From: Spirochaetales bacterium | Lineage (GTDB): Bacteria; Spirochaetota; Spirochaetia; JABMQR01 | DNA: 64,000 bases | Assembly: GCA_018399255.1 (NCBI GenBank) | Contig: JAGYPA010000009.1 | Location: 1 to 64,000, forward strand | Reading direction: 5' to 3' | Made by a program: the position numbers and the translations under genes | The notes under the pieces: generated by a model | What the model was told of the DNA's origin: nothing | The model's input: only the letters and a program-made list of their open reading frames with translations | Databases searched by the model: none | Shown here: in pieces, positions 1 to 64,000 of the stretch | Layout: each line of letters starts with the position of its first letter | Position numbering within the stretch: position 1 is the first letter of the stretch

Positions 1-2
1 CG

Positions 3-506
3 CGTCTGCAGAACCGGAAGTACGGCAAGGTGAACGTGCTGGCTACCTGTCTGGAGAGTGCCGATATTATGCCGGCCGATGAAGAAGAAGTTGTCGAGGC
101 CCGTGAAGAGCATGCGGTTATCGATCCCGGCTGGGGTCCGCAGGAGATCGAGATTATAAAGGGAAAAATCACCGGGCTGCATGTCAGTAAGTGCCTTTCG
201 GTCTTTGATGAGCAGGGCCGGTTCAATCCCAAGCTCGATCATAATCAGAAAAAGTTCTTCCCGGCCGATATGATTATAGAATCGATCGGGCAGGGGATGG
301 ATTTACAGTATACGGAAGGCATAAAGGAACAGCTGGAAATGGGTCCTCGCGGCAAGATGAAGGTTGATGCCTTCTTCCAGACGACGGTTCCCTGGCTCTT
401 TGTCGGCGGAGATATTGCCGAGGGGCCAGATGTTATCCACGGTATTGCCAACGGGCACAAGGCTGCCCGGGGTATCGACAGCTATCTGCAGGGGGAGAAA
501 GATTGA
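3..506 (+). CDS. GltD-like FAD/NAD(P)-dependent oxidoreductase, C-terminal part (5' end outside window)
   Basis: The window opens inside this gene, in the reading frame that starts at base 3, and it ends at TGA 504-506. The visible 167 residues look like the end of a pyridine-nucleotide disulphide oxidoreductase of the glutamate-synthase small-subunit type. The closing stretch with FVGGDIAEGPDVIHGIANG, then an AARGIDSYL helix, is the typical FAD-contacting end of that family, where a GGD motif binds the flavin. An ESIGQG turn lies about 60 residues before it. The substrate cannot be read from this part; GltD homologues often act outside glutamate synthase as electron-transfer subunits. The stop overlaps the start of the ferritin-like gene (TGATG), so the two are probably co-translated, which suggests an electron-transfer or oxidative-stress context. 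Confidence 0.75.
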   Translation, partial: RLQNRKYGKVNVLATCLESADIMPADEEEVVEAREEHAVIDPGWGPQEIEIIKGKITGLHVSKCLSVFDEQGRFNPKLDHNQKKFFPADMIIESIGQGMDLQYTEGIKEQLEMGPRGKMKVDAFFQTTVPWLFVGGDIAEGPDVIHGIANGHKAARGIDSYLQGEKD

Positions 507-961
507 TGAAAGAGTTTACCGTAGAGGAGATTCTGGAGTTTTCACGGAATATCGAGATGGAGTCGTATACCTACTATACCACTGCTTCCCAGCGTTTTGA
601 GGATTCTGCGCTCAAGGAGCTGGCCACGGATCTGGCCGGCCAGGAACTGGAGCACTATAATAAGTTCAATAAGATACTGGAAGATTATAAACTTTCCCGC
701 GCCGAGCTCGATGCCCGTATTGCCATTCCCCGGGAGGATCATGACAGACTGGTGGAGGCACGCGTGCTGCCCGATTATCCCACCCCCCGCATGGTGCTTG
801 AAGCTGCCTACGAACGGGAAGTGCATACCGGAGGACTCTACCGGACCATGATAACGCTGACCAATCTGCCCGATGATATTGTGCGTACCTTTTCCGAACT
901 GATGGATCAGGAGCAGGGTCACGCCAACCGGATCCAGAGCCTGATGCGCAAGTACCGCTGA
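506..961 (+). CDS. Ferritin-like (rubrerythrin-type) di-iron protein
   Basis: A 151-residue, all-helical protein with the spacing of a ferritin-like four-helix bundle. Candidate iron ligands are Glu17/Glu19 in helix 1, the ExxH at Glu47-His50, Glu103/Glu105 with His107, and a second ExxH at Glu136-His139. It lacks the C-terminal rubredoxin domain of classical rubrerythrin, so it is a stand-alone ferritin-like domain protein. Members of the family handle peroxide or iron in the cytoplasm of anaerobes. The ATG at 506 overlaps the upstream stop; a TTG three bases earlier is in frame but less likely. The coupling to a flavin oxidoreductase suggests a reductant-peroxidase pair, which is inference. 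Confidence 0.75.
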   Translation: MKEFTVEEILEFSRNIEMESYTYYTTASQRFEDSALKELATDLAGQELEHYNKFNKILEDYKLSRAELDARIAIPREDHDRLVEARVLPDYPTPRMVLEAAYEREVHTGGLYRTMITLTNLPDDIVRTFSELMDQEQGHANRIQSLMRKYR

Positions 962-1072
962 AGCATTATGCTGAACTTGCACCGGCCAGCTGGTTTTATT
1001 AACCCTTTTCAAGTTTTACCTCTTTCCAAATCCCGAAATATCCGGTAACTTGGGATGGTTCTGTAGTGGGTT

Positions 1073-1801
1073 ATGCATAGTATGAAAACGTTTGTTATCG
1101 GTGATATTCACGGGACCTGGAGGGCGCTGCGCCAGTGTCTGGAACGTTCACATTTCAATGCCGAAGATGATTATCTTATTGTGCTCGGTGATGTGTGTGA
1201 CGGGTATCCGGAAGTCCGGCAGGTATTAGATGAGCTGCTTTCCCTGAATCACTGCACCATGATTATCGGAAACCACGATATCTGGGCGCTGGATTGGGCG
1301 CTTACCGGAGCGAAGCCCGATATCTGGACCAGTCAGGGGGGGATTCAGACGATTGTCTCCTATAACGGCGGTCCTATGCCGGCTGAGCATCGGGATTTTC
1401 TGCTTCACGCCGTTGCCTATCTCGAGCTTGACGGTCGTCTTTTTATTCACGGCGGTTTTAACCCAACTGTCGATCTGGCGCGGCAGACTGCCGAGAGTCT
1501 GGTCTGGGACCGGTCGTTGATTCAGACGGCCTGGAAACGTCACCGTGCAGGGAGAAAAAAGGCCTTCGGAGGCTATCGGGATATCTTTCTCGGGCATACC
1601 CCCACGGAGGTTTTCAGCAGCGACCAGCCGGTTCATTTCTGTAATGTCTGGGATCTCGATACCGGTGCGGGGTGGTCGGGTAGGCTGACCATGATGGAGG
1701 TGGAAAGCGGCCTCTGGTATCAGTCCGATCCGACGCCGGGTCTCTACGGCGGCATCCAGGGCAGAATACAACTGAAAAAGCAGGATAAAAAAAAGTTATG
1801 A
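1073..1801 (+). CDS. Calcineurin-like (PPP-family) metallophosphoesterase
   Basis: A 242-residue protein carrying the PPP phosphatase motif series in order: GDIHG near residue 10, GDVCDG near residue 43, GNHD near residue 65, HGGFNP near residue 126 and GHTPT near residue 176. These residues bind the two catalytic metals. The second motif reads GDVCDG rather than the usual GDxVDRG, so one substrate-contacting arginine is absent. Bacterial relatives are Ser/Thr phosphatases (PrpE, PphA) or dinucleotide polyphosphatases; I cannot choose between them. The start may be ATG 1073 or ATG 1082. The stop overlaps the next gene's start (ATGA), so the phosphatase is translationally coupled to an HD-GYP response regulator, which hints at a joint signalling role. 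Confidence 0.8.
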
Positions 1802-2919
1802 CAAAGAAAACGAGTGAATTGCAAAAGAAAGAAAAAACCATCCTTATTGTGGATGATGTTACCGAGAATATCGATGTGCTCATCGGCATTCTGGGTACGC
1901 TGTACCGCATCAGGATCGCAACGAGCGGCAAGGATGCCCTGGCACAGGTAAATCGGGAGATACCCGACCTTATCCTTCTCGATATCATGATGCCGGGCCT
2001 CAGCGGCTTTGATGTCTGCAAACAACTGAAAGACGATCCGCTCACCCGTGATATTCCAATAGTCTTTGTTACCGCACTTTCAGACAAGAGCAATGAGGAA
2101 CGGGGACTGCAGCTCGGGGCGGTTGACTATATCTACAAGCCCTTCAGCTCCGATCTGGTAAAGGTGCGGGTCAAGAATCATCTTCAGCTCTATATGAAGC
2201 GTAAGGAGCTCGAGGACGAGGTACGGCAGCGGACTAAGACGATTGAACAGATCAAGGATGCCCTGATAGCCTCTCTCGCTTTTATTACCGAAACCCGGGA
2301 CCCTGACACGGGAACCCATATTTTCCGGACACAGCGCTATTTTCAGCTGCTTTCCCGTGAGCTGATCGACCTCAACCCAGGGCTGTTTGATCCGGAAGAG
2401 ATCGATCTGATGGCGTTGTCAAGTGCTCTTCACGATATCGGGAAGATCGGCATATCGGATATGATCCTGATGAAGCGGTGCGGGCTCAGCGATGAAGAGT
2501 ACCGTGAGATTCAGAATCATCCCGTTATCGGCGGGGATGTGCTGCGCCGTACCCGTGACTACCTCGGGCCGGAAGCAGGAAAATTCCTCATCTATGCCAG
2601 TGAGATTGCCGAATTCCATCATGAGCACTGGGACGGAAGCGGGTATCCTCATGGGCTCAAGGGAGAGGAGATTCCCATAAGTGCCCGGATTATGGCCATT
2701 GTGGATGTCTATGATGCCCTGCGCAGTGATCGGCCGTACAAGCGTGCTGTCACGCACAAGGAAACTATTGACATCATAACCAATGGCGATGGGCGCACTG
2801 AGCCGGAACATTTTGATCCGAAGGTGCTCGAGGCGTTCAAGCGTGTGGAGAACCAGCTGGAAGAGGTTTCCCGGTTCCATCCACGCGACGAGGCAATGAC
2901 GGGGCTCTTTGGTATGTAG
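1798..2919 (+). CDS. Response regulator with HD-GYP phosphodiesterase output
   Basis: 373 residues. Residues about 14-130 form a receiver domain with acidic pair Asp19-Asp20, phospho-acceptor Asp62 in [10 protein letters not shown], and a lysine in the YIYKPF motif. A short coiled linker follows. An HD-GYP domain then shows the metal-binding pair His212-Asp213 (HDIGKIG), an [13 protein letters not shown] block from about residue 273 to 285, and a downstream [12 protein letters not shown] motif. All key residues for cyclic-di-GMP hydrolysis appear intact. Proteins with this layout (RpfG type) lower cyclic-di-GMP when phosphorylated. No cognate kinase is adjacent upstream; the histidine kinase at 4417 is beyond the Hsp20 genes. 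Confidence 0.92.
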
Positions 2920-2932
2920 CTGCATGTTGCAA

Positions 2933-2996
2933 ACATGAAGGCATGAAGGCATGAAGGCATGCAGGCATGCAGACATGCAGACATGCAGACATGAAG
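2933..2996 (+). repeat. 8-bp tandem repeat, eight units
   Basis: Eight consecutive 8-bp units of the form RCATGMAG, directly after the HD-GYP gene. The units differ only at first position (A or G) and sixth position (A or C). On either strand the array contains overlapping GCATGC/ACATG palindromic cores. It has no spacers, so it is a minisatellite and not a CRISPR array. Confidence 0.95.
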
Positions 2997-3144
2997 GCAA
3001 GTGCCGCCAGAAAGAAAAGAATTCAGGTAAGTTTGACGCACTCTCAGTATCACACACCTTCACAGGTGGGTTATTTTGCCGCACCTTGACGGAGATGCTC
3101 CAGTTACATGGGTAAAAATTATCCAACTGCATAACGAAAACCCC

Positions 3145-3151
3145 CTTGAAA
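3145..3151 (+). promoter_or_regulatory. Possible heat-shock (sigma-32-like) -35 element
   Basis: A CTTGAAA heptamer lies 127 bp upstream of the first Hsp20 start codon and matches the -35 consensus of heat-shock sigma factors. I see no convincing CCCCAT-type -10 at the right spacing. A GC-rich imperfect palindrome (CTGCCGGCTGCCGGCAG) follows in the leader at about 3190-3206. The call is tentative. Confidence 0.25.
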
Positions 3152-3277
3152 TGCTTTAAATTGCGAATTTTCAGCAATCTATGGGCATGTCTGCCGGCTG
3201 CCGGCAGGCGTGAAAATTGGCATGGTTTATGCTCAATAATAGATAAAAAGACCCGATTTTCTATAGGAGGTGCTGTT

Positions 3278-3736
3278 ATGGCTATAGTACGTTGGAAAAA
3301 CAATGATCTGTATGATCCATGGGAGACCATGCGCAACCTGCAGGACGAAATCAATCACTATTTCGACATGGATCGCCTGCCGGCCGGTTCCGGTCTGTTT
3401 GACCGCACTAACTCTCCGCCGATTGATGTGCTGGAGAGCGGAAATGAGTTTCTGATCAACTGTGAAATACCGGGTATGGAGAAAGAGGATATTGAGCTTT
3501 CCGTCGCGTCGCAGGTGCTGACGATCAAGGGGCAAAAGAAGATCGATGCTGAAGATCGTGAGAAAAAGTACTACCGCAGGGAGACTTTCAGCGGAAGTTT
3601 TCAGCGAACCCTCTCGCTGCCGGCATCGGCGGACCCTGAGGGAATCCAGGCAGAACTGAAGGACGGTATTCTGAGTGTGAAGCTGCCGAAGAAAAAGGAA
3701 GCCATTCCCAAGCAGATTACCGTAAAGGTAAATTAA
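3278..3736 (+). CDS. Small heat shock protein, Hsp20/alpha-crystallin family
   Basis: 152 residues from ATG 3278, chosen because TAGGAGG at 3264-3270 sits seven bases upstream; longer in-frame readings have no ribosome binding site. The N-terminal arm (about 45 residues) has a WKNNDLYDPWETM stretch. An alpha-crystallin domain follows from PPIDVLESGNEF through the A-x-x-x-n-G-v-L-type motif KDGILSVKLPK, and the tail carries an I-x-V anchor (KQITVKVN). Such proteins are ATP-independent cytoplasmic holdases. It is the first of two adjacent Hsp20 genes, 19 bases apart, probably one stress-induced unit. Confidence 0.93.
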   Translation: MAIVRWKNNDLYDPWETMRNLQDEINHYFDMDRLPAGSGLFDRTNSPPIDVLESGNEFLINCEIPGMEKEDIELSVASQVLTIKGQKKIDAEDREKKYYRRETFSGSFQRTLSLPASADPEGIQAELKDGILSVKLPKKKEAIPKQITVKVN

Positions 3737-3755
3737 GGAAGTAAGGAGGCCAGGT

Positions 3756-4127
3756 ATGAACAGGAAAGAGGAATCAGGCAAAGCGCTTGAAAAAAATGAG
3801 AAAAAAAGAACGCGGACTGCCTGCTGCGATATTTTTCATGATGAAAAGCAGGTAACGCTGAATCTGGAGATGCCGGGGGTAAGTCGTGAATCGCTGGATG
3901 TCCGCATCGACGGAAATCTGCTCATTATAACCGGGAGCAAGAAGCTGCCCTCGCTCAAGGGAGATTTCCTTATCCGGGAGATACGGGACGAGGACTATCA
4001 TCAGGAGTTCACCCTCGACGATACGATAGACCGGGAGAAGATTCAGGCTGTGGTAAAACAGGGGCTGGTAACACTGGAGCTGCAGAAGAAAGAGTCAGTG
4101 CTTCCCCGCAGGATAACGATTAACTGA
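3756..4127 (+). CDS. Second small heat shock protein, Hsp20 family (short)
   Basis: 123 residues from ATG 3756, with AAGGAGG at 3743-3749. It is shorter than its neighbour: the N-terminal arm is only about 20 charged residues (MNRKEESGKALEKNEKKR), then the alpha-crystallin domain starts (DIFHDEKQVTLNLEMPGVS). The KQGLVTLELQKKE stretch corresponds to the conserved end of the domain and PRRITIN supplies the I-x-I anchor. Sequence divergence from the upstream paralogue suggests an old duplication and possibly mixed oligomers, as in other tandem Hsp20 pairs (inference). Confidence 0.9.
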   Translation: MNRKEESGKALEKNEKKRTRTACCDIFHDEKQVTLNLEMPGVSRESLDVRIDGNLLIITGSKKLPSLKGDFLIREIRDEDYHQEFTLDDTIDREKIQAVVKQGLVTLELQKKESVLPRRITIN

Positions 4128-4168
4128 GAAGCAGCCTCTCCTTCACCCCTCAAACCTGACCGCTCACC

Positions 4169-4189
4169 ATCCCCCATCCCCCATCCCCC
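4169..4189 (+). repeat. 7-bp tandem repeat (ATCCCCC, three units)
   Basis: Three perfect 7-bp units lie just downstream of the Hsp20 pair. It is another example of the short tandem duplications seen across the window. Confidence 0.8.
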
Positions 4190-4206
4190 ATTACCCGGAC
4201 AACCTG

Positions 4207-4241
4207 GACAGCCCGGTTGCGTAAGTGCAGCTCGGGCTGTC
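4207..4241 (+). terminator. Stem-loop downstream of the Hsp20 pair
   Basis: GACAGCCCG at 4207-4215 pairs perfectly with CGGGCTGTC at 4233-4241 across a 17-base loop. There is no T tract, so it may be a weak or Rho-assisted terminator or an mRNA-stabilising hairpin. The remaining stretch to 4416 has no gene and becomes AT-rich before the histidine kinase. Confidence 0.4.
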
Positions 4242-4416
4242 GTCCTGTGAAGGCTGAAGTAATATTAATGCACTATTTAGCCTGCTTTGCTTGACATATA
4301 TTACAGTGAGGGTACAATGACTTATTGTTAAACGTATATCAAAGTGTATGTAAAAAAAACGGTAGCAAAACGCCTTTCTCATTTTTGTAATTACATGTAG
4401 GGAGTTAAAAGTCAGG

Positions 4417-5625
4417 ATGCCCACCGCGGTTCTGCAGTTCAACAGTCTAGGTTTTTTGATTTCCGGCAGCAGCTATGCCCGGGATATTCTGGGTATGTTT
4501 TCAGATGATCTATCCCGGCTCTCTGCTGGCAGGTTGTTTCAGGCCTATCCTGAGCTTGTATCTGCTCTTGAGGAGAGAAGGGCCTGGGAGGGGGAGCTGA
4601 AGCTTGATCCGGCATCAGCCGCGGCATCATCCCTGGCCCTGTCATCAGCATCTGTATCGGCCCCGACTATAGATCCGGCAATAGCCCCGGAATCAGCTGA
4701 GACTGATGCGAGGTCTTTTCTTCTCCGGATCAGGAGACTGAAGGCGGAGGTGGTTCCTCTCTACGTTTTTTCCGAAGATGGTCTGCAGCCGTATCCCGTA
4801 AATGAAAAAGCCGAGGCTGCTCACTGTCCGGCTGTGACTCTGCTGCTTTCTGATATTTCAGGACTTCAGGAAGACTGTAATGAGCTGCAGCGGAACCTGA
4901 ACCGCAAAAATTCGGTTATCAGAGTTATTTCCCATGAACTGCGTTCGCCGTTCAGTACCGCCCGGCATTTTTTCAGTCTGATGGAGAGTCGTCTCAGTGG
5001 TGTTCTGCCTCATTCGTGGCCGGAGATGATCAGGGAAATGGCTGAGCTGTTTTCCCGCAGTTCTCTGCTGGTGGATACGATCAGTTCGCTCACGGACGAT
5101 ATATACGGGCCGCTTATCTGCCGCGAGGAGCTGGTGGTGCTCGATGAGGTGCTTGATAAGGCAGTTGCACAGGTGCAGTCCTACCTGGAGCTGAGACAGA
5201 TTGTGCTGGTTAAGAAATCCGAGCGTGATCTGCTGGTCCGGGGAGACAAAGATTTGCTTTATTCTGCGCTGCAGTATATACTCAGTGCTATAGCATCAGA
5301 ATTGGGGGGGGCAAGTTCCGCCAAGGGGATTACCCGGCTGGAGATCAGCTCTAATGTGACTGCGGCATATGTACGTCTGGCAGTTGCCTGCCAGGTCGAG
5401 AATGGGCAGACGAGGCAGCATTTTGCCCCCGACGTCTGTGAAATGATAAACAGCAAAACTTGGGGTACGGTTCAGGGAATCAGGACAGCTATCAGTTCTG
5501 CGGGGCTGTTTCTGTTTGCCGGCAGTCAGCTGCTCGAGAAGCAGGGGATCAGGCTGGAGCTTGAGCCTTCTGCGAGCTCCGGGACGGTTTTAACAATGCA
5601 GTTTCTGCGGTTTGCCGGGGTTTGA
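4417..5625 (+). CDS. Cytoplasmic sensor histidine kinase with divergent ATPase domain
   Basis: 402 residues with no membrane segment. Residues 1-150 look PAS-like, with an Ala/Ser-rich insert near residues 65-85. The H-box VISHELRSP places the phospho-accepting histidine at His173, in a HisKA domain with a clear dimerisation helix. The C-terminal region should be an HATPase_c domain, but the N-box reads LLYSALQYILSAI with no conserved Asn, and no DxGxG or GxGLG motif is visible; only the closing SSGTVLTMQF strand is normal. ATP binding is therefore doubtful and the protein may work as a pseudokinase or phosphatase partner. It lies 82 bases upstream of a LuxR-type response regulator, its likely partner. 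Confidence 0.75.
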   Translation: MPTAVLQFNSLGFLISGSSYARDILGMFSDDLSRLSAGRLFQAYPELVSALEERRAWEGELKLDPASAAASSLALSSASVSAPTIDPAIAPESAETDARSFLLRIRRLKAEVVPLYVFSEDGLQPYPVNEKAEAAHCPAVTLLLSDISGLQEDCNELQRNLNRKNSVIRVISHELRSPFSTARHFFSLMESRLSGVLPHSWPEMIREMAELFSRSSLLVDTISSLTDDIYGPLICREELVVLDEVLDKAVAQVQSYLELRQIVLVKKSERDLLVRGDKDLLYSALQYILSAIASELGGASSAKGITRLEISSNVTAAYVRLAVACQVENGQTRQHFAPDVCEMINSKTWGTVQGIRTAISSAGLFLFAGSQLLEKQGIRLELEPSASSGTVLTMQFLRFAGV

Positions 5626-5707
5626 TTCCCAAACGAAGCGAGAGGAGCGGAACCATCTTATAGTCAATTATGTGAGACTGGCTGAGTGCGGGAGTAAAAG
5701 TGGTAAT

Positions 5708-6379
5708 ATGATTAACGTAGTAATTGTAGATGATCATCAGGTGGTTCGTACCGGACTTATGGCGCTTCTGGAGAATGCTCCGGGAATTGAGGTGGCAGCT
5801 GAATTTGCAGACGGCAGTGATTTTTTGACGGCACTTCCGGAGCTCAGCGGGGTTGATGTGGTCCTGCTCGATATTTCGATGCCTAAAATGGGGGGACTGG
5901 AAGTCCTGCATGAGCTGGTTACGATGCCCAAGGCTCCCGGGGTTATTTTTCTTACCGTCTATCCGGAGGAGTCCTATGCTCTGCAGGCTATCAGAGCCGG
6001 GGCAAAGGGATATTTGACGAAGGACAGTTCGCGGGAGATGCTGGTGGAAGCGGTTACGGCGGTTGCCTATGGGGGGACGTTTCTCTCCGAAAAGATCCGG
6101 CAAGTTGATGTTCTCCGATAATTTTGCCGGGCTGAAGCCGAAGCGGAGGCGGAGGCAATTTCGTGGGATCAGCTCTCTTCCCGTGAACTGTCGGTGTTCA
6201 TTCATATCTGCCGGGGTCTTACAATTAAGGAGATTTCATTCAAGATGGAGCTTTCTCCCAAGACGATAAGCACCTACAAGACGCGTCTGATGGAGAAGTT
6301 GCAGGTTACGACGCTCTCCGAGCTGATCAAGATCGGTATAGCCTGGGGGCTAGTACCTAGTAGCCGGTTATTGCAGTGA
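5708..6379 (+). pseudogene. NarL/LuxR-type response regulator interrupted by an in-frame stop
   Basis: From ATG 5708 the frame encodes a complete receiver domain (VDDHQVV at the start, Asp in VVLLDISMPKMGG, Lys in YLTKDSS). It stops at TAA 6119-6121, 137 codons in. The same frame then continues without another stop through AEAEAEAISWDQLSSRELSV and a full LuxR helix-turn-helix (LTIKEISFKMELSPKTISTYKTRL) to TGA 6377-6379. Without the TAA it would be a normal regulator of about 223 residues. The stop falls in the interdomain linker. Options are a nonsense mutation, two compensating indels, or two separate polypeptides. The partner kinase is the preceding gene. Confidence 0.75.
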
Positions 6380-6692
6380 GCTCTACCCTGCCTGGTGACA
6401 GATGCTTATCTCTTTCCCGTTTTTTAAAAACACTTTCGCTCATTAAAAAGTTGCTTATACCTGTTTAAATACCGAAAAATCGGGCTTTTATTCCTCTCTT
6501 CCTACAGAAATTTACGATAATCCTACACCATCAAATGAATTACCCGATACGATTCTCAAACGCGTTATAACGGTTATTACAGTTCCGCTGGTACGGCTGG
6601 ATATGCCAGTTTTTAAGTAACACTGAACTGGCAGCAGGCAAAGCAAGCCGGAATAGGGAAGTGTATGGCAAACGGCAGGGGATACGGGTAGG
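6380..6692. other. Intergenic, no gene seen
   Basis: About 310 bases between the regulator and the surface-protein cluster. The middle part (6420-6520) is AT-rich. I see no convincing coding frame, tRNA or strong terminator. Confidence 0.5.
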
Positions 6693-7225
6693 GTGCGGCA
6701 AGGTGTTCTAATCGGCCTGATGGCTGTTCTGCTGATTTGCCTCATAGCGATTCCCGATTTGGCGGGTGCAGAGGTCCGTGGAGCTGGCGGTTGCCTCGGC
6801 AGGGCTGGTGCTGCAGGCCTGGGAGGTTCCCTCGAAACATTAATCCGGGGAGCAGTATTCCTTTTTTACCGTCAGTATCGGCCAGGCGGCTGGCGGCCGG
6901 CTTCACTACATGGTTGACGGGATTGTCTGGCCGCAGAGCCTGAAGATTGTCGTTCATGCAGAAACAGCGATTCCAGATGGGCGCTGAGTGTTGAGGTGCT
7001 GGATTTTCCGGGAAGTTCGGCAGGCGGCGAGTATGGAACGGCGGTATCCGGGGCAGTTTCTGTCGGGTCAGATCCTGATTCACCGGGTACGCTGATTTGC
7101 CACATCGGGAACTGCGACACAGGCAGCGGAACGGCAGATGGTCCGCTGCTGTACAATCCCGGAATCTGGGATTCAGCAGCGGCGATATCGTAATCCGCTA
7201 TGCCCTGGTGGAGGAGTTGCTTTAG
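6693..7225 (+). pseudogene. Small secreted protein, frameshifted
   Basis: GTG 6693 starts a clear signal peptide (GVLIGLMAVLLICLIAIPDLAGAEV). After the cleavage region, coding character jumps between frames: ELAVASAGLVLQAW, FFTVSIGQAAGGRLHYMVDG, then a long stretch with LSVEVLDFPGSSAGGEYG and CHIGNCDTGSGTADG, ending in YALVEELL and TAG 7223-7225. Joined, this would be a secreted protein of about 175 residues, possibly of beta-sandwich type. I do not recognise the family. At least three indels separate the pieces. It is the first member of the 6.7-12.4 kb surface cluster. Confidence 0.5.
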
Positions 7226-7255
7226 GTTTTTATCTGATACGAGTGGCATAATTTA

Positions 7256-7307
7256 GTTATGTGTACATAACGGTTATGAGTACATAACGGTTATGTGTGT
7301 ACATAAC
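7256..7307. promoter_or_regulatory. Three consecutive palindromes (operator-like array)
   Basis: Three copies of GTTATG-N3/5-TACATAAC-type inverted repeats: GTTATGTGTACATAAC at 7256-7271, GTTATGAGTACATAAC at 7273-7288, and a version with two extra bases at 7290-7307. They are separated by single G residues, so the period is 17 bp. They end 69 bp upstream of the ATG at 7377. The arrangement looks like a cooperative binding site array for a dimeric regulator; the regulator is unknown. Confidence 0.5.
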
Positions 7308-7376
7308 TGATACTAGTGTATTAACGGTCGTTGATCGTTTGGCAGGTGCTAATTAATCATTTAAGGGGAGACACAC

Positions 7377-8027
7377 ATGAAGAAGAAAAATTTCATGGTT
7401 CTTATGATGGTTCTGGCCTTTCTCGTCGGGTCAGTGGGTTTGGTGATGGGAGGATTCGGCAACTGCACAGATGCAGTTGGGGTTTCTTATACATCATCCG
7501 GACAGGTTGCCTACTGCGTATGCTAAATAGTGGTCAAATAGCCGATATTATTAGTTACAATTTAGGAACCTGACAGCAGCTACTGCAGGAGCACAGGCTC
7601 AAAGTGGCGGAGCTGCGGCAGGAGAAGCTGCCAGCGGATTTCTTCGCGCATATTACTATATGGATATACTGATACATCTTATGAAATTACTATAGCTATA
7701 GCTGCAGATACAGGTGGATTCCTTGAGGCAGTTGTTGCAGTGAAGGTTCAGTAACAGATGCCGGTAATGATGATTCTGTTGTCATAACTGGTGGAGGAGG
7801 GACGCAGGAGATGCAGTACATACCGGATTAGCTACTGAATATCCTGGTAGTGGAAGTACTGTTCCAATAGGAACCACTGCAGCTGATTTTATTACTGGGA
7901 TTGATCAGCGAATACCTGGACTGGTACAGGAAATTCAGACGGTGCGCAAGTAGTTTATTATCTCGTTGCTGATCCGGAATCAACTGAATCTGTTACAGTT
8001 ACGTATACCTTACAGGCTGCAACCTGA
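7377..8027 (+). pseudogene. Small secreted, probably surface-exposed protein, frameshifted
   Basis: ATG 7377 has AAGGGGAG seven bases upstream and encodes a strong signal peptide (FMVLMMVLAFLVGSVGLVMG). The open frame ends after about 50 codons. Coding character resumes in shifted frames: AGAQAQSGGAAAGEAASG, YGYTDTSYEITIAIAADTGG, GLATEYPGSGSTVPIGTTA and VVYYLVADPESTESVTVTY, ending at TGA 8025-8027. The rebuilt product would be about 210 residues, rich in small and beta-prone residues, like a pilin-type or adhesin-type subunit. No family is recognised. The triple-palindrome array sits immediately upstream. Confidence 0.5.
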
Positions 8028-8154
8028 TTCTTTAATTTATAAATGAATCAATAGCCATTCAGTCAGACAGCAGTCAGCACATCTGCCTGGCTGAACAATT
8101 CTCAAGTGCACAAGTTATAATTAAACACTGATGATACGGGGATATGGGATTACA

Positions 8155-8471
8155 ATGATTTTGGAAAAAGTAAACGAAAGCTACTGGTTCTTATCATTGA
8201 CTATCTCTTTTCTCGTTTTTCGCTAGTGGAGCAGAATCGCTGCAACCGTAACTGATGTAGTTCCGTTATCAAGAATAGAATCAGATCAGACTCCTAGATA
8301 TTTTTAACAAAAACACTGCATCGATGGGAATTTATGGAACCATGCATGTTGGCACGGTGATCAAATACATGGACAGGCGCAAGCAGGGAGAGCGTACCAG
8401 ATTGCTCTATAAGTCATGATCCCGAAGTATTTCAGGAAGTAACTGCCAGTTTTGTACACGCTTATTTCTGA
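8155..8471 (+). pseudogene. Fragmentary secreted protein gene
   Basis: From ATG 8155 a hydrophobic leader (SYWFLSLTISFLVF) is followed, across frame changes, by TDVVPLSRIESDQTPRYF, NKNTASMGIYGTMHVGTVIK, YMDRRKQGERTRLLYKS and HDPEVFQEVTASFVHAY, ending at TGA 8469-8471. The pieces are continuous if single-base indels are allowed and would give about 105 residues. I do not recognise the family. Base composition from here to about 9.2 kb is clearly more AT-rich than the flanks. Confidence 0.35.
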
Positions 8472-8582
8472 AAACTCAGTAAGAGTGCAATACTTCAAAA
8501 GGTTAAGAATTATTAATATAGAAAAATAATAACTATTTCATTACCAATGATTTACCATGATTAAGTATTAAACAGAATTTAA

Positions 8583-9260
8583 TTGAGAAGTGAAAATACC
8601 ATATGGCTATACAGGACCAAAAACAAAAAAAATAATTGTATTAATAACATTACTGCTTGTCATTGGAATATTTTGCTCCATGCTCAGATTTCTATTACAA
8701 GCAATATGTTGAACATACCACGACGGAACCTGAAATATTTACTACGGAATCGTAAAAATCCAGAATCACGGAAAATAGGGAAATGAATCATCCGTTTGTA
8801 TCGTAGCGATTTTCTTTTCTATGCAGATGGATCCAATATTTGATGGTGAGCCCGGTACCCTCATCACGCTCTAATGCACCTTGGCTGCAATTGATTCACA
8901 GGAAGTTGTTGTTGTCTGACAAAAACTGCTGAAATCAGATATATTGTTAAAATCCCCCACAGGAAACACTTATTGGAACCTATTGAGTATGATCATGGTT
9001 GAAGCAATAACCGATTCGCTGCTTAACCCTGATTATAAGGCAGAAGAAGGCAAAGCTGGGATTACAGGCCAGCTTCCGGTTTGCTATTCAAATTGTAACG
9101 CACATTGGGGAAACTGGAATAAAAAGTTTAGAATTTACCAATCCCCTGTAATAAATACTACCTCTAGTTTATATAAATTAGAGGTAGACACAGAAAACAT
9201 CGGTGAGCGCTATATCAGCTTCATTCCTTACGTAGACCTCATTCAGATCGAGGACTCTAT
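8583..9260 (+). pseudogene. Unidentified gene remnant, AT-rich
   Basis: No single frame spans this stretch. Visible pieces are a hydrophobic segment near 8630-8700 (IVLITLLLVIGIFCSMLRF in one frame), FFSMQMDPIFDGEPGTLIT near 8815, and an open stretch from 8944 onward with CYSNCNAHWGNWNKKFRIYQ and YKLEVDTENIGERYISFIPY. It may be one exported protein gene broken by indels, or the 3' end of one gene joined to the 5' end of the next. I cannot name a function. Confidence 0.3.
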
Positions 9261-9261
9261 A

Positions 9262-12200
9262 TCATGTTTGAATCGCGCCGGCGCGGGCTCTATCCCGGCA
9301 ATCTTCGGTACGGATCCAGAGCCCCTTTCCCGATGTCCTTCCCGGCAAATATCGGGCTTTCCAGGTTAGCCGACGGCGGTGAGAACGACCTCTTTGGAGT
9401 CATCTATGCCCTTGAGTTCAAATAGAGCTGGAGGGGCAATGCGGTATCAGTATACGGATCGTGCGCTTCTTTCGCTGGTGCCCTTCTCCACCAACATTAC
9501 CATCTCCACCATCTCCACCATCTCCACCAACGCGGCGCTCTCTCTGCAGCCGAGGGCCCTGTTACTATTGAACCGGTTGGAGGAGGCGGACTCGATGCTG
9601 ATCCCCGATCCATCTTGTGATGGCGGTCTTCAGCGTGACCAACAACTCATCAGTGTTCAGAACCTGGAGCCGGTCCTCGTCCTGCCGGAGGGCTGGCGAA
9701 CCACCTCTCCGTTACCCCTGGAACTGAGTCCTGAAGATACTGACATGGTCTATCTCGGTTTTATCGTACCCCGCGAAGCCCTGGCTGGAGAGTGCACCGT
9801 AGGATTCACCGCAGCTGCGGAAGCCCATACTGGAGCATCGGCCGCATCGGCAGATTCCTTACACCATTGTCGAAGCATCCCTGCCGGTAACCGTACGGGC
9901 ACCTACAGCCTCTCCCGCAGCTGCTAACCCTTCCATCTCTGGTAATTCTGCCAGCGAAACCTACAGCGCCGGATTCGTCCTGACCAACGGCAGCAATGCC
10001 TGCCAGCGTCAGCCTGAAATAACCGGCACCCGGATATCCCCTCGAATTTGAAAGCACCTGCATAACCCTCGGCCCCGGAGAGACCCGCGAAATCACCATA
10101 CAGGCAAAAACCCCTCGATACCTTGCCCAAGATTATCAGCCATGAAATAACCATAAGTGCCCTTATGGAGGAAGAGGGGTTGGGGGCGGGCAGAAAGACT
10201 TACGGAGAGCCCGTGAAAGCCCGGGGCATCGAGCTCGGTAAGCGTCATCCCAGTAAAACCCGGCGGCGACCCCGGCACCGGTATCCGTAACTCCTCGTGG
10301 AACTTCTCTATTACTCATCAAAAGAAGAAGAACAGCCGCTGCAGAACAGCCTGAAACTTAGTGCAGCGGGTATATTGATGATACCGGACGCCATCGCCTC
10401 AGCTTCAGCATTGCCCCCGCCGGCCTTCCCCGACCCCGAATGGACTATTGCCGATACCGTATATTCACTCAACTACACTTATAAAGACAATTCCCTTGGA
10501 ACTTAGCGGCGGCACCGGGTCGTATGCCTATCCCGGCCTTGTGCAGCAAAGCACTTCCGGATGGGGAGCGCGCGGCACCATAGACCTCGAAAACGGAAAT
10601 AGGCAGCTATGCCGTATTCAGCACCGCCGAAGAAGTTCCCGACTACGGCATAGGCGGCCGAATAAAACGCGAGTTCGGCGAAGTGAATACCATCGAATTA
10701 CGCTTTGTGATGCCGGAAACGAGCTTTTCTAAGGCCTGGCGGGGGTGAAAAGCTTTCTGAGACCCTATGATGCCGCTAAATATCAGCCTGGAAGCCGCCC
10801 TCGGCTTCAGCGGACCGGAAGATTATGCCTACAGCCTTAACGCTGAGGAACGTAGCGAAGAAGAATACTCCTATACCTTCAGCATCCGGCTGGCTGGCCC
10901 CGACTTCAGCGGACCTCGCCGTCCCCGGCACCTACTGCTACGCAGCCAGCGGCACTCTCTCATCCTTTCCCGGCATATTGCTCTCCGGCAGCATAAAAGA
11001 GGAAAACCAACTTGCGCTTGATGCCGGCCAGAACACCGCGCTCCTTAACCGCACCACCAGCCTGCGGACCAGCTTCAGCCTCGGCGACGGCATCTCCTTC
11101 AAAATCAGCCAGCAGAACTCCGTCAGCATAACCTGCTTGCCGTACGACTGCTGACCGAGCAGAAGGAGGAGACTGCCATAAGCACGGGCTATTCGACGAC
11201 CTCCGTCCGACGGTTCAGCCAATCTTCCCGGTCCTGACTACCAATAATCGCATTGCGGCAATCAGGTATTTGCCGTCGACGCAGTATATCGACCCGATGA
11301 CAAATTGAACGTAACCGCAAAAATCAGCTTTGATGCCGGCAGCAGTCCCGGCATAACTGATGCCCTGATCGGCGGCAGTCTTGGCCTGTCGTACCAATGG
11401 GGCCGCGATACCGACTTGAGCGCCAGCCTGCGCACCTCGGTCCAGCCGTTCCGGGAAAATAGCGGCAGCAGCACAGTAACCGCTGGACTGCGCCACAACT
11501 CGGATACGCTCGGGAACTTCTCCCTGAACGGCAGCTGGACAACGTATCAGAATACCAACGAGGGGAGTTTTCGGGATAACCGCTTCCTACGCACGTCCCT
11601 TCCGCATCCCGACCGTTCTCAAATCCGATGTCGGCACGGTAAGCGGCTTTGTCTGCCACGTTGAAACCGCCGGAGAACGGCTGCCGGGAGTTATCATCAG
11701 CATAGACGAACAGACCACGATTACCGACAGTGACGGAAATTTCCATTTTCCCGCCGTTATCGCCGATCTCTACTATCTTCAGGTAAATGCCGCCGAGCTT
11801 GGAGAGAACTTATCCTTGAGGGTACGCTGCCGTAAGGAGGGAGGTAGCCGGAAGAGTGAAATTGTCCTCGAAATACCGCTTACCCGGCCGGCACACATTG
11901 AAGGCCGCCTGATCCGTATGGAAATAGACCCATCGGCAAGTATGTTTTCTCGCCGCAGTGTATCAGGAAGCCGGCGGTTTCGGTGGAATTCTGGTGGAAA
12001 TATCCGAGATTACGGAGAACGCCGTGAAGTTACCCGCTCCGACGGAACCTTCAGCTTCAAGGGGCTGGTACCGGGAATCTGGACGATAACCGTGTATGAG
12101 CGGGACTGCCGACAACCCATAATCTGGAAGAGACTATTTACACGTTGGAGCTGGCACCCGGAGAGACGGAACTGTCAAGCGATAGAGGTGCTGCCGATTC

Positions 12201-12393
12201 AGCGGGCGGTCAGGTTTTGCAGGAGGAGACATTGAACTGTAGCTGCAGAAGTGGAGACAAAAGATACGGACCCTGCCAGGGTGAGCGGCCTCGGCAAACT
12301 CAGGCTCTGCCCCAGATCCAGCCCCAGATCCAGCCCCAGATCCAGCCCCAGATTCAGCCCCAGATTCAGCCCCAGATTCAGGCTCTGCCGTAA
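9262..12393 (+). pseudogene. Large outer-membrane/surface protein gene, broken by many frameshifts
   Basis: Coding character runs continuously on the plus strand but changes frame a dozen or more times. In order I see: GLYPGNLRYGSRA and FPANIGLSRLADGGENDLFG (9270-9400); a beta-rich stretch with LPEGWRTTSPLPLELSPED and MVYLGFIVPREALAGE, like an NPCBM/COG1470-type domain (9680-9790); repeated beta-strand segments typical of a barrel (LGLSYQWGRDTDLSASLRT and TAGLRHNSDTLGNFSLNGSW, 11380-11540); then two carboxypeptidase-regulatory-like domains (GVIISIDEQTTITDSDGNF, and SDGTFSFKGLVPGIWTITVY near 12050). The frame of the last domain continues through PQIQ repeats to TAA 12391-12393. Whole, it would be about 1,000 residues. 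An usher-like or adhesin-translocating role is only a guess from the small secreted neighbours. Confidence 0.55.
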
Positions 12394-13108
12394 AATCAGA
12401 CTCTGCCTCACGGGATTTTTTCTGCTGGCAGGCTTTCTGCTTCCCGCCGGCTTGTGCGCCCAGAGCGAATACGTTGATATCAACCAGAACGGCATCGGTG
12501 CCGGCATCGTCATCGACCTTGGAGGCGGATCTTTCAGCGGGGCCTCCCTCGCTGCCGCCTATTCAAGCAACGGCATTCTCGATATCGGCATTGACCTGGG
12601 AATCGTCTCCCCGCGCCTGCCCGATATCACCTTTCCGGAATATCAGGGGTCGATCCGGTTCGGTTTCACCATCTTGAAGCAGGACCGCCTGATGCCGATA
12701 TCGCTCCTGTTTACCGGTGCGCTGCGGGCTTCGATCGCGTTGGGAAATGAACCCGGAGATGGGGGAGAGGATCTGCTGATGAGCGGGACGGGCCTGGGGC
12801 TCGGCATGGATCTTTTCCGGTTCTGGTTTCTCCGGCCCCGCTTTTACGGTCGTCTGGGAATGTGGATTGGCCACGTGTCGGATACGGTCATTACCGAACT
12901 GGAATCGGGTGCCCAGACAGCAAGCTATCCATCGAGCACCACGGTACGGCAGTTTTCCATCGGTCTGATGGCCGGTATTTCCTGGCGGCCGAATACGTCC
13001 AACCGGGGGGCAGCTATTTCCGGCGATCTTAGGGTCGGAATAGATGAGAAGGGAACCTTTCATCTGCTGCCGGCAATTACGGTAACCGTCGTGAGTGAAG
13101 AAATCTGA
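12251..13108 (+). CDS. Outer-membrane beta-barrel-like protein, start uncertain
   Basis: The frame is open from GTG 12251. The first 45 residues lie over the 12-bp repeat array and look artificial (SPRS/SPRF repeats). A signal peptide appears only afterwards (GFFLLAGFLLPAGLCAQSEY), and the mature part begins at about residue 67. It has alternating hydrophobic strands (IGAGIVIDLGGGSFSGASLA, YGRLGMWIGHVSD, QFSIGLMAGISWRPN) and ends in LLPAITVTVVSEEI, so a small 8-10-stranded barrel of about 215 residues is plausible. No ATG, GTG or TTG with a ribosome binding site stands just before the signal peptide, so either the start is the poor GTG or an indel hides the true one. Confidence 0.6.
   Translation: METKDTDPARVSGLGKLRLCPRSSPRSSPRSSPRFSPRFSPRFRLCRKIRLCLTGFFLLAGFLLPAGLCAQSEYVDINQNGIGAGIVIDLGGGSFSGASLAAAYSSNGILDIGIDLGIVSPRLPDITFPEYQGSIRFGFTILKQDRLMPISLLFTGALRASIALGNEPGDGGEDLLMSGTGLGLGMDLFRFWFLRPRFYGRLGMWIGHVSDTVITELESGAQTASYPSSTTVRQFSIGLMAGISWRPNTSNRGAAISGDLRVGIDEKGTFHLLPAITVTVVSEEI
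12310..12381 (+). repeat. 12-bp tandem repeat, six units
   Basis: Six adjacent 12-bp units, three of CCCCAGATCCAG followed by three of CCCCAGATTCAG. In the frame of the upstream surface protein they encode (PQIQ)n; in the frame of the downstream barrel they encode SPRS/SPRF. The copy number is a multiple of three bases, so changes would not shift either frame. Confidence 0.95.
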
Positions 13109-13132
13109 GCATGAATCAAGCAGGATACGAGC

Positions 13133-14077
13133 ATGAAAATACCAGTCCATTTGAAGCATAAGCCGGTCATTGTATCGGAAGCATATGACACCATAGGCGG
13201 CCGCAAATCGGTTCGAGCTGCGGCCAAAGGGCTTTCGCTCGGCATCGCAGCTCTGCTGTTCCTGCTGCTCATTTCCGGGACCATGCTTATTGCGGCCTCA
13301 GTCCGGCTTCAGAACGTTACGGACGGACTTGCGGTTCTTGATAAGAAGCTCCTCGATACGCTTGCCGCGAATGCTTCAGCAGACGCTTACAAAGCAGACG
13401 CTTACAAAGCAGATTTCATGACCGATTCTACAGATGATCCCGGGTCTGATGCTTCCTCTGCAGCAGGTTCCGGAGAACAGGAAGTGCTCATTGGTACCGT
13501 TGATTCAGCTCGGCTCGATTATCTGGAAGGTCAGATTCTGCAGCTTGCTTCTGCTCAGGAAGCTTTGGAAGCCGAGGGGCTGAAAGCAGTTGCTTCTCTT
13601 AAGGAGCAGCTTACGGCACAGCAGGAGCAGCTGGAAATCCGGCAGAATGAGTTGGATACCTTGCACGGAGGACTGAAGGCTCTTCAAGACCGTCTCGAAG
13701 CCAGTGCCCGCAAGTATGACACCCTGATCAACGACCTCTACGATCAGAATGAAACCCTCAAGGGAGACATTGCCGCCGTCGCCAGACAGAACGCCGCCCT
13801 TCAGGCAGAAATAGAAAAAATGAAGGCACAGAACCTCACCGTGAGTCAGGATCTGGAAAAACTCCGAAGAGCCGTTTTGACATTCCATAACATGGGATTG
13901 TTTGGTACAATACGTACAATAAATCGGGAAGGCATACTGCGCATTCTCGATTTGAAAGAAGAAAAACCCTATATGACCCAGGAAGAAGCCGCGGAAATAC
14001 TCAAACGGGAAGGATTTACCATCAGTACGTATGAGATTTTTCTCATTTATGGAGCATATTTTAATGAATTCAAGTAA
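13133..14077 (+). CDS. Single-pass membrane protein with long periplasmic coiled coil
   Basis: 314 residues. A 33-residue basic N-terminus is followed by one transmembrane helix at about residues 34-56 (LSLGIAALLFLLLISGTMLI). A low-complexity Asp/Ala/Ser linker contains a duplicated ADAYK motif (15-bp DNA repeat at 13379-13408). Residues about 120-255 are strongly coiled coil (heptad-rich Leu/Ala/Gln/Glu). The C-terminal 60 residues form a small helical domain (FHNMGLFGTIRTINREGILR, PYMTQEEAAEILKREGFTIS), which might be a DNA-binding-like or protein-binding fold. The family is not recognised. It lies between a beta-barrel and a hybrid kinase, 24 and 14 bases away, so it is likely part of the same unit. 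Confidence 0.75.
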   Translation: MKIPVHLKHKPVIVSEAYDTIGGRKSVRAAAKGLSLGIAALLFLLLISGTMLIAASVRLQNVTDGLAVLDKKLLDTLAANASADAYKADAYKADFMTDSTDDPGSDASSAAGSGEQEVLIGTVDSARLDYLEGQILQLASAQEALEAEGLKAVASLKEQLTAQQEQLEIRQNELDTLHGGLKALQDRLEASARKYDTLINDLYDQNETLKGDIAAVARQNAALQAEIEKMKAQNLTVSQDLEKLRRAVLTFHNMGLFGTIRTINREGILRILDLKEEKPYMTQEEAAEILKREGFTISTYEIFLIYGAYFNEFK

Positions 14078-14091
14078 CAAGGCAGCAGGTA

Positions 14092-16650
14092 GTGCAAGAT
14101 TTTCCGCATAACAGGCGCGAGGGAAAAGAACCCGAAGGCCCAGGATCAATAACATTTCCTCTCAAGCTGCTGGAACAACGGAAACGGCGACCAACCGACA
14201 ACACGGGAAATCTGGAACAGCTTCTGCTTACCTTTGCAGACGAGCTCTCTACCATAGAAAATTTGCCCGAAAACATCGCGCTTGACCGCTGTCTGGAAGC
14301 TCTGGGCGAATATTGCGGTGCAGATCTCACCACCATTTACCTTTATGGAGAGAAAGGATGCACGTTTTTTCTGAGTCGTGCATGGCCAGTCCGTCAGATC
14401 CTGGAAAAAAATGGTGAAAAACCCCATGAGGTGATACTGGAACAGTATCCAGCCATGAACGAAGCCATTGCCCGCAGAGAAATCTTTACCATACCCGATG
14501 CAAACAAACTGCCGGAATCCTGGGCCCCGGAAAAAAAGCTGCTCCTGGATTTTAATGCTCAATCACTCCATGCCCTTCCGATACTAGAACAAAAGAAACT
14601 GTTCGGCTATCTGGTCTTTACCCGGCGCCGGGCTGCAGCGCAGGAGGAGATGGGCCGAACGGAAATCCTGCTCTTTTTTGCCAACATTATCGGACAGTTC
14701 CTTGCACGACAGGAGACCGATGATGTACGGAAGCAGGCGGTGGACCAGGCAGAACACCTGACCGCAGAACTCAAGAAAGCCAACCAGGGACTCAGCAGCT
14801 TTCTGGCAAAAATCAGTCATGAGATCCGTACCGCCCTCAACTCCATTATCGGCCTTTCCAAGCTGCTCCAGAATTCGGAACTTGACCTCAGGCAGCACCG
14901 GTTTGCCAGGAATATTGAATCCGGCAGCAAACTGCTCCTTCAACTTTCCCAGGACATCCTGGATTTCTCACGACTTAAGGAAGACCAGCTGGAGATACGG
15001 ACCAGCCTTTTTGTGGTAGAAGAAATGGTCGGCAGCGCCGTAACCCCGTTTATCATGCAGGCCGAAGAGAAAGGACTTTCTATTGTCAGGGATATGAGCC
15101 CCAATGTTCCGGCAGAACTGATGGGAGACTCAGCCCGCATAATCCAGATTCTAGCCAATTTTATCAACAATGCGGTAAAGTATTCCGACAGCGGAATCAT
15201 AACAGTAAGGACAAGAATGGTAAAAAGCACCGCCCAGCAGCTGTGGGTCGCCTTTTCTGTAGAAGATACCGGGCGCGGTGTAGCAGAAGAGAACATCGGT
15301 AAAATTTTCGAGCCCTTTTATCAGGGCGGCGATGCGAGCAGCAGCTTCACAGGAGGGACTGGACTGGGATTGGCCATCTGCCGGCAGCTCAGCCTTAAAA
15401 TGGGGGGGAGCATCGTGGTTGAGAGTGAGCTGGGAAGGGGCAGCATCTTTACCATGAACCTTCCCTTTCCCAGAAATCACCACGAAGACATATCCATCGA
15501 TCTGCCGCTGGAATATCAACCTGCTAATAGACTGCCGGTCTCCCGACAGGAAGAAATAAAACCGGCACCCCGACCAGACGGGCAGAAGCTGGCAGATTTT
15601 GACGATGGTGCCCGGAAAGTACTGGTGGTCGAAGATATTATCATAAATCAGCATATTGTTATCCAATACCTTACAGACATCGGCTTAGCCGCCGATACCG
15701 CAGCATCTGGGGAAAAAGCCCTGGAAATGGTTACGCAGAATACCTATGATCTTATCCTGATGGACGTAAGCCTGCCGGGCATTGACGGGATTGAAACAAC
15801 CCGCAGCATCCGGGAAATGGATGAACCGCCGGTGCGAAATATTCCCATCATCGCCATGACCGCCCATGCTATCGAGGGTTTTCGTGAACAGTTCAACGAA
15901 GCCGGCATGAACGCCTTTATCAGAAAACCGATTGATATCGAACAGTTTTATCGCACGATCGCCGAATTCATTGACTTGCCGGCAACGGAAAAGCATACCC
16001 GGGAACAGCCGCAGAAGCGGTTGCAGAAGCAGCTCCAGCCGTTCCCCTTTGTTATAGACAGCATTGATACCAAAATAGGATTTGCCCGTCTGAACTGGGA
16101 TCTGGAACTCTATCGAAAAGTGATTCGGGAATTTTATCAGGGAAGCCGTTCGGTTGCCAGTCAGCTCAGTCTCAACTGGAAATATCATCAGCAGGGGGCG
16201 ATGATCAGGATCGTGCACTCCCAGAAATCAATTGCCGGCAGCATAGGCGCACTTGAGCTGAGCGACAAAGCAAAAGACCTCGAATTGCTCCTTATGGAGC
16301 GGGGAACGGAGAGTGAGAGGAAAATCAATCAGGCCCTTGCCGATTTCTTTTCCCTCCAGAGGCAGATCTGTTCCGGAATAGAGGAGTCGGGAGTGCTTTC
16401 TGCCGTCCAGGAAGATGACCAGCCCAAGCAAAACGTGTCCAGGGAAGAGCTTTCCGCCCTCCTGCAGGAGCTGATCGGCAACCTGCAGATTAGTGACTTC
16501 AATGCCATTGAACAGCTGCGGAGTCAGCTCAATCAGACTGAAGTCTCCCCGGCGGCTTCCCTGATCATAGAAAAACTTAACCGCGAGATAGAGAGCTACA
16601 CCTACGACAAGGCCGCCGGATATGCCGAAGAGCTGCTGAAGCTTATATAG
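14092..16650 (+). CDS. Hybrid histidine kinase: GAF-HisKA-HATPase-receiver-Hpt
   Basis: 852 residues from GTG 14092; the ATG at 14064 is closed by a stop. There is no transmembrane segment. A GAF-type domain spans about residues 55-200. A coiled linker leads to HisKA, with SHEIRT placing the phospho-histidine at His243. The HATPase domain has an intact N-box (NFINNAVKYS), DTGRGV and GGTGLGLAICRQ. The receiver starts near residue 508 with Asp558 in LILMDVSLPG and Lys in FIRKPID. The C-terminal domain aligns with Hpt, with His709 in VHSQKSIAGSIGA, where the usual HxLKG motif is altered. All parts of a phosphorelay are in one chain. The output regulator is not adjacent. Confidence 0.9.
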   Translation: MQDFPHNRREGKEPEGPGSITFPLKLLEQRKRRPTDNTGNLEQLLLTFADELSTIENLPENIALDRCLEALGEYCGADLTTIYLYGEKGCTFFLSRAWPVRQILEKNGEKPHEVILEQYPAMNEAIARREIFTIPDANKLPESWAPEKKLLLDFNAQSLHALPILEQKKLFGYLVFTRRRAAAQEEMGRTEILLFFANIIGQFLARQETDDVRKQAVDQAEHLTAELKKANQGLSSFLAKISHEIRTALNSIIGLSKLLQNSELDLRQHRFARNIESGSKLLLQLSQDILDFSRLKEDQLEIRTSLFVVEEMVGSAVTPFIMQAEEKGLSIVRDMSPNVPAELMGDSARIIQILANFINNAVKYSDSGIITVRTRMVKSTAQQLWVAFSVEDTGRGVAEENIGKIFEPFYQGGDASSSFTGGTGLGLAICRQLSLKMGGSIVVESELGRGSIFTMNLPFPRNHHEDISIDLPLEYQPANRLPVSRQEEIKPAPRPDGQKLADFDDGARKVLVVEDIIINQHIVIQYLTDIGLAADTAASGEKALEMVTQNTYDLILMDVSLPGIDGIETTRSIREMDEPPVRNIPIIAMTAHAIEGFREQFNEAGMNAFIRKPIDIEQFYRTIAEFIDLPATEKHTREQPQKRLQKQLQPFPFVIDSIDTKIGFARLNWDLELYRKVIREFYQGSRSVASQLSLNWKYHQQGAMIRIVHSQKSIAGSIGALELSDKAKDLELLLMERGTESERKINQALADFFSLQRQICSGIEESGVLSAVQEDDQPKQNVSREELSALLQELIGNLQISDFNAIEQLRSQLNQTEVSPAASLIIEKLNREIESYTYDKAAGYAEELLKLI

Positions 16651-16677
16651 GCAATTTCTTCATAGACCCGATTGCAC

Positions 16678-17343
16678 TCAGTTGGCCCCGAGCGGATCGC
16701 CGGCTTTTGTGCTGATGCTCAGAAAGTTTTCGAGACAGAGTCTCAGCCGTTCCCCGGTATTGTTGGCGTACAATTCCTGATTAAGAATTAAATCCACAAG
16801 CAGGCTGAAGTCAATCAGGAGATCTGCAGAGAGCAGGGTTCCTTCACAACCTTCGGCAACCGTCAGCTTCAGGGCTGCATGCTTCACAGCGATATTCCGG
16901 TTTTTCATTTCCAGCTCGATAACCGTCGAAGACCCCGACTGCTCCCGACGGGAAAAAACAAAAGGAATGCTGATATCTTCAATCCTGATCGGAGAGAGAA
17001 GGGTAAAGTAAAGATAGAGTTCGCTGCAGTCTTTCGATGTTTCTATTCGGTCGTATACGGCCATGGGCGGTTTCAGATTGCCGTCAGGTGCATTCAGTCC
17101 GGGAATCACCCACATATTGTAGAACGATTCGGTCAGCAGGAGCCGGCCGGCTTTTTCCGCTTCAATCGAACTGATAACGCTGCCGGAGGTGATAAACGGC
17201 TGGCCGGTTATGTCCAGCTTGACCGTAGTGAAGTCCGTAAGCATCGCATAGGTAGGCTGATAAACGCCTGATGAAGAGAGGGGACTCAGAATAGTAGTAA
17301 CAGTGAGCAGTAACGCGGTTAACTGCTTATACCCTGAACGCAT
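16678..17343 (-). CDS. Secreted protein of unknown function
   Basis: 221 residues on the minus strand, convergent with the hybrid kinase. An N-terminal signal peptide is visible (GYKQLTALLLTVTTILSPLS). The mature protein is mixed alpha/beta with FTTVKLDITGQPFITSG and LYLYFTLLSPIRIEDISIPF; the C-terminal quarter is helical. I do not recognise the family. The sequence upstream of the ATG has no strong ribosome binding site, so the start is moderately sure. Confidence 0.65.
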   Translation of the reverse strand: MRSGYKQLTALLLTVTTILSPLSSSGVYQPTYAMLTDFTTVKLDITGQPFITSGSVISSIEAEKAGRLLLTESFYNMWVIPGLNAPDGNLKPPMAVYDRIETSKDCSELYLYFTLLSPIRIEDISIPFVFSRREQSGSSTVIELEMKNRNIAVKHAALKLTVAEGCEGTLLSADLLIDFSLLVDLILNQELYANNTGERLRLCLENFLSISTKAGDPLGAN

Positions 17344-17443
17344 ACTGCATTCTAACCCTGAATTGACACTTTTACCATATTAGTTTACAAAAAAAGTATC
17401 AAGAAAAGAGACAAAAAAGAGCCGGAAAATGATCACGAAATGA

Positions 17444-17472
17444 TTGACACCCTCAGCAAACCATGATTATAT
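17444..17472 (+). promoter_or_regulatory. Sigma-70-type promoter for the leader peptide and ABC exporter
   Basis: TTGACA at 17444-17449, a 17-bp spacer, then TTATAT at 17467-17472. It is near consensus and points toward the 22-codon leader frame at 17514 and the ABC genes beyond. Confidence 0.6.
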
Positions 17473-17513
17473 AGAAAAGGCAAATCGCGAATAGAGACCA
17501 CGGAGGCAGCTAG

Positions 17514-17582
17514 ATGATTAAAAGAAATAGAGACTTCTCAACAGCTGGTATTCGGGGTTTGCTGGGCACTTTTCCTTCCTAG
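17514..17582 (+). CDS. Putative 22-residue leader peptide
   Basis: ATG 17514 has GGAGG at 17502-17506, seven bases upstream, and sits about 40 bp after a near-consensus promoter. It encodes MIKRNRDFSTAGIRGLLGTF plus PS and ends at TAG 17580-17582. The peptide is basic at the start and hydrophobic at the end. It lies 183 bases ahead of the ABC exporter start. Such a well-initiated mini-gene in front of an exporter suggests either translational attenuation, as for ribosome-arrest peptides controlling BmrCD-type exporters, or a small exported peptide. Both readings are inference. Confidence 0.45.
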   Translation: MIKRNRDFSTAGIRGLLGTFPS

Positions 17583-17765
17583 CGTGAAGTAATATACACT
17601 ACACAGTAAACCTACCCACTACCCCAGCCAGCCTGAGATCAGCCCGGACCGGGACAAGCCGTTAACGGTTGAATTCTGCCAGAAGCAGGATTACGCATCC
17701 GGGAGGCGCCTGCCGTGAGGTTTTTACCTTGCAGCCGTCGTTTTCCGCCGATTGAATGACAGGTT
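17583..17765 (+). other. Untranslated leader between the mini-gene and the ABC exporter
   Basis: 183 bases with several possible short stems (around CCCGGACCGGG at 17652-17662 and CCGTTAACGG at 17669-17678). No riboswitch class could be matched with confidence. It could hold an attenuator controlled by translation of the leader peptide. Confidence 0.35.
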
Positions 17766-19661
17766 ATGCAGCCTGCCGAAAGAAAGATTGGGATACATCA
17801 ATTGAAAAAGCTTAAAAAAACAACAGCAAAAGAAATGAGCGTCTGGAACTGGATGAAAGGTTCACGACTGCTGTACATCACCGGAATAGGCTCCATCGGC
17901 ATATCGACCCTGATCATGATGGGACGACCTCTGATAATTACCTATATTCTCGACACCATACTGGGCGGCAAGGAAACAGCGCTCCCGGACTGGTATGCCC
18001 GCATTCTCGAGGTCCCCGTCTGGGATGGAATTCAGGGAAGACTCATCTGGAGTGCCGCAGTATTTCTGATCCTCACCGCCCTCGGCGGGTATTTTATGTA
18101 CCAGCAGGCCATCCTGACCGCCCGGGCGGCAGAAAAAACCGCCCTGCAGGTACGAAATCGCCTTTACCGGAAACTGCAGCATACCAGCTTTGAATACCAT
18201 GTAAAAGCGGAAACCGGCGATATCATGCAGCGCTGCACTTCGGATGTGGAGACCGTCAGGGTTTTCTTTGCCAGCCAGCTGACCGAAATCGGCAGAGCCT
18301 TGTTTATCCTCTCCATAACCTCATTTATCATGGTAACCCTCGACCTGCGCATGATGCTGGTCTCCATTGTCCTGATGCCGGCAATTTTCCTCTTCTCGTT
18401 TTACTTTTTCAAACGGGTAAAACGGAAATTCAAGGAGGTTGACGAAGCTGAAGGAGCTCTCTCCAACGTGATACAGGAAAACCTTACCGGCATCCGGGTG
18501 GTGCGGGCATTTGCCCGGCAGGAGTTTGAAAAGGAAAAGTATGAACACCGAAACGCCGCCTTCAGAGACCGCATCTATGAACTGCTGCGGATACTGGCCC
18601 TCTACTGGTCCGCATCCGACTGGATGAGCCTGATGCAGATATCCCTGGTGGTAGTCGTGGGAGGCTACTGGACAGCGACAGGAACACTCTCCCTTGGCGT
18701 CTACATTGCCTTTATAGCCTATATCGAACGGATACTCTGGCCGATACGGCAGATGGGCCGGATACTTACCGACATGGGCAAGATGTTTGTAGCGCGGGAC
18801 CGAATAGGAGAAATCCTGAAAACTGAAGATGAGTATGTCGATGACGGCGTACTGACCCCGGTCATAAAGGGGCGGGTCGAATTCCGCAATGTCTCCTTCG
18901 CCTATGAGGAAAATCAGCCGCTGCTGAAGGATATCAGCTTCACCGTCGAGTCGGGACAGACAGCCGCCATTCTGGGATCTACCGGTTCGGGCAAATCAAC
19001 TTTGATGCACCTGCTCGGACGGCTCTACGATGCAACAGGCGGGGAAATTCTTATTGACGGTATTCCCGTGAAGAAGATCAGGAAAAAGCACCTGCGAGAC
19101 AATGTCGGCATAGTTCTCCAGGAGCCGTTCCTGTTCAATAAGTCGATAAAGGAGAACATTTCCCTTGCCTGCAAGGAGAGCAGCGAAAGTGAAATAACCG
19201 AGACCGCCTCCATGGCTGCCGTGCATTCAGTTATCATGAAGTTCGACAAGCAGTATGAAACGGAAGTGGGAGAGGGGGGCGTAACGCTCTCTGGCGGCCA
19301 GAAGCAGCGCATTGCCATAGCGCGGATACTCATAAAGAACCCGCCGGTACTGGTGTTTGACGATTCGCTCAGCGCTGTCGATACCATCACTGACGAGTCT
19401 ATCCGCAAGGCGCTTAAAAAGCGTGAGCATCGGTCGACAACCTTTATTATTTCACACAGAATTACCACGCTTTCAGAGGCGGACATCATTATAGTGCTGG
19501 AGCATGGGCGCATCAGCGAAATCGGCACCCATGAGGAGCTGATTAACCGGGAAGGGCTTTACCAGAGAATTTGGAACATCCAGTCAGCAGTACCCGGTGA
19601 ACCGACTGTACCCGGTGAACCGACTGTCCGGGAGAGCAAGAAAAAAGGAGTACCTGCATGA
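17766..19661 (+). CDS. ABC exporter half-transporter, degenerate-site subunit (BmrC/TM287-like)
   Basis: 631 residues: six transmembrane helices in the first about 340 residues, then an ATPase domain with Walker A GSTGSGKST, Q-loop, signature LSGGQKQR, and Walker B VLVFDDSLSAVD followed by an H-loop (IISHR). The residue after the Walker B aspartate is Asp, not the catalytic Glu, so this subunit supplies the degenerate nucleotide site of a heterodimer. The C-terminus has an exact 18-bp duplication (19590-19625) giving VPGEPTVPGEPTV. The stop overlaps the next gene's start by four bases. Heterodimeric exporters of this class move drugs, peptides or lipids from the inner membrane; the substrate here is unknown. 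Confidence 0.92.
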   Translation: MQPAERKIGIHQLKKLKKTTAKEMSVWNWMKGSRLLYITGIGSIGISTLIMMGRPLIITYILDTILGGKETALPDWYARILEVPVWDGIQGRLIWSAAVFLILTALGGYFMYQQAILTARAAEKTALQVRNRLYRKLQHTSFEYHVKAETGDIMQRCTSDVETVRVFFASQLTEIGRALFILSITSFIMVTLDLRMMLVSIVLMPAIFLFSFYFFKRVKRKFKEVDEAEGALSNVIQENLTGIRVVRAFARQEFEKEKYEHRNAAFRDRIYELLRILALYWSASDWMSLMQISLVVVVGGYWTATGTLSLGVYIAFIAYIERILWPIRQMGRILTDMGKMFVARDRIGEILKTEDEYVDDGVLTPVIKGRVEFRNVSFAYEENQPLLKDISFTVESGQTAAILGSTGSGKSTLMHLLGRLYDATGGEILIDGIPVKKIRKKHLRDNVGIVLQEPFLFNKSIKENISLACKESSESEITETASMAAVHSVIMKFDKQYETEVGEGGVTLSGGQKQRIAIARILIKNPPVLVFDDSLSAVDTITDESIRKALKKREHRSTTFIISHRITTLSEADIIIVLEHGRISEIGTHEELINREGLYQRIWNIQSAVPGEPTVPGEPTVRESKKKGVPA

Positions 19662-21478
19662 GCAGTGACGCACTATACGAAGATCAGGACTTTACTGAGA
19701 AAAAAATAGAATGGAAAATGTGGAAAACCATCTTTTCCTACACAAAATCTATCCGGCGGCGCATGGTGCTGCTCGTTATCCTCATGATTCTGCTGGCATC
19801 CGTAGATGCCCTGGCCCCCTATCTGACCGGATGGATTATCGACAGCATAATACTCGCGGAAAATCTTAAGCTCCTGCCCGGCTACACCGTGCTGCTGGTG
19901 GGCGTATTCACCTTTCAGGCGATTCTTATCTGGAAGTTTATTGAAATTGCGGGAGTCATAGAGTCGCACGTACGCTACGAAATTGGCCGACAGGCCTTCG
20001 GAAAGATCCAGAAGCTCACCTTCAGCTATTTCGACAAAACCCCTACTGGCTGGCTGATGGCCAGAATGACCTCCGATATCAGAAAGCTGGGTGAGATCCT
20101 AACCTGGGGACTGGTTGATATCTCCTGGGGAACGACCCTGATGGTGCTGCTCGCCGGCCTCATGCTGGCCGTCAACTGGCAGCTCGCCCTGGCCGCCTTT
20201 GCCATAATCCCGCCGCTGGTTATCGTCAGCTACTTTTTTCAGCGGATGATGCTCAAACGCTTCAGACGGGTGCGCAGCACCAACTCGCGCGTAACCGCGG
20301 GATTCAATGAAGGCATCCGGGGAGCACGGACAACCAAAACCCTGGTCCGGGAGGAAGAAAATATCCTGGAATTCAACCGGCTCACCGGCACCATGAAGCA
20401 TGAGTCCATCAGGGCCGCCCGGATATCATCAATCTATATCCCCTTCGTGCTGGTCCTGGGAAGCATCGGTACCGCAATCGCTTTCTGGCGAGGCGGATTC
20501 GAACTGCAGATGGGCGGAATAAGCTATGGGGAACTGGTCTTCTTTATCCTCTGCACAACCCGCTTCTTTGATCCGGTTATCGAGGTTTCCCGGGTTGTTG
20601 CCCAGTTTCAGTACGCCCAGGCATCGGCGGAGCGGGTTGTCTCTCTCATCTATACCGAACCCGACATCCAGGATACCGGAACGATAGAAAAGCGCATCAC
20701 AGGTGACATCACCTTTGAGAATGTCTCGTTTCATTATGTGGAACATGAGCGGGTGCTGAAGAACTTCTCGCTGGACATAGCTGCCGGAGAAACCATTGCC
20801 CTGGTAGGGGAGACCGGCTCGGGGAAAAGTACCATCGTAAATCTCATCTGTCGTTTCTACCAGCCGGTTTCCGGACGCATCCTGATCGACGGCATCGACT
20901 ACCGCGACTACACCATCCATACGCTGCAGTCCCAGCTCGGCTATGTTCTGCAGGCACCCCATCTGTTCAGCGGAACCATCCGGGAAAATATCCGCTACGG
21001 CCGGCTGGATGCAACAGATGAGGAGGTGGAAGAAGCGGCAAAGCTCGTCAGTGCCGATCAGTTTATCAGAAAGTTTGAAAAAGGGTATGATACGGAAACC
21101 GGAGAGGGCGGGGCCATCCTTTCGACCGGCGAGAAGCAGCTGATCTCATTTGCCCGGGCCCTGCTTGCCCAGCCGGCCATCTTTGTCCTCGATGAGGCAA
21201 CCTCATCGGTAGATACCGAAACAGAAGTGCTCATCCAGCATGCCATCGAAACCGTGCTGAAGAACCGGACCAGCTTTATTATAGCCCATCGTCTGTCGAC
21301 CATCAGAAATGCCGACCGGATTCTGGTGCTTGAAGGGGGCAGGGTGATCGAATCGGGAAACCATGACGAGCTGATGGCTGAAGACGGGCGCTACTGCAGC
21401 CTCTATACGCATCAGTATGTGGAGGAGATGGAGGAGGGAATTCTGCGCGACACCGTCGAAACCCCCATCCGGGCATAG
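19658..21478 (+). CDS. ABC exporter half-transporter, catalytic-site subunit (BmrD/TM288-like)
   Basis: 606 residues: a charged N-terminus, six transmembrane helices (about residues 35-330), and an ATPase domain with Walker A GETGSGKST, Walker B IFVLDEATSSVD with the catalytic Glu, and H-loop IIAHR. Its signature motif reads LSTGEKQL instead of LSGGQ. In a heterodimer this non-standard signature faces the partner's Asp-type Walker B, while the partner's normal LSGGQ completes this subunit's catalytic site. The pair therefore shows the complementary asymmetry expected of BmrCD/TM287-288-type exporters. ATGA overlap with the upstream gene supports equal synthesis. Confidence 0.92.
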   Translation: MSSDALYEDQDFTEKKIEWKMWKTIFSYTKSIRRRMVLLVILMILLASVDALAPYLTGWIIDSIILAENLKLLPGYTVLLVGVFTFQAILIWKFIEIAGVIESHVRYEIGRQAFGKIQKLTFSYFDKTPTGWLMARMTSDIRKLGEILTWGLVDISWGTTLMVLLAGLMLAVNWQLALAAFAIIPPLVIVSYFFQRMMLKRFRRVRSTNSRVTAGFNEGIRGARTTKTLVREEENILEFNRLTGTMKHESIRAARISSIYIPFVLVLGSIGTAIAFWRGGFELQMGGISYGELVFFILCTTRFFDPVIEVSRVVAQFQYAQASAERVVSLIYTEPDIQDTGTIEKRITGDITFENVSFHYVEHERVLKNFSLDIAAGETIALVGETGSGKSTIVNLICRFYQPVSGRILIDGIDYRDYTIHTLQSQLGYVLQAPHLFSGTIRENIRYGRLDATDEEVEEAAKLVSADQFIRKFEKGYDTETGEGGAILSTGEKQLISFARALLAQPAIFVLDEATSSVDTETEVLIQHAIETVLKNRTSFIIAHRLSTIRNADRILVLEGGRVIESGNHDELMAEDGRYCSLYTHQYVEEMEEGILRDTVETPIRA

Positions 21479-21507
21479 AACTGCTTCTGCCGACTTTTTT
21501 CGAGCTC

Positions 21508-21539
21508 GCTGCTATTCCCGATTAACCGGGAACAGCAGC
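21508..21539. terminator. Hairpin at the convergent end of the ABC and binding-protein operons
   Basis: GCTGCT-A-TTCCC at 21508-21519 pairs with GGGAA-C-AGCAGC at 21528-21539 around an 8-base loop. It covers the stop of the minus-strand binding protein and lies 30 bases after the ABC stop. With no long T tract on either side, it is a possible bidirectional terminator or mRNA-end hairpin. Confidence 0.45.
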
Positions 21540-22504
21540 TTCTGGTTTTCGGAAGTATACATGGTCTCCTTGGTGATGATTTCGGCCCCCGTATCAACCA
21601 TTTTCGGAATCGGCTTCCCCTCGATCAGATCAACGGCATAGGCTACCCCCAGATAGCCCATATTGAAGGGCTTCTGCACAATAATTGCCTGGATGATCTC
21701 CTGCTCGAGACTCTTGATAATAGGCGGTGAGTTGTCTATGCCGATGAGCACCGGACGTTTATCTGCCGGCAGTTCTGCCAGATACCCTGCACTGCCGGCA
21801 AGGGACGGCTCATTCAAGGCAATTATCGCCTCGATATCGGGGTAGGCGGTAAGAATTTCTTCAGCCAACTTCCTGGCTGCATCCGCATTTCCGCCCGAAT
21901 ACCAGGACCCGACAATATCGGCATAGCCGGCAAGACTCTCCCGGGTTCCCTTTTCCCGGTCTATAGCCGTAGAGCTTTCGATAACGTAACTGAGAATCGC
22001 CACCGAAGAACCCCGCTCAATATAGTCCTGGGCCAGCAGCCCTGCCTTGAAGCCAGCCGAATAGTTGTCCGTACCGATCCTGCTGGCCGGAGCGTCGCTG
22101 TTCACGAAGGAATCGATGGTAACAAGAAGAATCCCGTTATCGGTAATCTCTTCTGCGATGGGAACCAGCCGGGTAAAATCAGCAGCCGCAAGCACAATAG
22201 CGTCCGGCTTCCGTTCAATTGCCTCACGGATCAGCTTGATCTGGCGGGTAATCTCCGTCTCCGACTGCGGACCGCTTATCGTCAGATCCACCTGCATATC
22301 CTCTGCCGCAGTCTCAAGCCCCTGCCGGACAACACCCCAGAACGGAATACCCACGTAGTCCGTTGACTTGAGAATAACCTCGATCCGATAGGCGTCCCGT
22401 TCGTCATTGCGGAAAGGACCGTAATTAAGGAACGAGAAAAGCAGGACTGAGGTAAGAACGGCAATAGCCGCAAGTATGGAAAAGGCCTGGCCTTTGAATT
22501 TCAT
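21512..22504 (-). CDS. RbsB-like sugar-binding protein, membrane-anchored (paralogue 1)
   Basis: 330 residues from ATG 22504, which has a CGGAGC ribosome binding site; the longer reading has none. The N-terminus carries a hydrophobic helix (FSILAAIAVLTSVLLFSFL) with no lipobox cysteine, so it is probably an uncleaved membrane anchor. The rest is a type I periplasmic binding fold (RbsB/Peripla_BP_4): PFWGVVRQGLETAA, PDAIVLAAADFTRL, GTDNYSAGFKAG, and VQKPFNMGYLGVAYAVDLIEG near the end. It is a close paralogue of the next upstream gene; both end in the same SENQKLLFPVNRE tail. No permease or ATPase gene accompanies the pair. Confidence 0.88.
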   Translation of the reverse strand: MKFKGQAFSILAAIAVLTSVLLFSFLNYGPFRNDERDAYRIEVILKSTDYVGIPFWGVVRQGLETAAEDMQVDLTISGPQSETEITRQIKLIREAIERKPDAIVLAAADFTRLVPIAEEITDNGILLVTIDSFVNSDAPASRIGTDNYSAGFKAGLLAQDYIERGSSVAILSYVIESSTAIDREKGTRESLAGYADIVGSWYSGGNADAARKLAEEILTAYPDIEAIIALNEPSLAGSAGYLAELPADKRPVLIGIDNSPPIIKSLEQEIIQAIIVQKPFNMGYLGVAYAVDLIEGKPIPKMVDTGAEIITKETMYTSENQKLLFPVNRE

Positions 22505-22525
22505 AGAACAGCTCCGTAATTGCAA

Positions 22526-23533
22526 TTATTCTCTGTTAACCGGGAACAGCAGCTTCTGGTTTTCCGAAGTGTACATCGTATCGCGGGTTATGCAAACCGA
22601 TCCCGTATCGATTACCGCATCAACAGGAGTTCCCCGAATGGAGTCAACGGCACTCTTAACACCCAGATACCCCATATTGAACGGCTTCTGCACAATTACT
22701 GCCTGAATTACGCCGTTCTCGAGAAACTGAATAATCGGCGGAGAATTATCGAAGCCTACCAGGGTAACCGAACCGCTGCGGCCGGCCGCCTCGATTGCCC
22801 GGGCAGCCCCCACCGTAGCCTGCTCATTCAAGGCAACAAATCCCGTAACCTCGGGCATCTCAAGGAGAATCTGCCGTACCTGCTCCTCGGCAACCGTAAT
22901 ATCGGCATTGCAGTACCAGGTTCCGGCAACCGTATGCTTTCCGATAAGATAATCCCGGACCCCTTCCTCCCGATCAATCTGCGAAGAAGTATCGCGGAGA
23001 TAGCTGATTATGGCAACCCCGGTCGCCCCCGCCGCAGACATTTCTTCAGGCTGCAGGAAATCCTGCAGCGATTCCCCGGCCTTATACCCGGCTGCATGAT
23101 TGTCGGTGCCGATCCTGCTGAGCGGAATATCACTGTCGATAAAAGAATCGATCGTGATCAGCGGGATCCCGGCCTTCTGGATCTCGTCTGCAATCGGGGC
23201 AAGCCGCTTGAAGTCGGCCGCCGCGACCACAATCGCCTGCGGCCGTCGCGCAAGAGCCTTGCGGATCATCTCGATCTGAAGATCTATCTGAGTCTCCGAA
23301 GGCGGACCCTGAATGGAAACGGCAGCCTGAAAATCCACAGCCGCCGTCTCCACCCCCTGCCTCACCACATCCCAGAAGGGGAAATTCTCGTAGTCGGAAG
23401 ACTTTATCACCACTTCGACAGTGAGGGGCTTGGCATCCGCAGTCTCCAGGGGATTTCGGTTCGTATAGATAACCAGGAAAAGGGCAGCCAAGGCGCTGAA
23501 CGCCAACAGAAAACCCATTATCTTTTTGTTCAT
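22526..23533 (-). CDS. RbsB-like sugar-binding protein, membrane-anchored (paralogue 2)
   Basis: 335 residues. A single N-terminal hydrophobic helix (IMGFLLAFSALAALFLVIYT) without a lipobox is followed by a complete type I sugar-binding fold: PFWDVVRQGVETAA, PQAIVVAAADFKRL, GTDNHAAGYKAG, VGFDNSPPIIQFLENG and IVQKPFNMGYLGVKSAVDSI. Its ATG overlaps the stop of the YesM-type kinase (ATGA), so it is co-translated with the kinase. The gene 21 bases downstream is its paralogue. The arrangement favours a sensory rather than transport role: a binding protein held at the outer face of the inner membrane next to the kinase's extracellular domain. Confidence 0.88.
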   Translation of the reverse strand: MNKKIMGFLLAFSALAALFLVIYTNRNPLETADAKPLTVEVVIKSSDYENFPFWDVVRQGVETAAVDFQAAVSIQGPPSETQIDLQIEMIRKALARRPQAIVVAAADFKRLAPIADEIQKAGIPLITIDSFIDSDIPLSRIGTDNHAAGYKAGESLQDFLQPEEMSAAGATGVAIISYLRDTSSQIDREEGVRDYLIGKHTVAGTWYCNADITVAEEQVRQILLEMPEVTGFVALNEQATVGAARAIEAAGRSGSVTLVGFDNSPPIIQFLENGVIQAVIVQKPFNMGYLGVKSAVDSIRGTPVDAVIDTGSVCITRDTMYTSENQKLLFPVNRE

Positions 23534-25302
23534 TGCTGCTCCTGTTCGATAGCCGGCAGCGTAATCGTAAAAATGGTGCCCTTGCCGACAACACTCTTAT
23601 AGACAAGCCCGTACTGGTCGCCGAAAAAAAGCTTAATCCGTTCCTGCACATTGCGCAGCCCGATCCCGCTTCCTGTCTTCAAGTCGGATCGATTGCGCAT
23701 CAGCTGCTCAAAAGACTCCTCGCTGATCCCGATCCCGTTGTCCTCAACCTCGAAAACCAGACGCCGGTCTGCCGACAGCCTTCCCCTGATCTTGATAATA
23801 CCTCCAGCCTCCTTCTCCTTCAAGCCATGATAGATGGAATTTTCCACCAGCGGCTGAATAAGCAGCTTCAGCGTCCGGAATGAATAAATATCGGGACTGA
23901 TATCGAGAGAATAATCCAGCTTATCCTTGTACCGCATTTTCTGAATAACCAGATAGCTGCGGATATGCTCGATCATACTGCGCACGCTGACAATCTCCGA
24001 ACCCTTGCTTATACCGAGACGGAAAAACTCCGCCAGGGCAGTGGTCATCTCCACCACCTCCTGATTCATCTCACATTCAGCCATCCAGATGATGGAATCG
24101 AGCGTATTGTAGAGAAAATGGGGATTAATCTGAGCCTGCAGAGCCTTAAGCTCATTCTTGCGCTTGATATCCTGCTCCCGCTCGTTCTGCTCGAGCAGAT
24201 CCCTGATCTTCATAATGGCAATCTTGCAGTCCTGAGCCAGCTCCCGCACTTCATTATTGCTGCTCACCTTGATATCGATGTCGAAATTGCCCCGTTCCAC
24301 CTCGCGCATCGACTCACGCAGCTGCTCTATAGGACGGGAAATACGGCTGGAGAGAATAATCGAGAGAAGAATGAGCAGAGAGAAACCCAGCAGAGCCAGC
24401 AGAATATAGATAGTGCTCAGCTGCGTCTTGTAGGAGTTGATCTCATCCAGAAACGAAACCCCCACCAGCGTCCAACCCGTACTCTCCGAGGTATTGACCG
24501 TATAGAGAATATCCTCCTCATCGATCACCACCGCCAGGTTGCCGTTCTTCAGCTCAAGAACCTCATCGATATACTCACTTTTCAGATTGCTGTAGATAAG
24601 CTGCTGACGGGGATGATAGACAAGATCGCCGTTCTCGTTGACAAGAAACACATACCCCCGCTTTCCCAGCTCAACCTCCATGCAGATCTCCTCGATCAGC
24701 TCGTAGTTGAGATCAACCATCAGCATCCCGGCAAACGCCTCCTCGCGGCGGCTGAGAACACTTCGGCCCAGCGATATCACCCATGGGTACTCATCCTTGA
24801 TCAAATTCTGCACATGCCCGGGAGACAGATAAATACTCTGCGGCTGCGCCTTCAGCTGCATGAAACCCTCGATACCCGAAATATCGACAGCAGGATTAAT
24901 CTGCTTCTCGGGAGAACTGGTAATCGCATCCCCATTCTCCAGAATCAAGGTAATCGCGCTGATATCATTGCGGATAGTTCGCAGCGAGTTGAAAAAAACC
25001 CCCACGTCCCCCCTCAGCCTGTTCGCCTCCGGACTCTGAACATAGGCAGCCGGGATATCGAGCAGCTCCTGCACCGGACCGCTCTCAGCCGCCACATTGG
25101 CAATATCGATCATATAGGCAATATAGGTGTCAATGACATTATTAAGCTGAGTTATCAGCTGACTGGTCGACTTTTCGGTATTTTCCCGGATAACATTGCT
25201 GAAGAGATAGAACGACATCGTCCCGAGAAGCAGAACGGTAGCCAGCAGCAGCAGCGTGAACGTGAGAATCATACTGTTCTGAATCGTTTTCAGCCGCCTC
25301 AT
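23530..25302 (-). CDS. YesM-type membrane sensor histidine kinase
   Basis: About 590 residues. TM1 lies at about residues 12-36, an extracellular dCache-like region at about 40-295, TM2 at about 300-322, then a HAMP domain, a His_kinase (LytS/YesM) domain with AQINPHFLYNTLD (phospho-histidine near residue 395), and an HATPase domain with PLVENSIYHGL, DNGIGI and GSGIGLRNVQERI. All catalytic motifs are present. The start is GTG 25305 or ATG 25302, overlapping the stop of the response regulator. Such kinases usually sense carbohydrates and act on an AraC-type regulator. Here the operon continues into two sugar-binding proteins. Confidence 0.92.
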   Translation of the reverse strand: MRRLKTIQNSMILTFTLLLLATVLLLGTMSFYLFSNVIRENTEKSTSQLITQLNNVIDTYIAYMIDIANVAAESGPVQELLDIPAAYVQSPEANRLRGDVGVFFNSLRTIRNDISAITLILENGDAITSSPEKQINPAVDISGIEGFMQLKAQPQSIYLSPGHVQNLIKDEYPWVISLGRSVLSRREEAFAGMLMVDLNYELIEEICMEVELGKRGYVFLVNENGDLVYHPRQQLIYSNLKSEYIDEVLELKNGNLAVVIDEEDILYTVNTSESTGWTLVGVSFLDEINSYKTQLSTIYILLALLGFSLLILLSIILSSRISRPIEQLRESMREVERGNFDIDIKVSSNNEVRELAQDCKIAIMKIRDLLEQNEREQDIKRKNELKALQAQINPHFLYNTLDSIIWMAECEMNQEVVEMTTALAEFFRLGISKGSEIVSVRSMIEHIRSYLVIQKMRYKDKLDYSLDISPDIYSFRTLKLLIQPLVENSIYHGLKEKEAGGIIKIRGRLSADRRLVFEVEDNGIGISEESFEQLMRNRSDLKTGSGIGLRNVQERIKLFFGDQYGLVYKSVVGKGTIFTITLPAIEQEQQ

Positions 25303-26936
25303 CACCTTCCAGCTTCTATAGACTGCCGATACTCGGTCAGCGTCATCCCGGTAACCTTGCGGAAGATGGTGGCAAAGTACCCGGGATCAGTATAGCCCAC
25401 CTGCTCTGCAATCTCATAGTTCTTCAAGTCGGTGGAATTGGCCAGCTCCTTGGCCTTATCGATACGGGTGACGGCAAGAAATTCAAGAACCGTCATATTG
25501 GTATGCTTCTTGAAAATCCTGCTCAGGTAGCCGGCGCTGATAGCCAGCTGATCACTCAGCTGCTCAGTGGACAGACTGCTCAGACTATAGTTGGCAGCAA
25601 TGTAGTCCATCGCCTCATAGACCTTCTTTTCCGAAAAAGCCTGCCGCTTCAGGCGGAGCTTATCCGAGGCGAGTCTGCAGAAATTGAAGATCCAGGCCTC
25701 TGCTTCCTCCAGGGTTTTCATATTCTTCAGGACAAGGATCGGATCACTCGTGGAACTGATATCCAGATCCGAACAGGTAATATCGAGCTCCTCGAGAGCG
25801 TTGAGGATGATTATGAAGTATTTCTGAATCTCAAGCTCCGAACGGTAGACCGATATGCTGCTGGCTTTGAGGTGAGAAAAAAACTGGACCGCCTGGGCCT
25901 CGATCTCGGTCGCCGAACCGGTCTTTACCGCATGCACAATAAGGCGGGCATCGTCGGAAAGCACCGGAAGCGGCTGCCCCTCCGCCTTTTGGCGATTATC
26001 GTAATAAATGGCGCTGTTTTTGCCCTGCATAAACCGGTAGTCGACAGCCAGCTCGGCCTCCCTGAACGACCGGTAGACATCCTCGAGAGAGAGCTTGATG
26101 CCCCCGATCCCCAGGGTCACCGTCGAATAAGGAATATCTTTAGCACTCTGATAAAAACGGCGGACAAACTCCTTGGTATGATCGTATACCAGATGCTCGG
26201 TTTTACCGGTGATAATAACGGCAACCTGGCGTCCAGGCCGCTGGAAAATGAGGGAGCCTTCACCACCCTGCGGGGCAGCCTCGAGGCAGGCATTCTGCAC
26301 AGCCAGCAGGAAGATGGAAAAGGAAATGTACGGGTTGCTGCGAATAGCATCGGGATCGTCCGGATCAATCAGAATTGCCCGGGCACAGCCGGATGGAAGC
26401 GGCACACCGATATCTTTCTCGTACGCCTGAAAATCATCGGGACCCGGCTTCTCGGTAACGAGCCGGTTTAGCAGACGTTCACGGATCAGCTCGCGGCTCT
26501 GCTCAGCCTGACGGGTCAGCAGTTCGACAGATTTCCGGAAAGACGATTCGGTATCGAGATGATCCTTCAGCCTGATGAGCAGATCGCTTATTTTCTTTAC
26601 ATTGACAGGCTTGAGAATATAATCAAACACCTTGAAAGAGAGAGCCTTCTGGGCATATTCAAATTCGTCATACCCGCTCAGAATAACCAGCGTTGTCGCC
26701 GGATAATTCTCGGCGACAAAGGCGCACACCTCAAGCCCGTTTACCCCGGGCATGTTAATATCAGTGAGCACGACATCCGGCTGAAGGACTTTAACCGCCT
26801 CGATAGCATCGGTACCATTGCGGCAGGGATCCAGAAAGGTAAAACCATAATCCGCCCAGGCAACCCGCTCGGAAAAACCGCGCCGGATAATTTCCTCATC
26901 ATCGACCATCAGAAAGGTGTACATCGTATGTTCCAT
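25302..26936 (-). CDS. YesN-type response regulator with AraC DNA-binding domain
   Basis: About 544 residues from ATG 26936 (ATG 26924 is an alternative). An N-terminal receiver domain shows MVDDEE, the acceptor Asp in VVLTDINMPG and Lys in YILKPVN. A long middle region (about residues 130-410) is typical of YesN proteins. The C-terminal 100 residues hold two AraC helix-turn-helix motifs (YSLSSLSTEQLSDQLAISAG and LKNYEIAEQVGYTDPGYFAT). It is first in the operon, followed without gaps by the kinase and the two binding proteins. The likely target is its own operon or a distant carbohydrate locus; no site was identified. Confidence 0.92.
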   Translation of the reverse strand: MEHTMYTFLMVDDEEIIRRGFSERVAWADYGFTFLDPCRNGTDAIEAVKVLQPDVVLTDINMPGVNGLEVCAFVAENYPATTLVILSGYDEFEYAQKALSFKVFDYILKPVNVKKISDLLIRLKDHLDTESSFRKSVELLTRQAEQSRELIRERLLNRLVTEKPGPDDFQAYEKDIGVPLPSGCARAILIDPDDPDAIRSNPYISFSIFLLAVQNACLEAAPQGGEGSLIFQRPGRQVAVIITGKTEHLVYDHTKEFVRRFYQSAKDIPYSTVTLGIGGIKLSLEDVYRSFREAELAVDYRFMQGKNSAIYYDNRQKAEGQPLPVLSDDARLIVHAVKTGSATEIEAQAVQFFSHLKASSISVYRSELEIQKYFIIILNALEELDITCSDLDISSTSDPILVLKNMKTLEEAEAWIFNFCRLASDKLRLKRQAFSEKKVYEAMDYIAANYSLSSLSTEQLSDQLAISAGYLSRIFKKHTNMTVLEFLAVTRIDKAKELANSTDLKNYEIAEQVGYTDPGYFATIFRKVTGMTLTEYRQSIEAGR

Positions 26937-26998
26937 CAACCCATCATACCCTGCCGACCGCAGTTCGGCAACCAAAAAGGGACAGCCAAAAAAGTGTC

Positions 26999-27063
26999 TG
27001 ACACCGTTTTCCTCAAAAAAACGGTGTCAAATTGCGGAAAACCGTGTCCGGAAAACGGTGTCA
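26999..27063. repeat. Repeated palindromic element around AAAACGGTGTCA
   Basis: TGACACCGTTTT at 26999-27010 and AAAACGGTGTCA at 27018-27029 form a perfect 12-bp stem with a 7-base loop. A third copy, AAAACGGTGTCA, lies at 27052-27063 and overlaps the stop codon of the U32 peptidase gene, and a related AAAACCGTGTCC lies between. It resembles a dispersed REP-like element rather than a simple terminator. Confidence 0.6.
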
Positions 27064-28294
27064 GATACTTTTTCTAATAATATACCCGGGCTTAGCCGGA
27101 ACCGACGGCAGTATATAGCACACTTTCCCGTGATCCGCTTTCTGCACCTCATTCAGGTGCTCATCAAACAGCCGGAACTCTCTGTCTTCAAGAAAAAGAA
27201 TATCGGGACCGATAAACTCGATCGCCGTCCCGGCAGAAATCTGGTTTTTGCAGTCCAGCCGGAACATCCCGGCGTGATCTTCAACCGGCGCCCCTTCAAC
27301 CGGTTCCCCCACTGAGCCGAGAAAGAGATGGGTTCTCATGTAGCTCTTTTCAGTGGGCACCTGAATATCCTCCCTGCCGAAAAAGAAACCGGTCGAGAAC
27401 TCACGGTGACTGACTGAGAACAGCTCTTCCCGATACGAAGCCCAGTGCCCAACCGGTTCGCCGGCAGCAAGGGCATCGAGCGCTTTCCTGTAAGCCCGGG
27501 TAACCACCGCCGCATAGTAGATGGACTTCATTCGCCCCTCAATCTTGAGCGAATCCACCCCGGCATCCTGCAGAGCTGCCAGATGGTCAATCATGCAGAG
27601 ATCCTTCGATGAGAGAATCGTCGTAAAATTATCCCCCTCGATTATAGGAAACAGCTCTCCCGGGCGCTTCTCTTCCTCGAGAGCCAACGTCCCCGGCAGC
27701 TCGGTAACCCGATACTTCCAGCGGCAGGTGTGCGAACAATCCCCCTTGTTAGCACTGCGGTCAATGGCCAGAAAACTGCTGAGAAAACAGCGTCCCGAAT
27801 AGGCCATGCACATAGCCCCATGAACAAAAGCCTCAATCTCCAGATCGGGATACCGGACCTTGATCTCGCCCATCTCCTCCAGACTCGTCTCCGCCCGGAA
27901 TAATCCGGGAAAAACCCAGGTCCCGATAGATCCCGGCCGCCTCGACATTGGTGCAGTTGGCCTGAGTGCTCAATGCAGCTCAACCCGGGGAAAGTAGGTG
28001 CGCAGCAGGGAAGCAGCCCCAGATCACTGATGATAAACGCATCAAAAGGGTAGCGGGAAAGATAGTCGATCTGCTCCTCGAGCTTTCTCCAGCTCAGCAT
28101 TCCCGAAGAAAATATTGAGCGCACCGAAAGCTTGCGCTCCGCGATCTCGGCAACCTCCTGCCACTCATCGCGGCGGAAATTATCCGCCCGTGCCCGCAAC
28201 GAAAAATCCCGAATTCCAATGTAGGCTGCATCAGCCCCGTAGGCATACGCATAGCGCAGCTTTCAGATTGCCCGCGAGGGGCCAGCAGCTCCAT
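27061..28294 (-). pseudogene. Peptidase U32 (collagenase-like/RlhA-type), frameshifted
   Basis: ATG 28294 opens MELLAPRG, the usual U32 beginning, then frame is lost. Coding resumes as ADAAYIGIRDFSLRARADNF, breaks again around 27950-28020, and continues cleanly to the stop at 27061-27063. The conserved U32 block is present: EAFVHGAMCMAYSGRC, then a second pair of cysteines in NKGDCSHTCRWKY (an iron-sulphur-binding set in RlhA/TrhP-type proteins). Members act in rRNA or tRNA hydroxylation or as peptidases. At least three indels are needed to restore it; those near 28270 look like loss of bases from short homopolymers. Residues look otherwise intact, so the damage is recent or technical. Confidence 0.7.
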
Positions 28295-28295
28295 A

Positions 28296-30719
28296 TCAGC
28301 CGTCCTTTTTCCCGGAAAGACCGTCGGAAAGACCTTCGGAAAGGCCGTCGGAAAGACCGCCGGAAAGGCTGCCGGAAAGCCAAACGCCAGATCCAGCACC
28401 TGTTCCATAGTGTCTACCGGATGGGAATTCGAGACCCGATCGAATATGCTCGGGAATCTCCTCCAGGTCACGCTCATTATGCTTTGGAATAATGATAGTC
28501 TTGATCCGGTTGCGCCGCGCAGCAATAACCTTCTCCTTCAGCCCGCCGATCGGCATCACCTTACCCGCTAGAGAAAGCTCCCCGGTCATAGCCAGAGCCG
28601 GCTTAATCACGCGGTTTGAGGCAAGGGAAAAGAGCGAACAGGCCATCGTAATGCCCGCCGAAGGACCATCCTTCGGTGTAGCTCCTTCTGGAATATGAAG
28701 ATGAATCGCGTTGGTCTCGAAATACGTCTTATCGATACCATACTTTTTGGCAATATGACGCACATAGGTAAAGGCTATAGTAGCCGATTCCTTCATCACA
28801 TCCCCCATCTGCCCCGTCAGCTTGATCTCTCCCTTACCCGGAACATTCAGCGCCTCGATAATAAGCGTATCCCCGCCGAAATTGGTCCAGGCGAGACCGA
28901 TCGACATGCCGGGCTTGACCGCCTTCTTAACCTCATCCTCCCTGAATATCGGCTTTCCGAGATACTTCTGCAGGCGCTCATAGGTGATAGTAACCGGAAG
29001 GGTAATGGTCTCCGATACAATTTCCATCGCCAGCTTGCGGTGAATTTTGTTCAAAGCCTTCTCATAGTTGCGCATGCCGGCCTCCCGCGCATACTCATCA
29101 GCTATGGAGATAAGGGATTTCGCCGGATACTTGACCTGACTTTTCTCGATGCCGTTGCGATCGAGACTTTTTGGTATCAGATATTTCTTGGCTATAGCCA
29201 CCTTTTCCTGAGCGATATACCCTGACAGCCTGATAACCTCCATCCGGTCGAGCAGCGGTCGGGGGATAGTATCGAGCGTGTTGGCCGTCACGATAAAGAG
29301 CACCTGCGATATATCGAAGGGAATATCGAGGTAGTGGTCCCTGAAGCTGATGTTCTGCTCGGGATCGAGCGCCTCGAGCAGGGCTGAGGAGGGATCTCCC
29401 TGAAACGATGCTCCCATCTTGTCGATCTCGTCGATCATGAACACCGGATTTTTCGATTTGACAATTTTCATACCCTGGATAATTTTTCCGGGCATAGCCC
29501 CCACGTAGGTTCTCCGATGACCCTTTATCTCGGCCTCATCCCGCATTCCTCCGACCGAAAACCTGAAGAACTCCTTGCCCATCGACTTTGCAATGGATAT
29601 GCCGATAGATGTCTTGCCGACACCGGGGGGACCGACGAGACAGATAATCGAGCCCTTGGTATCCTTTTTCAGCTTCCGAACCGATAAATATTCCAAAATT
29701 CTGTCCTTGACATCCTGCAGGCCGTAGTGATCACGATCCAGAACTTTGCGGGCTTTTTTGATGTCCAGGTTTTTCTGCTTAGGTTCCTTCCAGGGAAGGG
29801 ATGCAATGGTATCGAGATAGGTGCGGGTTACCGAGTATTCGGCCGAGTTCGGATCGAGAAACTGCAGTTTTTCCAACTCCCGTTCAGTCTGCTCGCGGGC
29901 CTCGTCGTTGAGCGGCAGCTTGTTGAAAAGCTCCTTGAAGCGATTGAACTCGCTGGTCTTCGGATCGTTCGTCATGCCGAGTTCCTGCTGAATCGCCCGC
30001 AGCTCCTCCCGCAGAAAGTAGTCGCGCTGGTTTTTTTCGATCTTCTGGTTAATCCGGTCCTGAATCTTCTTCTGGATTTTCATCAGCTCCTGCTCTTTCT
30101 TGATGAAAACCAATACCTTTTCCATACGGTCGCGGACATCGAGGGTTTCGAGAATATCCTGCTGTTCGCCGCGATCGAGATTCATGATTGAGGTGATAAA
30201 ATCGGCAATCTTGCCGGGCTGGTCGATATTGACCATGTTCAGCCGCATTTCTTCGGTAAACAGCGGGTTGCCCTTCGATAGCTGCTTCATTTCCATTAAG
30301 AGCGAGCGGGTGAGGGCGCGGACCTCGATACTGTTCTCGTTCTCGCTTTCCAGATATTCTACGGCAGCAGTGAGCGGCTTGGGGTCGGAAGTGAATTTCT
30401 TCACCCGAAAGCGCTTCTGGGTTGATATAAATATATTGATGCCGCCGTCCGGCAGGTTGATTTTCTTCACTATTTTGGCGGCGGTTCCCACTTTGTTGAG
30501 GTTGGCCGGCTCATATTCATTTTCAGCCTCCTCACGTGAGAGAAGCAGGCCGATCATATTGTCCTGCTGCATGCTTTTTTCGATAACGGCAATATCTTCC
30601 TCCGATTCTATCAGCAGGGGGGTAAAGATCCCGGGAAAAATAGGATTGCCGGTCAGCGGCAGCACAAGCAGCCGGTTGGGCAGCAGCTGATCAATAGGTA
30701 ATATTCCACTCTCAGACAT
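28296..30719 (-). CDS. lon: ATP-dependent Lon protease, C-terminus frameshifted
   Basis: About 807 residues from ATG 30719, with GGAGG just upstream. The domains are normal: N-terminal substrate-binding domain (LPLTGNPIFPGIFTPL onward), coiled-coil region, AAA+ module with Walker A GPPGVGKTS near residue 365 and Walker B VFMIDEIDKM, and a protease domain with catalytic Ser near 687 (KDGPSAG) and Lys near 730 (GGLKEKV). After HIRSGLEF the open frame diverges into a Gly/Ser repeat tail. A single extra C at 28423-28425 explains this: removing it gives HPVDTMEQVLDLAFG, the expected Lon ending. The protein is cytoplasmic and degrades misfolded proteins; the core should be active whichever tail is real. 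Confidence 0.93.
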   Translation of the reverse strand: MSESGILPIDQLLPNRLLVLPLTGNPIFPGIFTPLLIESEEDIAVIEKSMQQDNMIGLLLSREEAENEYEPANLNKVGTAAKIVKKINLPDGGINIFISTQKRFRVKKFTSDPKPLTAAVEYLESENENSIEVRALTRSLLMEMKQLSKGNPLFTEEMRLNMVNIDQPGKIADFITSIMNLDRGEQQDILETLDVRDRMEKVLVFIKKEQELMKIQKKIQDRINQKIEKNQRDYFLREELRAIQQELGMTNDPKTSEFNRFKELFNKLPLNDEAREQTERELEKLQFLDPNSAEYSVTRTYLDTIASLPWKEPKQKNLDIKKARKVLDRDHYGLQDVKDRILEYLSVRKLKKDTKGSIICLVGPPGVGKTSIGISIAKSMGKEFFRFSVGGMRDEAEIKGHRRTYVGAMPGKIIQGMKIVKSKNPVFMIDEIDKMGASFQGDPSSALLEALDPEQNISFRDHYLDIPFDISQVLFIVTANTLDTIPRPLLDRMEVIRLSGYIAQEKVAIAKKYLIPKSLDRNGIEKSQVKYPAKSLISIADEYAREAGMRNYEKALNKIHRKLAMEIVSETITLPVTITYERLQKYLGKPIFREDEVKKAVKPGMSIGLAWTNFGGDTLIIEALNVPGKGEIKLTGQMGDVMKESATIAFTYVRHIAKKYGIDKTYFETNAIHLHIPEGATPKDGPSAGITMACSLFSLASNRVIKPALAMTGELSLAGKVMPIGGLKEKVIAARRNRIKTIIIPKHNERDLEEIPEHIRSGLEFPSGRHYGTGAGSGVWLSGSLSGGLSDGLSEGLSDGLSGKKDG
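28313..28379 (-). repeat. 12-bp tandem repeat at the 3' end of lon
   Basis: Five and a half copies of a 12-bp unit (CTTTCCGRHGGY-like on the minus strand). In the frame that carries the conserved Lon C-terminus the units encode Phe-Pro-x-x; in the frame actually open they encode LS(G/D/E)G. Confidence 0.9.
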
Positions 30720-30863
30720 TAGATCCTCCATCATATGTTAGCAGCAGGGTTACCGGGATGCAGGCATAAGGGCAAAAAAAACCCGCCTGGCATGAAGCGT
30801 TACTTTTTCCGGTTTCCTGTGAATAGTAATAATGTAATCAAACTTTATTCAGGCGTGAAGTGA

Positions 30864-30903
30864 TTTTAACTGATAGATAGGAATTTTAACTGATAGATAG
30901 GAA
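30864..30903. repeat. 20-bp direct tandem duplication
   Basis: Two perfect adjacent copies of TTTTAACTGATAGATAGGAA, between lon and the broken GDSL gene. The second copy abuts the GDSL stop codon. Confidence 0.95.
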
Positions 30904-30904
30904 T

Positions 30905-31705
30905 TTACCGTAAAAATCCATCATATCCCGAATCACCGAGGCTGCCCAGCATTTCCAGAACTGCCCGGGCGACTGCCCGGGCGATGATATCAGCTCCCTT
31001 TGTATTGGGGTGCAGTCCGTCAATGGTCACCGCGAGTTCCCGACTTCGGCTGAGCCTGTCCGCCTTTTCGTCGTCTCCTGTTCATAGGCGGCATCCCGGG
31101 CAAAAAGACCGGGAGCCTAACAGAGGAAAAAGCCTGCTCAGGGCCAGACGAACGGCTTCCTCCAGTTCCGGCTCGGGATCGATGCAGATAAGTTCCAGCG
31201 AAATGCAGAGGTTCCTGGATTTCCTTCGTTTACCCCTGCGCTTTTTTTCGTATTGAGATACGAATCAAGATCTTCCCCGGGAGCAGGGGAATTGGTCATA
31301 ACGGCAATTTTAGCCGAGAGAGATTCAGCGCGCCGGCGATATTCAGAATTTCAGTCAGCTCATCTGCAAGTCGGTCAATGAAGGCTTCCGGCTTCGAAAT
31401 TGGTTCCTGGCCAGGTTTGATCATTGCCCAGCCTGCTTCCAGGCAGGGCTGATGCTGGCCATGTAGGGGAGCAAGCAGATCGTTGCCGCTGCCTGCTTCA
31501 AGGATAAGCCCTGTATAGAACCGGGCATGTCGGCCGAGCAGGGAATGCGCGGGGCTCGGCGAAGCACACCGGTCATGGTGTGTCCCCGTTTACGCCCCTC
31601 GCATAGAAGGTCCGCCGCCTCCCTGGATCTGCAAGTTTTTGAGCCTTTTACATAGCTGACGCCAAGGGTGCCGGCTGTCAGGCTGTCTCCGAAAATTCCC
31701 AGCAT
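30905..31705 (-). pseudogene. GDSL/SGNH-type hydrolase, frameshifted
   Basis: ATG 31705 gives MLGIFGDSLTAGTLGVSY, with the GDS nucleophile motif. The other end, reading DGLHPNTKGADIIARAVARA with the catalytic Asp-x-x-His, runs to TAA at 30905-30907. The middle is scrambled between frames. The intact product would be about 260 residues, an esterase or lipase of unknown substrate. At least three frame changes are needed. It begins directly after the DUF1820 gene on the same strand. Confidence 0.65.
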
Positions 31706-32027
31706 GGCTTACCCGGTCCTTACTCTTTTCCGGCTTTCTTTTGCTGCTGTCTACAATGGAGAAAATTGCGGCAGAGTCTTTGCCCTGTGCAACAGCCTTA
31801 TCCAGCTCCTCAATCAGCGAAACAGCCTGAAACGGGATCATGATATGATTAGCCTGGCCGAAGGTCTTCTCGAAAAGTCTCCCGGTTGGGATCGATGATC
31901 AGAGAGCTGGCCGGCGGAAGGATAATATCCTTGATCGATACAAAATAGGGATGGGTCATATCGACTTTCCCGCACTCAGCATGACTTCCTTGCTTTTCCA
32001 GTTGAAATGAACCCTGTACAGAGACAT
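31706..32027 (-). pseudogene. DUF1820-family protein, frameshifted
   Basis: ATG 32027 gives MSLYRVHFNWKSKEVMLSAG, then the frame breaks. The rebuilt continuation is VDMTHPYFVSIKDIILPPAS, SLIIDPNRE, then NHIMIPFQAVSLIEELDKAV. This matches the pattern I know for the DUF1820 family of small conserved bacterial proteins of unknown role, about 105 residues long. Two single-base losses (one after GCGGGAAAG, one near the FRED segment) would restore it. It probably formed an operon with the GDSL hydrolase. Confidence 0.55.
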
Positions 32028-32148
32028 CAGCTACCTCACTGTTCCTGGAAAGTGTTGATAAAACACCAGTTTATACCTGCAATCAGAAAAAACGTTATAC
32101 TAACAAAAATAGATGCATTAGTACAGTATTTACGCTATACTGCATTCC

Positions 32149-34255
32149 ATGACAGCAACCCCCTGTCATGCAACCTCGACTGCGGTGCAGGCTGCCCCCG
32201 CTCACCGCCCATGCAGAAAACGGGAAACTGATCCGGGTAACCAATAATCCTGCCCGGGGCCGATATATGCGCGGTCTGCCAAGGGTTTCCGCACCCCGAT
32301 CTGCTCTTATCACCCGGAACGGATCACGAAGCCGTTGGTGCGAATTACGCCGAAAGAGCGAATCGGCAATGAAGAATCGGATCAGCTCCGGATTCCGGGA
32401 AGCTTGCTGGGACGAGGCCCCTCTCACTGGCCGCAGAAAAACTCCTCGGAGGTGCGTGAAAAATCCGGACCCGCCTCGATACTCCAGATAGGGAGGCTCA
32501 GGCTCCCTGCCGGCGCGCACAATACCGCCCTGCTGCTGCCAAGTGATTCCTGGCCCTTCGGCGGATATACCGAAACTACGGATCCTACAGCAGTCAGGCG
32601 GTCGATTTTCTCAACCATGCCTACCTTCGGAACCCGGGAAATCGGCATAGACGTCCCGGAACCTCCTGTCCTCACAGTATATCATCCTCTGGGGCTTCAA
32701 CCCGGCCGATACCCGTTTCGGCTGTGAAACAGAAGCGGTATTCCAGGGAACTGAAGCGACGCGGGACGCCGATCCTGGTCATCGATCCTCGCCGCACCCG
32801 GACCATCGACCTCTGCGGAGCGCAGTGGTCTGCCGATTCTTCCCGGTTCAGACGCAGCCCTGGCGAAGCCTCTATCTGGCTGTTTCTTGACAACGGCCAG
32901 GTAGATATGGAGCAGGTAAATCGACTGAGTACCGGATTTTCCGAGATAGCTGATTACCTGACCGGAATTACAGACGGCATCCCCAAGACCCCCGAATGGG
33001 CCGAAAAACAATGCGGAATAGCCAGTGATGAAATCGTTCAGCTCTACCCGCTCGCCGCTGCCAGACCGGCACCATTCACCCGGACTCCGATTCACGGATT
33101 CTCGGAGGGGAGGATACCAACCGTCTGCTGGCAATGCTCCAGCTGGCGGCCGGAAATACTGGAAAAATCGGCGGCAGTGCCGAGGGCAGTGGAACAAGAG
33201 TCCGAAAACCCCCGCTGCGGGCGACTTTCCGTACCCCCAACCCCGGCAGAAAGCAGCGTCCCCGTCAACAGCTGGGCCGATGCGGTCCTTGCTGGTCCCG
33301 GCGACAGCAGCGACTTCCAGCGCCCGTCTCCACTGGATTTACTCGGTAGTGGCAACTACGCGGTGCAGTCGATGACAGCGAAAAGGTCCGTAAAAGCCCT
33401 CATGAGCGTTAATACGGTAATATCACGAATTTTTCCTTACCCCCTACCGCAGAACTCTCCGATATTATCTTTTTCCCGCAAAGCAATGTTTCCCGAACGG
33501 GACCGATATCTGCTTTACCAACTCACCTGCTGCTCTACCCCGGCAGGCCGTGCCGCCAGCCGGATCGGTTAAGACCGACTATGAAATATTCAGCCTGCTC
33601 GCCGAAAAGCTTTGGTTTGGGGATGCCTTTACCGTAGGGCAGGATGAGCCTCAGCATCTGCAGGATTTTCTTCTTTGAGAGTGAGGTTGATGATCCCGAA
33701 GAATTCATGCGCACCGGCATCTGGGAGGGGGAGAGCCGGCCGTTCAACGGTCTTCAGGAGTTTGTCGCCGATCCTCAAGTATCCCCTTGCAACACCTTCG
33801 GACGCATTGAGCTGGTTTCCCAACTATGCGGCGCGGCAGCGGTTCCCCACTGTCAGAACCGATTGTGTCACCACGGTATCCGCTGCGGCCTCATAACCCC
33901 CACGAAAGTACCGGTATTTCGTTCCCAGCATACCAACGTGGAAAAACTGTCACGCCTCTGCGATGATCGGGTCTGCTTATGCATCCGCTGATGCCGGAGA
34001 GCGGGATAGCGGAAGGAGATCGGGTAAAGGTCAAGCGCCGGCGGAAAAATCAGCCTGATGGTTCGTCTATCCCCTGATATCGTACAGGGGGCTCGCTGAA
34101 TTCCGGTTCTGGAAAAGAACAGCGTTCGCTGACGGCGCTCATTATCCCGGTACAAATACCTGACGGATACCGTACCGACCTTGCCCAGTAACGGCTCGCG
34201 TACGCACACCAACCCGGAGGTTGCCGTATCGGTAATCTTGTCTGGTAATCACGAT
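32149..34255 (+). pseudogene. Molybdopterin oxidoreductase (DMSO-reductase family), frameshifted
   Basis: Plus-strand coding pieces line up with a molybdopterin-guanine-dinucleotide enzyme of about 690 residues. Near 32165 SCNLDCGAGCP gives the N-terminal 4Fe-4S cysteines, then ENGKLIRVTNNPARGRYMRG. Near 32750 RRGTPILVIDPRRTRTIDL matches the cofactor-binding segment, and near 33260 PVNSWADAVL is typical of the substrate domain. Close to 33990 GIAEGDRVKV matches the C-terminal cofactor-binding domain. Many frame changes lie between. An anaerobic respiratory or formate-linked reductase is likely; the substrate is unknown. Confidence 0.6.
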
Positions 34256-34318
34256 TCATGCTGAAAAACCTGCTGAAAGGCTACTTTACAAAAATAGCGT
34301 TGGAGTAGTATGGAGCAT

Positions 34319-34443
34319 GTTTTGGGGCAGAGGTGCGCTTTGCAGGCAAAGCAATTCGACCGGCGGTTATAGTCCGCGAGCCTTGCAGAAGGTTGATCCG
34401 GTGAGATTCCGGTACCGACGGTAGAGTCCGGAGAGGAGAAAAC
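34319..34443 (+). ncRNA. FMN riboswitch (RFN element)
   Basis: The conserved core is present in order: GGGGCAG at the 5' side, CGACCGGCGGTTATAGTCCG with GCGAGCC, then TTGATCCGGTGAGATTCCGG, TACCGACGGTAGAGTCCGG, and a closing GAGGAGAAAAC that pairs with GTTTT at 34319-34323. These are hallmark sequences of the FMN aptamer. It stands 230 bases upstream of ribH and is followed by an intrinsic terminator, so FMN binding should cause premature termination. A variable arm replaces the usual GGTGAAATTCCC stretch with a longer stem. Confidence 0.93.
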
Positions 34444-34503
34444 CCACTTGCTGTACGGGTACTGATATGACAGGCAATGCAGATTGATCGAATCGAGGCT
34501 GTT

Positions 34504-34540
34504 CTGCAGAATGCGTGATACATGCTGCAGAATGCGTGAT
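34504..34540 (+). repeat. Tandem duplication inside the riboswitch expression platform
   Basis: CTGCAGAATGCGTGAT occurs at 34504-34519 and again at 34525-34540 (21-bp period), with a partial third copy (GATGCGTGA) at about 34545-34553. It lies between the FMN aptamer and the terminator. Confidence 0.85.
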
Positions 34541-34598
34541 GCATGATGCGTGACAGGCCGGATTCAGTACAGCAGATGACATCTCCTTAATACAAGCC

Positions 34599-34627
34599 CC
34601 GGATCAGAAACCTGGTCCGGTTTTTTT
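34599..34627 (+). terminator. Riboswitch-controlled intrinsic terminator upstream of ribH
   Basis: CCGGATCAG at 34599-34607 pairs with CTGGTCCGG at 34612-34620 (one G-U pair) around an AAAC loop, followed by seven Ts. It is a textbook intrinsic terminator between aptamer and coding region. Confidence 0.9.
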
Positions 34628-34672
34628 GTGCCCGGAGGTCCCAAATACCCCGAATACCACGGAGGAATGAAC

Positions 34673-35206
34673 ATGAAAGCTAGAGTTGATGGTAAAGATA
34701 GTGATTTGAAAATTATCGAGGGCGACCTGATAGGAACCCATAAGAGATTTGCCATAGTTGTAAGCAAGGTCCATCCGGAGGTTACCGATGCCCTGCTGAA
34801 TGGTGCTGTCGAGTTTCTCCTTCAGCAGGGGGTGGAAAAGGATTCCATTCTGGTAATCAAGGTTCCCGGAGCCTGGGAGATCCCCATTGCAGTAGACCGT
34901 TTCGCCAAGTCAAATGCCATCGATGCGGTCATCTGCCTCGGGGCGGTGGTGCGGGAAGAGACTCCCCATTATTACTACCTGGCGGGAGAAGTGAGCAAAG
35001 CAATTGCGCACAGTTCGCGGGAATCCGGAAAACCGGTATCGTTCGGGGTCATGATGAGCGATACTGAGCAGGAAGCTCAAGCGATGGTGGGAGCCGGTGA
35101 CCAGAACAAAGGCTGGGAAGCCGCACGCAGCGCGATGGAAATGGCCGATCTGCTGGAGCGGATAGGGGAGGTGGAAGGCAGCAGCTATCTGCAGCGGCTG
35201 CATTGA
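34673..35206 (+). CDS. ribH: 6,7-dimethyl-8-ribityllumazine synthase
   Basis: 177 residues from ATG 34673; GGAGG at 34661-34665 lies seven bases upstream, while the in-frame ATG at 34667 is too close to it. The enzyme makes the riboflavin precursor 6,7-dimethyl-8-ribityllumazine from ribulose-derived butanone phosphate and the ribitylamino-pyrimidine. Family motifs are visible: GAWEIP (residues 66-71), AVVREETPHYYY with the catalytic His99, FGVMMSDTEQEAQAM, and NKGWEAARSAMEM. The usual RGxT turn before the histidine reads REET. No other rib gene is adjacent, so this copy is a single-gene FMN-riboswitch unit. Confidence 0.93.
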   Translation: MKARVDGKDSDLKIIEGDLIGTHKRFAIVVSKVHPEVTDALLNGAVEFLLQQGVEKDSILVIKVPGAWEIPIAVDRFAKSNAIDAVICLGAVVREETPHYYYLAGEVSKAIAHSSRESGKPVSFGVMMSDTEQEAQAMVGAGDQNKGWEAARSAMEMADLLERIGEVEGSSYLQRLH

Positions 35207-35241
35207 TTTTTTCTGCAGTCCGCCGTACCTGCAAGCCCGAT

Positions 35242-35271
35242 TTTCACAGGCTGATATTTCACAGGCTGATA
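35242..35271. repeat. 15-bp tandem duplication
   Basis: Two perfect copies of TTTCACAGGCTGATA between the convergent ribH and GPH symporter genes. Confidence 0.9.
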
Positions 35272-35306
35272 TTCACGCCAGCCGGATCCCGCTTTTCCCG
35301 GTTTTC

Positions 35307-36713
35307 CTACAGTCCCAGTTCCTGCAGCCGCAGCTTGCTCTCTGCCGCCTTTACACTGTTCAAGGTGTTCAGACGGGAAAACACCACTGCTCCGGCTATG
35401 AAAAAGATTGCCGGTATCAGCGCCATATGCAGATGAATGCCGAAGAGCGCCTGCGGTGAGCGGGGATTCTCTGCGAAACTTGTCAGAGAGTGGACAGCCC
35501 AGAAAACCAGCGCCTGGCTGGCATAGGAAAGGCGACCGAAAAATGCGCGGAACCCCATATAAATCCCGTCGTTGCGTTTTCCCTCTTTTGCCACAATCTC
35601 ATCGATAACATCAGCCATAGCCGCAGGCATAAAAAGCCAGAACCCCCCGAAACCCATCCCCCATAGCGTCATGCAGATGGTAAACCCGGCATAGCTGTTA
35701 ATGAAGGTCATGGGAAGGGCGAAAACGGCCATAGCAATCGAACTGATAATCAGCATCTGCTGATTGCCGGCGAGCTTTTTCGAAACTTGAGTCCAGAGCG
35801 GAACCGATAAGATTGCCCCGATAAGCATACCGCCGAAAATGATGGTGGTGTCGCTGCTGCCTCCGGGCAAAATATAGTCACCGACATAGTGTATAGAGCC
35901 GGTCATCAGGATGGTTCCAGACTGATAGAGAAAGAAGAGCAGAATGAATGCGAGAAAATTGCGCTGCCTGAAAGCCTGCTTCATATCGCCGAAGAAGGTC
36001 GCCTGAGAACCCTCACGCTTTTCCTTCGCCACTTTTTTCAGATAACGGTCAATCATCGGCTTATCTTCACGCACACCGGGAATCATGAGCAGGGCAATAA
36101 AAACGGCAATCCCTGCAATAACCCACCCGCTGGTCAGATAGGAACCGCGAACCCCGTAGCTGAAAAAGAGCGGAGGAATGACAAAACCCCCGGCAATGCC
36201 GAATACGCCGATAACGGTTCCGATACCGGCCGTCTTTACGCGTTCCCGGTCTCCCCGGAACTTGTCGGGAAAAATCGACTGGAAGTTTACCTCCCATATC
36301 GAATACAAGCCGTCGTAGAGGCATATGCTCACCACCATCCAGATGAATACCAAGGCCGGCTGCTCCTTGGCATCGATGGATCTGGGGATGGCAAAGATCA
36401 GAATGAAACTGGCCGCGCTGAGGACAGTGCCCAGCAGGATCCAGGGAAACCTCCGGCCGAGTTTTTTAGCCAGAAAGGTGGGCTTGGAGGTGATATGGCC
36501 GATAAGGGGATCATTTACAGCATTCCATATGGAATAGATAATAGTTGCCAGGGCCGCGAGTCCGGCAGACAGGCCGACTTCGGTTTCATAAAACTTGAAA
36601 ACTATAGCGGCAAAGGCCCCGGTCAGGAACTCTGCAAGGAACCGGCCGCCGCCGTATGAGCTCTTTACGATAAAAGATTGTTCGCTTGATTCAACTGGTG
36701 TACTGTGTTTCAT
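35307..36713 (-). CDS. GPH-family (MelB-like) sugar:cation symporter
   Basis: 468 residues with about 12 hydrophobic helices. The N-terminal region KSSYGGGRFLAEFLTGAFAA and the cytoplasmic YSIWNAVNDPLIGHIT motif (the NDP cation site of helix II) are characteristic of glycoside-pentoside-hexuronide symporters. A central loop is charged (RYLKKVAKEKREGSQ). It imports a sugar or glycoside with Na+ or H+; the substrate cannot be told. It stands alone on the minus strand, with no glycosidase beside it. Confidence 0.88.
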   Translation of the reverse strand: MKHSTPVESSEQSFIVKSSYGGGRFLAEFLTGAFAAIVFKFYETEVGLSAGLAALATIIYSIWNAVNDPLIGHITSKPTFLAKKLGRRFPWILLGTVLSAASFILIFAIPRSIDAKEQPALVFIWMVVSICLYDGLYSIWEVNFQSIFPDKFRGDRERVKTAGIGTVIGVFGIAGGFVIPPLFFSYGVRGSYLTSGWVIAGIAVFIALLMIPGVREDKPMIDRYLKKVAKEKREGSQATFFGDMKQAFRQRNFLAFILLFFLYQSGTILMTGSIHYVGDYILPGGSSDTTIIFGGMLIGAILSVPLWTQVSKKLAGNQQMLIISSIAMAVFALPMTFINSYAGFTICMTLWGMGFGGFWLFMPAAMADVIDEIVAKEGKRNDGIYMGFRAFFGRLSYASQALVFWAVHSLTSFAENPRSPQALFGIHLHMALIPAIFFIAGAVVFSRLNTLNSVKAAESKLRLQELGL

Positions 36714-36964
36714 GGGGCACCCTGCTTCTTAAAAAAATACTTACCGCACCTGCATTCACCGATGAACCATGAAGGTAACCGAGAACCCGGAGTGCCGTCA
36801 AGAACTATACCCTGGAGGAAATTTCAGAATGACTGCATTGTGAAATTTCAACGATTCTAATTGATAATATGCGGAATTGCAGGAGATTGCAAGAATTTTT
36901 ACTGTCAGTTTGGACGGTCTGAATTATGGGAGGAGCCTTCAAAAAGAAATTATTTTGAAATTGG

Positions 36965-37864
36965 TCAGCTGATTACTTCCCGACTGCCTGCCGTCCGGCC
37001 GCCTCTCCAGTAAAAGAAAAGGACTGAGAGAGATATGATTATCATACCGGTAACGCCAGGGATCTGCGAATCTCCTTTCATCACAATCCAGCTGAGGGCG
37101 GCGCCAAGCCCGGGTTGAGAAACTTCATCATGTTAAGTTCCGATATTTTCACTTCTGGACGCTGAATAAGGCTGTACCAGATAGAGAAAGCGGCGGCCGA
37201 CACGAAGCTGGTTTCATCCGAGACTGATGAAAAAGACCGGCGGCTGGTTGAAGCTTATAAGCCCTTCAGTCGGCAGGGACATAAGAAAGAGTACTAACCT
37301 CCAATAAAAACCTGAGCGGCGTTGTTTCATCGGGTCATACGGTTCGACGTTTTTTCAGGACAACCCGCAGCACCGCTTCGAAACACAGGCAGTGAGGAGG
37401 AGGAGAATCCCGAAATCTGTGCCATTCCGGTCTCAGTTGCCGGGTTCCGGCTCAGGCTGATGAGAGCAATACCTGAAACCGCCGCTGTTATGTTGATGAT
37501 TTTGCGAGCATTCAAGTGGTCATCACGCATAAACAGGTGTGCAGTAAGCGCCGAAAACAGAGGGATTGAACCGACAATGATGGCGGCGATGGATGCCGGC
37601 ACCCGGTTTATACCGGAATAGTAAAGAGCATAAAAGAGAAGTCTGCAAAACTGAGGTCTTCAGCACCAGTCCTGCGAGTCCTGGTATGCCTGATAACCCT
37701 GCAGGATCCCGAACAGTAATAAACAGAAGAATACCCGAGAGCATAAAGCGGATCCCGGCATACGCAAAGGGGGCAGCATATTGAAGCCCGGTCTTCACAC
37801 CTATAAAGCAGTAGACCAGAGAAGCACCGGCAGTACAGCAAGCAGATAGTTTTTTTTTTTTCAT
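36965..37864 (-). pseudogene. EamA/DMT-family transporter, frameshifted, with a 12-A tract after the start
   Basis: ATG 37864 is followed by a run of 12 A (MKKKKLSACC), then GVKTGLQYAAPFAYAGIRFM, a first EamA repeat. Later pieces in other frames are AAIIVGSIPLFSALTAHLFM, AFSIWYSLIQRP, NMMKFLNPGL and GDSQIPGVTGMIIISLSVLF, ending at 36965-36967. Rebuilt, it would be about 295 residues with ten helices, a normal drug/metabolite exporter. Several single-base losses separate the parts (for example GGCTTGGCGCC near 37113, where one base would restore NPGLGAALSW). The poly-A tract is a slippage site for polymerase or sequencer. Confidence 0.7.
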
Positions 37865-37932
37865 AGGCTTGACTATAGTGATCTTTCTTTGGCAGCTTAA
37901 TAAGACTGAATGAAAGTAGTATTTGCTCACAT

Positions 37933-38007
37933 TGGGCGGGTAGCTCAGCCGGGATAGAGCGCCACCTCCGGAGGTGGAAGTCGTGGGTTCGAATCCCGTT
38001 CGCTCAA
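37933..38007 (+). tRNA. tRNA-Arg (CCG), with irregular anticodon loop
   Basis: A cloverleaf can be folded: acceptor TGGGCGG with TCGCTCA, D-stem GCTC/GAGC, anticodon stem CCACC/GGTGG, T-arm GTGGG-TTCGAAT-CCCGT, discriminator A at 38007; CCA is not encoded. The anticodon would be CCG, as in other bacterial tRNA-Arg (CCG) genes with a CTCCGGA loop. Here the loop has six bases (TCCGGA) instead of seven, and one extra G lies between acceptor and D-arm. Both anomalies are in short G or C runs, like the indels in nearby genes. It is either a consensus error or a damaged tRNA. Confidence 0.75.
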
Positions 38008-38015
38008 GGGTCAAT

Positions 38016-38040
38016 AGGGACCAGGTATAGCCTGGTCCCT
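38016..38040 (+). terminator. Terminator after the tRNA
   Basis: AGGGACCAGG at 38016-38025 pairs perfectly with CCTGGTCCCT at 38031-38040 around a TATAG loop, followed by GTTGTTATT. A strong 10-bp stem with a partial T tract, nine bases after the tRNA. Confidence 0.85.
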
Positions 38041-38051
38041 GTTGTTATTGA

Positions 38052-38344
38052 AGGTGAGTGAGAAAACACGAGTTCTTTTTTCTATATATAACAAGTAATT
38101 ATTTCAATTTATTGCTAGGTTTCCAAGCTGGAAAAGCAGTTTTCTTTGCATCAAGTAGTCACAGCTGAAAACACTGCATATTTATGCAACAATTGTCGCT
38201 GATTCGCCATTATGAAATTGCCTCTATATGCATATAAATACGAACATTGAAGATCTTGAGTGCTATATGGTAATCATGTGCATAACAAAACTACAAAGTT
38301 TTTTGCATTGAGCCTATTGAACCAGGTGAGTGAGAAAACACGAG
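38052..38344. repeat. 21-bp direct repeat pair flanking an AT-rich, gene-free 251-bp segment
   Basis: An identical 21-bp sequence, containing GGTGAGTGAGAAAACACGA, occurs at 38052-38072 and at 38324-38344. The 251 bases between are AT-rich and hold no gene. The pair lies between the tRNA terminator and the Phd-Uma2 gene. It could mark a small excisable or inserted element or an ectopic duplication. Confidence 0.85.
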
Positions 38345-38390
38345 CAGTTTTCGTACCGCAAAGTTGAGCCGGAAAAACAGCCAGAATATA

Positions 38391-38419
38391 TTTACTTTCA
38401 GCTATATTACAGCTATAAT
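38391..38419 (+). promoter_or_regulatory. Promoter of the Phd-Uma2 gene
   Basis: TTTACT at 38391-38396, a 17-bp spacer, and a perfect TATAAT at 38414-38419, 29 bp before the ATG at 38449. A GGGAGCGG ribosome binding site lies between. Confidence 0.55.
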
Positions 38420-38448
38420 GAGCTGAAACTGCAAAAGGGAGCGGTGTA

Positions 38449-39201
38449 ATGTACGTATCATCGACTGATTTCAAAAACAATTTCGGGAAGTATCTCACTA
38501 TTTGTAAGCGGGAAAATGTGATCATCACCAGACATGGGAAGAAGCTGGCTCTTCTGCTGAATTATCCGCGCAACTATTCCGGCTATGAGGCTGGTGAACC
38601 GATTGTTGAATACGGGACAAGCTCGAAGAGACGCGGGTCGGTTACCTATCAGGAATTTCTTGAGATGACCGAGAAGAGCGATAATCGCTACGAATTCATT
38701 GACGGAGAGGTCTATCAACTTGCTTCTCCCGGATATTCGCATCAGAAAGTTCTTATGGAATTGGTAAGAAAATTTACCGCTTTTTTTGATGTTCAAAAAG
38801 AATGCGAACCGTTTGTAGCTCCTTTTGATATTGAACTCTACCGGCAGCCGCTAAAAGAGCTGCGGGAACTTACCGAGGACGATATAAATGTGGTGCAGCC
38901 CGATATTATGGTTTTGTGCGACCCGGAGAAAGATATAAACGAGAAGGATCGGTATATAGGAACCCCTGCATTGGTGCTGGAGATTCTTTCCCCCTCCACA
39001 CGGAGCAGAGACCTTTTAAAAAAGGGAGACCTGTATATGGAGAGCGGGATTAAGGAATATTGGGTAGTGGATCCAGTGAACACAACCATTTCCATATATG
39101 CATATGATGAGTTTGATGTAAAATCCTATACAGTCTATTTCGAAGGACAGAAAGCTGTATCAGTTCTTTTTCAAGGTCTGGCCGTTGAAGTAATCCGTTG
39201 A
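38449..39201 (+). CDS. Fusion of Phd/YefM-like antitoxin segment to Uma2-family (PD-(D/E)XK) nuclease
   Basis: 250 residues from ATG 38449. Residues 1-42 (SSTDFKNNFGKYLTICKREN, then VIITRHGKKLALLL) match the N-terminal DNA-binding part of Phd/YefM antitoxins. After a linker, residues about 60-250 are an Uma2/DUF820 domain: RYEFIDGEVYQLASPG, VQPDIMVLCD, LVLEILSPSTRSRDLLKKG and KEYWVVDP, with the Asp and Glu of the nuclease core present. Known Uma2 proteins are usually stand-alone; their role is unclear. The fusion could make a self-regulating or DNA-targeted nuclease (inference). It lies next to a tRNA and a direct-repeat pair and is more AT-rich than its neighbours, so transfer is possible. 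Confidence 0.82.
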   Translation: MYVSSTDFKNNFGKYLTICKRENVIITRHGKKLALLLNYPRNYSGYEAGEPIVEYGTSSKRRGSVTYQEFLEMTEKSDNRYEFIDGEVYQLASPGYSHQKVLMELVRKFTAFFDVQKECEPFVAPFDIELYRQPLKELRELTEDDINVVQPDIMVLCDPEKDINEKDRYIGTPALVLEILSPSTRSRDLLKKGDLYMESGIKEYWVVDPVNTTISIYAYDEFDVKSYTVYFEGQKAVSVLFQGLAVEVIR

Positions 39202-39242
39202 AGCAAATTGTTGAAGAAGCGCCTTTAAGTAGTGACTTGAAG

Positions 39243-40277
39243 CTAGCTCCCGTTATGTTCAAGTTTCTTCACCGAATCCCTCACTACTACATGCACATCA
39301 AGGCGTACATCTGGGGGGGACACTGGTTTTTTATTGATGAGCTTCATAAGCATAGAGACCGCAAGGCGTCCCTTTTCTGAGGCATTCTGATGAACCGTTG
39401 TGAGGCGCGGCCGCACTAGACGGCTGAAAAGGTTATCGTCAAATCCGGTAACTGACATCTGGGAGGGGACATCGATTCCATGGTCCTGAAAAGTTGATAC
39501 AGCCTCTGCAGCATAGTAGTCAGAGGAAAAAACCAGGGCCGTGGTGGGATTAGCAGAATCTGTACAGGAAAGGTAGAATTTTTCTCTCACACTTTTTTCT
39601 CTGTCAAGCGCATGGTAGCATGTACCGGGCAGCACCAGATTGTGTTCAAGAAATGCCCTTTGACATCCCTTGAAGCGGGCATCATCTCCGCCGGTAAAGA
39701 GACTGGTGTTAGCAAGAAACAACATATCACGGTGCCCCATAGAGAGCAGATACCGGGTTATCAGGTACCCCCCGCGTTCATCCTGCAGACCAACATTGTA
39801 ATATACATGGTCCCTGTCGCTGAAATAGGAGTCAATAAAGACAACAGGAGTCTCGATTGTGTCGCAAATCACCCGGCAGACATCACCAGGTACCCAGACG
39901 AGGACAAGCCCTGCAAGTTTCCACGCCTTACTCAGGCGCAGTACCTCGTCTTCATCACTAGTCGTATGAAGCATTACAAAATAGCCATTGTCCCGGATAT
40001 CCCGCTCCATGGCACCCAGAATCGCCGATGAGAAAGGATCCTCCAGTACCGACTCTTCCCAACGAGGTTCCATGAACATAATAACACCGATAATTCGGGA
40101 ACTGCTCTGGGCGAGGATTTTCGCACCCATATTGGGCGCGTACTTTTCCTCCGTAATAACGCGTTCAACCCGCTCACGAGTCGCCTGGGAAACTCGACCG
40201 AAGTTGCCGTGTATCACATTCGCTACAGTAGTAGGACTGACCCCCGCACTTTTCGCAATTTCTTTGATCGTGGACAT
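39243..40277 (-). CDS. LacI-family transcriptional regulator
   Basis: 344 residues. The N-terminal helix-turn-helix TIKEIAKSAGVSPTTVANVI is a typical LacI reading head, followed by the hinge (YAPNMGAKILAQSSSRIIGV) and a periplasmic-binding-protein-like effector domain with FIDSYFSDRDHVYYNVGLQD and VTGFDDNLFSRLVRPRLTTV. The gene is the last of the minus-strand glycoside operon, 68 bases after the GH4 gene. A perfect 16-bp palindrome in the operon promoter (44908-44923) is the best candidate operator. The regulator would repress the operon until its sugar binds. Confidence 0.93.
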   Translation of the reverse strand: MSTIKEIAKSAGVSPTTVANVIHGNFGRVSQATRERVERVITEEKYAPNMGAKILAQSSSRIIGVIMFMEPRWEESVLEDPFSSAILGAMERDIRDNGYFVMLHTTSDEDEVLRLSKAWKLAGLVLVWVPGDVCRVICDTIETPVVFIDSYFSDRDHVYYNVGLQDERGGYLITRYLLSMGHRDMLFLANTSLFTGGDDARFKGCQRAFLEHNLVLPGTCYHALDREKSVREKFYLSCTDSANPTTALVFSSDYYAAEAVSTFQDHGIDVPSQMSVTGFDDNLFSRLVRPRLTTVHQNASEKGRLAVSMLMKLINKKPVSPPDVRLDVHVVVRDSVKKLEHNGS

Positions 40278-40345
40278 ATCAGTACCGTATAAAACAAGTG
40301 ATGCAAATGAACACCCCTGAGCTCACCAGATAAAGGTGCCGCACC

Positions 40346-41701
40346 TTACGTTAAATAACCAAGCCAGCGGCTTTGCTGGTCAATCATCCTGTCAACCATC
40401 GCCTCAACCTGTGATGCCTGGTGAACCACAGGATTGGCCAGGAGAGCCTGAACGACGAGCGATTTCTTCTTCTGAATGATTGCCTCAGCCGTCAAATCAT
40501 ATACCCCGGTGTACGACCGTAAGAGAGCAAGAAATCCCTTGCTTATACCCTGCATTGTGATACCGTGCACCCCGTTCTTATCAATGATGCCAGGTACTTC
40601 AACAACAACCCACGAGGGAAGGTCCTCAATGAGACCGGTATTGGGAACGTTGACCGCCTCCTCTTCATACCCGCTGTCTGTAATCATTCCCTCGATAATA
40701 GTTATCACCCGCTCAGACCGCTCAATACGGATATCCGAGACTGTCTTCTGCGAGAGCATAATTTTATACGCATCGTAGAAATCGAGAATGCCGCGATGGT
40801 CCGCCACATCCCACGCCCACCCAAGGTACTCACCAAAGTGACTGTCAACAGTAATAGGCAGAAGGCGGTATTTTTCAAGCATAAGCTTCATAATTCTTCT
40901 ATCAGCCCACTCAAATCTGCTTTTTCTGGCTATCTTTTCCTTATCAAACTTCTCGGCGGCATCGAGATTTCCTGTTTTCCTGTATTCATCGAGCAAATCG
41001 CTGTAGCCAGGCTCATGCCGGAAAAATTCTGGGGCTTTATGCAGCACTTCCGGATAGAGGTCTTTACCAGTTTTTCTATCCTTGATATGTATCACGCAGC
41101 TGAAGTGGTTAAGTCCGGCAGCTTGAAAGTAAAGTTCTTCACTAGTTCGATTGAGCATGCCGGGCAGCCACCTGCCGAGCCATCCGATCTCATGACACAT
41201 ACCGACAAACTTCGCCTCGGGATAGACACGATATACGGCTGTTCCAATGGCAGTCATAGGGTTTGAGTAATTGAAAACCCATGCATCAGGACACACCTCC
41301 ATCACATCCTTCATAATATCAAGGATTACCGGGATAATGCGTAAAGAGTGGAAAACTCCTCCCGGCCCGCCGTTCTCACCGTATACCTGGTGTACTCCAT
41401 ACTGCAGAGGTATCTTCCAATCCTCGTCCCACAGCTGAAAACGGTTTCCCACCTCGATTGATGAGACGATGAAATCAGCATTACGCAAGGCCTCTCTCCT
41501 GTTAGCAGCTGCTGTTACAGAGAAATCGAGTTTATGGCGTGCAATAGTGTCCTGTGCAGTGAGCAGCACTTTCTGCAGGGCCGCTTCATTTATATCGAGC
41601 AGTGTAATCTCACTGCCTTCCAGCAGCTTGCTGCTGAAAATGTCACCAAGCATGCCGTATCCGAACTGGAGACTTCCAGCACCTATGAGAACGATCTTCA
41701 T
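40346..41701 (-). CDS. NAD-dependent family 4 glycoside hydrolase (alpha-galacturonidase-like)
   Basis: 451 residues from ATG 41701, which has GGAGG five bases upstream. An N-terminal Rossmann motif binds NAD (MKIVLIGAGSLQFGYGMLGD), NYSNPM lies at 144-149, and the metal/active-site signature is Cys169-His170-Glu171-Ile172, with His199 in GLNHF. GH4 enzymes cleave glycosides by a redox-assisted elimination needing NAD and Mn2+. Within the family CHSV marks alpha-galactosidases, while a CHEV-type motif is reported for alpha-galacturonidases; CHEI here points to the second group, so pectin-derived galacturonides are a likely substrate. The operon supplies an importer, and the enzyme is cytoplasmic. 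Confidence 0.88.
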   Translation of the reverse strand: MKIVLIGAGSLQFGYGMLGDIFSSKLLEGSEITLLDINEAALQKVLLTAQDTIARHKLDFSVTAAANRREALRNADFIVSSIEVGNRFQLWDEDWKIPLQYGVHQVYGENGGPGGVFHSLRIIPVILDIMKDVMEVCPDAWVFNYSNPMTAIGTAVYRVYPEAKFVGMCHEIGWLGRWLPGMLNRTSEELYFQAAGLNHFSCVIHIKDRKTGKDLYPEVLHKAPEFFRHEPGYSDLLDEYRKTGNLDAAEKFDKEKIARKSRFEWADRRIMKLMLEKYRLLPITVDSHFGEYLGWAWDVADHRGILDFYDAYKIMLSQKTVSDIRIERSERVITIIEGMITDSGYEEEAVNVPNTGLIEDLPSWVVVEVPGIIDKNGVHGITMQGISKGFLALLRSYTGVYDLTAEAIIQKKKSLVVQALLANPVVHQASQVEAMVDRMIDQQSRWLGYLT

Positions 41702-41717
41702 CCGTTCCTCCAAGAAA

Positions 41718-42608
41718 TTATTTTATTGAACCTTCTACCATCCCTTTGATAATATAACGCTGTGCGAAAAGATAGAGAACAATGACAGGAAGCATCGCAA
41801 TGAGTGTTGATGTAAGAATCAGATCCCACTGCTTAAGATAGGCACCTGCAAAGGCTGTCACCGCAATCGGAATGGTCTGCACAACCCCGTTGGATCCAAG
41901 GAGAAGCAGCGGGAGAAGATAGTCATTCCATATCCAGATTCCATTCAGAATCAGTACTGTGACAATTATCGGCTGCAGGAGGGGAAAGATAATCGCGAAG
42001 AAGGTTCTTCCTCGTGAGCACCCGTCAATGGTTGCTGATTCTTCGAGCTCGTAGGGTATATTTTTAATAAAACCGTGAAAGATGAAAATAGAAAGCGGGC
42101 TGCCGAAACCAAGGTAGGCAAAAACGATACCGGGAATAGTTCCTAAAAGTCTGATGCCGAAAAAAGACCCGGAAACACGCAGCCACCGTACAAGGGGGTA
42201 CATCAGCACTTGAAAGGGGATCACCATTGCCGCAACGAAGGCCATGAACATCACGGTAGACCAGACTGTCTTGTTGCGGACCAGAACCCACGCAGCCATG
42301 GAGGAAAAAATGACAATGACAATAAGTGAGAACAGCGTGATCAGTGTACTGTCAAGAAACGCACCCAGATAATCAACGCTCGAGTTGTTGAAAATTAACG
42401 AAATATTTACACCCAGCTGCCCCCAATCTGAAGGGAGCGCTATCGCATTGTAAATGATCTCCTTTGATGTTTTTGCCGAGTTGAGGACAACCATGCCGAA
42501 GGGAACCATGAATAGAATGAAGAGAAAAATCGTGAAGACCTCAAGCAAGACAAGTGTGGTACGTCCGGAAACCTGCCACTTCGAATTCAGTTGCTGTGTA
42601 TCCTTCAC
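41718..42608 (-). CDS. Sugar ABC transporter permease, MalG/UgpE type
   Basis: 296 residues from GTG 42608, which overlaps the stop of the MalF-type gene. Six transmembrane helices are visible, and the cytoplasmic EAA loop reads EESATIDGCSRGRTFFAIIF, which docks to the ATPase subunit. With the upstream permease and binding protein it forms a CUT1-class importer for oligosaccharides. No ATP-binding subunit is encoded in the operon, so a shared MsmK/UgpC-type ATPase elsewhere must energise it. Confidence 0.93.
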   Translation of the reverse strand: MKDTQQLNSKWQVSGRTTLVLLEVFTIFLFILFMVPFGMVVLNSAKTSKEIIYNAIALPSDWGQLGVNISLIFNNSSVDYLGAFLDSTLITLFSLIVIVIFSSMAAWVLVRNKTVWSTVMFMAFVAAMVIPFQVLMYPLVRWLRVSGSFFGIRLLGTIPGIVFAYLGFGSPLSIFIFHGFIKNIPYELEESATIDGCSRGRTFFAIIFPLLQPIIVTVLILNGIWIWNDYLLPLLLLGSNGVVQTIPIAVTAFAGAYLKQWDLILTSTLIAMLPVIVLYLFAQRYIIKGMVEGSIK

Positions 42609-43492
42609 ATTTCCACCTCTTTCCTTTTATTTACAGAGACCTGAATGAGAGAAACAATCAGGAGAACAACGAACAGTACAACTGCCTTCGCCTGGGCTTC
42701 CGCCATCCGGTTTGCCGTTGCCGTATTGAAAATATTCATCGCAAGGAGCTGGCTTGCCTTTACCGGCATATCGAGGAACCTTGTTGCCGGTCCCCCGTTG
42801 GTGAGGGTGAGGTTCATGTCAAACTGCTTGAACGAGGTTGTCAGGGTTAAAAAGAGCGATATAGTAAAGGCATTGGCCATCATGGGAATAAGGATCTTGA
42901 AGACACGGGTGCTGTAGCTCGCCCCGTCAACGTTGGCAGCCTCCATCAAGGATGACGGGATGCTCTGAATGGACGCAACATAGATGAGCATGATGTAGCC
43001 GGCATACTGCCACGTATTCACCGCAGCCATCGTCCAGATAACCGTATGGGGAAGGCTGAGGAAAGAAGTCTGGAGGAAAGAAATCGACATATTCATGCCG
43101 ATGGAAACCAGAATATTGTTAAGGATGAACTGCCAGATGTACCCGAGGACAATGCCTCCTATCAGGTAGGGTACGAAGAACCCGGCCCTATAGAAATTCC
43201 TTCTTTTGACCTTGCTTGTCACTATCAAAGAGAGGCCGAAACTCACGATGTTTACAAACACGATATTGATACCCGTGTAGGCGATCGTAATAAGAAATGA
43301 GTAGAGGAAGTCTGCAGATGAGAAGAGATTCCGGAAGTTCTTGAACCCTGCAAATGTGACAACATTACTTATCCCGTTCCAGTCGGTCATGGAATAGTAC
43401 AGGCCAAAGAAAAACGGGACAATGATGATCATGACAAACGAAAATACGCAGGGCAGTAAAAATAGGACGTTAATTACTCGACTTTGTTTCAT
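42605..43492 (-). CDS. Sugar ABC transporter permease, MalF/UgpA type
   Basis: 295 residues from ATG 43492; a longer reading starts inside the attenuator hairpin and is rejected. Six transmembrane helices begin with VINVLFLLPCVFSFVMIIIV, and the EAA loop reads MEAANVDGASYSTRVFKILI. It pairs with the downstream MalG-type permease, with which it overlaps (ATGTGA junction). An intrinsic terminator lies between it and the binding-protein gene, so it is made in smaller amounts. Confidence 0.93.
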   Translation of the reverse strand: MKQSRVINVLFLLPCVFSFVMIIIVPFFFGLYYSMTDWNGISNVVTFAGFKNFRNLFSSADFLYSFLITIAYTGINIVFVNIVSFGLSLIVTSKVKRRNFYRAGFFVPYLIGGIVLGYIWQFILNNILVSIGMNMSISFLQTSFLSLPHTVIWTMAAVNTWQYAGYIMLIYVASIQSIPSSLMEAANVDGASYSTRVFKILIPMMANAFTISLFLTLTTSFKQFDMNLTLTNGGPATRFLDMPVKASQLLAMNIFNTATANRMAEAQAKAVVLFVVLLIVSLIQVSVNKRKEVEM

Positions 43493-43518
43493 ACCTGGAT
43501 TGCTCCCCTCTATCGGGT

Positions 43519-43556
43519 AAAAAAAGCTTCTGCAGGAGAAATTCTCCCACAGAAGC
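43519..43556 (-). terminator. Intercistronic attenuator between binding protein and permeases
   Basis: On the minus strand an outer stem GCTTCTG/CAGAAGC (43550-43556 with 43526-43532) encloses an inner stem GGAGAA/TTCTCC and is followed by seven Ts (43525 to 43519). It lies 21 bases after the binding-protein stop. Such partial terminators keep the binding protein in excess over the membrane subunits. Confidence 0.85.
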
Positions 43557-43577
43557 ATAGTAACTGACTTTAACGCA

Positions 43578-44852
43578 TTATTTCAAGTTGGCTACGGCCC
43601 GGTTCATATCAGCGATAAACTGATCAAGATTGTCCTGATTCTGTGCAAAGAGATCAAAGATCGGCCCGAAGATGTTCTGGCCGGCACCGTCAGGAAGCAT
43701 ACCGAAGAATACGCCGTAGTTTCCGCCGCGTGCATTTGCATCCATGAGAGCCTGGCTGAGCTGTCCGGATGGCTTGAGGGTAACAGATTTGAAAGCCGGG
43801 ATCATACCAGCCTCGTTTACCATGTATGCATGTCCCTCGGGGGTCGTGGCTATCGAGGTGAGGAAATCCTTGGCGGCTTGAGCATTCTTGCTCTGAGCGT
43901 TGACAATATACCAGCTTGGAGCAAAGAGGTAGAGACCCTTCTGCTCGGTATCGAGGAAGGCGTGCGGGGCATACCCGATTTCAAAGGTAACGCCAAGCTG
44001 CTTCAGGTTAGGATCAACCCAGTTGCCCTGATGAAGGAAAGCTGTTCGCCCCTGGGCAAAGGAACCGACCTGGTCGTCGTAGCTTCCGTTGAGCAGAATA
44101 TTCTGATCTGCATATTTAAACAGGAGCTGCAGGTACTGCGCATACTGACGGAAGCGGTCCTGATCCAGTTTGCCGTTAAGGGCCATTTCAATGACGCTTG
44201 TGTCGTTGAAGTCCAGTCCGCCGCCCCAGTATGCGGCAAGGTTGTGCTGTCCGGCGACCCACCACATACCACCGGCTACCGATGCAGCCATGGCAACAGG
44301 AGCGTCAATACCGAGCTCTGCTTTTTTAGCATCCAGCGTCTTTAAAGCTTTTTCATACGCCGCACGGGTTGTCAGAGACGCAGGATCGATTCCAGCCTTG
44401 CGGAGGATTTCGGCATTGTAGGCCAGGCCGTACCCTTCAATAGCAACCGGGAAGCCGACCACTTTACCGTCAACTATAAAGGAGAGGTCCGTGTCGTCAA
44501 CCCATGGCTGATCACTGAGGTCTGCAACATAGTCTTTCCAGATGTCATAGCCGCCCTGACCTTCAATCATGAAGATATCGGGCATCTGACCGGCCTGAGC
44601 CTTTGCCTTCATTGCACCGCCGTAGTCGCCGCCGCCTCCAAGTGTTTCGACTTTTACCGTTACACCTTCTGCATTCTCCGAATATTCGGCAGCATACGTG
44701 TCGAGAGCGTCTTTAATCTCAACTTTTAATTGAAACATGTTGACAGTTACGTCGCCTGTTTCTTCCGCGGATCCTGCAGCGAAGGCAAAACCGGTCACAA
44801 AGACAAACACAAGCGCAAGTACAGCGGTATAGAAACGTGTCTTTTTCATCAT
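43578..44852 (-). CDS. Extracellular sugar-binding protein of a CUT1 ABC importer
   Basis: 424 residues. A signal peptide (FYTAVLALVFVFVTGFAFAA) precedes a mature start AGSAEETGD without a lipobox cysteine, a style common in spirochaete binding proteins. The body is an SBP_bac_1 (MalE-like) fold: PDIFMIEGQGGYDIW, FPVAIEGYGLAYNAEILRKA, and FLTSIATTPEGHAYMVNEAG. It captures the operon's sugar in the periplasm. ATG 44852 has AAGGAG upstream. It is the first gene of the operon, directly under the promoter and operator at 44908-44958. Confidence 0.93.
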   Translation of the reverse strand: MMKKTRFYTAVLALVFVFVTGFAFAAGSAEETGDVTVNMFQLKVEIKDALDTYAAEYSENAEGVTVKVETLGGGGDYGGAMKAKAQAGQMPDIFMIEGQGGYDIWKDYVADLSDQPWVDDTDLSFIVDGKVVGFPVAIEGYGLAYNAEILRKAGIDPASLTTRAAYEKALKTLDAKKAELGIDAPVAMAASVAGGMWWVAGQHNLAAYWGGGLDFNDTSVIEMALNGKLDQDRFRQYAQYLQLLFKYADQNILLNGSYDDQVGSFAQGRTAFLHQGNWVDPNLKQLGVTFEIGYAPHAFLDTEQKGLYLFAPSWYIVNAQSKNAQAAKDFLTSIATTPEGHAYMVNEAGMIPAFKSVTLKPSGQLSQALMDANARGGNYGVFFGMLPDGAGQNIFGPIFDLFAQNQDNLDQFIADMNRAVANLK

Positions 44853-44907
44853 TTTTTCTCCTTTTGAAAAGTGTTTCGTGCCAAGCGATACACGCTTTGC
44901 ACCTATA

Positions 44908-44958
44908 GGTGTTGCGCAACACCTTCTCTCAGTATACCATTAACTTTCACTCTGTCAA
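44908..44958 (-). promoter_or_regulatory. Promoter with 16-bp palindromic operator for the glycoside operon
   Basis: On the minus strand TTGACA (44958-44953), a 16-bp spacer and TATACT (44936-44931) form a strong promoter. Seven bases further on is the perfect palindrome GGTGTTGCGCAACACC (44923-44908), which would cover the transcription start. Its size, central CG and position are those of a LacI-family operator, and the operon carries a LacI gene at its end. Confidence 0.8.
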
Positions 44959-45103
44959 CAAAAGAAAGTCATAATTTTTCCTCAGGGTTTTTCTCCAGCT
45001 CAGCGACACCAGCTTGGAAAAAGTTGGTATTCCGTTACGAATGGCCAATGCGGGATCTGTTCATACCCTCGAGCGCTGGCCCAGATCTCCTTCTTGCCGC
45101 CGG

Positions 45104-45418
45104 TTATGCAGAAGGGCCTTTCTCCGCTATTATCTCTTTTTCATCACTGACATGATATGCTTCCTTGCAAGGAGGAGAAGCTTCCTCATCGAGTGGATAA
45201 AGCTCATCATCAACAAGATACTCCCACATTTCATTCTGATGAAGCCAGATGGGATCAGCATTTTTTAAGATGAAATCATCAATATCCATACCGTCGATTT
45301 CAGTCGGGCGTTTTACCCGCTTCTGCTTGCCGTGGATAAACACGGTCATATATTCTCTTCGGTTACGTTCCTTTCTGGCCTTTTCCTCAGCAGTCAACTT
45401 TCGTTTCGGTTTACCCAT
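45104..45418 (-). CDS. Small conserved-looking protein of unknown function
   Basis: 104 residues from ATG 45418; the longer start would lie in a G-rich tract. The N-terminus is very basic (KPKRKLTAEEKARKERNRRE), followed by VFIHGKQKRVKRPTEIDGMD and IDDFILKNADPIWLHQNEMW, then an acidic tail (VDDELYPLDEEASPPCKEAY). There is no signal peptide or membrane helix. It could bind nucleic acid through its basic end, which is a guess. It is transcribed away from the secreted protein at 45733. Confidence 0.55.
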   Translation of the reverse strand: MGKPKRKLTAEEKARKERNRREYMTVFIHGKQKRVKRPTEIDGMDIDDFILKNADPIWLHQNEMWEYLVDDELYPLDEEASPPCKEAYHVSDEKEIIAEKGPSA

Positions 45419-45732
45419 AATAATCTCTGCCCCCCTCCCCCCCCTCACGCACTAAAACGTAACTTTTTCCCTGTGGGAAAGTCAATGCATTGAAAACACA
45501 TGAATACTGCATTTGTAAAAGTTTTCCATAGATAAAGCCTGCCAAAGATTAACATATCTTAACCTGAATTACTCCGGAATCTTAACCAAAGGAACCAATC
45601 TTTAAACCATTGATTATTTCGGGCAGCAGCACGGCAGACACCCTCTGACAGAACAAACCTGCTCGAGAATAATGAACAGTGAAGCAGGTACAGCAAGACA
45701 CTAATATAAACACAAATATCAGGAGCGAGTAA

Positions 45733-46161
45733 ATGAAAAAACAGCAATTCCTATGTATCATACTGATGTTGACTGCTGCCGTCGCAGCATCTGCACAGGG
45801 AACCCAGGATATGGTCAGCGGGGCAGCCGGCAGCCGCAATACTACCGGCAGCAGAGAAACGGTACAGATAACCGGCATCCTGGAGATACAGGAACAGACC
45901 GTGCTGCTCGTCACTCCAGACGGAGCGTACACGCTTTTCGCCCCCCCATCCAGAAGCCAGATACAGGACTATGAACGGTTTAACGGAGTCGAAGCCGCAG
46001 TATCCGGGATACTATTTGAACTTGACGAGAACTGTGCTGAAAGCACCTATACCTGTCTAGGGCAGATTGTCATACAGACAGCACGTATGGGCAGTGAAGA
46101 AATCACTTTTAACGCAGCGCGACAGGGTGCCGGCAGGTCAGAAAGCGGAGCAGGGAAGTAA
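45733..46161 (+). CDS. Small secreted protein of unknown function
   Basis: 142 residues with a clear signal peptide (QQFLCIILMLTAAVAASAQG). The mature part holds a compact beta-rich region (VQITGILEIQEQTVLLVTPD, YTLFAPP, VEAAVSGILFEL) resembling a small OB-like fold, with two cysteines (near residues 99 and 105) that could form a disulphide. AGGAGCGAG lies before the ATG. The family is not recognised. The next gene, convergent, is an aminotransferase remnant. Confidence 0.7.
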   Translation: MKKQQFLCIILMLTAAVAASAQGTQDMVSGAAGSRNTTGSRETVQITGILEIQEQTVLLVTPDGAYTLFAPPSRSQIQDYERFNGVEAAVSGILFELDENCAESTYTCLGQIVIQTARMGSEEITFNAARQGAGRSESGAGK

Positions 46162-46202
46162 GCGCAGCATTACCAGCGGAGTGGAAAATATTCTGGACCT
46201 GT

Positions 46203-46917
46203 TTATGAGCTGATCCCCCGCTGGCGAAGATTTTCCATATACTCCCGCATAGCAGCATTTCCAGCTTCCACAATTTTTCTGCCGAACCCGATCCGCCCCC
46301 GCAGCGCAGCCGCAGCAAGATACTCACTCGGCGCAGAATTGCATATTGAAAGATAATGCTTATATCGTTCCATCCTCTGCAGCACATCCCGATCCCTGGA
46401 CATGATCCAGCCGATACGCAAACCCGGCAGCCCGTAGGCCTTGGACATCACATTGAGCGACAAACCCCGCTCATAGACATCGCCCACCTGCGGCAGACGG
46501 ATCGACTCATCCCGCTCAATAAGCCGGTACACCTCGTCGCTGAACAGATAGAGCCCGCGTTTCCGGCAGAGCCCGACAAGCTCATCAAAACGACCTCTCT
46601 CCAGAACAGACCCCGTCGGATTGTTGGGAAAATTGATCGAAACAAGCTTCGTATTAGGCCTCAGCGCAAATATCCAGAGGAATCGTCTCGGAAGCCTGAT
46701 AATTCGGAACCACCACCACCGCATGATCATCCTTGTCGAGAAGCACCCGCATAGCAGCATAAATCCCCTCTTCCGCTCCGGCAAAGCAGAGAACATCGGA
46801 AGGGGAGGCCGATTCATACGTACGGGCAATCTCCTCCCGCAAATCCATAGCCCCGTAAGACTCAGTATATCCCCGGCAATCCTGACTAAAAAATCTTGAC
46901 CCGGAAATCTTTACATC
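46203..46917 (-). pseudogene. Class I/II aminotransferase remnant, truncated and frameshifted
   Basis: The minus strand encodes GYTESYGAMDLREEIARTYE, VLCFAGAEEGIYAAMRVLLD and VVVPNYQASETIPLDICA, then after a frameshift near 46660 the PLP-fold pieces KLVSINFPNNPTGSVLERG, LFSDEVYRLI and NVMSKAYGLPGLRIGW, with the PLP lysine in the SKAYG motif. The first about 60 residues and the last about 100 residues of a normal aminotransferase are missing. Unlike the other broken genes here, whole ends are lost, so this looks like genuine decay. Confidence 0.75.
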
Positions 46918-47111
46918 ACCGATATCCTACGGGAAATGAAAAATATTTTCTACGCCATCAAGCAGAAACTATCTGGATGGAACACCCAATACAAGGTTGC
47001 AGACGATTGCCTTCACATATTATAATGAGTTCGGATACTCAAGCTGACAGTTTATGAACTGCTTCGTGCTCTACAGCCGTTCCATACGCTGCCGACAATA
47101 TTGGAGACCTC

Positions 47112-48407
47112 ATGATTCATACATTCGTCCGTGCAATGGAGGATACAGTCCTCGCTCTCAAAGAAAAACCATCCCGCAGTATCACCCTTTTCCATCATAA
47201 CGATACAGACGGATTGAGCTCAGGAACCATTCTGCTGAGCGCATTTGAAGAAGTCGGCTATGACGTATCCAGGTACTCATTGGAAAAACCCTACCCGCAG
47301 ATCCTGGAAAAAGTCCTTGCCGATACTCATCAGATCATCATCTTTGCCGACTTTGCAGGAAGAATCGCCCCCCTGATATCCAGACTGAACCAGAAGAAAA
47401 ACTTTGTCATTATCCTCGACCACCATCCGGCAGAAGCCGTCGATGATACCGAGGTGGTTAACCTGGATGCCGAACTCTTTGGGCTGAAAGGGGACCGGGA
47501 TATCTCCGCCTCAGCCGTATGCTTCCTGTTTGCCGACGCTCTACTCCGCAGCTATGGGAAACGTGGTACAGCATACGCACATCTGGGAGCCCTGGGGGCC
47601 ATAGGGGACGGATTCTTTGTTGATGGAGCCTTAGCAGGCGTCAACCGGGAAATTCTGAAAACAGCAGTCGAGCTGGGACTTATCAGGGTTGATGCATCAG
47701 AGGGCAATACCCGATCCGAAGACCAGACGGCTTCCCCGACAGCATCAGCAACCGACGCAGCTGAAGCCTCAGGAGAAACGTACTACATCAAGCTCGGTGG
47801 AACCGAGTACCCTGCATCAGAAATCTGCAATATACTCGATACCCTGGGGGGAGTCGGCTACTACCAGGACGGAACAGCCCGGGGAATTGAAGTCTGCCGA
47901 TCAGGCATCAGCCCGGAGCTGAAAGAATATATCGAAAAGCTGAACAGAAAGAAAGAGGCAATCTTTTCCCACGAGATTAAGCTCCTGAAAAAGAACATTC
48001 AAACTACCGAACATATCCAATGGTTCACAGTAGACAAGCGATTTCAGCCTATGGGCATAAAAATGATCGGCGTTTTCTGCACGCTCATAAAAGAGATGGA
48101 CTTTCTTGATACATCAAAATATCTTGCCGGATTTCAGCCTGTTCCCGATGAGGTACCGGGATTTGGCGATATCTCTTTTAATTCGACAAAAATATCGATG
48201 CGGGTATCAGAATTTTTGACCGAACAGATCAGGGCCGACAAAATTCCAGGATTGAACAGCTTCCTACCTGAGGCGACCGGTCGTCTGGGAGGATTTTCCG
48301 ATGCCTGTCACAGGCTTTCTGCCGCAACGATTATCAAACCGGGGCAGGAAGCGCTGCTTATCCGCGAGATGGATAGAATACTTACAAAAAGGATGGTACA
48401 TGCATGA
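47112..48407 (+). CDS. DHH-family phosphoesterase
   Basis: 431 residues. Motifs of the DHH superfamily are clear: HHNDTDG (residues 28-34), FADFAG with Asp80, and LDHHPAEAV with Asp103-His104-His105, all metal ligands. A second region after residue 230 contains the C-terminal substrate domain. The overall pattern resembles RecJ-like or cyclic-dinucleotide/oligonucleotide phosphoesterases; I cannot tell whether it acts on nucleic acid or a small molecule. GGAG lies six bases before ATG 47112. The stop overlaps the start of the GHMP kinase gene (ATGA), so the two products are made together. Confidence 0.85.
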   Translation: MIHTFVRAMEDTVLALKEKPSRSITLFHHNDTDGLSSGTILLSAFEEVGYDVSRYSLEKPYPQILEKVLADTHQIIIFADFAGRIAPLISRLNQKKNFVIILDHHPAEAVDDTEVVNLDAELFGLKGDRDISASAVCFLFADALLRSYGKRGTAYAHLGALGAIGDGFFVDGALAGVNREILKTAVELGLIRVDASEGNTRSEDQTASPTASATDAAEASGETYYIKLGGTEYPASEICNILDTLGGVGYYQDGTARGIEVCRSGISPELKEYIEKLNRKKEAIFSHEIKLLKKNIQTTEHIQWFTVDKRFQPMGIKMIGVFCTLIKEMDFLDTSKYLAGFQPVPDEVPGFGDISFNSTKISMRVSEFLTEQIRADKIPGLNSFLPEATGRLGGFSDACHRLSAATIIKPGQEALLIREMDRILTKRMVHA

Positions 48408-49402
48408 CTACCGACAAAACGACTGCCGAAAAAACTGCTGCCGGAAAGGGCTTTGGAAAAACGATCCTCATAGGTGATCAGTTCGTGCTGTGGGAGATCC
48501 CGGCAATTCTCGCGGCCATACCCTTCGAAACAGAATGCCGCGTGGAGCGGCTCGATTCGGGATCCGGCTGGATCCTCGATGACCGTCGAGTGGAGGTTCC
48601 TGGCTACAAAAAAGCCAAGGAGCATGACTGCGAAGTCTCCTTCAACCGGATGGTCGAGGTGATGGGACTCGACCTGAAAAAGACCCCCATAAAAATTGAG
48701 GCAGCGGGTGATCTCCTGGCAGGCAGCGGGGTGGGGGCAAGTGCGGCAATCTGCGTCTCTTTTGCCCGAGCATGCAGCAAAGTATTTGATCTGAACATGA
48801 ACATAAAAGAGATCAATCGGGTGGCCTGGGAAGGCGAATTCGGGTATCACGGGCTGCCGAGCGGGCTCGATAACACCGTCTCAACCTACGGCGGTGTCAT
48901 AAAATACTGGATAAAGGACGGTGTCAAGCAGTTCGAGCGGATCAACCTTGCCAACCCCATAGAGATCGTTCTGGGCAACAGCGGAGTTACCTCCAACACA
49001 GCCTCTTTGAAAGGATTTCTCGAGGCGCAGGAAAAGGAAAATCCAGCCCTGTTCAATGCCCGCCTCGATACTATCAGGGGACAGGTGGCAGAACTCGGAG
49101 AGGCCCTGACTGCAGGGGATCTCGAAACAACCGGCCGGCTGTTAAACGAAAACCATGAAATACTGATCGAAATGGGATTATCTCACGAGAAGCTGATCGA
49201 ACTGTGCCAGCTGGCAAATTCCCTCGGAGCCCTCGGAGCCAAGGTGACAGGCGGCGGCAGGGGCGGCTACATGGTGGCGCTGACTCCGGGAAAGGATCTG
49301 CAGGAAAAGGTCGCCTCTGCATTTGAAGAGAGAGGCGTCCCGACAATCCGGGCATATATAGGAGTGCCGCCTACCGACAATACCCAGTACGAGGTCGTGT
49401 AG
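48404..49402 (+). CDS. GHMP kinase, mevalonate-kinase-like
   Basis: 332 residues. Motif 1 reads GKTILIGDQFVLWEIPAI, corresponding to the GKVILFGEH-VVYG-PAI of mevalonate kinase but with GEH replaced by GDQ. The ATP loop is LLAGSGVGASAAICVS (residues 104-119), the catalytic-Asp region is GLPSGLDNTVSTYGG, and motif 3 is GAKVTGGGRGGYMVAL. By layout it is a cytoplasmic small-molecule kinase of the mevalonate kinase group. Loss of the motif-1 His and Glu may mean an altered substrate or mechanism. Co-translation with a DHH phosphoesterase is unusual for a mevalonate pathway gene. Confidence 0.82.
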   Translation: MTTDKTTAEKTAAGKGFGKTILIGDQFVLWEIPAILAAIPFETECRVERLDSGSGWILDDRRVEVPGYKKAKEHDCEVSFNRMVEVMGLDLKKTPIKIEAAGDLLAGSGVGASAAICVSFARACSKVFDLNMNIKEINRVAWEGEFGYHGLPSGLDNTVSTYGGVIKYWIKDGVKQFERINLANPIEIVLGNSGVTSNTASLKGFLEAQEKENPALFNARLDTIRGQVAELGEALTAGDLETTGRLLNENHEILIEMGLSHEKLIELCQLANSLGALGAKVTGGGRGGYMVALTPGKDLQEKVASAFEERGVPTIRAYIGVPPTDNTQYEVV

Positions 49403-49430
49403 ACTTACTACTCGTAGCGGCAGACTAATC

Positions 49431-49495
49431 CTTGACCCGATTATCCCTTGCCCCGATTATCCCTAGCCCCGGACAATCCCTTGCCCCGGACAACC
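49431..49495. repeat. Imperfect 15-17-bp tandem repeat, four units
   Basis: Four units built on CCTTGCCCCGATTATC / CCTTGCCCCGGACAATC lie at the convergent gene ends and extend into the last codons of the alcohol dehydrogenase, giving its GKGLSGARDNRGKG tail. Confidence 0.8.
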
Positions 49496-50709
49496 GCAAA
49501 CAATTCCGTCATCTCCCTCCGATCAAGAATGCGCGGAACAGGGTAGAGCGGATTAGCTTCTGCCAAGGCGCGACGAACCAGCAAGGGAACATCCTTTTCC
49601 TCGATACCCGAAACAAATTCCGGAATATCCATCTTCCGGTTCATCTCCTTGATCCGTTTAATAAACACGGAAGCAGCCTCGCTGTCAGGCAAATCTACCG
49701 CTGCCGCACCGGATTTCCGTGCAAGATCAGCAAGCCTCCTCACCGCCGAATTCCCATAAAACTCCAGCACATGCGGAAGAATAATCGAATTGGCAAGACC
49801 ATGCGGCATTCCGTAAAACCCGCCCAGCGTATGCGCCATAGCATGAACATACCCGATGTATGCCCGGGTAAAAGCCTTACCGGCCAGATATGCAGCCTTC
49901 AGCAGATTCCCGCGCCCCTTAACAGCATTACCATTTCGGAAAACCTCCGTGAGATTACCCAAAATCAGCTTGACAGCCTCGATACTATCGCGATCAGTCT
50001 CCCGTGTGCCGCTGCGCCCGATATACGCCTCCACAGCATGCGTCAAGGCATCCATCCCCGTCGAAGCCGTAATAGAAGGCGGCAGGGAAACCGTCAAAAG
50101 CGGATCCAGAACCGCATAGTGGGGAATAAGCGCATGATCATTAATCGGATACTTCTCATGCGTATCCGGGTTCGAAACTACCGCTGCCAGCGTTGCCTCA
50201 CTGCCAGTTCCAGCAGTCGTCGGAACCGCAATAAGCGGAGGAATCCTCCGGCCGACCTTCAGAATCCCCTTCATTCTTGCCAGCGACTTATGAGGACGAG
50301 CAGCACGAGCCCCGATCCCCTTGGCACAGTCAATAGGCGAACCGCCGCCGAACGCCAGCAGACACTGAGAGCCCGCGGCATGAAACATCCTGAGACCGCT
50401 CTCGATATTCCCGATCGTCGGATTCGGTACCGTCTCATCAAAAATAACGTAGGCTATCTCCTGGGCTTTAAGCCCCTCCAGAAGCGGTTCAAGCAAACCC
50501 AGCCCGATAATACTCCGGTCAGTAACAATCAGGACCTTGAGCAGACCCCTCTCTCGCATCAAAGCCGGCAGCCTGTGAAGACTGTCAGGACCCTCGAGAA
50601 GATCCGGCTCCCTCCACGGCAGCAGTGGGGAAACCACCTTGAGAACCAGCTGATAGAACCTGCAGTAACCCGTATATAACACATTGTACAGCACCTGAAA
50701 AAACACCAT
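49441..50709 (-). CDS. Iron-containing alcohol dehydrogenase
   Basis: 422 residues from ATG 50709, with AGGAGC seven bases upstream. Family motifs are complete: GGGSPIDCAKGI (NAD-binding), PTTAGTGSEAT, MDALTHAVEAYIG, and GYVHAMAHTLGGFYGMPHG, which supply the Asp and three His metal ligands. A short N-terminal extension (FFQVLYNVLYTGYCRFYQLV) precedes the Rossmann part and could contact the membrane. It oxidises alcohols or reduces aldehydes with NAD(P); the substrate is unknown. The C-terminus is formed by the repeat array described separately. Fermentative redox balance is a likely role (inference). Confidence 0.9.
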   Translation of the reverse strand: MVFFQVLYNVLYTGYCRFYQLVLKVVSPLLPWREPDLLEGPDSLHRLPALMRERGLLKVLIVTDRSIIGLGLLEPLLEGLKAQEIAYVIFDETVPNPTIGNIESGLRMFHAAGSQCLLAFGGGSPIDCAKGIGARAARPHKSLARMKGILKVGRRIPPLIAVPTTAGTGSEATLAAVVSNPDTHEKYPINDHALIPHYAVLDPLLTVSLPPSITASTGMDALTHAVEAYIGRSGTRETDRDSIEAVKLILGNLTEVFRNGNAVKGRGNLLKAAYLAGKAFTRAYIGYVHAMAHTLGGFYGMPHGLANSIILPHVLEFYGNSAVRRLADLARKSGAAAVDLPDSEAASVFIKRIKEMNRKMDIPEFVSGIEEKDVPLLVRRALAEANPLYPVPRILDRREMTELFAVVRGKGLSGARDNRGKG

Positions 50710-50850
50710 GTCCAGCTCCTGATAAAAACCGAATGAAAACAATCACCCACATATAGGCAAAACCACACCCATACATGCTAGACCTTTTGGGCCCGCCCTG
50801 TCAATAAATTAACTGCCCCCGAGGCTGAAGCCCCCGAGGCTGAAGAGAAA

Positions 50851-50889
50851 GCTGATGCATAAGGCTGATGCATAAGGCTGATGCATAAG
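50851..50889. repeat. 13-bp tandem repeat, three units
   Basis: Three perfect copies of GCTGATGCATAAG between the divergent alcohol dehydrogenase and MMPL genes. A shorter duplication (CCCCGAGGCTGAAG) lies just before it. Confidence 0.95.
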
Positions 50890-50955
50890 GCAGCTTCCAG
50901 AAATACTCCGTATTTTTGCACTTCCAATAAACAAAATAAAAAAACCAGTAAAAGC

Positions 50956-50987
50956 AGGTTGACATCAACCTCACAAAACAGTAAGTT
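50956..50987 (+). promoter_or_regulatory. Promoter with palindrome over the -35 box, upstream of the MMPL operon
   Basis: TTGACA at 50959-50964, a 17-bp spacer and TAAGTT at 50982-50987. The -35 hexamer lies inside a perfect palindrome, AGGTTGACATCAACCT (50956-50971). This placement suggests a repressor site controlling the pump operon. AGGGAG precedes the ATG at 51018. Confidence 0.6.
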
Positions 50988-51017
50988 AGTGAACGATAAC
51001 TATTTTAGGGAGAGACC

Positions 51018-53384
51018 ATGCAGCGAATAATCATCTGGATAACCTGGATAACAAAGAAACCAGTTCTGGTACTGACAGCTATCCTCCTGCTGACAACAGC
51101 CTTCGTGCTTGTCATCGCCGAAAACGCATCGTTGGAAACCGATCTGGAAGCCTACATGCCGTCCACCCATCCAGCCTTTATATTCAGCGATGATGCCGAG
51201 GAACTCTTCGGCATCGAAGATTCCATCCTGATCGCAATCTCTCACCCGGAAACCATCTATAACGAAGAAACCCTGGCAAAAATAGCCCGGATAAGCACAG
51301 AATTACCCGAACGCTTCGAAGAAATAGAGGCCGGCAGCATAACCTCACTCCATACCGCAGACAACATAACCTCCAGTGACTGGGGCCTGGAAGTGGAACC
51401 CTTCTACACCAACGCTCCCAGCAAAGAAACAGAACTTCAGGAACTGCGGAAAAAAGTTGAAAGCAACGAAATGGTCTACGGCCGCACCGTAAGCACCGAT
51501 GGAACCGCAGCCCTGATTCTTGCCGAACTAGGCGAGGGGAGCTTCTCCGAGACCTTTTACAACGACCTGAAAGCCTATGCCGCCGAGCTCGAAGGACCCG
51601 AGACCATCTACATAGCCGGACAACCCGTTGTAGAAGGCGAACTAGCCAGACTCGGACCCAGGGACATGATGCTGATGGCCCCGATAGTCCTCGTACTTAT
51701 GACAATTATCCTGCTCCTGCTGCTGCGGAGCATCAGAGACACCATCATCAACCTGATCATCGTACTCATCGGAACTGCAGCCGCCTTCGGTCTCATGGGA
51801 ATACTCAAGGTCCCCATCTATGCCGTTGACACCATGATCCCCGTCATGCTCATAGCCATAGGCGTCGCCTACGGCATCCACATGCACAACGCAATCCACC
51901 ACCTTGTCCGGGAAGAACCCCGCATTACTAAACAACAGCTGATAGAAAAAACCCTCCAGGCCATGATCCGCCCCGTATCCATGGCCGCAGTAACAACCGC
52001 CATCGGCTTCACCGCCCTCATAACCAGCCAGATCCTCCCGGTCCGCTATTTCGGACTATTTGCAGCTCTTGGAGTTATCGTCGAAATGATCCTCGCGCTG
52101 ATCCTCTTTCCGCTTGCCATTCAGGTTCTGGGACCGCCGAAAAAAACACATGAAAAAGAGGATGAATACCTCGATGAAGTAACAAAAAAAGACCAACAGC
52201 TCATGCAGCGCAGACCCGGAAGGAGAATCCTCGATCACCCCATTATCGTTGGAACCCTCGCCGCCCTGATAACCGCAGCCGCCCTTGTCGGCTCCTCAAA
52301 AGTATGGATCGACACCAGCTTCCTGGCAAACTTCCAGAAAGACAGCGATATAGTCCGTACCGATACATTTGTCAACACCTACTTCGGAGGAACATCAGCT
52401 CTCAACGTAATACTGACAGCTGATAAAAACGACCGCTTCAAAGATCCCGAAGTACTTACCCTGCTCGATACCATGCAGAAAACCATCACCGAAGCCCCCG
52501 TTGTCGGCGGCAGCTTCTCTTTGGCCGACTTCATGCGACGTATGAACAGCGTCATGCATGAAGAACAAGAGGAATGGAATACCGTTCCCGAAAGCCGCGA
52601 ACTCGCCGCCCAGTATCTGCTGCTCTACGAAATGTCAGGCGACCCGGAAACCCTCAACCGGGTCATCGATTATGACTACCGGACCGCAAACCTTACATTC
52701 CAGCTGAAAAGTGACAGTTCTGCAGTTATGCAGACAATAATCAATGATATAAAAACCTATACCGAAGAATTCGCGAACCTGGGCATAACCATCCAGTTTG
52801 CCGGGGGAGGCTATAAGGCCCTGGTCTTTGCCGATCTCCTGATGGAAGGCCAGATAGCCAGCCTGGCCCTCTCCTTCGTTATTGTCGCCCTGCTGCTCAC
52901 CCTGCTGTTCCGCAGCATCCTCATCGGCATAGTCGGCACCATACCCATTGCCGTCACCGCGGTCGTAAACTTCGGCACCATGGGACTGCTGGGAATACCG
53001 CTCAGCTCGGCAACCGCCCTCATCTCGAGCATCGCCATAGGCATTGGTGTCGACTACGCCATACACCTTATCGAACACTACCGGATCAGACGCCTGGAGG
53101 GCTATGCCATACAAGATGCTGCCCATGAAACCCTCATCCACACCGGCAGAGCAATCCTCTACAACGCAGCAGCAGTAATGGGCGGCTTTGCAGTCCTGCT
53201 CTTCAGCGTCTTCCCGCCGAACCGGCAAGTAGGAGGACTTATAGCCCTCAATATGGCCGTCAGTGCCGCCGGAACCCTCACCGTACTGATGCTGGTGATC
53301 ACAGCCCTCGATAAACGCGGGCGATTTCTGAAAATAACCAAGGATTATCTGGACCCGGAAAATCTGGAGATTAGTAAGACATAG
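51018..53384 (+). CDS. RND-superfamily (MMPL-type) exporter
   Basis: 788 residues with two repeated halves. Each has one transmembrane helix, a large periplasmic loop and five more helices. TM1 begins at about residue 17, with membrane bundles at about 215-375 and 610-775. MLIAIGVAYGIHMHNAIHHL and SSIAIGIGVDYAIHLIEHYR are the paired helix-4-type motifs that carry proton-relay residues. Family members export lipids, hydrophobes or cell-envelope components. It is followed by a LolA-like secreted protein and a DUF1302-like outer-membrane protein, a recurring trio, so it likely moves a lipid or lipoprotein substrate across the envelope. Confidence 0.88.
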   Translation: MQRIIIWITWITKKPVLVLTAILLLTTAFVLVIAENASLETDLEAYMPSTHPAFIFSDDAEELFGIEDSILIAISHPETIYNEETLAKIARISTELPERFEEIEAGSITSLHTADNITSSDWGLEVEPFYTNAPSKETELQELRKKVESNEMVYGRTVSTDGTAALILAELGEGSFSETFYNDLKAYAAELEGPETIYIAGQPVVEGELARLGPRDMMLMAPIVLVLMTIILLLLLRSIRDTIINLIIVLIGTAAAFGLMGILKVPIYAVDTMIPVMLIAIGVAYGIHMHNAIHHLVREEPRITKQQLIEKTLQAMIRPVSMAAVTTAIGFTALITSQILPVRYFGLFAALGVIVEMILALILFPLAIQVLGPPKKTHEKEDEYLDEVTKKDQQLMQRRPGRRILDHPIIVGTLAALITAAALVGSSKVWIDTSFLANFQKDSDIVRTDTFVNTYFGGTSALNVILTADKNDRFKDPEVLTLLDTMQKTITEAPVVGGSFSLADFMRRMNSVMHEEQEEWNTVPESRELAAQYLLLYEMSGDPETLNRVIDYDYRTANLTFQLKSDSSAVMQTIINDIKTYTEEFANLGITIQFAGGGYKALVFADLLMEGQIASLALSFVIVALLLTLLFRSILIGIVGTIPIAVTAVVNFGTMGLLGIPLSSATALISSIAIGIGVDYAIHLIEHYRIRRLEGYAIQDAAHETLIHTGRAILYNAAAVMGGFAVLLFSVFPPNRQVGGLIALNMAVSAAGTLTVLMLVITALDKRGRFLKITKDYLDPENLEISKT

Positions 53385-53461
53385 TCATGCTAACCGTTCA
53401 TCATGTTGCTGTCAGCCATCAGCTATCAGCAAACCCTACACGCTAAACAGGAGACAAAACC

Positions 53462-54256
53462 ATGAAAAAACCTGGAATTTTACTATTTGCATTGATTTTA
53501 GCAAGCGCAGCCGCCGCAGGAACACTCGCAGCTCGGACACTCACCGGAATGGAAGTAATGGAGCACGTATACACCCGCCCCACCGGAGACACCATGTATG
53601 CCGAATTGATCATGACCATCACCAATTCCCGCGGATCAACGAGAGACCGGAGCATCACGCAGTACCGGATATCAGATGATGCCGCAGGAATCGAGAAAAA
53701 AATCATGTTCTTTACCGCCCCGGCAGACGTCCGCAATACCAGTTTTCTCAGCTGGTCGTATACCGACGGCCGCAGCAATGAACAATGGATGTATCTGCCA
53801 GCCTTGCGCAGAGTTAAGCGGATAGCAGCCGGCAATACCTCCGACTCCTTCATGGGCTCGGACTTCACCTACGACGATATGGGCGAACGACATCCATCAG
53901 AAGATACCCACATAATACTTAGAGAAGAATTATACGAGGGATCTAACTGCATCGTAGTGGAAAGCAGACCGAAAGACAGCAGCTGCCCATACAGCCGTAC
54001 ACTGAGCTGGGTGGTAAAGGACGAATGGATCGGACTGAAAAAAGAGTACTATGACGACAGCGGCAAGCTGGTGAAAACCCTGAACATCGATGATGCAAAG
54101 AGGGTTGACGGGTACTGGGTGATAGGCGACATGACGATGAGCGATCTGCAGAAGAAATCAACAACCCGGATCCGAATGGAAAACGTCAATTTTTCCCGCA
54201 GCCTCGATGACAGCCTTTTTACCGAACGCCAGATGAAAATCGGGCCGCCCCGTTAA
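53462..54256 (+). CDS. Periplasmic LolA-like outer-membrane lipoprotein-sorting protein
   Basis: 264 residues with a signal peptide (ILLFALILASAAAAGTLAAR). The mature domain has the open beta-barrel pattern of LolA/LppX-type lipid carriers: GDTMYAELIMTITNSRGSTR, KKIMFFTAPADVRNTSFLSW, QWMYLPALRRVKRIAAGNTS, DSFMGSDFTYDDMGERH, and late strands (GYWVIGDMTMSDLQKKSTTR). Proteins of this pfam17131-like group sit beside MMPL pumps and probably pass a lipid-like cargo. It is 77 bases after the pump gene and 60 bases before the barrel gene. Confidence 0.85.
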   Translation: MKKPGILLFALILASAAAAGTLAARTLTGMEVMEHVYTRPTGDTMYAELIMTITNSRGSTRDRSITQYRISDDAAGIEKKIMFFTAPADVRNTSFLSWSYTDGRSNEQWMYLPALRRVKRIAAGNTSDSFMGSDFTYDDMGERHPSEDTHIILREELYEGSNCIVVESRPKDSSCPYSRTLSWVVKDEWIGLKKEYYDDSGKLVKTLNIDDAKRVDGYWVIGDMTMSDLQKKSTTRIRMENVNFSRSLDDSLFTERQMKIGPPR

Positions 54257-54316
54257 AGCAGATCATTTTCAACCAGCAAAAGAATGCCGATACAACCTAC
54301 AGAGGAGCCGTCCCCA

Positions 54317-55645
54317 ATGAACCCTGAAAAACCTGAAAATCCGACAAACCTGACAAGAAAACTGCAACTAACACAAAACAACAGACCAATGAAAAACAAC
54401 CGCATTCTGAGAGCTGCCATCGGTATCCTGATAATCCTATCAGCCCTCCCTGTCACCCTGACCGCCAAGGATTTGGAACTGAACGGCATGCTGCGCAGCT
54501 ATACCGGCTTGACTCTGAATCTTGCCAGCCCCGAAATTCTGAAAAACGAACAGACCCTGGACATCTCACTCTCCGGATGGGGAGACATGACCCGGATAGT
54601 CGTCAATCCCTATACCTATATTGATACCGACCTGACCCCCGACATCGGAATAAGAGAAGCCTACATCGACCTGTTCCTCCCTGACCTGGATATTCGCATC
54701 GGCAAACAGGCTATTATATGGGGAGAAGCGGAAGGAGCATTCATAACCGATATCGTTAGCCCCCAGAACATGAGCTCCTATATTCTTGCTGATTTTAAAG
54801 AAATACGTATGGGCATCCCGGCTCTCAGGGCAGATTACTACACCGGCCCCCTAACCATAGAAGGCGTCTGGATACCGGCCTTTGTACCGGCCGTAAAGCC
54901 TGCCCCTGATTCTCTATGGGCTGTGCAGCCCGATATGAGCTGGATTCCGCCGGGAATGACCGTAACCCCCCTGGCCCAACCGGCAGAAATTGACACCACA
55001 CTCAAAAACAGTGAGATATTTGCAAAAGTCAGCTACTTCGGTTCACTATTCAACGCAGAACTGATGGCCGGCTCAGCCTGGGACGATTTTCCCGTTTTCG
55101 TAATCGACCGATCAACCGCCCCGAACATAACAGCCGCCCCCACCTATGAACGCTATACCATCCTTGGCGGCAGCCTCAGCGCAGCAATCGGATCAGTAAT
55201 CGTGCGAAGTGAAGCAGCCGCCTATATAGACCGATCATTCAACACCAGCAATCCCACGGTCTCCAGGGGGATAGAACAGCACAACCAGTTACAGGCCCTT
55301 GTCGGAGCAGACTGGATCCTGTTCGGAGCGCGGATGTCTGCCCAATACATTGTGCAGTATATTGATGGATACAACACCTATATGCTGAACAGCGAGGAAT
55401 TTACCCAGACAGCCACATTTTTAGTGCAGGATACATTTTTCTCGGATACCCTGACAGCCAGATTCTTCGGTTACATCGGCCTTGATCCATTTGATGCCCT
55501 CATTCGACCATCCCTGACCTGGAGCATCGAGGATGGGACGGCTATCACCGCTGGAGCTGAAATATTCCTGGGAGATGATGCCGGAAGGTTCGGACAGTTC
55601 TCAGAAAACTCAATAGGCTACGTCTCACTGAATTGGTTTTTTTAA
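54317..55645 (+). CDS. DUF1302-like outer-membrane beta-barrel protein
   Basis: 442 residues from ATG 54317, chosen for AGAGGAG at 54301-54307. A second start at 54389 stands directly before the signal peptide (ILRAAIGILIILSALPVTLT). The mature protein is rich in amphipathic strands: ELNGMLRSYTGLTLNLASPE, REAYIDLFLPDLDIRIGKQA, GEAEGAFITDIVSPQNMSSY, and a final SIGYVSLNWFF, ending in aromatic residues as outer-membrane proteins do. The IRIGKQAIIWGEA stretch resembles the DUF1302/porin group that accompanies RND pumps and LolA-like proteins. It would be the outer-membrane exit or acceptor of the system (inference). Confidence 0.8.
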   Translation: MNPEKPENPTNLTRKLQLTQNNRPMKNNRILRAAIGILIILSALPVTLTAKDLELNGMLRSYTGLTLNLASPEILKNEQTLDISLSGWGDMTRIVVNPYTYIDTDLTPDIGIREAYIDLFLPDLDIRIGKQAIIWGEAEGAFITDIVSPQNMSSYILADFKEIRMGIPALRADYYTGPLTIEGVWIPAFVPAVKPAPDSLWAVQPDMSWIPPGMTVTPLAQPAEIDTTLKNSEIFAKVSYFGSLFNAELMAGSAWDDFPVFVIDRSTAPNITAAPTYERYTILGGSLSAAIGSVIVRSEAAAYIDRSFNTSNPTVSRGIEQHNQLQALVGADWILFGARMSAQYIVQYIDGYNTYMLNSEEFTQTATFLVQDTFFSDTLTARFFGYIGLDPFDALIRPSLTWSIEDGTAITAGAEIFLGDDAGRFGQFSENSIGYVSLNWFF

Positions 55646-55742
55646 AACGCGGCCTGCATATTTCGATAAATACTGCACAAAATACGTTGTGTTGAAGATC
55701 GGTCTTGAAAAACGGGTTTGAATGGTGTAATCATGGTGTACT

Positions 55743-56324
55743 ATGAACCTGTTCACCATGATTACTATTGCAGTTGCTCTTGCTATGGATGCTTTTGCCG
55801 TCTCCATCGGCACCGGGGCTGCTATTCATAAAATGAGGCTGCGGCATGCACTGCGGGTTGGGTTTTTTTTCGGGACGTTCCAGGCGATAATGCCGGTATT
55901 TGGTTGGAGTCTCGGCCAGCTTGCCGCGGAATATATCGAACGTTATGATCACTGGATAGCTTTCGGCCTTTTAAGTTTTATAGGCCTGAAAATGATTATT
56001 GAAGCCCGAGATCCGCTTACTGAGTGTGAGGATGAAGAGGTCCGTGATCCGCTGAATCTTTATATTCTAATAGTTCTTTCATTTGCGACCAGTATTGATG
56101 CTGCCGTTGTTGGTGTAACCCTCTCTTTTCTACAGATTTCGATAATTCTTCCAATTTTGATTATCGGGGTTGTCACATTTGCTTTCTCTTTCAGCGGAAT
56201 GTATATTGGTATGTTTATTTGCGACAGAGGAAGCGATTCTTTTACTATATGGATTGAGAGAGCAGGAGGGATTGTCCTCATAGGGATAGGTCTGAAAATT
56301 CTGGTAGAGCATTTGACATGTTAA
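55743..56324 (+). CDS. mntP: Manganese efflux pump, MntP family
   Basis: 193 residues with six transmembrane helices in two related halves. Each half has the conserved Asp of the family: Asp16 in AMDAFAVSIGTG and Asp119 in SIDAAVVGVTL. A short acidic cytoplasmic loop (ECEDEEVRDPL) separates them. MntP exports Mn2+ to prevent toxicity. I saw no yybP-ykoY riboswitch in the 97 bases upstream. A good terminator follows. Base composition is more AT-rich than in the pump operon before it. Confidence 0.9.
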   Translation: MNLFTMITIAVALAMDAFAVSIGTGAAIHKMRLRHALRVGFFFGTFQAIMPVFGWSLGQLAAEYIERYDHWIAFGLLSFIGLKMIIEARDPLTECEDEEVRDPLNLYILIVLSFATSIDAAVVGVTLSFLQISIILPILIIGVVTFAFSFSGMYIGMFICDRGSDSFTIWIERAGGIVLIGIGLKILVEHLTC

Positions 56325-56366
56325 GAAAACGATTGAAAAAAGGGACCGAAATACTTGTTAGATAAG

Positions 56367-56404
56367 AAAATACTATTATTGATTTTTCTTAGTAGTATTT
56401 TTTC
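56367..56404 (+). terminator. Intrinsic terminator after mntP
   Basis: AAAATACTA at 56367-56375 pairs with TAGTATTTT at 56393-56401, with further T residues to 56404. The AT-rich stem is modest but the T run is good. Confidence 0.6.
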
Positions 56405-56510
56405 ATATAGAAAGTTTATTAAATCCATATTATAATTAAAATTAACAGGGTTGATATGTAATTTTTCAACGGTCTTTTAGACATTTTGATAATTACAAAT
56501 AGGGGGATAT

Positions 56511-57380
56511 ATGTCAGAAAAAACAATACCAACCAAACTCTTTGGAAATACCGGACATGAAAGCACCAGGACTATTTTCGGTGCTGCAGCCTTTTCTCAA
56601 GTAACCCAGTATGAAGCAGATGTTACCTTGGAATTGCTGCAAACTTATGGAGTCAATCATATTGATACCGCTCGCAGTTATGGTGATGCTGAATTGAGGA
56701 TAGGACCCTGGATGAAGAAAGAGCGTATGAATTTTTTTCTGGCAACCAAAACGGGAATGAGAACTAAGCAAGAAGCATTGGATGAACTGAAACAGTCTCT
56801 GGACAGGCTTCAAACAGATTATATCGATCTTTGGCAGTTCCACTTTCTGGTCGATGAGCAAGAATGGGAAACTGCAATGAGCGCAAATGGTGTATTGGAA
56901 GCCGCACTGGAAGCAAAAAGACAAGACTTGATTCGTTTTATTGGTGTAACCGGTCATGAATTAGCTGCTCCAACCATGCATATCAGGAGTTTGGAAAAAT
57001 ATCCTTTTGATTCCGTGCTTTTCCCCTATAACTATGTATTGATGAAAAACAGCAGTTATGCCGAATCAGTTCGAAGATTAATGCATATTTGTGCTGATAG
57101 AGGTATAGCTGTTCAGACAATAAAATCAATTGCCAGAGGGCCTGTTGAACCAGAAAGAAAAAGGTATGCCCCATGGTATGATCCGCTGGATTCTGAATCA
57201 GCAATTCAAAAAGCAGTACATTGGGTTTTGAAAAATGATCAGGTATTTCTGAATACAGTTTCAGATATCAATTTGCTTCCACTGGTGCTGAAATCTGCTA
57301 GTGAATATCAAATTGGACCTGAGGACAATGAAATGGAGGTTCTCCTGGACACAGAAAAAATAAAGCCTCTGTTTTTATAA
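56511..57380 (+). CDS. Aldo/keto reductase family oxidoreductase
   Basis: 289 residues of (alpha/beta)8 type. The catalytic tetrad is complete: Asp52 and Tyr57 in HIDTARSYGDAELRIG, Lys80 in FLATKTGMRT and His111 in WQFHFL. These enzymes reduce carbonyls with NADPH. No C-terminal ferredoxin extension is present. A GGGGGATAT sequence precedes ATG 56511. The gene stands alone between a terminator and a transposase remnant and is AT-rich. Confidence 0.9.
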   Translation: MSEKTIPTKLFGNTGHESTRTIFGAAAFSQVTQYEADVTLELLQTYGVNHIDTARSYGDAELRIGPWMKKERMNFFLATKTGMRTKQEALDELKQSLDRLQTDYIDLWQFHFLVDEQEWETAMSANGVLEAALEAKRQDLIRFIGVTGHELAAPTMHIRSLEKYPFDSVLFPYNYVLMKNSSYAESVRRLMHICADRGIAVQTIKSIARGPVEPERKRYAPWYDPLDSESAIQKAVHWVLKNDQVFLNTVSDINLLPLVLKSASEYQIGPEDNEMEVLLDTEKIKPLFL

Positions 57381-57442
57381 AAAAAAATAAAAAAATTCTG
57401 AAAAATTGAATTTTTTCCCCTTTTTCCTGAGTATTAATATAT

Positions 57443-57468
57443 AAAGCTTAGAAAAAATACTAAGCTTT
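57443..57468. repeat. Perfect hairpin at the transposase 5' flank
   Basis: AAAGCTTAG at 57443-57451 pairs with CTAAGCTTT at 57460-57468 around an 8-base A-rich loop, 27 bases before the transposase start. It may be the aldo/keto reductase terminator or part of the element's end. I could not find a matching right end. Confidence 0.5.
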
Positions 57469-57494
57469 CATATTTTTATGTCCAGGAGATTAAA

Positions 57495-58625
57495 ATGAAA
57501 AACCCCCCATTCTGTCCCAATCCTCACTGTTCTCTTCACGATGAAGATATAGTGAAAAAACTCAGCAAACACAAAAAACAAATATTTCAAAAATTCGGGA
57601 CTCGAAACACTGAAGCATTCGGTAAAGTCCAGCGCTTCCGCTGCACCGACTGCGGCTGCACCTTCAGTGAACAGACCTTCAGCCTCGACTACTACGCCAA
57701 ACGCGTCGTCGATTACCAGGAACTCGAGCTGCTCGCAAATGCTTCCACCGGTCTCCGTGCCTCCGCCCGCCACCTCAAATGTTCTACCAATACCGTCTCC
57801 AACCGCCTTATGCGCTTGAGCCGCCAGCATATAGCCGCCAATGCCGAGATCCTGGAAAACCATGTCCTTAAGGAAGACCTCGCTCTCGACGGCTTCGAAT
57901 CCAAAACCCTCAGCAACTACCATCCCAATAACATCAATATCGTCGCCGGCTCCGATTCCCAGTTCGTCTATGGAGCCTCCTTTACCCAGCTCAACCGCAA
58001 GGGCCGCATGACCAAGGAGCAGAAGGTCAGGGCTAGCGAGCTTAAAAATCAGGAACCCCAGCCCTTCTACAAGCAGCAGGAGGCTATCCAGATCCTCGCC
58101 CTCCAGGTTGACCGGGTAATCCTGACCCCGAAACAAAGCTCACCGTCTTCTCCGATGAGCATCTTGCCTACCGGAGCCTATTGCCGGCATCCATGCCCAG
58201 GTTACCCATAAGACCATCAGCTCCAAGGATCCCCATCACCCGTATGAATCCCTGTTTTCGGTCAGCTACATGGACCGCGAGTTCCGCAAAGGACCTCAAA
58301 GGAGCACGGCAGGAAGACCGTCTGCTTTAGAAACGTCAATGCCCAGCTCAGGCGCATGCACAGCTATCTGTTTTACCATAACTATCTGGAAACGGTTCCG
58401 CATCAACAATCCGGTGACGATGAAGCACTACCGTCGTACCACCGGGCCGGTATCGATGAGCAGGCGGTGAAGAAGGCGACAACCAAGATATACACCCGCA
58501 GGAAGTTCTTCAGCCATGTGCGGACGAAGCTGACCTGGTTCGAGCAGCTGGTCTGGATGCGTCTGTTGAAGAATCCGGAGGTGCCGACAGCAATGTACCT
58601 GCCAAGGTTCCTCACCTGTTACTGA
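57495..58625 (+). pseudogene. Zinc-ribbon DDE transposase (IS1-like), frameshifted
   Basis: The first 210 codons are open: FCPNPHCSLHDEDI and RFRCTDCGCTFSEQTFS form a zinc ribbon with CPxxxC and CxxC pairs, then a helical helix-turn-helix region (ASARHLKCSTNTVSNRLMRL) and LALDGFESK with a likely first catalytic Asp. After about 58130 coding continues in other frames: VFSDEHLAYRSLLPGIHAQV (second Asp), PYESLFSVSYMDREFRK, MHSYLFYHNYLE and KFFSHVRTKLTWFEQLVWMR, to TGA 58623-58625. Around three indels inactivate it. The gene is much more GC-rich than its AT-rich neighbours, so it arrived from elsewhere in this or a similar genome. Confidence 0.8.
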
Positions 58626-58702
58626 GAGAGAATGGCTTGCAAAACTCAGAAGGCTTCCCTTTTCTCAACAAAAAGGCAATTTATTGGGGTGATGGTTGTA
58701 AT

Positions 58703-60064
58703 CTATACATATCCTTGGTCTATCATGGCCTCAGCCACGCGAACGAATCCGGCAATGTTTGCTCCGTCAACATAGTTGCCTTTAGTACTGTATCTTTCTG
58801 AGCTTTCAAGACAAAGTCCATGGATTCTCTTCATTATGTTTTTGAGTTCGCTGTCAACCTTACTTCTTGTCCACAATAATCTTGCACTATTTTGAGACAT
58901 TTCAAGACCTGATACAGCTACACCGCCTGCATTGGTTGCTTTGGCCGGTCCATATAATATTCCTTTGTCTATGAACAGATTTACTCCTTCTTCAGTGGTC
59001 GGCATATTTGCACCTTCTGCAACAAGAAGAACTCCATTTGCTAGCAGATTTTGAGCATCCTTCTCATTAATTTCATTCTGAGTTGCACAAGGAAAAGCGC
59101 AGTCAGCGGGGATAGCCCAAAGTGGATTATAGTCACGACTAAATTCCACTGGGTAATAGTGAGCATGTTTATATTTTTCAATATATTCGGCAATACGACC
59201 TCGTCTGATATTTTTTAACTGCATAATGAAATCAAGTTTCTCCCGATCTATTCCATAAGGATCATGAATAAATCCATTTGAATCTGAGAAAGTTAATACT
59301 TTAGCTCCTAATTCAAGAAGTTTTTCAGCAGTGTAAAGGGCTACGTTACCAGAACCTGAAATCAAACAGTTTTTTCCCTCAAGAGTGTCGCTTCGTGTTT
59401 CAAGCATATTTTGAGAAAAATAAATAAGACCATAACCAGTAGCTTCAGGGCGAATGTTTGACCCTCCCCATTCAAGACCTTTGCCAGTCAGTACTCCAGT
59501 AAACTGATTTTTTATACGCTTGTACTGACCAAACATGAATCCTATTTCTCGTCCGCCAACCCCGATATCACCAGCGGGTATGTCAGTATTCTCTCCAATA
59601 TGGCGATATAATTCTGTCATAAAGCTTTGACAAAATCGCATAACTTCCAAGTCGCTTTTTCCTTTTGGATTGAAATCTGACCCACCTTTACCTCCGCCTA
59701 AGCTTAATCCGGTAAGGCTGTTTTTAAAAACCTGCTCAAAAGCAAGGAATTTCATAATACTTTGATTAACTGAGGCATGAAACCTGAGTCCCCCCTTATA
59801 AGGACCAAGTGCACTGCTCATCTCAACTCTGAATCCACGATTAATTTGTAATTCTTCAGCATCATCTACCCAGGGAACTCTGAAAGTTATAATTCTTTCA
59901 GGTTCAACCATTCGATCGAGAATTTTGTGATAACGAAATTCCGGATAAGCGTCAACAACATGTTCTAAGGAGTGTAGAACTTCATGAACTGCTTGGTGAA
60001 ATTCTGCTTCGCCTGGGTTTTTCTGGGTTACTTGCGAGTAAATCTCATTAGCTATGCTTTGCAT
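58703..60064 (-). CDS. gdhA: NADP-type glutamate dehydrogenase
   Basis: 453 residues, the usual length for a hexameric bacterial GdhA. Motifs: KGGLRFHASVNQSIMKFLAF and LGGGKGGSDFNPKG (catalytic Lys and glutamate-binding region), PAGDIGVGGREIGFMFGQYK, the nucleotide-binding SGSGNVALYTAEKL, and EGANMPTTEEGVNLF. It interconverts 2-oxoglutarate plus ammonia and glutamate in the cytoplasm, normally for ammonia assimilation with NADPH. A long AT-rich region lies upstream. The gene is monocistronic. Confidence 0.95.
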   Translation of the reverse strand: MQSIANEIYSQVTQKNPGEAEFHQAVHEVLHSLEHVVDAYPEFRYHKILDRMVEPERIITFRVPWVDDAEELQINRGFRVEMSSALGPYKGGLRFHASVNQSIMKFLAFEQVFKNSLTGLSLGGGKGGSDFNPKGKSDLEVMRFCQSFMTELYRHIGENTDIPAGDIGVGGREIGFMFGQYKRIKNQFTGVLTGKGLEWGGSNIRPEATGYGLIYFSQNMLETRSDTLEGKNCLISGSGNVALYTAEKLLELGAKVLTFSDSNGFIHDPYGIDREKLDFIMQLKNIRRGRIAEYIEKYKHAHYYPVEFSRDYNPLWAIPADCAFPCATQNEINEKDAQNLLANGVLLVAEGANMPTTEEGVNLFIDKGILYGPAKATNAGGVAVSGLEMSQNSARLLWTRSKVDSELKNIMKRIHGLCLESSERYSTKGNYVDGANIAGFVRVAEAMIDQGYV

Positions 60065-60609
60065 ACATACCTCTTTTTATTAAAGATTGGGATGTTACTA
60101 TAGACAGAAATGTCGTAAATAGTCAATTTAATACTCCAGTAAATAGCAAAAAATATGCATATAAATACAAAAAAAATGTTTTCTATTTTTATAGTAATTA
60201 AGAGTTTATGTTTGAATGGGTTTGGAATTATATAATGTAAGTATTTATTATATATATTAATAAAAATTTCGTTAAAACTCAGTGAATGGGTGAATATCTG
60301 TAGATTACCTAAATTTGTGGATTAATTAATATTTACATAAATATGTAAAAAGATGCATAAAAAAATATAAAAAAAGAATGAGTTGCGAAAAAAGATAATC
60401 AATGCAACAAAATATTAATAGTGGATGACATCCCCACGGGGATCAAATATGTTAAAAACACGGTTGATGAAAGTTCATGAACTAATTGCACAGTAAGTAA
60501 ATACTGAGGAAAAAAGTTCATGAACCATAAAACAATAAAAAAATCATTATAATTCTTGCTCAGTGATAGATGTAGGGAATTCAGCCGTCAACTGTTTCAG
60601 GAACATTAA
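60065..60609. other. AT-rich intergenic region with two GTTCATGAAC palindromes
   Basis: 545 bases with no gene. It includes the gdhA promoter region and is among the most AT-rich stretches of the window. Two identical perfect palindromes GTTCATGAAC occur at 60473-60482 and 60516-60525, 43 bp apart centre to centre (about four helical turns), plus ATCCCC-AC-GGGGAT at 60430-60443. They may be regulator sites. Confidence 0.55.
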
Positions 60610-61074
60610 TCAATGTACGTGTCCGTGATCCAGTTCTTCAGTAGAGGCCTCCCTCACCCCCTCAACCGAAACAGAAAAATTCAGTGCCCTGCCTGCTAAA
60701 GGATGATTGCCATCTAATGTCACAGACTCACCCTCAACCGAAGTAACCGAAAAAACTAGCGTACCCCCCTCAGGATCACTTGCCTGAACCTGCATTCCCA
60801 GACGAATATCCGTACCATCCTGGAACTGACTCTTCTCCACCGAAATAACACGTTTATCATCATATTCACCATAACCATCCGCAGGTGCTACAGCAACCTC
60901 CAAAGAATCCCCCGCTTGCTTACCCTCTAAAGCCCTTTCAAGACCCGGAATAATCATCCCATTACCAAAAATAAACTGAAGAGGATCCTTTCCCTCGGAA
61001 GAATCAAGAAGCAACCCATCATCATCCTTCAGCGAATAGTGCATACTGACTACCAAATCTTTTGCAACCTTCAT
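60610..61074 (-). CDS. slyD: FKBP-type peptidyl-prolyl isomerase, SlyD-like
   Basis: 154 residues from ATG 61074, with GAGGTG seven bases upstream; a longer reading would add a Cys/Phe-rich stretch with no ribosome binding site. The FKBP part is HYSLKDDDGLLLDSS, DPLQFIFGNGMIIPGLERAL; the insert-in-flap domain follows (AVAPADGYGEYDDKRVISVE), then NHPLAGRALNFSVSVEGVRE. This is the SlyD layout: a prolyl isomerase and chaperone. The tail is short but keeps a His pair (DHGHVH) that could bind nickel weakly. Confidence 0.92.
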   Translation of the reverse strand: MKVAKDLVVSMHYSLKDDDGLLLDSSEGKDPLQFIFGNGMIIPGLERALEGKQAGDSLEVAVAPADGYGEYDDKRVISVEKSQFQDGTDIRLGMQVQASDPEGGTLVFSVTSVEGESVTLDGNHPLAGRALNFSVSVEGVREASTEELDHGHVH

Positions 61075-61547
61075 ATAAAAACACCTCAAAAAAATAGATT
61101 TGATCAATGAATCACAATCCCTGGAAAAAAATGCACACCCGCAGCCTGCACCAGAATCCGAAAGCTGGATGCCACCAAAGGACAAAGCCCGCAGGACAAA
61201 AGCCGAAAGGAAAAACAAAGCCAGATACTACTACATAGAACCTGAAAAAGCAGAAACAAAGATCATATGCCCTATAACATAATAAAAAAATAGATAAAAG
61301 GAAACTCATCCAACAGAGAGTGATAAACACACAGTAAATACAACAGCAGCAGAGTTTTAAGCAACAGCGACAACGCGATTCACAAAACAGATACAACCAT
61401 CAGCACCCGAAAAACTATAGTCAAAAAATGATATGCGTGCTAAACAGTAATACAGCATGCAATCAAGACCATTCACCCCGTATAACACAAAAAATACTAT
61501 ACCCATATGGAAGCAGAAACAGCGAAACACAGGAGAAAAGAACCCCC
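61075..61547. other. Intergenic, A-rich on the plus strand, no convincing gene
   Basis: 473 bases between divergent slyD and ABC exporter genes. The plus strand is strongly A-rich. Open stretches on both strands exist but look like composition effects. An AGGAG ribosome binding site for the ABC gene lies at about 61531-61535. Confidence 0.5.
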
Positions 61548-63329
61548 ATGCTAAAGCTCCTTAAAAACCTCAGACCCTACACCCTCTCAGTAATACTGAT
61601 AAGCATATTAGTATTTGCCAGAGCCATCGCAGAACTGTTCCTGCCCACCCTGATGGCAGAAATAGTCGATATAGGCATAGTAACCGGCAATATCCCCTTC
61701 ATCTGGAAAACAGGAGGAATAATGCTGCTCGTAACACTGGCAGGATCACTCAGCGCTGTGGCGTCAAGCTACATATCAGCCCGCACAGCCAGCGGATTCA
61801 GCCGTGACGTCAGACGCAAAGTCTTTCATCGAGTAGAATCCTTCTCCCTCAATGCATTTGACGAAATCGGTACCGCATCAATGATAACCCGGACCACGAA
61901 TGACATTACTCAAGTACAGAACACCGTTGTAATGATGCTGCGCATGATGCTGTATGCCCCGATGATGGCAATCGGCGGCATCGTCATGGCCATATCAAAA
62001 GATCCCCCACTATCAATCCTGCTCGTCGTTGTAATACCCCTGATTGCAGGAGTCATAGCACTCATAGCATCAAAAGGACTTCCGCTGTTTACTCAGATTC
62101 AGAAAAAAATTGACAACCTCACCCTGGTGCTTCGTGAAAGCTTGACGGGAGTCCGCGTAATACGAGCCTTCAACAAGAAAAACCATGATGCACAGCGATT
62201 TGACAACGCCAACCGAAGCTTGACCGAAACTGCAGTAAAAGTAAACAAACTCATGGCGGGCATGATGCCCCTGATGATGCTGATATTCAACTTCACCACC
62301 ATAGCCGTAATCTGGTTCGGAAGCCTGCGCATAGAAAGCGGAGAAATGCTTATAGGCGATCTGATGGCCTTCATTCAATATATCATGCACATAATGTTCT
62401 CTCTTGTCATGGTAACCATGATGTTCATAATGATCCCTCGGGCAGCCGTATCAGCAGTCCGTATCAATCAAATACTGGATAAAGAACCCGACATTACAGA
62501 CCCTGATCCCGCTGAAATATCAGAACCGGAAACGGCCGGACATGAAGCCCAAGGAACAGCGCAAACCACTGGAAAACCAGAAGGACACGGCAAAATTGAA
62601 TTCAAGAATGTATCATTTCGCTACCATGGAGCGGAGGAACCCGCAGTTTGTGACATCAGCTTTACCGCAGAGCCAGGAAAACTTACCGCGATTATTGGAG
62701 GAACAGGATCCGGAAAATCAACCATTATCAACCTGATCCCCAGATTCTATGATGTGTATTCAGGCTCCATTACTATAGACGGCAGAAATATTCGCAGCAT
62801 GCTTCAAAAAGACCTTCGCAGAAAAATCGGCCTGACAGCTCAGAAGTCGGTCCTGTTTTCTGGAACAGCAGCCGATAATATCCGGTTTGGAGACCCCTCA
62901 CTCCCAATTGAATCCGTAAAGCAGGCAGCAGCCTCAGCCCAGGCCGACGGATTTATCGAAGAAATGACCAATGCCTATGATGCTGAAATATCTCAAGGTG
63001 GTGCAAATGTATCAGGAGGCCAGAAACAGCGAATAGCCATAGCTCGAGCACTCGCCTGCAAACGGGAAATTTACCTGTTTGATGACAGCTTTTCAGCGCT
63101 GGACTTCAAAACAGAAGCTGCAATACGCAAAACCATCCGCAGAAACACAGAACATGCCGCAGTACTAATTGTTTCTCAACGAATAAGTTCCGTAATGCAG
63201 GCTGACAACATTATTGTCATGGATGATGGGAAAATAGTCGGGCAGGGCAGGCACCGCGAGCTTTTAAAAACCTGTCCAGTATACCGGGAAATTGCAGCCT
63301 CGCAGCTGAGCGAGGAGGAACTTGCATGA
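61548..63329 (+). CDS. ABC exporter half-transporter, degenerate-site subunit
   Basis: 593 residues from ATG 61548 (AGGAG upstream; longer in-frame starts lack one). Six transmembrane helices span about residues 10-330, followed by a linker rich in Glu/Pro and an ATPase domain: Walker A GGTGSGKST, signature VSGGQKQR, and Walker B IYLFDDSFSALD with Asp in place of the catalytic Glu; the H-loop position is Gln (IVSQR) instead of His. This is a degenerate site, as in the first subunit of heterodimeric exporters. The stop overlaps the next gene's start (ATGA). Confidence 0.92.
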   Translation: MLKLLKNLRPYTLSVILISILVFARAIAELFLPTLMAEIVDIGIVTGNIPFIWKTGGIMLLVTLAGSLSAVASSYISARTASGFSRDVRRKVFHRVESFSLNAFDEIGTASMITRTTNDITQVQNTVVMMLRMMLYAPMMAIGGIVMAISKDPPLSILLVVVIPLIAGVIALIASKGLPLFTQIQKKIDNLTLVLRESLTGVRVIRAFNKKNHDAQRFDNANRSLTETAVKVNKLMAGMMPLMMLIFNFTTIAVIWFGSLRIESGEMLIGDLMAFIQYIMHIMFSLVMVTMMFIMIPRAAVSAVRINQILDKEPDITDPDPAEISEPETAGHEAQGTAQTTGKPEGHGKIEFKNVSFRYHGAEEPAVCDISFTAEPGKLTAIIGGTGSGKSTIINLIPRFYDVYSGSITIDGRNIRSMLQKDLRRKIGLTAQKSVLFSGTAADNIRFGDPSLPIESVKQAAASAQADGFIEEMTNAYDAEISQGGANVSGGQKQRIAIARALACKREIYLFDDSFSALDFKTEAAIRKTIRRNTEHAAVLIVSQRISSVMQADNIIVMDDGKIVGQGRHRELLKTCPVYREIAASQLSEEELA

Positions 63330-64000
63330 AAACGAATAACTCGCAGAGCAACAGGAAATCCAAAAAACAACCGCAGAACAACCGAAAGCTTCAGAAACGA
63401 ACAACCGAAAACCCGGCAGCAGAAAGCAGTAAGAGCTCCGCCAATATACCCAAACCCCCCGTGAAATCACCCTCCATGCAATCCTCCTTCAGGCAGCAGC
63501 GACGAGGAGGCATGATGAATATGGGAGTTCCCCCGGAAAAACCAAAAGATTTTAAAGCCACCTTCAAAAAACTGATAGCCTACTTGCAGCCCTATCGTCT
63601 GAAACTCATATCAGTGCTGCTACTGGCATCATTAAGCACCCTCTTTACTATATTCAGCCCGAAAGTCATGGGCCTGGCCATAACCAGCCTTTTCAAGGGG
63701 ATCATGATGAAATTGCAGGGCGCTGCAGAAGTTTCCATGGACTACCCACTTATAATCCGTATTCTAGTGCTATTGGGAGCCCTTTATCTGGCCAGTTCGT
63801 TTTTCACCTTCTTAATGCAGTATATAATGGCAGGTGTCGCTCAGGAAACCGTTTATAAACTCAGAAAGGATGTTAAGAGCAAGCTTTCCCGATTGCCTCT
63901 AAATTATTTTGATACCCACAGCCATGGGGATATCCTCAGCCGGGTTACCAATGATATAGATCTTATCAGCACAACCCTCCAGCAAAGCCTAACCCAAGTT
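63326..64000 (+). CDS. ABC exporter half-transporter, partner subunit (3' end outside window)
   Basis: From ATG 63326 the frame is open to the window edge. The N-terminal 60 residues are a very basic, Gln/Asn-rich extension (NNSQSNRKSKKQPQNNRKLQ) with RRGGMMNMGVPPEKPKDF, then the transmembrane domain begins (LIAYLQPYRLKLISVLLLAS, IRILVLLGALYLASSFFTFL), and the coupling region LPLNYFDTHSHGDILSRVTN is typical of exporters. It should carry the functional ATPase site of the pair. The ATPase part lies outside the window. Confidence 0.9.
   Translation, partial: MKTNNSQSNRKSKKQPQNNRKLQKRTTENPAAESSKSSANIPKPPVKSPSMQSSFRQQRRGGMMNMGVPPEKPKDFKATFKKLIAYLQPYRLKLISVLLLASLSTLFTIFSPKVMGLAITSLFKGIMMKLQGAAEVSMDYPLIIRILVLLGALYLASSFFTFLMQYIMAGVAQETVYKLRKDVKSKLSRLPLNYFDTHSHGDILSRVTNDIDLISTTLQQSLTQV

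Follow-up and report, generated by a model that had tools for sequence, protein, structure and literature searches.

The locus at 6.7-12.2 kb of the analyzed window (64,000 bp of contig JAGYPA010000009.1 of a Spirochaetales bacterium, assembly GCA_018399255.1) probably belongs to a chaperone-usher-like fibre system that is widespread among two-membrane phyla and apparently undescribed, with protein families of a different kind; term matching among open-access PubMed Central papers found no paper describing it. As judged from sequence, this part of the window is the ordered remains of subunit genes, a chaperone gene and a gene for a platform of about 900 residues, spread over three reading frames; on the same basis, the chaperone is not recognised as a PapD family member, nor the platform as a PapC family member. 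The features of the locus and its surroundings are as follows:

4417-5625, + strand: histidine kinase gene, intact, a single 402-aa ORF (function by sequence reading); upstream context, possible regulator
5612-6379, + strand: LuxR-type response regulator, ORFs 5612-6121 and 6194-6379 (function by sequence reading); context
6693-7195, + strand: sA fibre-subunit-like remnant with a signal-peptide-like leader (tblastn and sA profile)
7260-7317, + strand: imperfect direct repeat in three copies, each about 22 nt long, 5' of the second subunit gene (repeat search)
7377-8027, + strand: second sA subunit remnant with leader and C-terminal strand (tblastn and sA profile)
8790-9425, + strand: periplasmic chaperone remnant in broken frames (tblastn, profile pieces and whole-genome search)
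9605-12220, + strand: usher-like outer-membrane platform gene, frame-broken (ordered profile pieces; tblastn E = 5.6e-32)
about 12386-13108, + strand: small outer-membrane-barrel-like protein, intact, in a single frame (tblastn E = 1e-30 to 1e-45; barrel by sequence reading)
13133-14077, + strand: coiled-coil-like accessory protein, intact (tblastn E = 2e-27; Pfam DUF6530, E = 1.9e-10)

The receiver and DNA-binding parts of the LuxR-type regulator lie in separate frames. Within the first subunit remnant, positions 6984-7151 resemble a subunit of locus L010 (tblastn, E = 2.7e-4), and the sA profile matched 7011-7148 (E = 8.5e-4, the search set being small). The second remnant was identified more strongly (sA profile, E = 6.2e-9), and its positions 7911-8018 had 59% identity to a subunit of locus L009 (tblastn, E = 3.5e-8). 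The starts of the direct repeats between the two are spaced by 17 and 19 nt; the pattern derived from them had two matches genome-wide, both at the repeats themselves, which are possible regulator sites. The chaperone remnant covers positions 55-266 of the 266 of the profile and resembles the chaperones of loci L008, L009 and L010 (tblastn, E = 4e-11 to 1e-15), while the profile search gave no recognisable match to the 5' part of the gene in the window. The platform gene appears, from its profile matches, to be near-complete yet frame-broken: pieces corresponding to positions 40-923 of the 945 of the family model follow one another in order in three frames, several of them being singly weak, with a few weak off-order matches as well. 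In L008, L009 and L010, too, the small barrel gene comes next after the one for the platform, and the accessory protein has a conserved C-terminus and includes the first 41 residues of DUF6530. The earlier note, made from the window alone, had described small frames with signal-like leaders, an AT-rich middle at 8.0-9.2 kb, a large broken surface-protein gene with beta-sandwich, barrel and two carboxypeptidase-regulatory-like domains, and an outer-membrane barrel following it. All of these descriptions held: leaders, assessed by eye and with a simple script, are present in both subunit remnants; GC content was 0.364 at 8001-9000 compared with 0.466 and 0.531 in the neighbouring kilobases; and in intact platform relatives, NEW3/Ig-like domains at the N-terminus are accompanied by a barrel and both carboxypeptidase-regulatory-like domains.

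Intact clusters were present in genomes of the same class, and a family scan of species genomes confirmed 178 stretches, 80 of which, from about 20 phylum-level groups, were kept. It should be noted that a short peptide pattern from the F1 strand of the chaperone served to choose these 80 loci, so that the conservation of the F1 strip is due in part to the selection. The platform gene stood beside the chaperone gene in 79 of the 80 loci, and profile searches placed subunit genes upstream in all 67 loci with room for them, as well as in all 15 loci with room that had been left out of profile building (the tail pattern alone misses subunits in 16 of the 67, and the counts reported here are those of the profile searches). 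In the control, none of 8474 reversed ORFs matched the subunit profiles, and sA matches lay on the plus strand in 156 cases and on the minus strand in 2. Gene-by-gene reading of five loci gave subunits, chaperone, small barrel and accessory proteins. A plasmid of Deinococcus deserti (plasmid 2, DEIDE_RS15110-RS15125), taken from another collection, had the order sA-chaperone-platform-sA, and in three Deinococcus records the genes of the system are annotated mostly as hypothetical proteins; other cultured carriers, going by record titles, are Thiocapsa marina, Draconibacterium sediminis, Orenia metallireducens and Maribellus luteus. The system was found in 16 of 394 genomes in a class-level draw and in 2 of 392 in a phylum-wide draw, the genomes differing between the draws. 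Chaperone and platform distances were correlated (r = 0.893; highest of 1000 permutations, 0.154), which is weak evidence, since adjacent genes have a common history anyway. The checks proposed in the earlier note, for intact clusters in relatives and for chaperone and usher folds, turned out positive (the folds as predictions by AF2, Foldseek and VIA), and exported-protein features and a conserved gene order, the lack of which it had named as refuting, were both found. Its suggestion of a spirochaetal surface-fibre or adhesin secretion locus is largely supported as regards the small subunits and the large platform, but the system is not restricted to spirochaetes.

The chaperone is predicted to have a two-domain PapD-type fold (AF2 model of the L059 protein, pLDDT 92.9). 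The model is nearest to WxLIP, and PapD-type chaperones come second among bacterial proteins: the top Foldseek match was the Enterococcus protein EfmWxLIP1 (PDB 9i25, with 9i1y; for 9i25, E = 2.3e-13, TM-score 0.48 of the query), the CFA/I chaperone, YadV, CsuC, FimC and Caf1M followed at E = 2.5e-9 to 1e-7, and VIA gave Z = 16.8 to WxLIP and 12-13 to FimC and CfaA. Unrelated Ig-type structures also ranked high, human CEP192 being the fourth Foldseek match and a ciliary chain, aligned over one domain only, the third in VIA. In sequence, WxLIP was the only PDB match of the chaperone profile below E = 0.4 (E = 3.3e-6, profile positions 98-266; next 0.42). The two Ig-like Pfam domains of WxLIP, WxLIP_PGBD and WxLIP_HBD (DUF916 and DUF3324), matched 37 and 11 of the 80 chaperones, respectively, at E of at most 1 (best 2.2e-6 and 6.6e-4). 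WxLIP_PGBD had no match in any of 21 genomes of the window's side, although G018 and the genome of the window hold the chaperone; the control genomes of Thermotoga maritima and Lactococcus lactis did match. In WxL-WxLIP clusters, as here, small exported partners adjoin the chaperone. In contrast to WxLIP, the L059 model has a strand as its last element (residue 269 of 270) and no C-terminal transmembrane helix; WxL is absent among the Pfam families listed for sA (25 of 33) and among all 14 for sB; and a large barrel protein is a constant neighbour here. Comparison with eight E. coli K-12 chaperones gave an hhalign probability of 37, without profile-level homology, and the Pfam families listed for the 80 chaperones (25 of 51) do not include PapD_N.

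The platform was modelled with a pLDDT of 87.4 and a pTM of 0.63. Its best eight Foldseek matches were all FimD (E = 6.7e-13 to 7.5e-11; PapC, 1.2e-10), with low TM-scores of 0.27-0.30 of the query and an rmsd of 15-20, and ranks nine and ten were unrelated Ig-type ciliary proteins. VIA aligned PapC to residues 258-900 of the model (Z = 16.4), and many porins scored level with ushers for the barrel. Two beta domains (about 712-808 and 821-899) follow the predicted barrel, as two C-terminal domains do in known chaperone-usher pathways. Known ushers have a 24-stranded barrel with a plug. In the model, up to 26 strands are predicted at residues 254-707, of which three are short and less confident. 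Nothing of the size of a plug stands out as an insertion among these strands, but a small inserted element may lie at residues 287-346, where three short strands coincide with lower pLDDT. CarboxypepD_reg matched all 45 platform proteins at E of at most 1 (best 3.5e-18). Neither Usher, PapC_N, PapC_C nor TcfC is among the 25 of 74 Pfam families listed for these proteins, the N-terminal part consisting of NEW3/Ig-like domains instead, and hhalign against the E. coli K-12 ushers gave a probability of 5.6. Of 12 genomes of the same class that hold the system, 11 had no match to Pfam Usher (PF00577), and the match in the twelfth (G431) lies apart from the system.

The same data bear on the reading, improbable but the likeliest of the alternatives for the system as a whole, that it is a very divergent archaic or alternative chaperone-usher member whose novelty is confined to its sequences. 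The predicted PapD-type two-domain fold is common to the known classical, archaic and alternative pathways (FimC/FimD, CsuC/CsuD, CfaA, EcpB/EcpC). The reading agrees with the subunit-chaperone-usher order, identical to that of fim, and with the CFA/I chaperone (class 5, alternative) being the nearest PapD-type protein by Foldseek. In addition, the C-terminal domain of EcpC (Pfam TcfC and CooC_C) also matches CarboxypepD_reg (E = 1.2e-4), and CooC_C matched 3 of the 45 platform proteins weakly (best E = 0.021). However, WxLIP is nearer than every PapD-type chaperone, and a direct link of the platform to EcpC was rejected, as the alignment is the shared carboxypeptidase-like domain only, 41 columns with a probability of 33. 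A proline of strand D1 is said, in a passage of PMC4654587, to be the sole invariant residue of the chaperone-usher superfamily; at the candidate columns 99, 105 and 106, whose equivalence comes from a weak alignment and is thus uncertain, proline occurs in 54, 46 and 54 of the 80 chaperones. Pro119, present in 79 of 80, sits past the next strand.

The subunits form two related families, sA and sB, with a constant C-terminal strand; a locus usually has several sA and one sB, and 256 of 271 profile matches finish within 10 residues of the C-terminus (one ORF may count under both profiles). A profile-level link to E. coli K-12 pilins was rejected, the hhalign probability being 24 over 11 signal-peptide columns. 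Searches of Pfam, NCBIfam (five chaperone-platform pairs) and PDB sequences (sA, chaperone and platform) gave no named-family membership for subunits, chaperone or platform.

From the family conservation and gene order, both computed, and from the predicted folds, we infer export, strand donation, polymerisation and a fibre, in part by analogy with FimD and PapC. The sA and sB subunits would enter the periplasm through Sec, as their leaders suggest, and each would be capped there by a soluble chaperone with two domains and the WxLIP/PapD fold, probably through a strand lent from the F1-G1 hairpin of chaperone domain 1. This strand lending is suggested by the fold, by the conservation of the hairpin and by the WxLIP precedent, a beta hairpin of WxLIP being predicted, in PMC10599100, to insert into WxL. 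As in FimD and PapC, the Ig-like domains of the platform would then receive chaperone-subunit complexes on the periplasmic side, and the large barrel would pass the subunits across the outer membrane while strand exchange links them into a polymeric surface fibre. Somewhat less probable still than a divergent chaperone-usher member is surface display or anchoring without a polymer, in which the barrel shows single chaperone-delivered subunits, like WxL proteins on Gram-positive walls. For WxLIP, to which the chaperone is nearest, the same paper proposes a role in keeping WxL proteins on the cell wall and not in pilus building, and 8 of the 67 loci have one upstream subunit only. However, the other 59 have two to seven upstream subunit ORFs, and 24 loci have extra subunits directly 3' of the platform, both expected of a multi-pilin polymer (L060, where the platform comes first and the following subunits are the ordinary set, was excluded from the 24). 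A conduit like MtrB or a porin, with neighbours belonging to an electron-transfer or transport complex, is very improbable: VIA ranked MtrB (6r2q_B) first for the barrel region (Z = 20.5, 417 residues), but FimD came first in Foldseek, no cytochrome or other conduit partner was recognised by eye among the genes of the five loci mentioned above, and the platform has additional Ig-like domains at both ends.

Within the fibre-system reading, the state of the window copy is a separate matter. No ORF of at least 200 codons occurs between about 6.3 and 11.5 kb of the window. Long ORFs are also missing at 30.7-32.1, 33.6-34.6 and 44.9-46.2 kb and from 3 of 9 readable stretches on other contigs of the genome (12 fetched); thus, the breakage is not unique to this locus. 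For this copy, a functional locus with errors of assembly or sequencing and a decayed paralogue appear about equally probable. Errors are favoured by these other broken patches, by the kept order and length of the platform gene (positions 40-923 in 2.6 kb), by the intact genes 3' of it, and by its last 213 codons, which are open and have 26-36% identity to three intact copies that are themselves 30-39% identical to one another over the same part. On the other hand, the window is mostly clean coding sequence, and the 5' part of the chaperone gene and the preceding stretch are unrecognisable and low in GC, as in relaxed sequence. The AT-rich stretch is mostly the broken chaperone gene (about 8.79-9.42 kb), 8.03-8.79 kb being without assignment. 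An intact paralogue of the cluster on contig C21 of the same genome would make the loss tolerable, and this paralogue could yet serve the organism despite the broken window copy.

According to a passage of PMC4654587, the range of chaperone-usher pathways in 2015 comprised Proteobacteria, Cyanobacteria and Deinococcus-Thermus, and a survey of other secretion systems from 2016 states in part that some environmental clades lack every system known to it and that novel ones may remain (PMC4793230). If the proposed reading is true, the system would provide a fibre-assembly route for Spirochaetota, Bacteroidota, Planctomycetota, Verrucomicrobiota, Synergistota, Armatimonadota and others. With about as much for the idea as against it, the system may be a separate chaperone-usher-type lineage of about 20 phylum-level groups of two-membrane bacteria that shares its chaperone with Gram-positive WxL clusters, so that Gram-negative pili and Gram-positive WxL display may both go back to a single ancestral chaperone that donated strands. 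The family would tie WxLIP to PapD-type chaperones, and the origin of both would thereby become testable.

Mapping back from intact relatives resolved the broken region of the window, and the genes that follow it, into the features listed below.

Window 6.7–7.2 kb: subunit remnant 1
Window 7.4–8.0 kb: subunit remnant 2
Window 8.8–9.4 kb: chaperone, broken
Window 9.6–12.2 kb: platform gene, broken
Window 12.4–13.1 kb: small outer-membrane-barrel-like protein, intact
Window 13,133–14,077 (13.1–14.1 kb): coiled-coil-like protein, intact

The contig holding the window, C236, belongs to a draft genome of 4.4 Mb (246 contigs, 90.5% complete). ORFs of at least 200 codons were absent from about 6.3–11.5 kb, and three-frame translation revealed that this stretch is coding-like piecewise. 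When one open piece of the window was searched against 60 genomes, its own among them, matches with intact frames were found in five, namely, a second copy in the same genome and copies in four others. The second copy was intact, with an open frame of 967 codons; its contig, C21, starts at the chaperone and so covers the paralogous cluster only from that gene on. A similar cluster occurred in each of the four other genomes, combining small exported proteins with two larger ones, of about 270–290 aa and about 900–1100 aa; intact copies are thereby present in relatives as well as in the same genome.

The broken platform gene retained its order and length; its last 213 codons were open, with 26–36% identity to three intact copies, which had 30–39% mutual identity over the matching part. 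Neither the chaperone's 5′ part nor the 0.5–0.7 kb of the window ahead of it was recognisable, and genes downstream of the broken platform gene were intact. The AT-rich middle described in the earlier note was borne out by the low GC measured at 8–9 kb. The breaks may represent decay of one paralogue or assembly error. Patches without long ORFs were also found elsewhere in the same genome (12 test stretches, three consisting wholly of N being left out). Three further window stretches (30,738–32,097, 33,570–34,579 and 44,940–46,205) lacked ORFs of 150 codons, and the ORFs bordering them resembled, by eye, molybdopterin oxidoreductase and aminotransferase in pieces; such ORF-poor stretches with gene pieces at their borders indicate that the frames of this genome are broken in patches.

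Just 5′ of the second subunit gene, at 7260–7317, a direct repeat occurred in three imperfect copies whose starts were separated by 17 and 19 nt; the pattern derived from these copies had two matches genome-wide, both there, and the copies are possibly regulator sites. Repeats of 12 nt (at least six units, 12,297–12,392) were located at the ORF start of the small outer-membrane barrel protein. A similar barrel-like protein came next after the cluster in loci L008, L009 and L010. The coiled-coil-like protein lay downstream of the cluster in the window, L009 and L010, and its conserved C-terminus had YFNEF/YK as the last residues; in L010 the protein was fused to a full DUF6530 domain, and in L009 it was adjoined by a collagen-repeat protein.

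In the class draw the chaperone profile matched 16 of 394 genomes, and in the phylum draw two of 392; 12 of the 16 class-draw matches were near full-length, and those of G517 (cut by a contig end), G524, G528 and G538 were partial or weak. The platform gene was found in 12 of the 13 same-class loci examined, with only a piece at the contig end in L037; the one locus without it, L040, was cut by a contig end. When 84,980 species genomes were scanned with a chaperone alignment of 12 rows and a peptide pattern, 189 stretches matched and 178 of them were confirmed, a number that is a lower bound since the pattern sits in one chaperone strand; conservation of this strip is biased because the strip itself was the search pattern. 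The best 80 of the 178 loci, grouped by hand from their titles, fell into about 20 phylum-level groups, the largest being Bacteroidota (23) and Spirochaetota (9); five were unclassified. The platform lay beside the chaperone in 79 of these 80, some cut by contig ends; the locus without it (L056) was on a 3.9 kb contig, and in L060 the platform was first in order. A separate plasmid search revealed a complete row of subunit sA, chaperone, platform and sA on plasmid 2 of the cultured bacterium Deinococcus deserti (L128, DEIDE_RS15110–RS15125), annotated as hypothetical, 'FimB/Mfa2 family fimbrial subunit', 'carboxypeptidase regulatory-like' and hypothetical, respectively. Plasmids of two other Deinococcus strains carried more divergent versions (L129, L130).

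The two subunit families, sA and sB (alignments of 49 and 28 sequences, respectively), were mutually related (profile comparison, probability 96.8, E = 2.9 × 10−10). Pfam gave no clear family for either among the matches listed, and a sequence search of PDB gave no clear match for sA. In both, the C-terminus is formed by a constant strand of the type TVTFTLTD or YSTTITYTV, and 256 of 271 subunit profile matches finished within 10 residues of the C-terminus. Profile searches detected at least one subunit gene ahead of the chaperone, in the same orientation, in every one of the 67 loci having over 1.2 kb of upstream sequence, including all 15 of them that gave no sequence to the profiles; none of 8474 reversed ORFs matched. 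Further subunits lay directly 3′ of the platform in 24 loci (25 with L060, which was set aside). The tandem sA genes and the single sB beside the chaperone may encode the major and minor components of a fibre. The C-termini resemble those of pilins by eye only, and profile comparison with E. coli K-12 pilins revealed no link.

The chaperone model (L059; 80-sequence alignment, pLDDT 92.9) had two Ig-like domains. In Foldseek, Enterococcus faecium WxLIP, from the WxL surface-protein clusters of Gram-positive bacteria, took ranks 1–3, human CEP192 was fourth (E = 8.9 × 10−10) and PapD-type chaperones followed from the fifth on. VIA gave Z = 16.8 to WxLIP, 12–13 to FimC and CfaA, and 12.9 to a ciliary single-domain match. 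WxLIP was also the only PDB sequence match below E = 0.4 (E = 3.3 × 10−6), and profile comparison with K-12 chaperones gave no significant match. The last two domain-1 strands (127–137 and 157–166) are joined by a low-confidence loop and, judging by strand order, would hold the place of the F1–G1 donor hairpin of PapD chaperones. In the second strand, outside the search pattern, Arg157, Gln161 and Thr164 were conserved in 80, 78 and 72 of 80 sequences, respectively, and their equivalents were invariant in 12 chaperones found without the pattern. For WxLIP itself, insertion of a strand of a hairpin into WxL has been predicted (PMC10599100). The chaperone model lacks the C-terminal transmembrane helix of WxLIP. 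The WxLIP_PGBD model matched the Thermotoga maritima control genome, which may have a related chaperone.

The platform model (70-sequence alignment, pLDDT 87.4, pTM 0.63) began with a signal-peptide-like helix followed by two Ig-like domains; a barrel with as many as 26 strands (residues 254–707) came next, ahead of two C-terminal domains. The N-terminal domains were NEW3-like; at E up to 1, NPCBM_assoc matched 34 of 45 proteins and CarboxypepD_reg all 45. Foldseek ranks 1–8 were all FimD (TM-scores 0.27–0.30 of the query), followed by two ciliary proteins and then PapC. Since VIA ranked MtrB first (Z = 20.5), with several porins level with PapC (Z = 16.4 over residues 258–900), the barrel resembles that of ushers without being diagnostic. 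PMC8410936 describes ushers as comprising a 24-stranded barrel, a plug, an N-terminal domain and two C-terminal domains; no plug-sized insertion was apparent in the model, although residues 287–346 could hold a small one. The Pfam Usher model found nothing in 11 of 12 genomes carrying the system, and profile comparison revealed no link to K-12 ushers. Chaperone and platform distances were correlated across 70 loci (r = 0.893; maximum of 1000 permutations, 0.154) and among distant pairs (r = 0.634), which partners would be expected to show, as would any adjacent genes.

Since gene set, gene order, leaders, folds and barrel all fit, the cluster is probably a chaperone–usher-like fibre assembly system, and the earlier proposal of small subunits with a large assembly platform is consistent with these features, the folds being predicted. 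No prior description was found in open-access papers; one may exist elsewhere. The system is not a recognised member of the chaperone–usher pathway, because the defining families find neither chaperone nor platform. The strand-D1 proline of the chaperone–usher superfamily (Pro in at most 54 of 80 sequences at the candidate positions), the number of barrel strands and the plug point in neither direction. Its likeness to that pathway in working exceeds demonstrable membership, and there is an even chance that it constitutes a separate lineage tied to WxLIP.

Follow-up and report, generated by a model that had tools for sequence, protein, structure and literature searches.

The 64-kb window analysed here (64,000 nt of a Spirochaetales genome) carries a four-gene operon that we read as a three-component sugar-sensing cassette, in which two sugar-binding proteins (SBPs), SBPa and SBPb, inform a YesM-type histidine kinase, the likeliest target found is an rbsA-rbsC-SBP operon on another contig (C214), and the second binding protein is a duplicate. 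We give this reading as a whole a probability of about 0.8. How a binding protein and a kinase together sense sugar is understood for a few Firmicutes.

In the proposed mechanism, uncleaved N-terminal helices would tether SBPa and SBPb to the outside of the inner membrane, where each would close on a pyranose sugar. Once closed and loaded, the protein would bind the dCache domain of the kinase, probably helped by a conserved C-terminal LLFP tail. The kinase would phosphorylate the YesN-type regulator, which would switch on a sugar-uptake operon in trans, the C214 operon being the best candidate. The second SBP would have arisen by tandem duplication and would most likely serve the same kinase, adding another affinity or a sugar slightly different from the first.

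Organization of the operon

The original prediction described four minus-strand genes in the order regulator, kinase, binding protein and binding-protein paralogue. All four are present in the open reading frame list, and Pfam finds the claimed domains in them (Table 1). The overlaps that it claimed between the genes are there for regulator/kinase and kinase/SBPa, at 4 nt each, the regulator starting at ATG 26936. They do not extend to SBPa/SBPb: the start of SBPb is most likely ATG 22504, which has GGAG upstream, rather than TTG 22525, and this start leaves a gap of 21 nt, so that only two of the three junctions overlap. Plasmid records matched only about 1% of the operon.

Ahead of the operon is a promoter-like TTGCCG-17-TATGAT (26971-26943) and a REP-like repeat, parts of which gave 53 matches in the same genome, the query itself counted. 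Inside the repeat, a terminator-like stem with a T-run (27031-26997) could end transcription arriving from upstream, and the repeat is possibly a REP/RAYT-type element serving as a terminator. Two observations concern neighbouring genes on the minus strand. A Peptidase U32 gene just upstream (27061-28199) is broken over at least two reading frames and is either a pseudogene or an assembly error, and the Lon protease encoded at 28296-30734 has an unusual low-complexity C-terminal extension (GLSGSLSGGLSDGLSEGLSDGLSGKKDG).

Table 1 Features of the sensor operon and its promoter region, in window coordinates
Feature	Position	Strand	Basis
Operon (regulator, kinase, SBPa, SBPb)	26936-21512	minus	Four adjacent genes, ORF list
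YesN-type response regulator: receiver, GGDEF_2-like middle, AraC-type HTH	25302..26936	minus	ORFs, Pfam, regulator tree
YesM-type sensor histidine kinase, GTG start 25305	23530..25305	minus	Pfam, kinase tree
Kinase dCache_1, extracellular, residues 38-282; proposed docking target of the SBPs	24460..25194	minus	Pfam, AlphaFold, Foldseek
SBPa, predicted membrane-anchored sugar-binding protein, sensor type	22526..23533	minus	Peripla_BP_4, AlphaFold model, Foldseek
SBPa N-terminal anchor helix, residues 3-25, no lipobox	23459..23527	minus	Sequence, DSSP of model
SBPa C-terminal tail TMYTSENQKLLFPVNRE	22529..22579	minus	LLFP-type tail counts
SBPb, second sensor-type SBP, tandem paralogue of SBPa, ATG 22504	21512..22504	minus	Pfam, tree
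SBPb N-terminal hydrophobic anchor, about residues 7-27, no lipobox	22424..22486	minus	Sequence
SBPb C-terminal tail, same signature as SBPa	21515..21565	minus	Sequence comparison
REP-like dispersed palindromic repeat (TGACACCGTTTT...AAAACGGTGTCAGACAC), operon promoter region	26955..27064	minus	53 own-genome matches

SBPa and SBPb resemble sensor rather than transport binding proteins

Both SBPs match Pfam Peripla_BP_4 (E = 1e-50 and 7e-48), and in NCBIfam both lie near several CUT2 monosaccharide SBPs, far under every equivalog cut-off. In the AlphaFold model of SBPa (pLDDT 93.8), a linker joins the N-terminal helix to a domain of two lobes, and there is also a C-terminal helix (residues 323-329); Foldseek matches the model to sugar-binding proteins including GanP, 3BRS, AraP and XylFII. 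As originally predicted, each protein has an N-terminal hydrophobic segment, modelled as the helix at residues 3-25 in SBPa, and neither has a lipobox cysteine; nor does either sequence have an A-x-A cleavage site at the normal distance from the hydrophobic segment. The N-terminal helices are predicted to be uncleaved membrane anchors.

We compared 94 sensor SBPs with 86 transport SBPs. Most of the sensor SBPs have an N-terminal hydrophobic helix and no lipobox; a loose lipobox pattern occurs in 6 of the 94, compared with 42 of the 86 transport SBPs. Those transport SBPs from Spirochaetia that were inspected carry signal peptides of the classical kind. At 37 positions the two groups are separated, and the sensor state is kept at 28 of these in SBPa and 26 in SBPb, as it is at 24-29 in the clade relatives checked.

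An LLFP-type C-terminal tail ([YN]Q.LLFP) is found in 88 of the 94 sensor SBPs and in only one of the 86 transport SBPs. The original prediction had noted the tail shared by SBPa and SBPb; we rejected it as a private signature of the pair, since it is common to the whole sensor family. SBPa and SBPb are 50% identical overall; identity reaches 94% in the final 18 residues, and is 51% across the lobes and 22% in the anchor and linker. Gene conversion behind the identical tails was considered and is not demonstrated (codon identity 11/16, permutation p = 0.07), nor is it needed, since purifying selection on a family motif suffices.

Sugar-pocket positions were mapped from E. coli RbsB and are given in RbsB numbering. 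SBPa and SBPb share F15, W16, D89, R141, N190, D215 and Q235 with each other and with essentially all sensor and transport SBPs, and each of the two would close on a pyranose sugar. Position 13 is a histidine in 85 of the 86 transport SBPs; sensors are mostly hydrophobic here (F in SBPa, I in SBPb). The sugar O4 is bonded by a histidine in XylFII, where CbpA has a phenylalanine instead (PMC9601137). If the XylFII histidine corresponds to RbsB position 13, sensor and transport SBPs may differ in affinity or ligand.

The sensor cassette is conserved across phyla

A search of 98 relatives gave a match to the SBP pair in 33. In most loci with clear orthologues the order is regulator, kinase, sensor SBP, RbsA, RbsC and transport SBP. 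A scan of GTDB species genomes gave 80 loci, mostly in Paenibacillus, Cohnella and Spirochaetia, with one in Chloroflexota and a few in Clostridia, and the kinase adjoins the sensor SBP in 77 of these 80 named-genome loci. An RbsA-type ATPase lies within 9 kb in 68 of the 77 (41 downstream, 25 upstream, 2 both), generally with its own transport SBP. The nine loci lacking RbsA comprise four with a contig edge or a split ATPase and five, all from Paenibacillus, with none in the stretch read. The regulator-kinase-SBP cassette occurs repeatedly in Paenibacillaceae, Clostridia, Chloroflexota and Spirochaetia, in most cases next to a CUT2 sugar transporter with an SBP of its own. In one otherwise standard cassette (L084, genome G007, 6867-7866) the sensor SBP is split by a frameshift into two overlapping ORFs of 115 and 239 aa.

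Quick trees of the SBP, the kinase and the regulator, in which several rows have long branches, place the window proteins in the same small, mixed subclade, with values of 97 (SBP), 100 (kinase, 7 rows) and 99 (regulator, 6 rows). The subclade includes L068, L078, L079, L081, L099 and L169 in the SBP and kinase trees, and the same loci except L099 in the regulator tree. The associated transporters differ in kind, with an MglB-type SBP in L078, L079, L080 and L169 and an allose/ribose-type SBP in L099. Given the same subclade in three trees and the differing transporters, we conclude that the sensor SBP follows the kinase and not the transporter.

An extracytoplasmic SBP is encoded, and conserved, together with a membrane kinase and a YesN-type regulator, as in a three-component sensor, and it is distinct from the transport SBP found by the ATPase and permease in orthologous loci and on C214. 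The relay originally proposed is supported in outline, as is its assignment of the binding proteins to the kinase rather than to a transporter: orthologues adjoin the same kinase subfamily across phyla, mostly have a predicted uncleaved anchor, and neighbour transporters that have their own SBP. A transporter elsewhere that depends on SBPa and SBPb, or orthologues with cleaved signals confined to transport operons, had been named as findings that would speak against it; the C214 transporter has its own SBP, and we found no cleaved-signal orthologues in transport-only operons.

An orphan transporter operon is a candidate target

The original prediction called the operon one without a transporter. 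Within the 64-kb window this is correct: there is no match to a BPD_transp_2 permease, of which 54 matches occur elsewhere in the genome, and the locus is thus not a CUT2 ABC operon, with permease and ATPase beside the SBP. It does not hold for the genome, because contig C214 carries an rbsA-rbsC-SBP operon orthologous to the transporter usually linked to the cassette in Spirochaetia. Scored against a cassette-linked Spirochaetia SBP, the C214 SBP reaches 604 bits; it shares 78% identity with one such SBP and sits within the clade that they form (value 100). No sensor cassette lies beside the C214 operon. We conclude that the transporter is lacking only locally.

In cassette-linked Spirochaetia loci, the gap between the sensor SBP and rbsA contains a strongly conserved block whose two half-sites are spaced by about 21 bp; a -10-like TGATAAT usually comes after it. 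This operator-like double site (ATTTTnAACnTT...AATnTTCnATTT, 21-bp spacing) precedes rbsA in L059-L077 and in Paenibacillus loci, and in 78 of 87 loci from different phyla a looser double site ahead of the transporter exceeds the threshold of a model, which was itself trained on these loci. On C214, a diverged double site of the same design is found 67 bp before rbsA, the first gene, at about 13273-13330 of the contig. With a Spirochaetia-trained model this site beats all 500 shuffles of its upstream region, and it is the best in the 361 kb of own-genome loci scanned, narrowly (1.5 bits, next -0.07); most close relatives score above 27 bits. With the cross-phylum model it ranks only about sixth. 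Given these low scores and this rank, the site is not significant genome-wide. Uniqueness of the C214 repeat in the whole genome was rejected as independent evidence, since the pattern had been written from that site. The C214 operon is a plausible candidate target of the window regulator.

The alternative that survives best is one in which the relay works as proposed and the regulator acts elsewhere, on its own operon or on an unrecognised sugar operon; we consider this only a little less probable than even odds. The weakness of the C214 site speaks for it, as do the subclade relatives, which pair with MglB-type transporters, together with an mglB-like operon in broken frames on contig C113. 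C214 is nevertheless the only orphan orthologue of the cassette-linked transporter that we found, and its double site has the right spacing and is in the right place. The usual cassette of the C214 transporter belongs to a sensor clade other than that of the window, and about 16 other YesM-type kinases in the window genome, which is 90.5% complete, could control C214. Comparison of the HTH helices of the regulator with those of canonical cassettes does not decide the target.

The C113 operon was tried as a partner and rejected on account of its weak match and broken reading frames. At 10888-14691 (L181, genome G000), MglB-like and RbsA-like genes in broken frames lie beside an intact permease, and the same contig has a second broken RbsC/RbsA set at 4725-7644.

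The second binding protein is a lineage-specific duplicate

SBPa and SBPb are sisters in the SBP tree (value 98), and we conclude from this position that their tandem duplication is lineage-specific. A search for the same arrangement in Spirochaetota, as the original prediction had proposed, recovered the regulator-kinase-SBP order repeatedly, but the tandem SBP pair only in the window and in genome G019 (locus L083, 6813-8806), where a transporter is present. The G019 pair belongs to another clade (value 100), so its duplication was independent of the window's. No tandem sensor SBPs occur in the 80 loci of the GTDB scan, and 393 Spirochaetota genomes searched at a strict cut-off yielded no tandem case beyond the window and G019.

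In another explanation, only one paralogue signals and the other, decaying or a decoy, would titrate sugar or compete for the kinase. In favour of this, the branch of SBPb in the SBP tree is the longer one (0.72, compared with 0.54 for SBPa); both proteins, however, have intact frames and keep the pocket core, the tail and the sensor-specific positions, and we regard this explanation as unlikely. We hold an equally low expectation that a single kinase dimer is read by a mixed SBPa and SBPb pair, which would integrate two affinities or two related sugars. If true, a histidine kinase would here have a heteromeric module for ligand input, one that arose by duplication on at least two independent occasions in Spirochaetia. 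More generally, duplicated sensors with a single kinase make it directly testable whether one or two SBPs serve each receptor.

A possible protein input to the kinase

By Pfam, the kinase comprises dCache_1 (residues 38-282), HAMP, His_kinase and HATPase_c, and the regulator a receiver, a GGDEF_2-like domain and an AraC HTH. The PF06580 His_kinase domain and the receiver-AraC HTH architecture make the two a YesM/YesN two-component pair. Both look catalytically intact from their motifs, with an NPHFLYN H-box, a DNGIGI G-box and a DINMPG receiver. AlphaFold models kinase residues 1-326, as a single chain, with a mean pLDDT of 93.6.

Direct binding of amino acids or organic acids is common among dCache domains, and those that bind amino acids have a motif with a conserved arginine. 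The nearest folds to the kinase sensor part in Foldseek are tandem-Cache sensor domains, and these neighbours are direct small-molecule sensors, which would fit a kinase that senses its ligand alone, with the SBPs as modulators or passengers; similarly, CuaSR lacking CuaD still responds weakly (PMC10384115). Yet the motif arginine, placed by the general motif rather than by a reference alignment, is not kept in this kinase family, being mostly Q and, in the window kinase, I; the WY that comes after it is gone from the window kinase as well. The missing arginine fits a kinase informed by a protein. The SBP is moreover retained in the cassette as faithfully as the kinase, and we consider direct sensing improbable. 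Least probable, by a slight degree, is that both proteins are ordinary transport SBPs for a CUT2 permease and ATPase elsewhere, their place beside the kinase reflecting only co-regulation: the fold and pocket core are common to transport SBPs and the genome has many CUT2 permeases, but the predicted anchors, the missing lipobox, the sensor-specific tail, the separate SBPs of the transporters at orthologous loci and on C214, and an SBP tree that follows the kinase all argue for sensors.

Comparison with known systems

Adjacent genes are no proof of a link between an SBP and a kinase: three P. aeruginosa SBPs whose genes lie close to those of the kinases AgtS and AruS did not interact with the sensor domains that were tested (PMC11113362). 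Elsewhere such a link is documented or suspected. CuaD binds the sensor domain of CuaS in a two-hybrid assay, whereas the domain by itself bound no sugar among those tried; the sensing and transport SBPs of the CuaDSR system are separate (PMC10384115). As cited in the same paper, XylFII and LytS form a 2:2 complex, and a Geobacillus carbohydrate system has one SBP for sensing and one for uptake. In a recent survey of Parageobacillus, an SBP that is not a lipoprotein is noted next to YesM-YesN and named as a possible third component (PMC13068155).

The same cassette, a diagnostic C-terminal tail and a candidate operator are kept from Paenibacillus to Spirochaetia, extending this kind of sensing to a much larger set of bacteria. 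The tail offers a practical means of telling sensor from transport SBPs, and the window, where the sensor cassette is split from the transporter, is a possible case of control in trans.

The closest relatives are the orthologous cassettes of Paenibacillus, Cohnella, Leptolinea and Spirochaetia, which share the gene order, tail and pocket, with about 37-51% SBP identity; they differ in having a single sensor SBP (except G019) and, in most, a CUT2 transporter alongside. The xylose sensor XylFII-LytS-YesN of Clostridium beijerinckii (5XSJ) likewise combines a sensing SBP of the PF13407 fold with a LytS/YesM-type kinase, a YesN-type regulator and a separate transport SBP. XylFII, however, is about 24% identical to the window SBP and is the single sensing SBP of its system. 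The LytSN chain is not among the PDB sequence matches to the dCache profile of the window kinase, and since the input domain is dCache_1, the window system falls outside the XylFII-LytS family. GanP and AraP (6GQ0, 6SW4), which we take to be the sensing SBPs of Geobacillus stearothermophilus, agree with the window SBPs in fold and pocket class, and GanP (glucose-galactose) ranks with the top hits by both structure and sequence; these systems differ in having one sensing SBP, with 22-26% identity. The cellobiose system CuaDSR of Ruminiclostridium cellulolyticum also uses a second SBP for sensing, a YesN/AraC-type regulator and a HAMP kinase with a large extracellular part, but CuaD is a single-copy, 410-residue lipoprotein for a disaccharide, and the sensor part of CuaS has no predicted domain. 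We conclude that the mechanism is already known in kind from XylFII-LytS, GanP, AraP and CuaDSR, and that the window operon is a variant of it with a duplicated sensor and a separated transporter.
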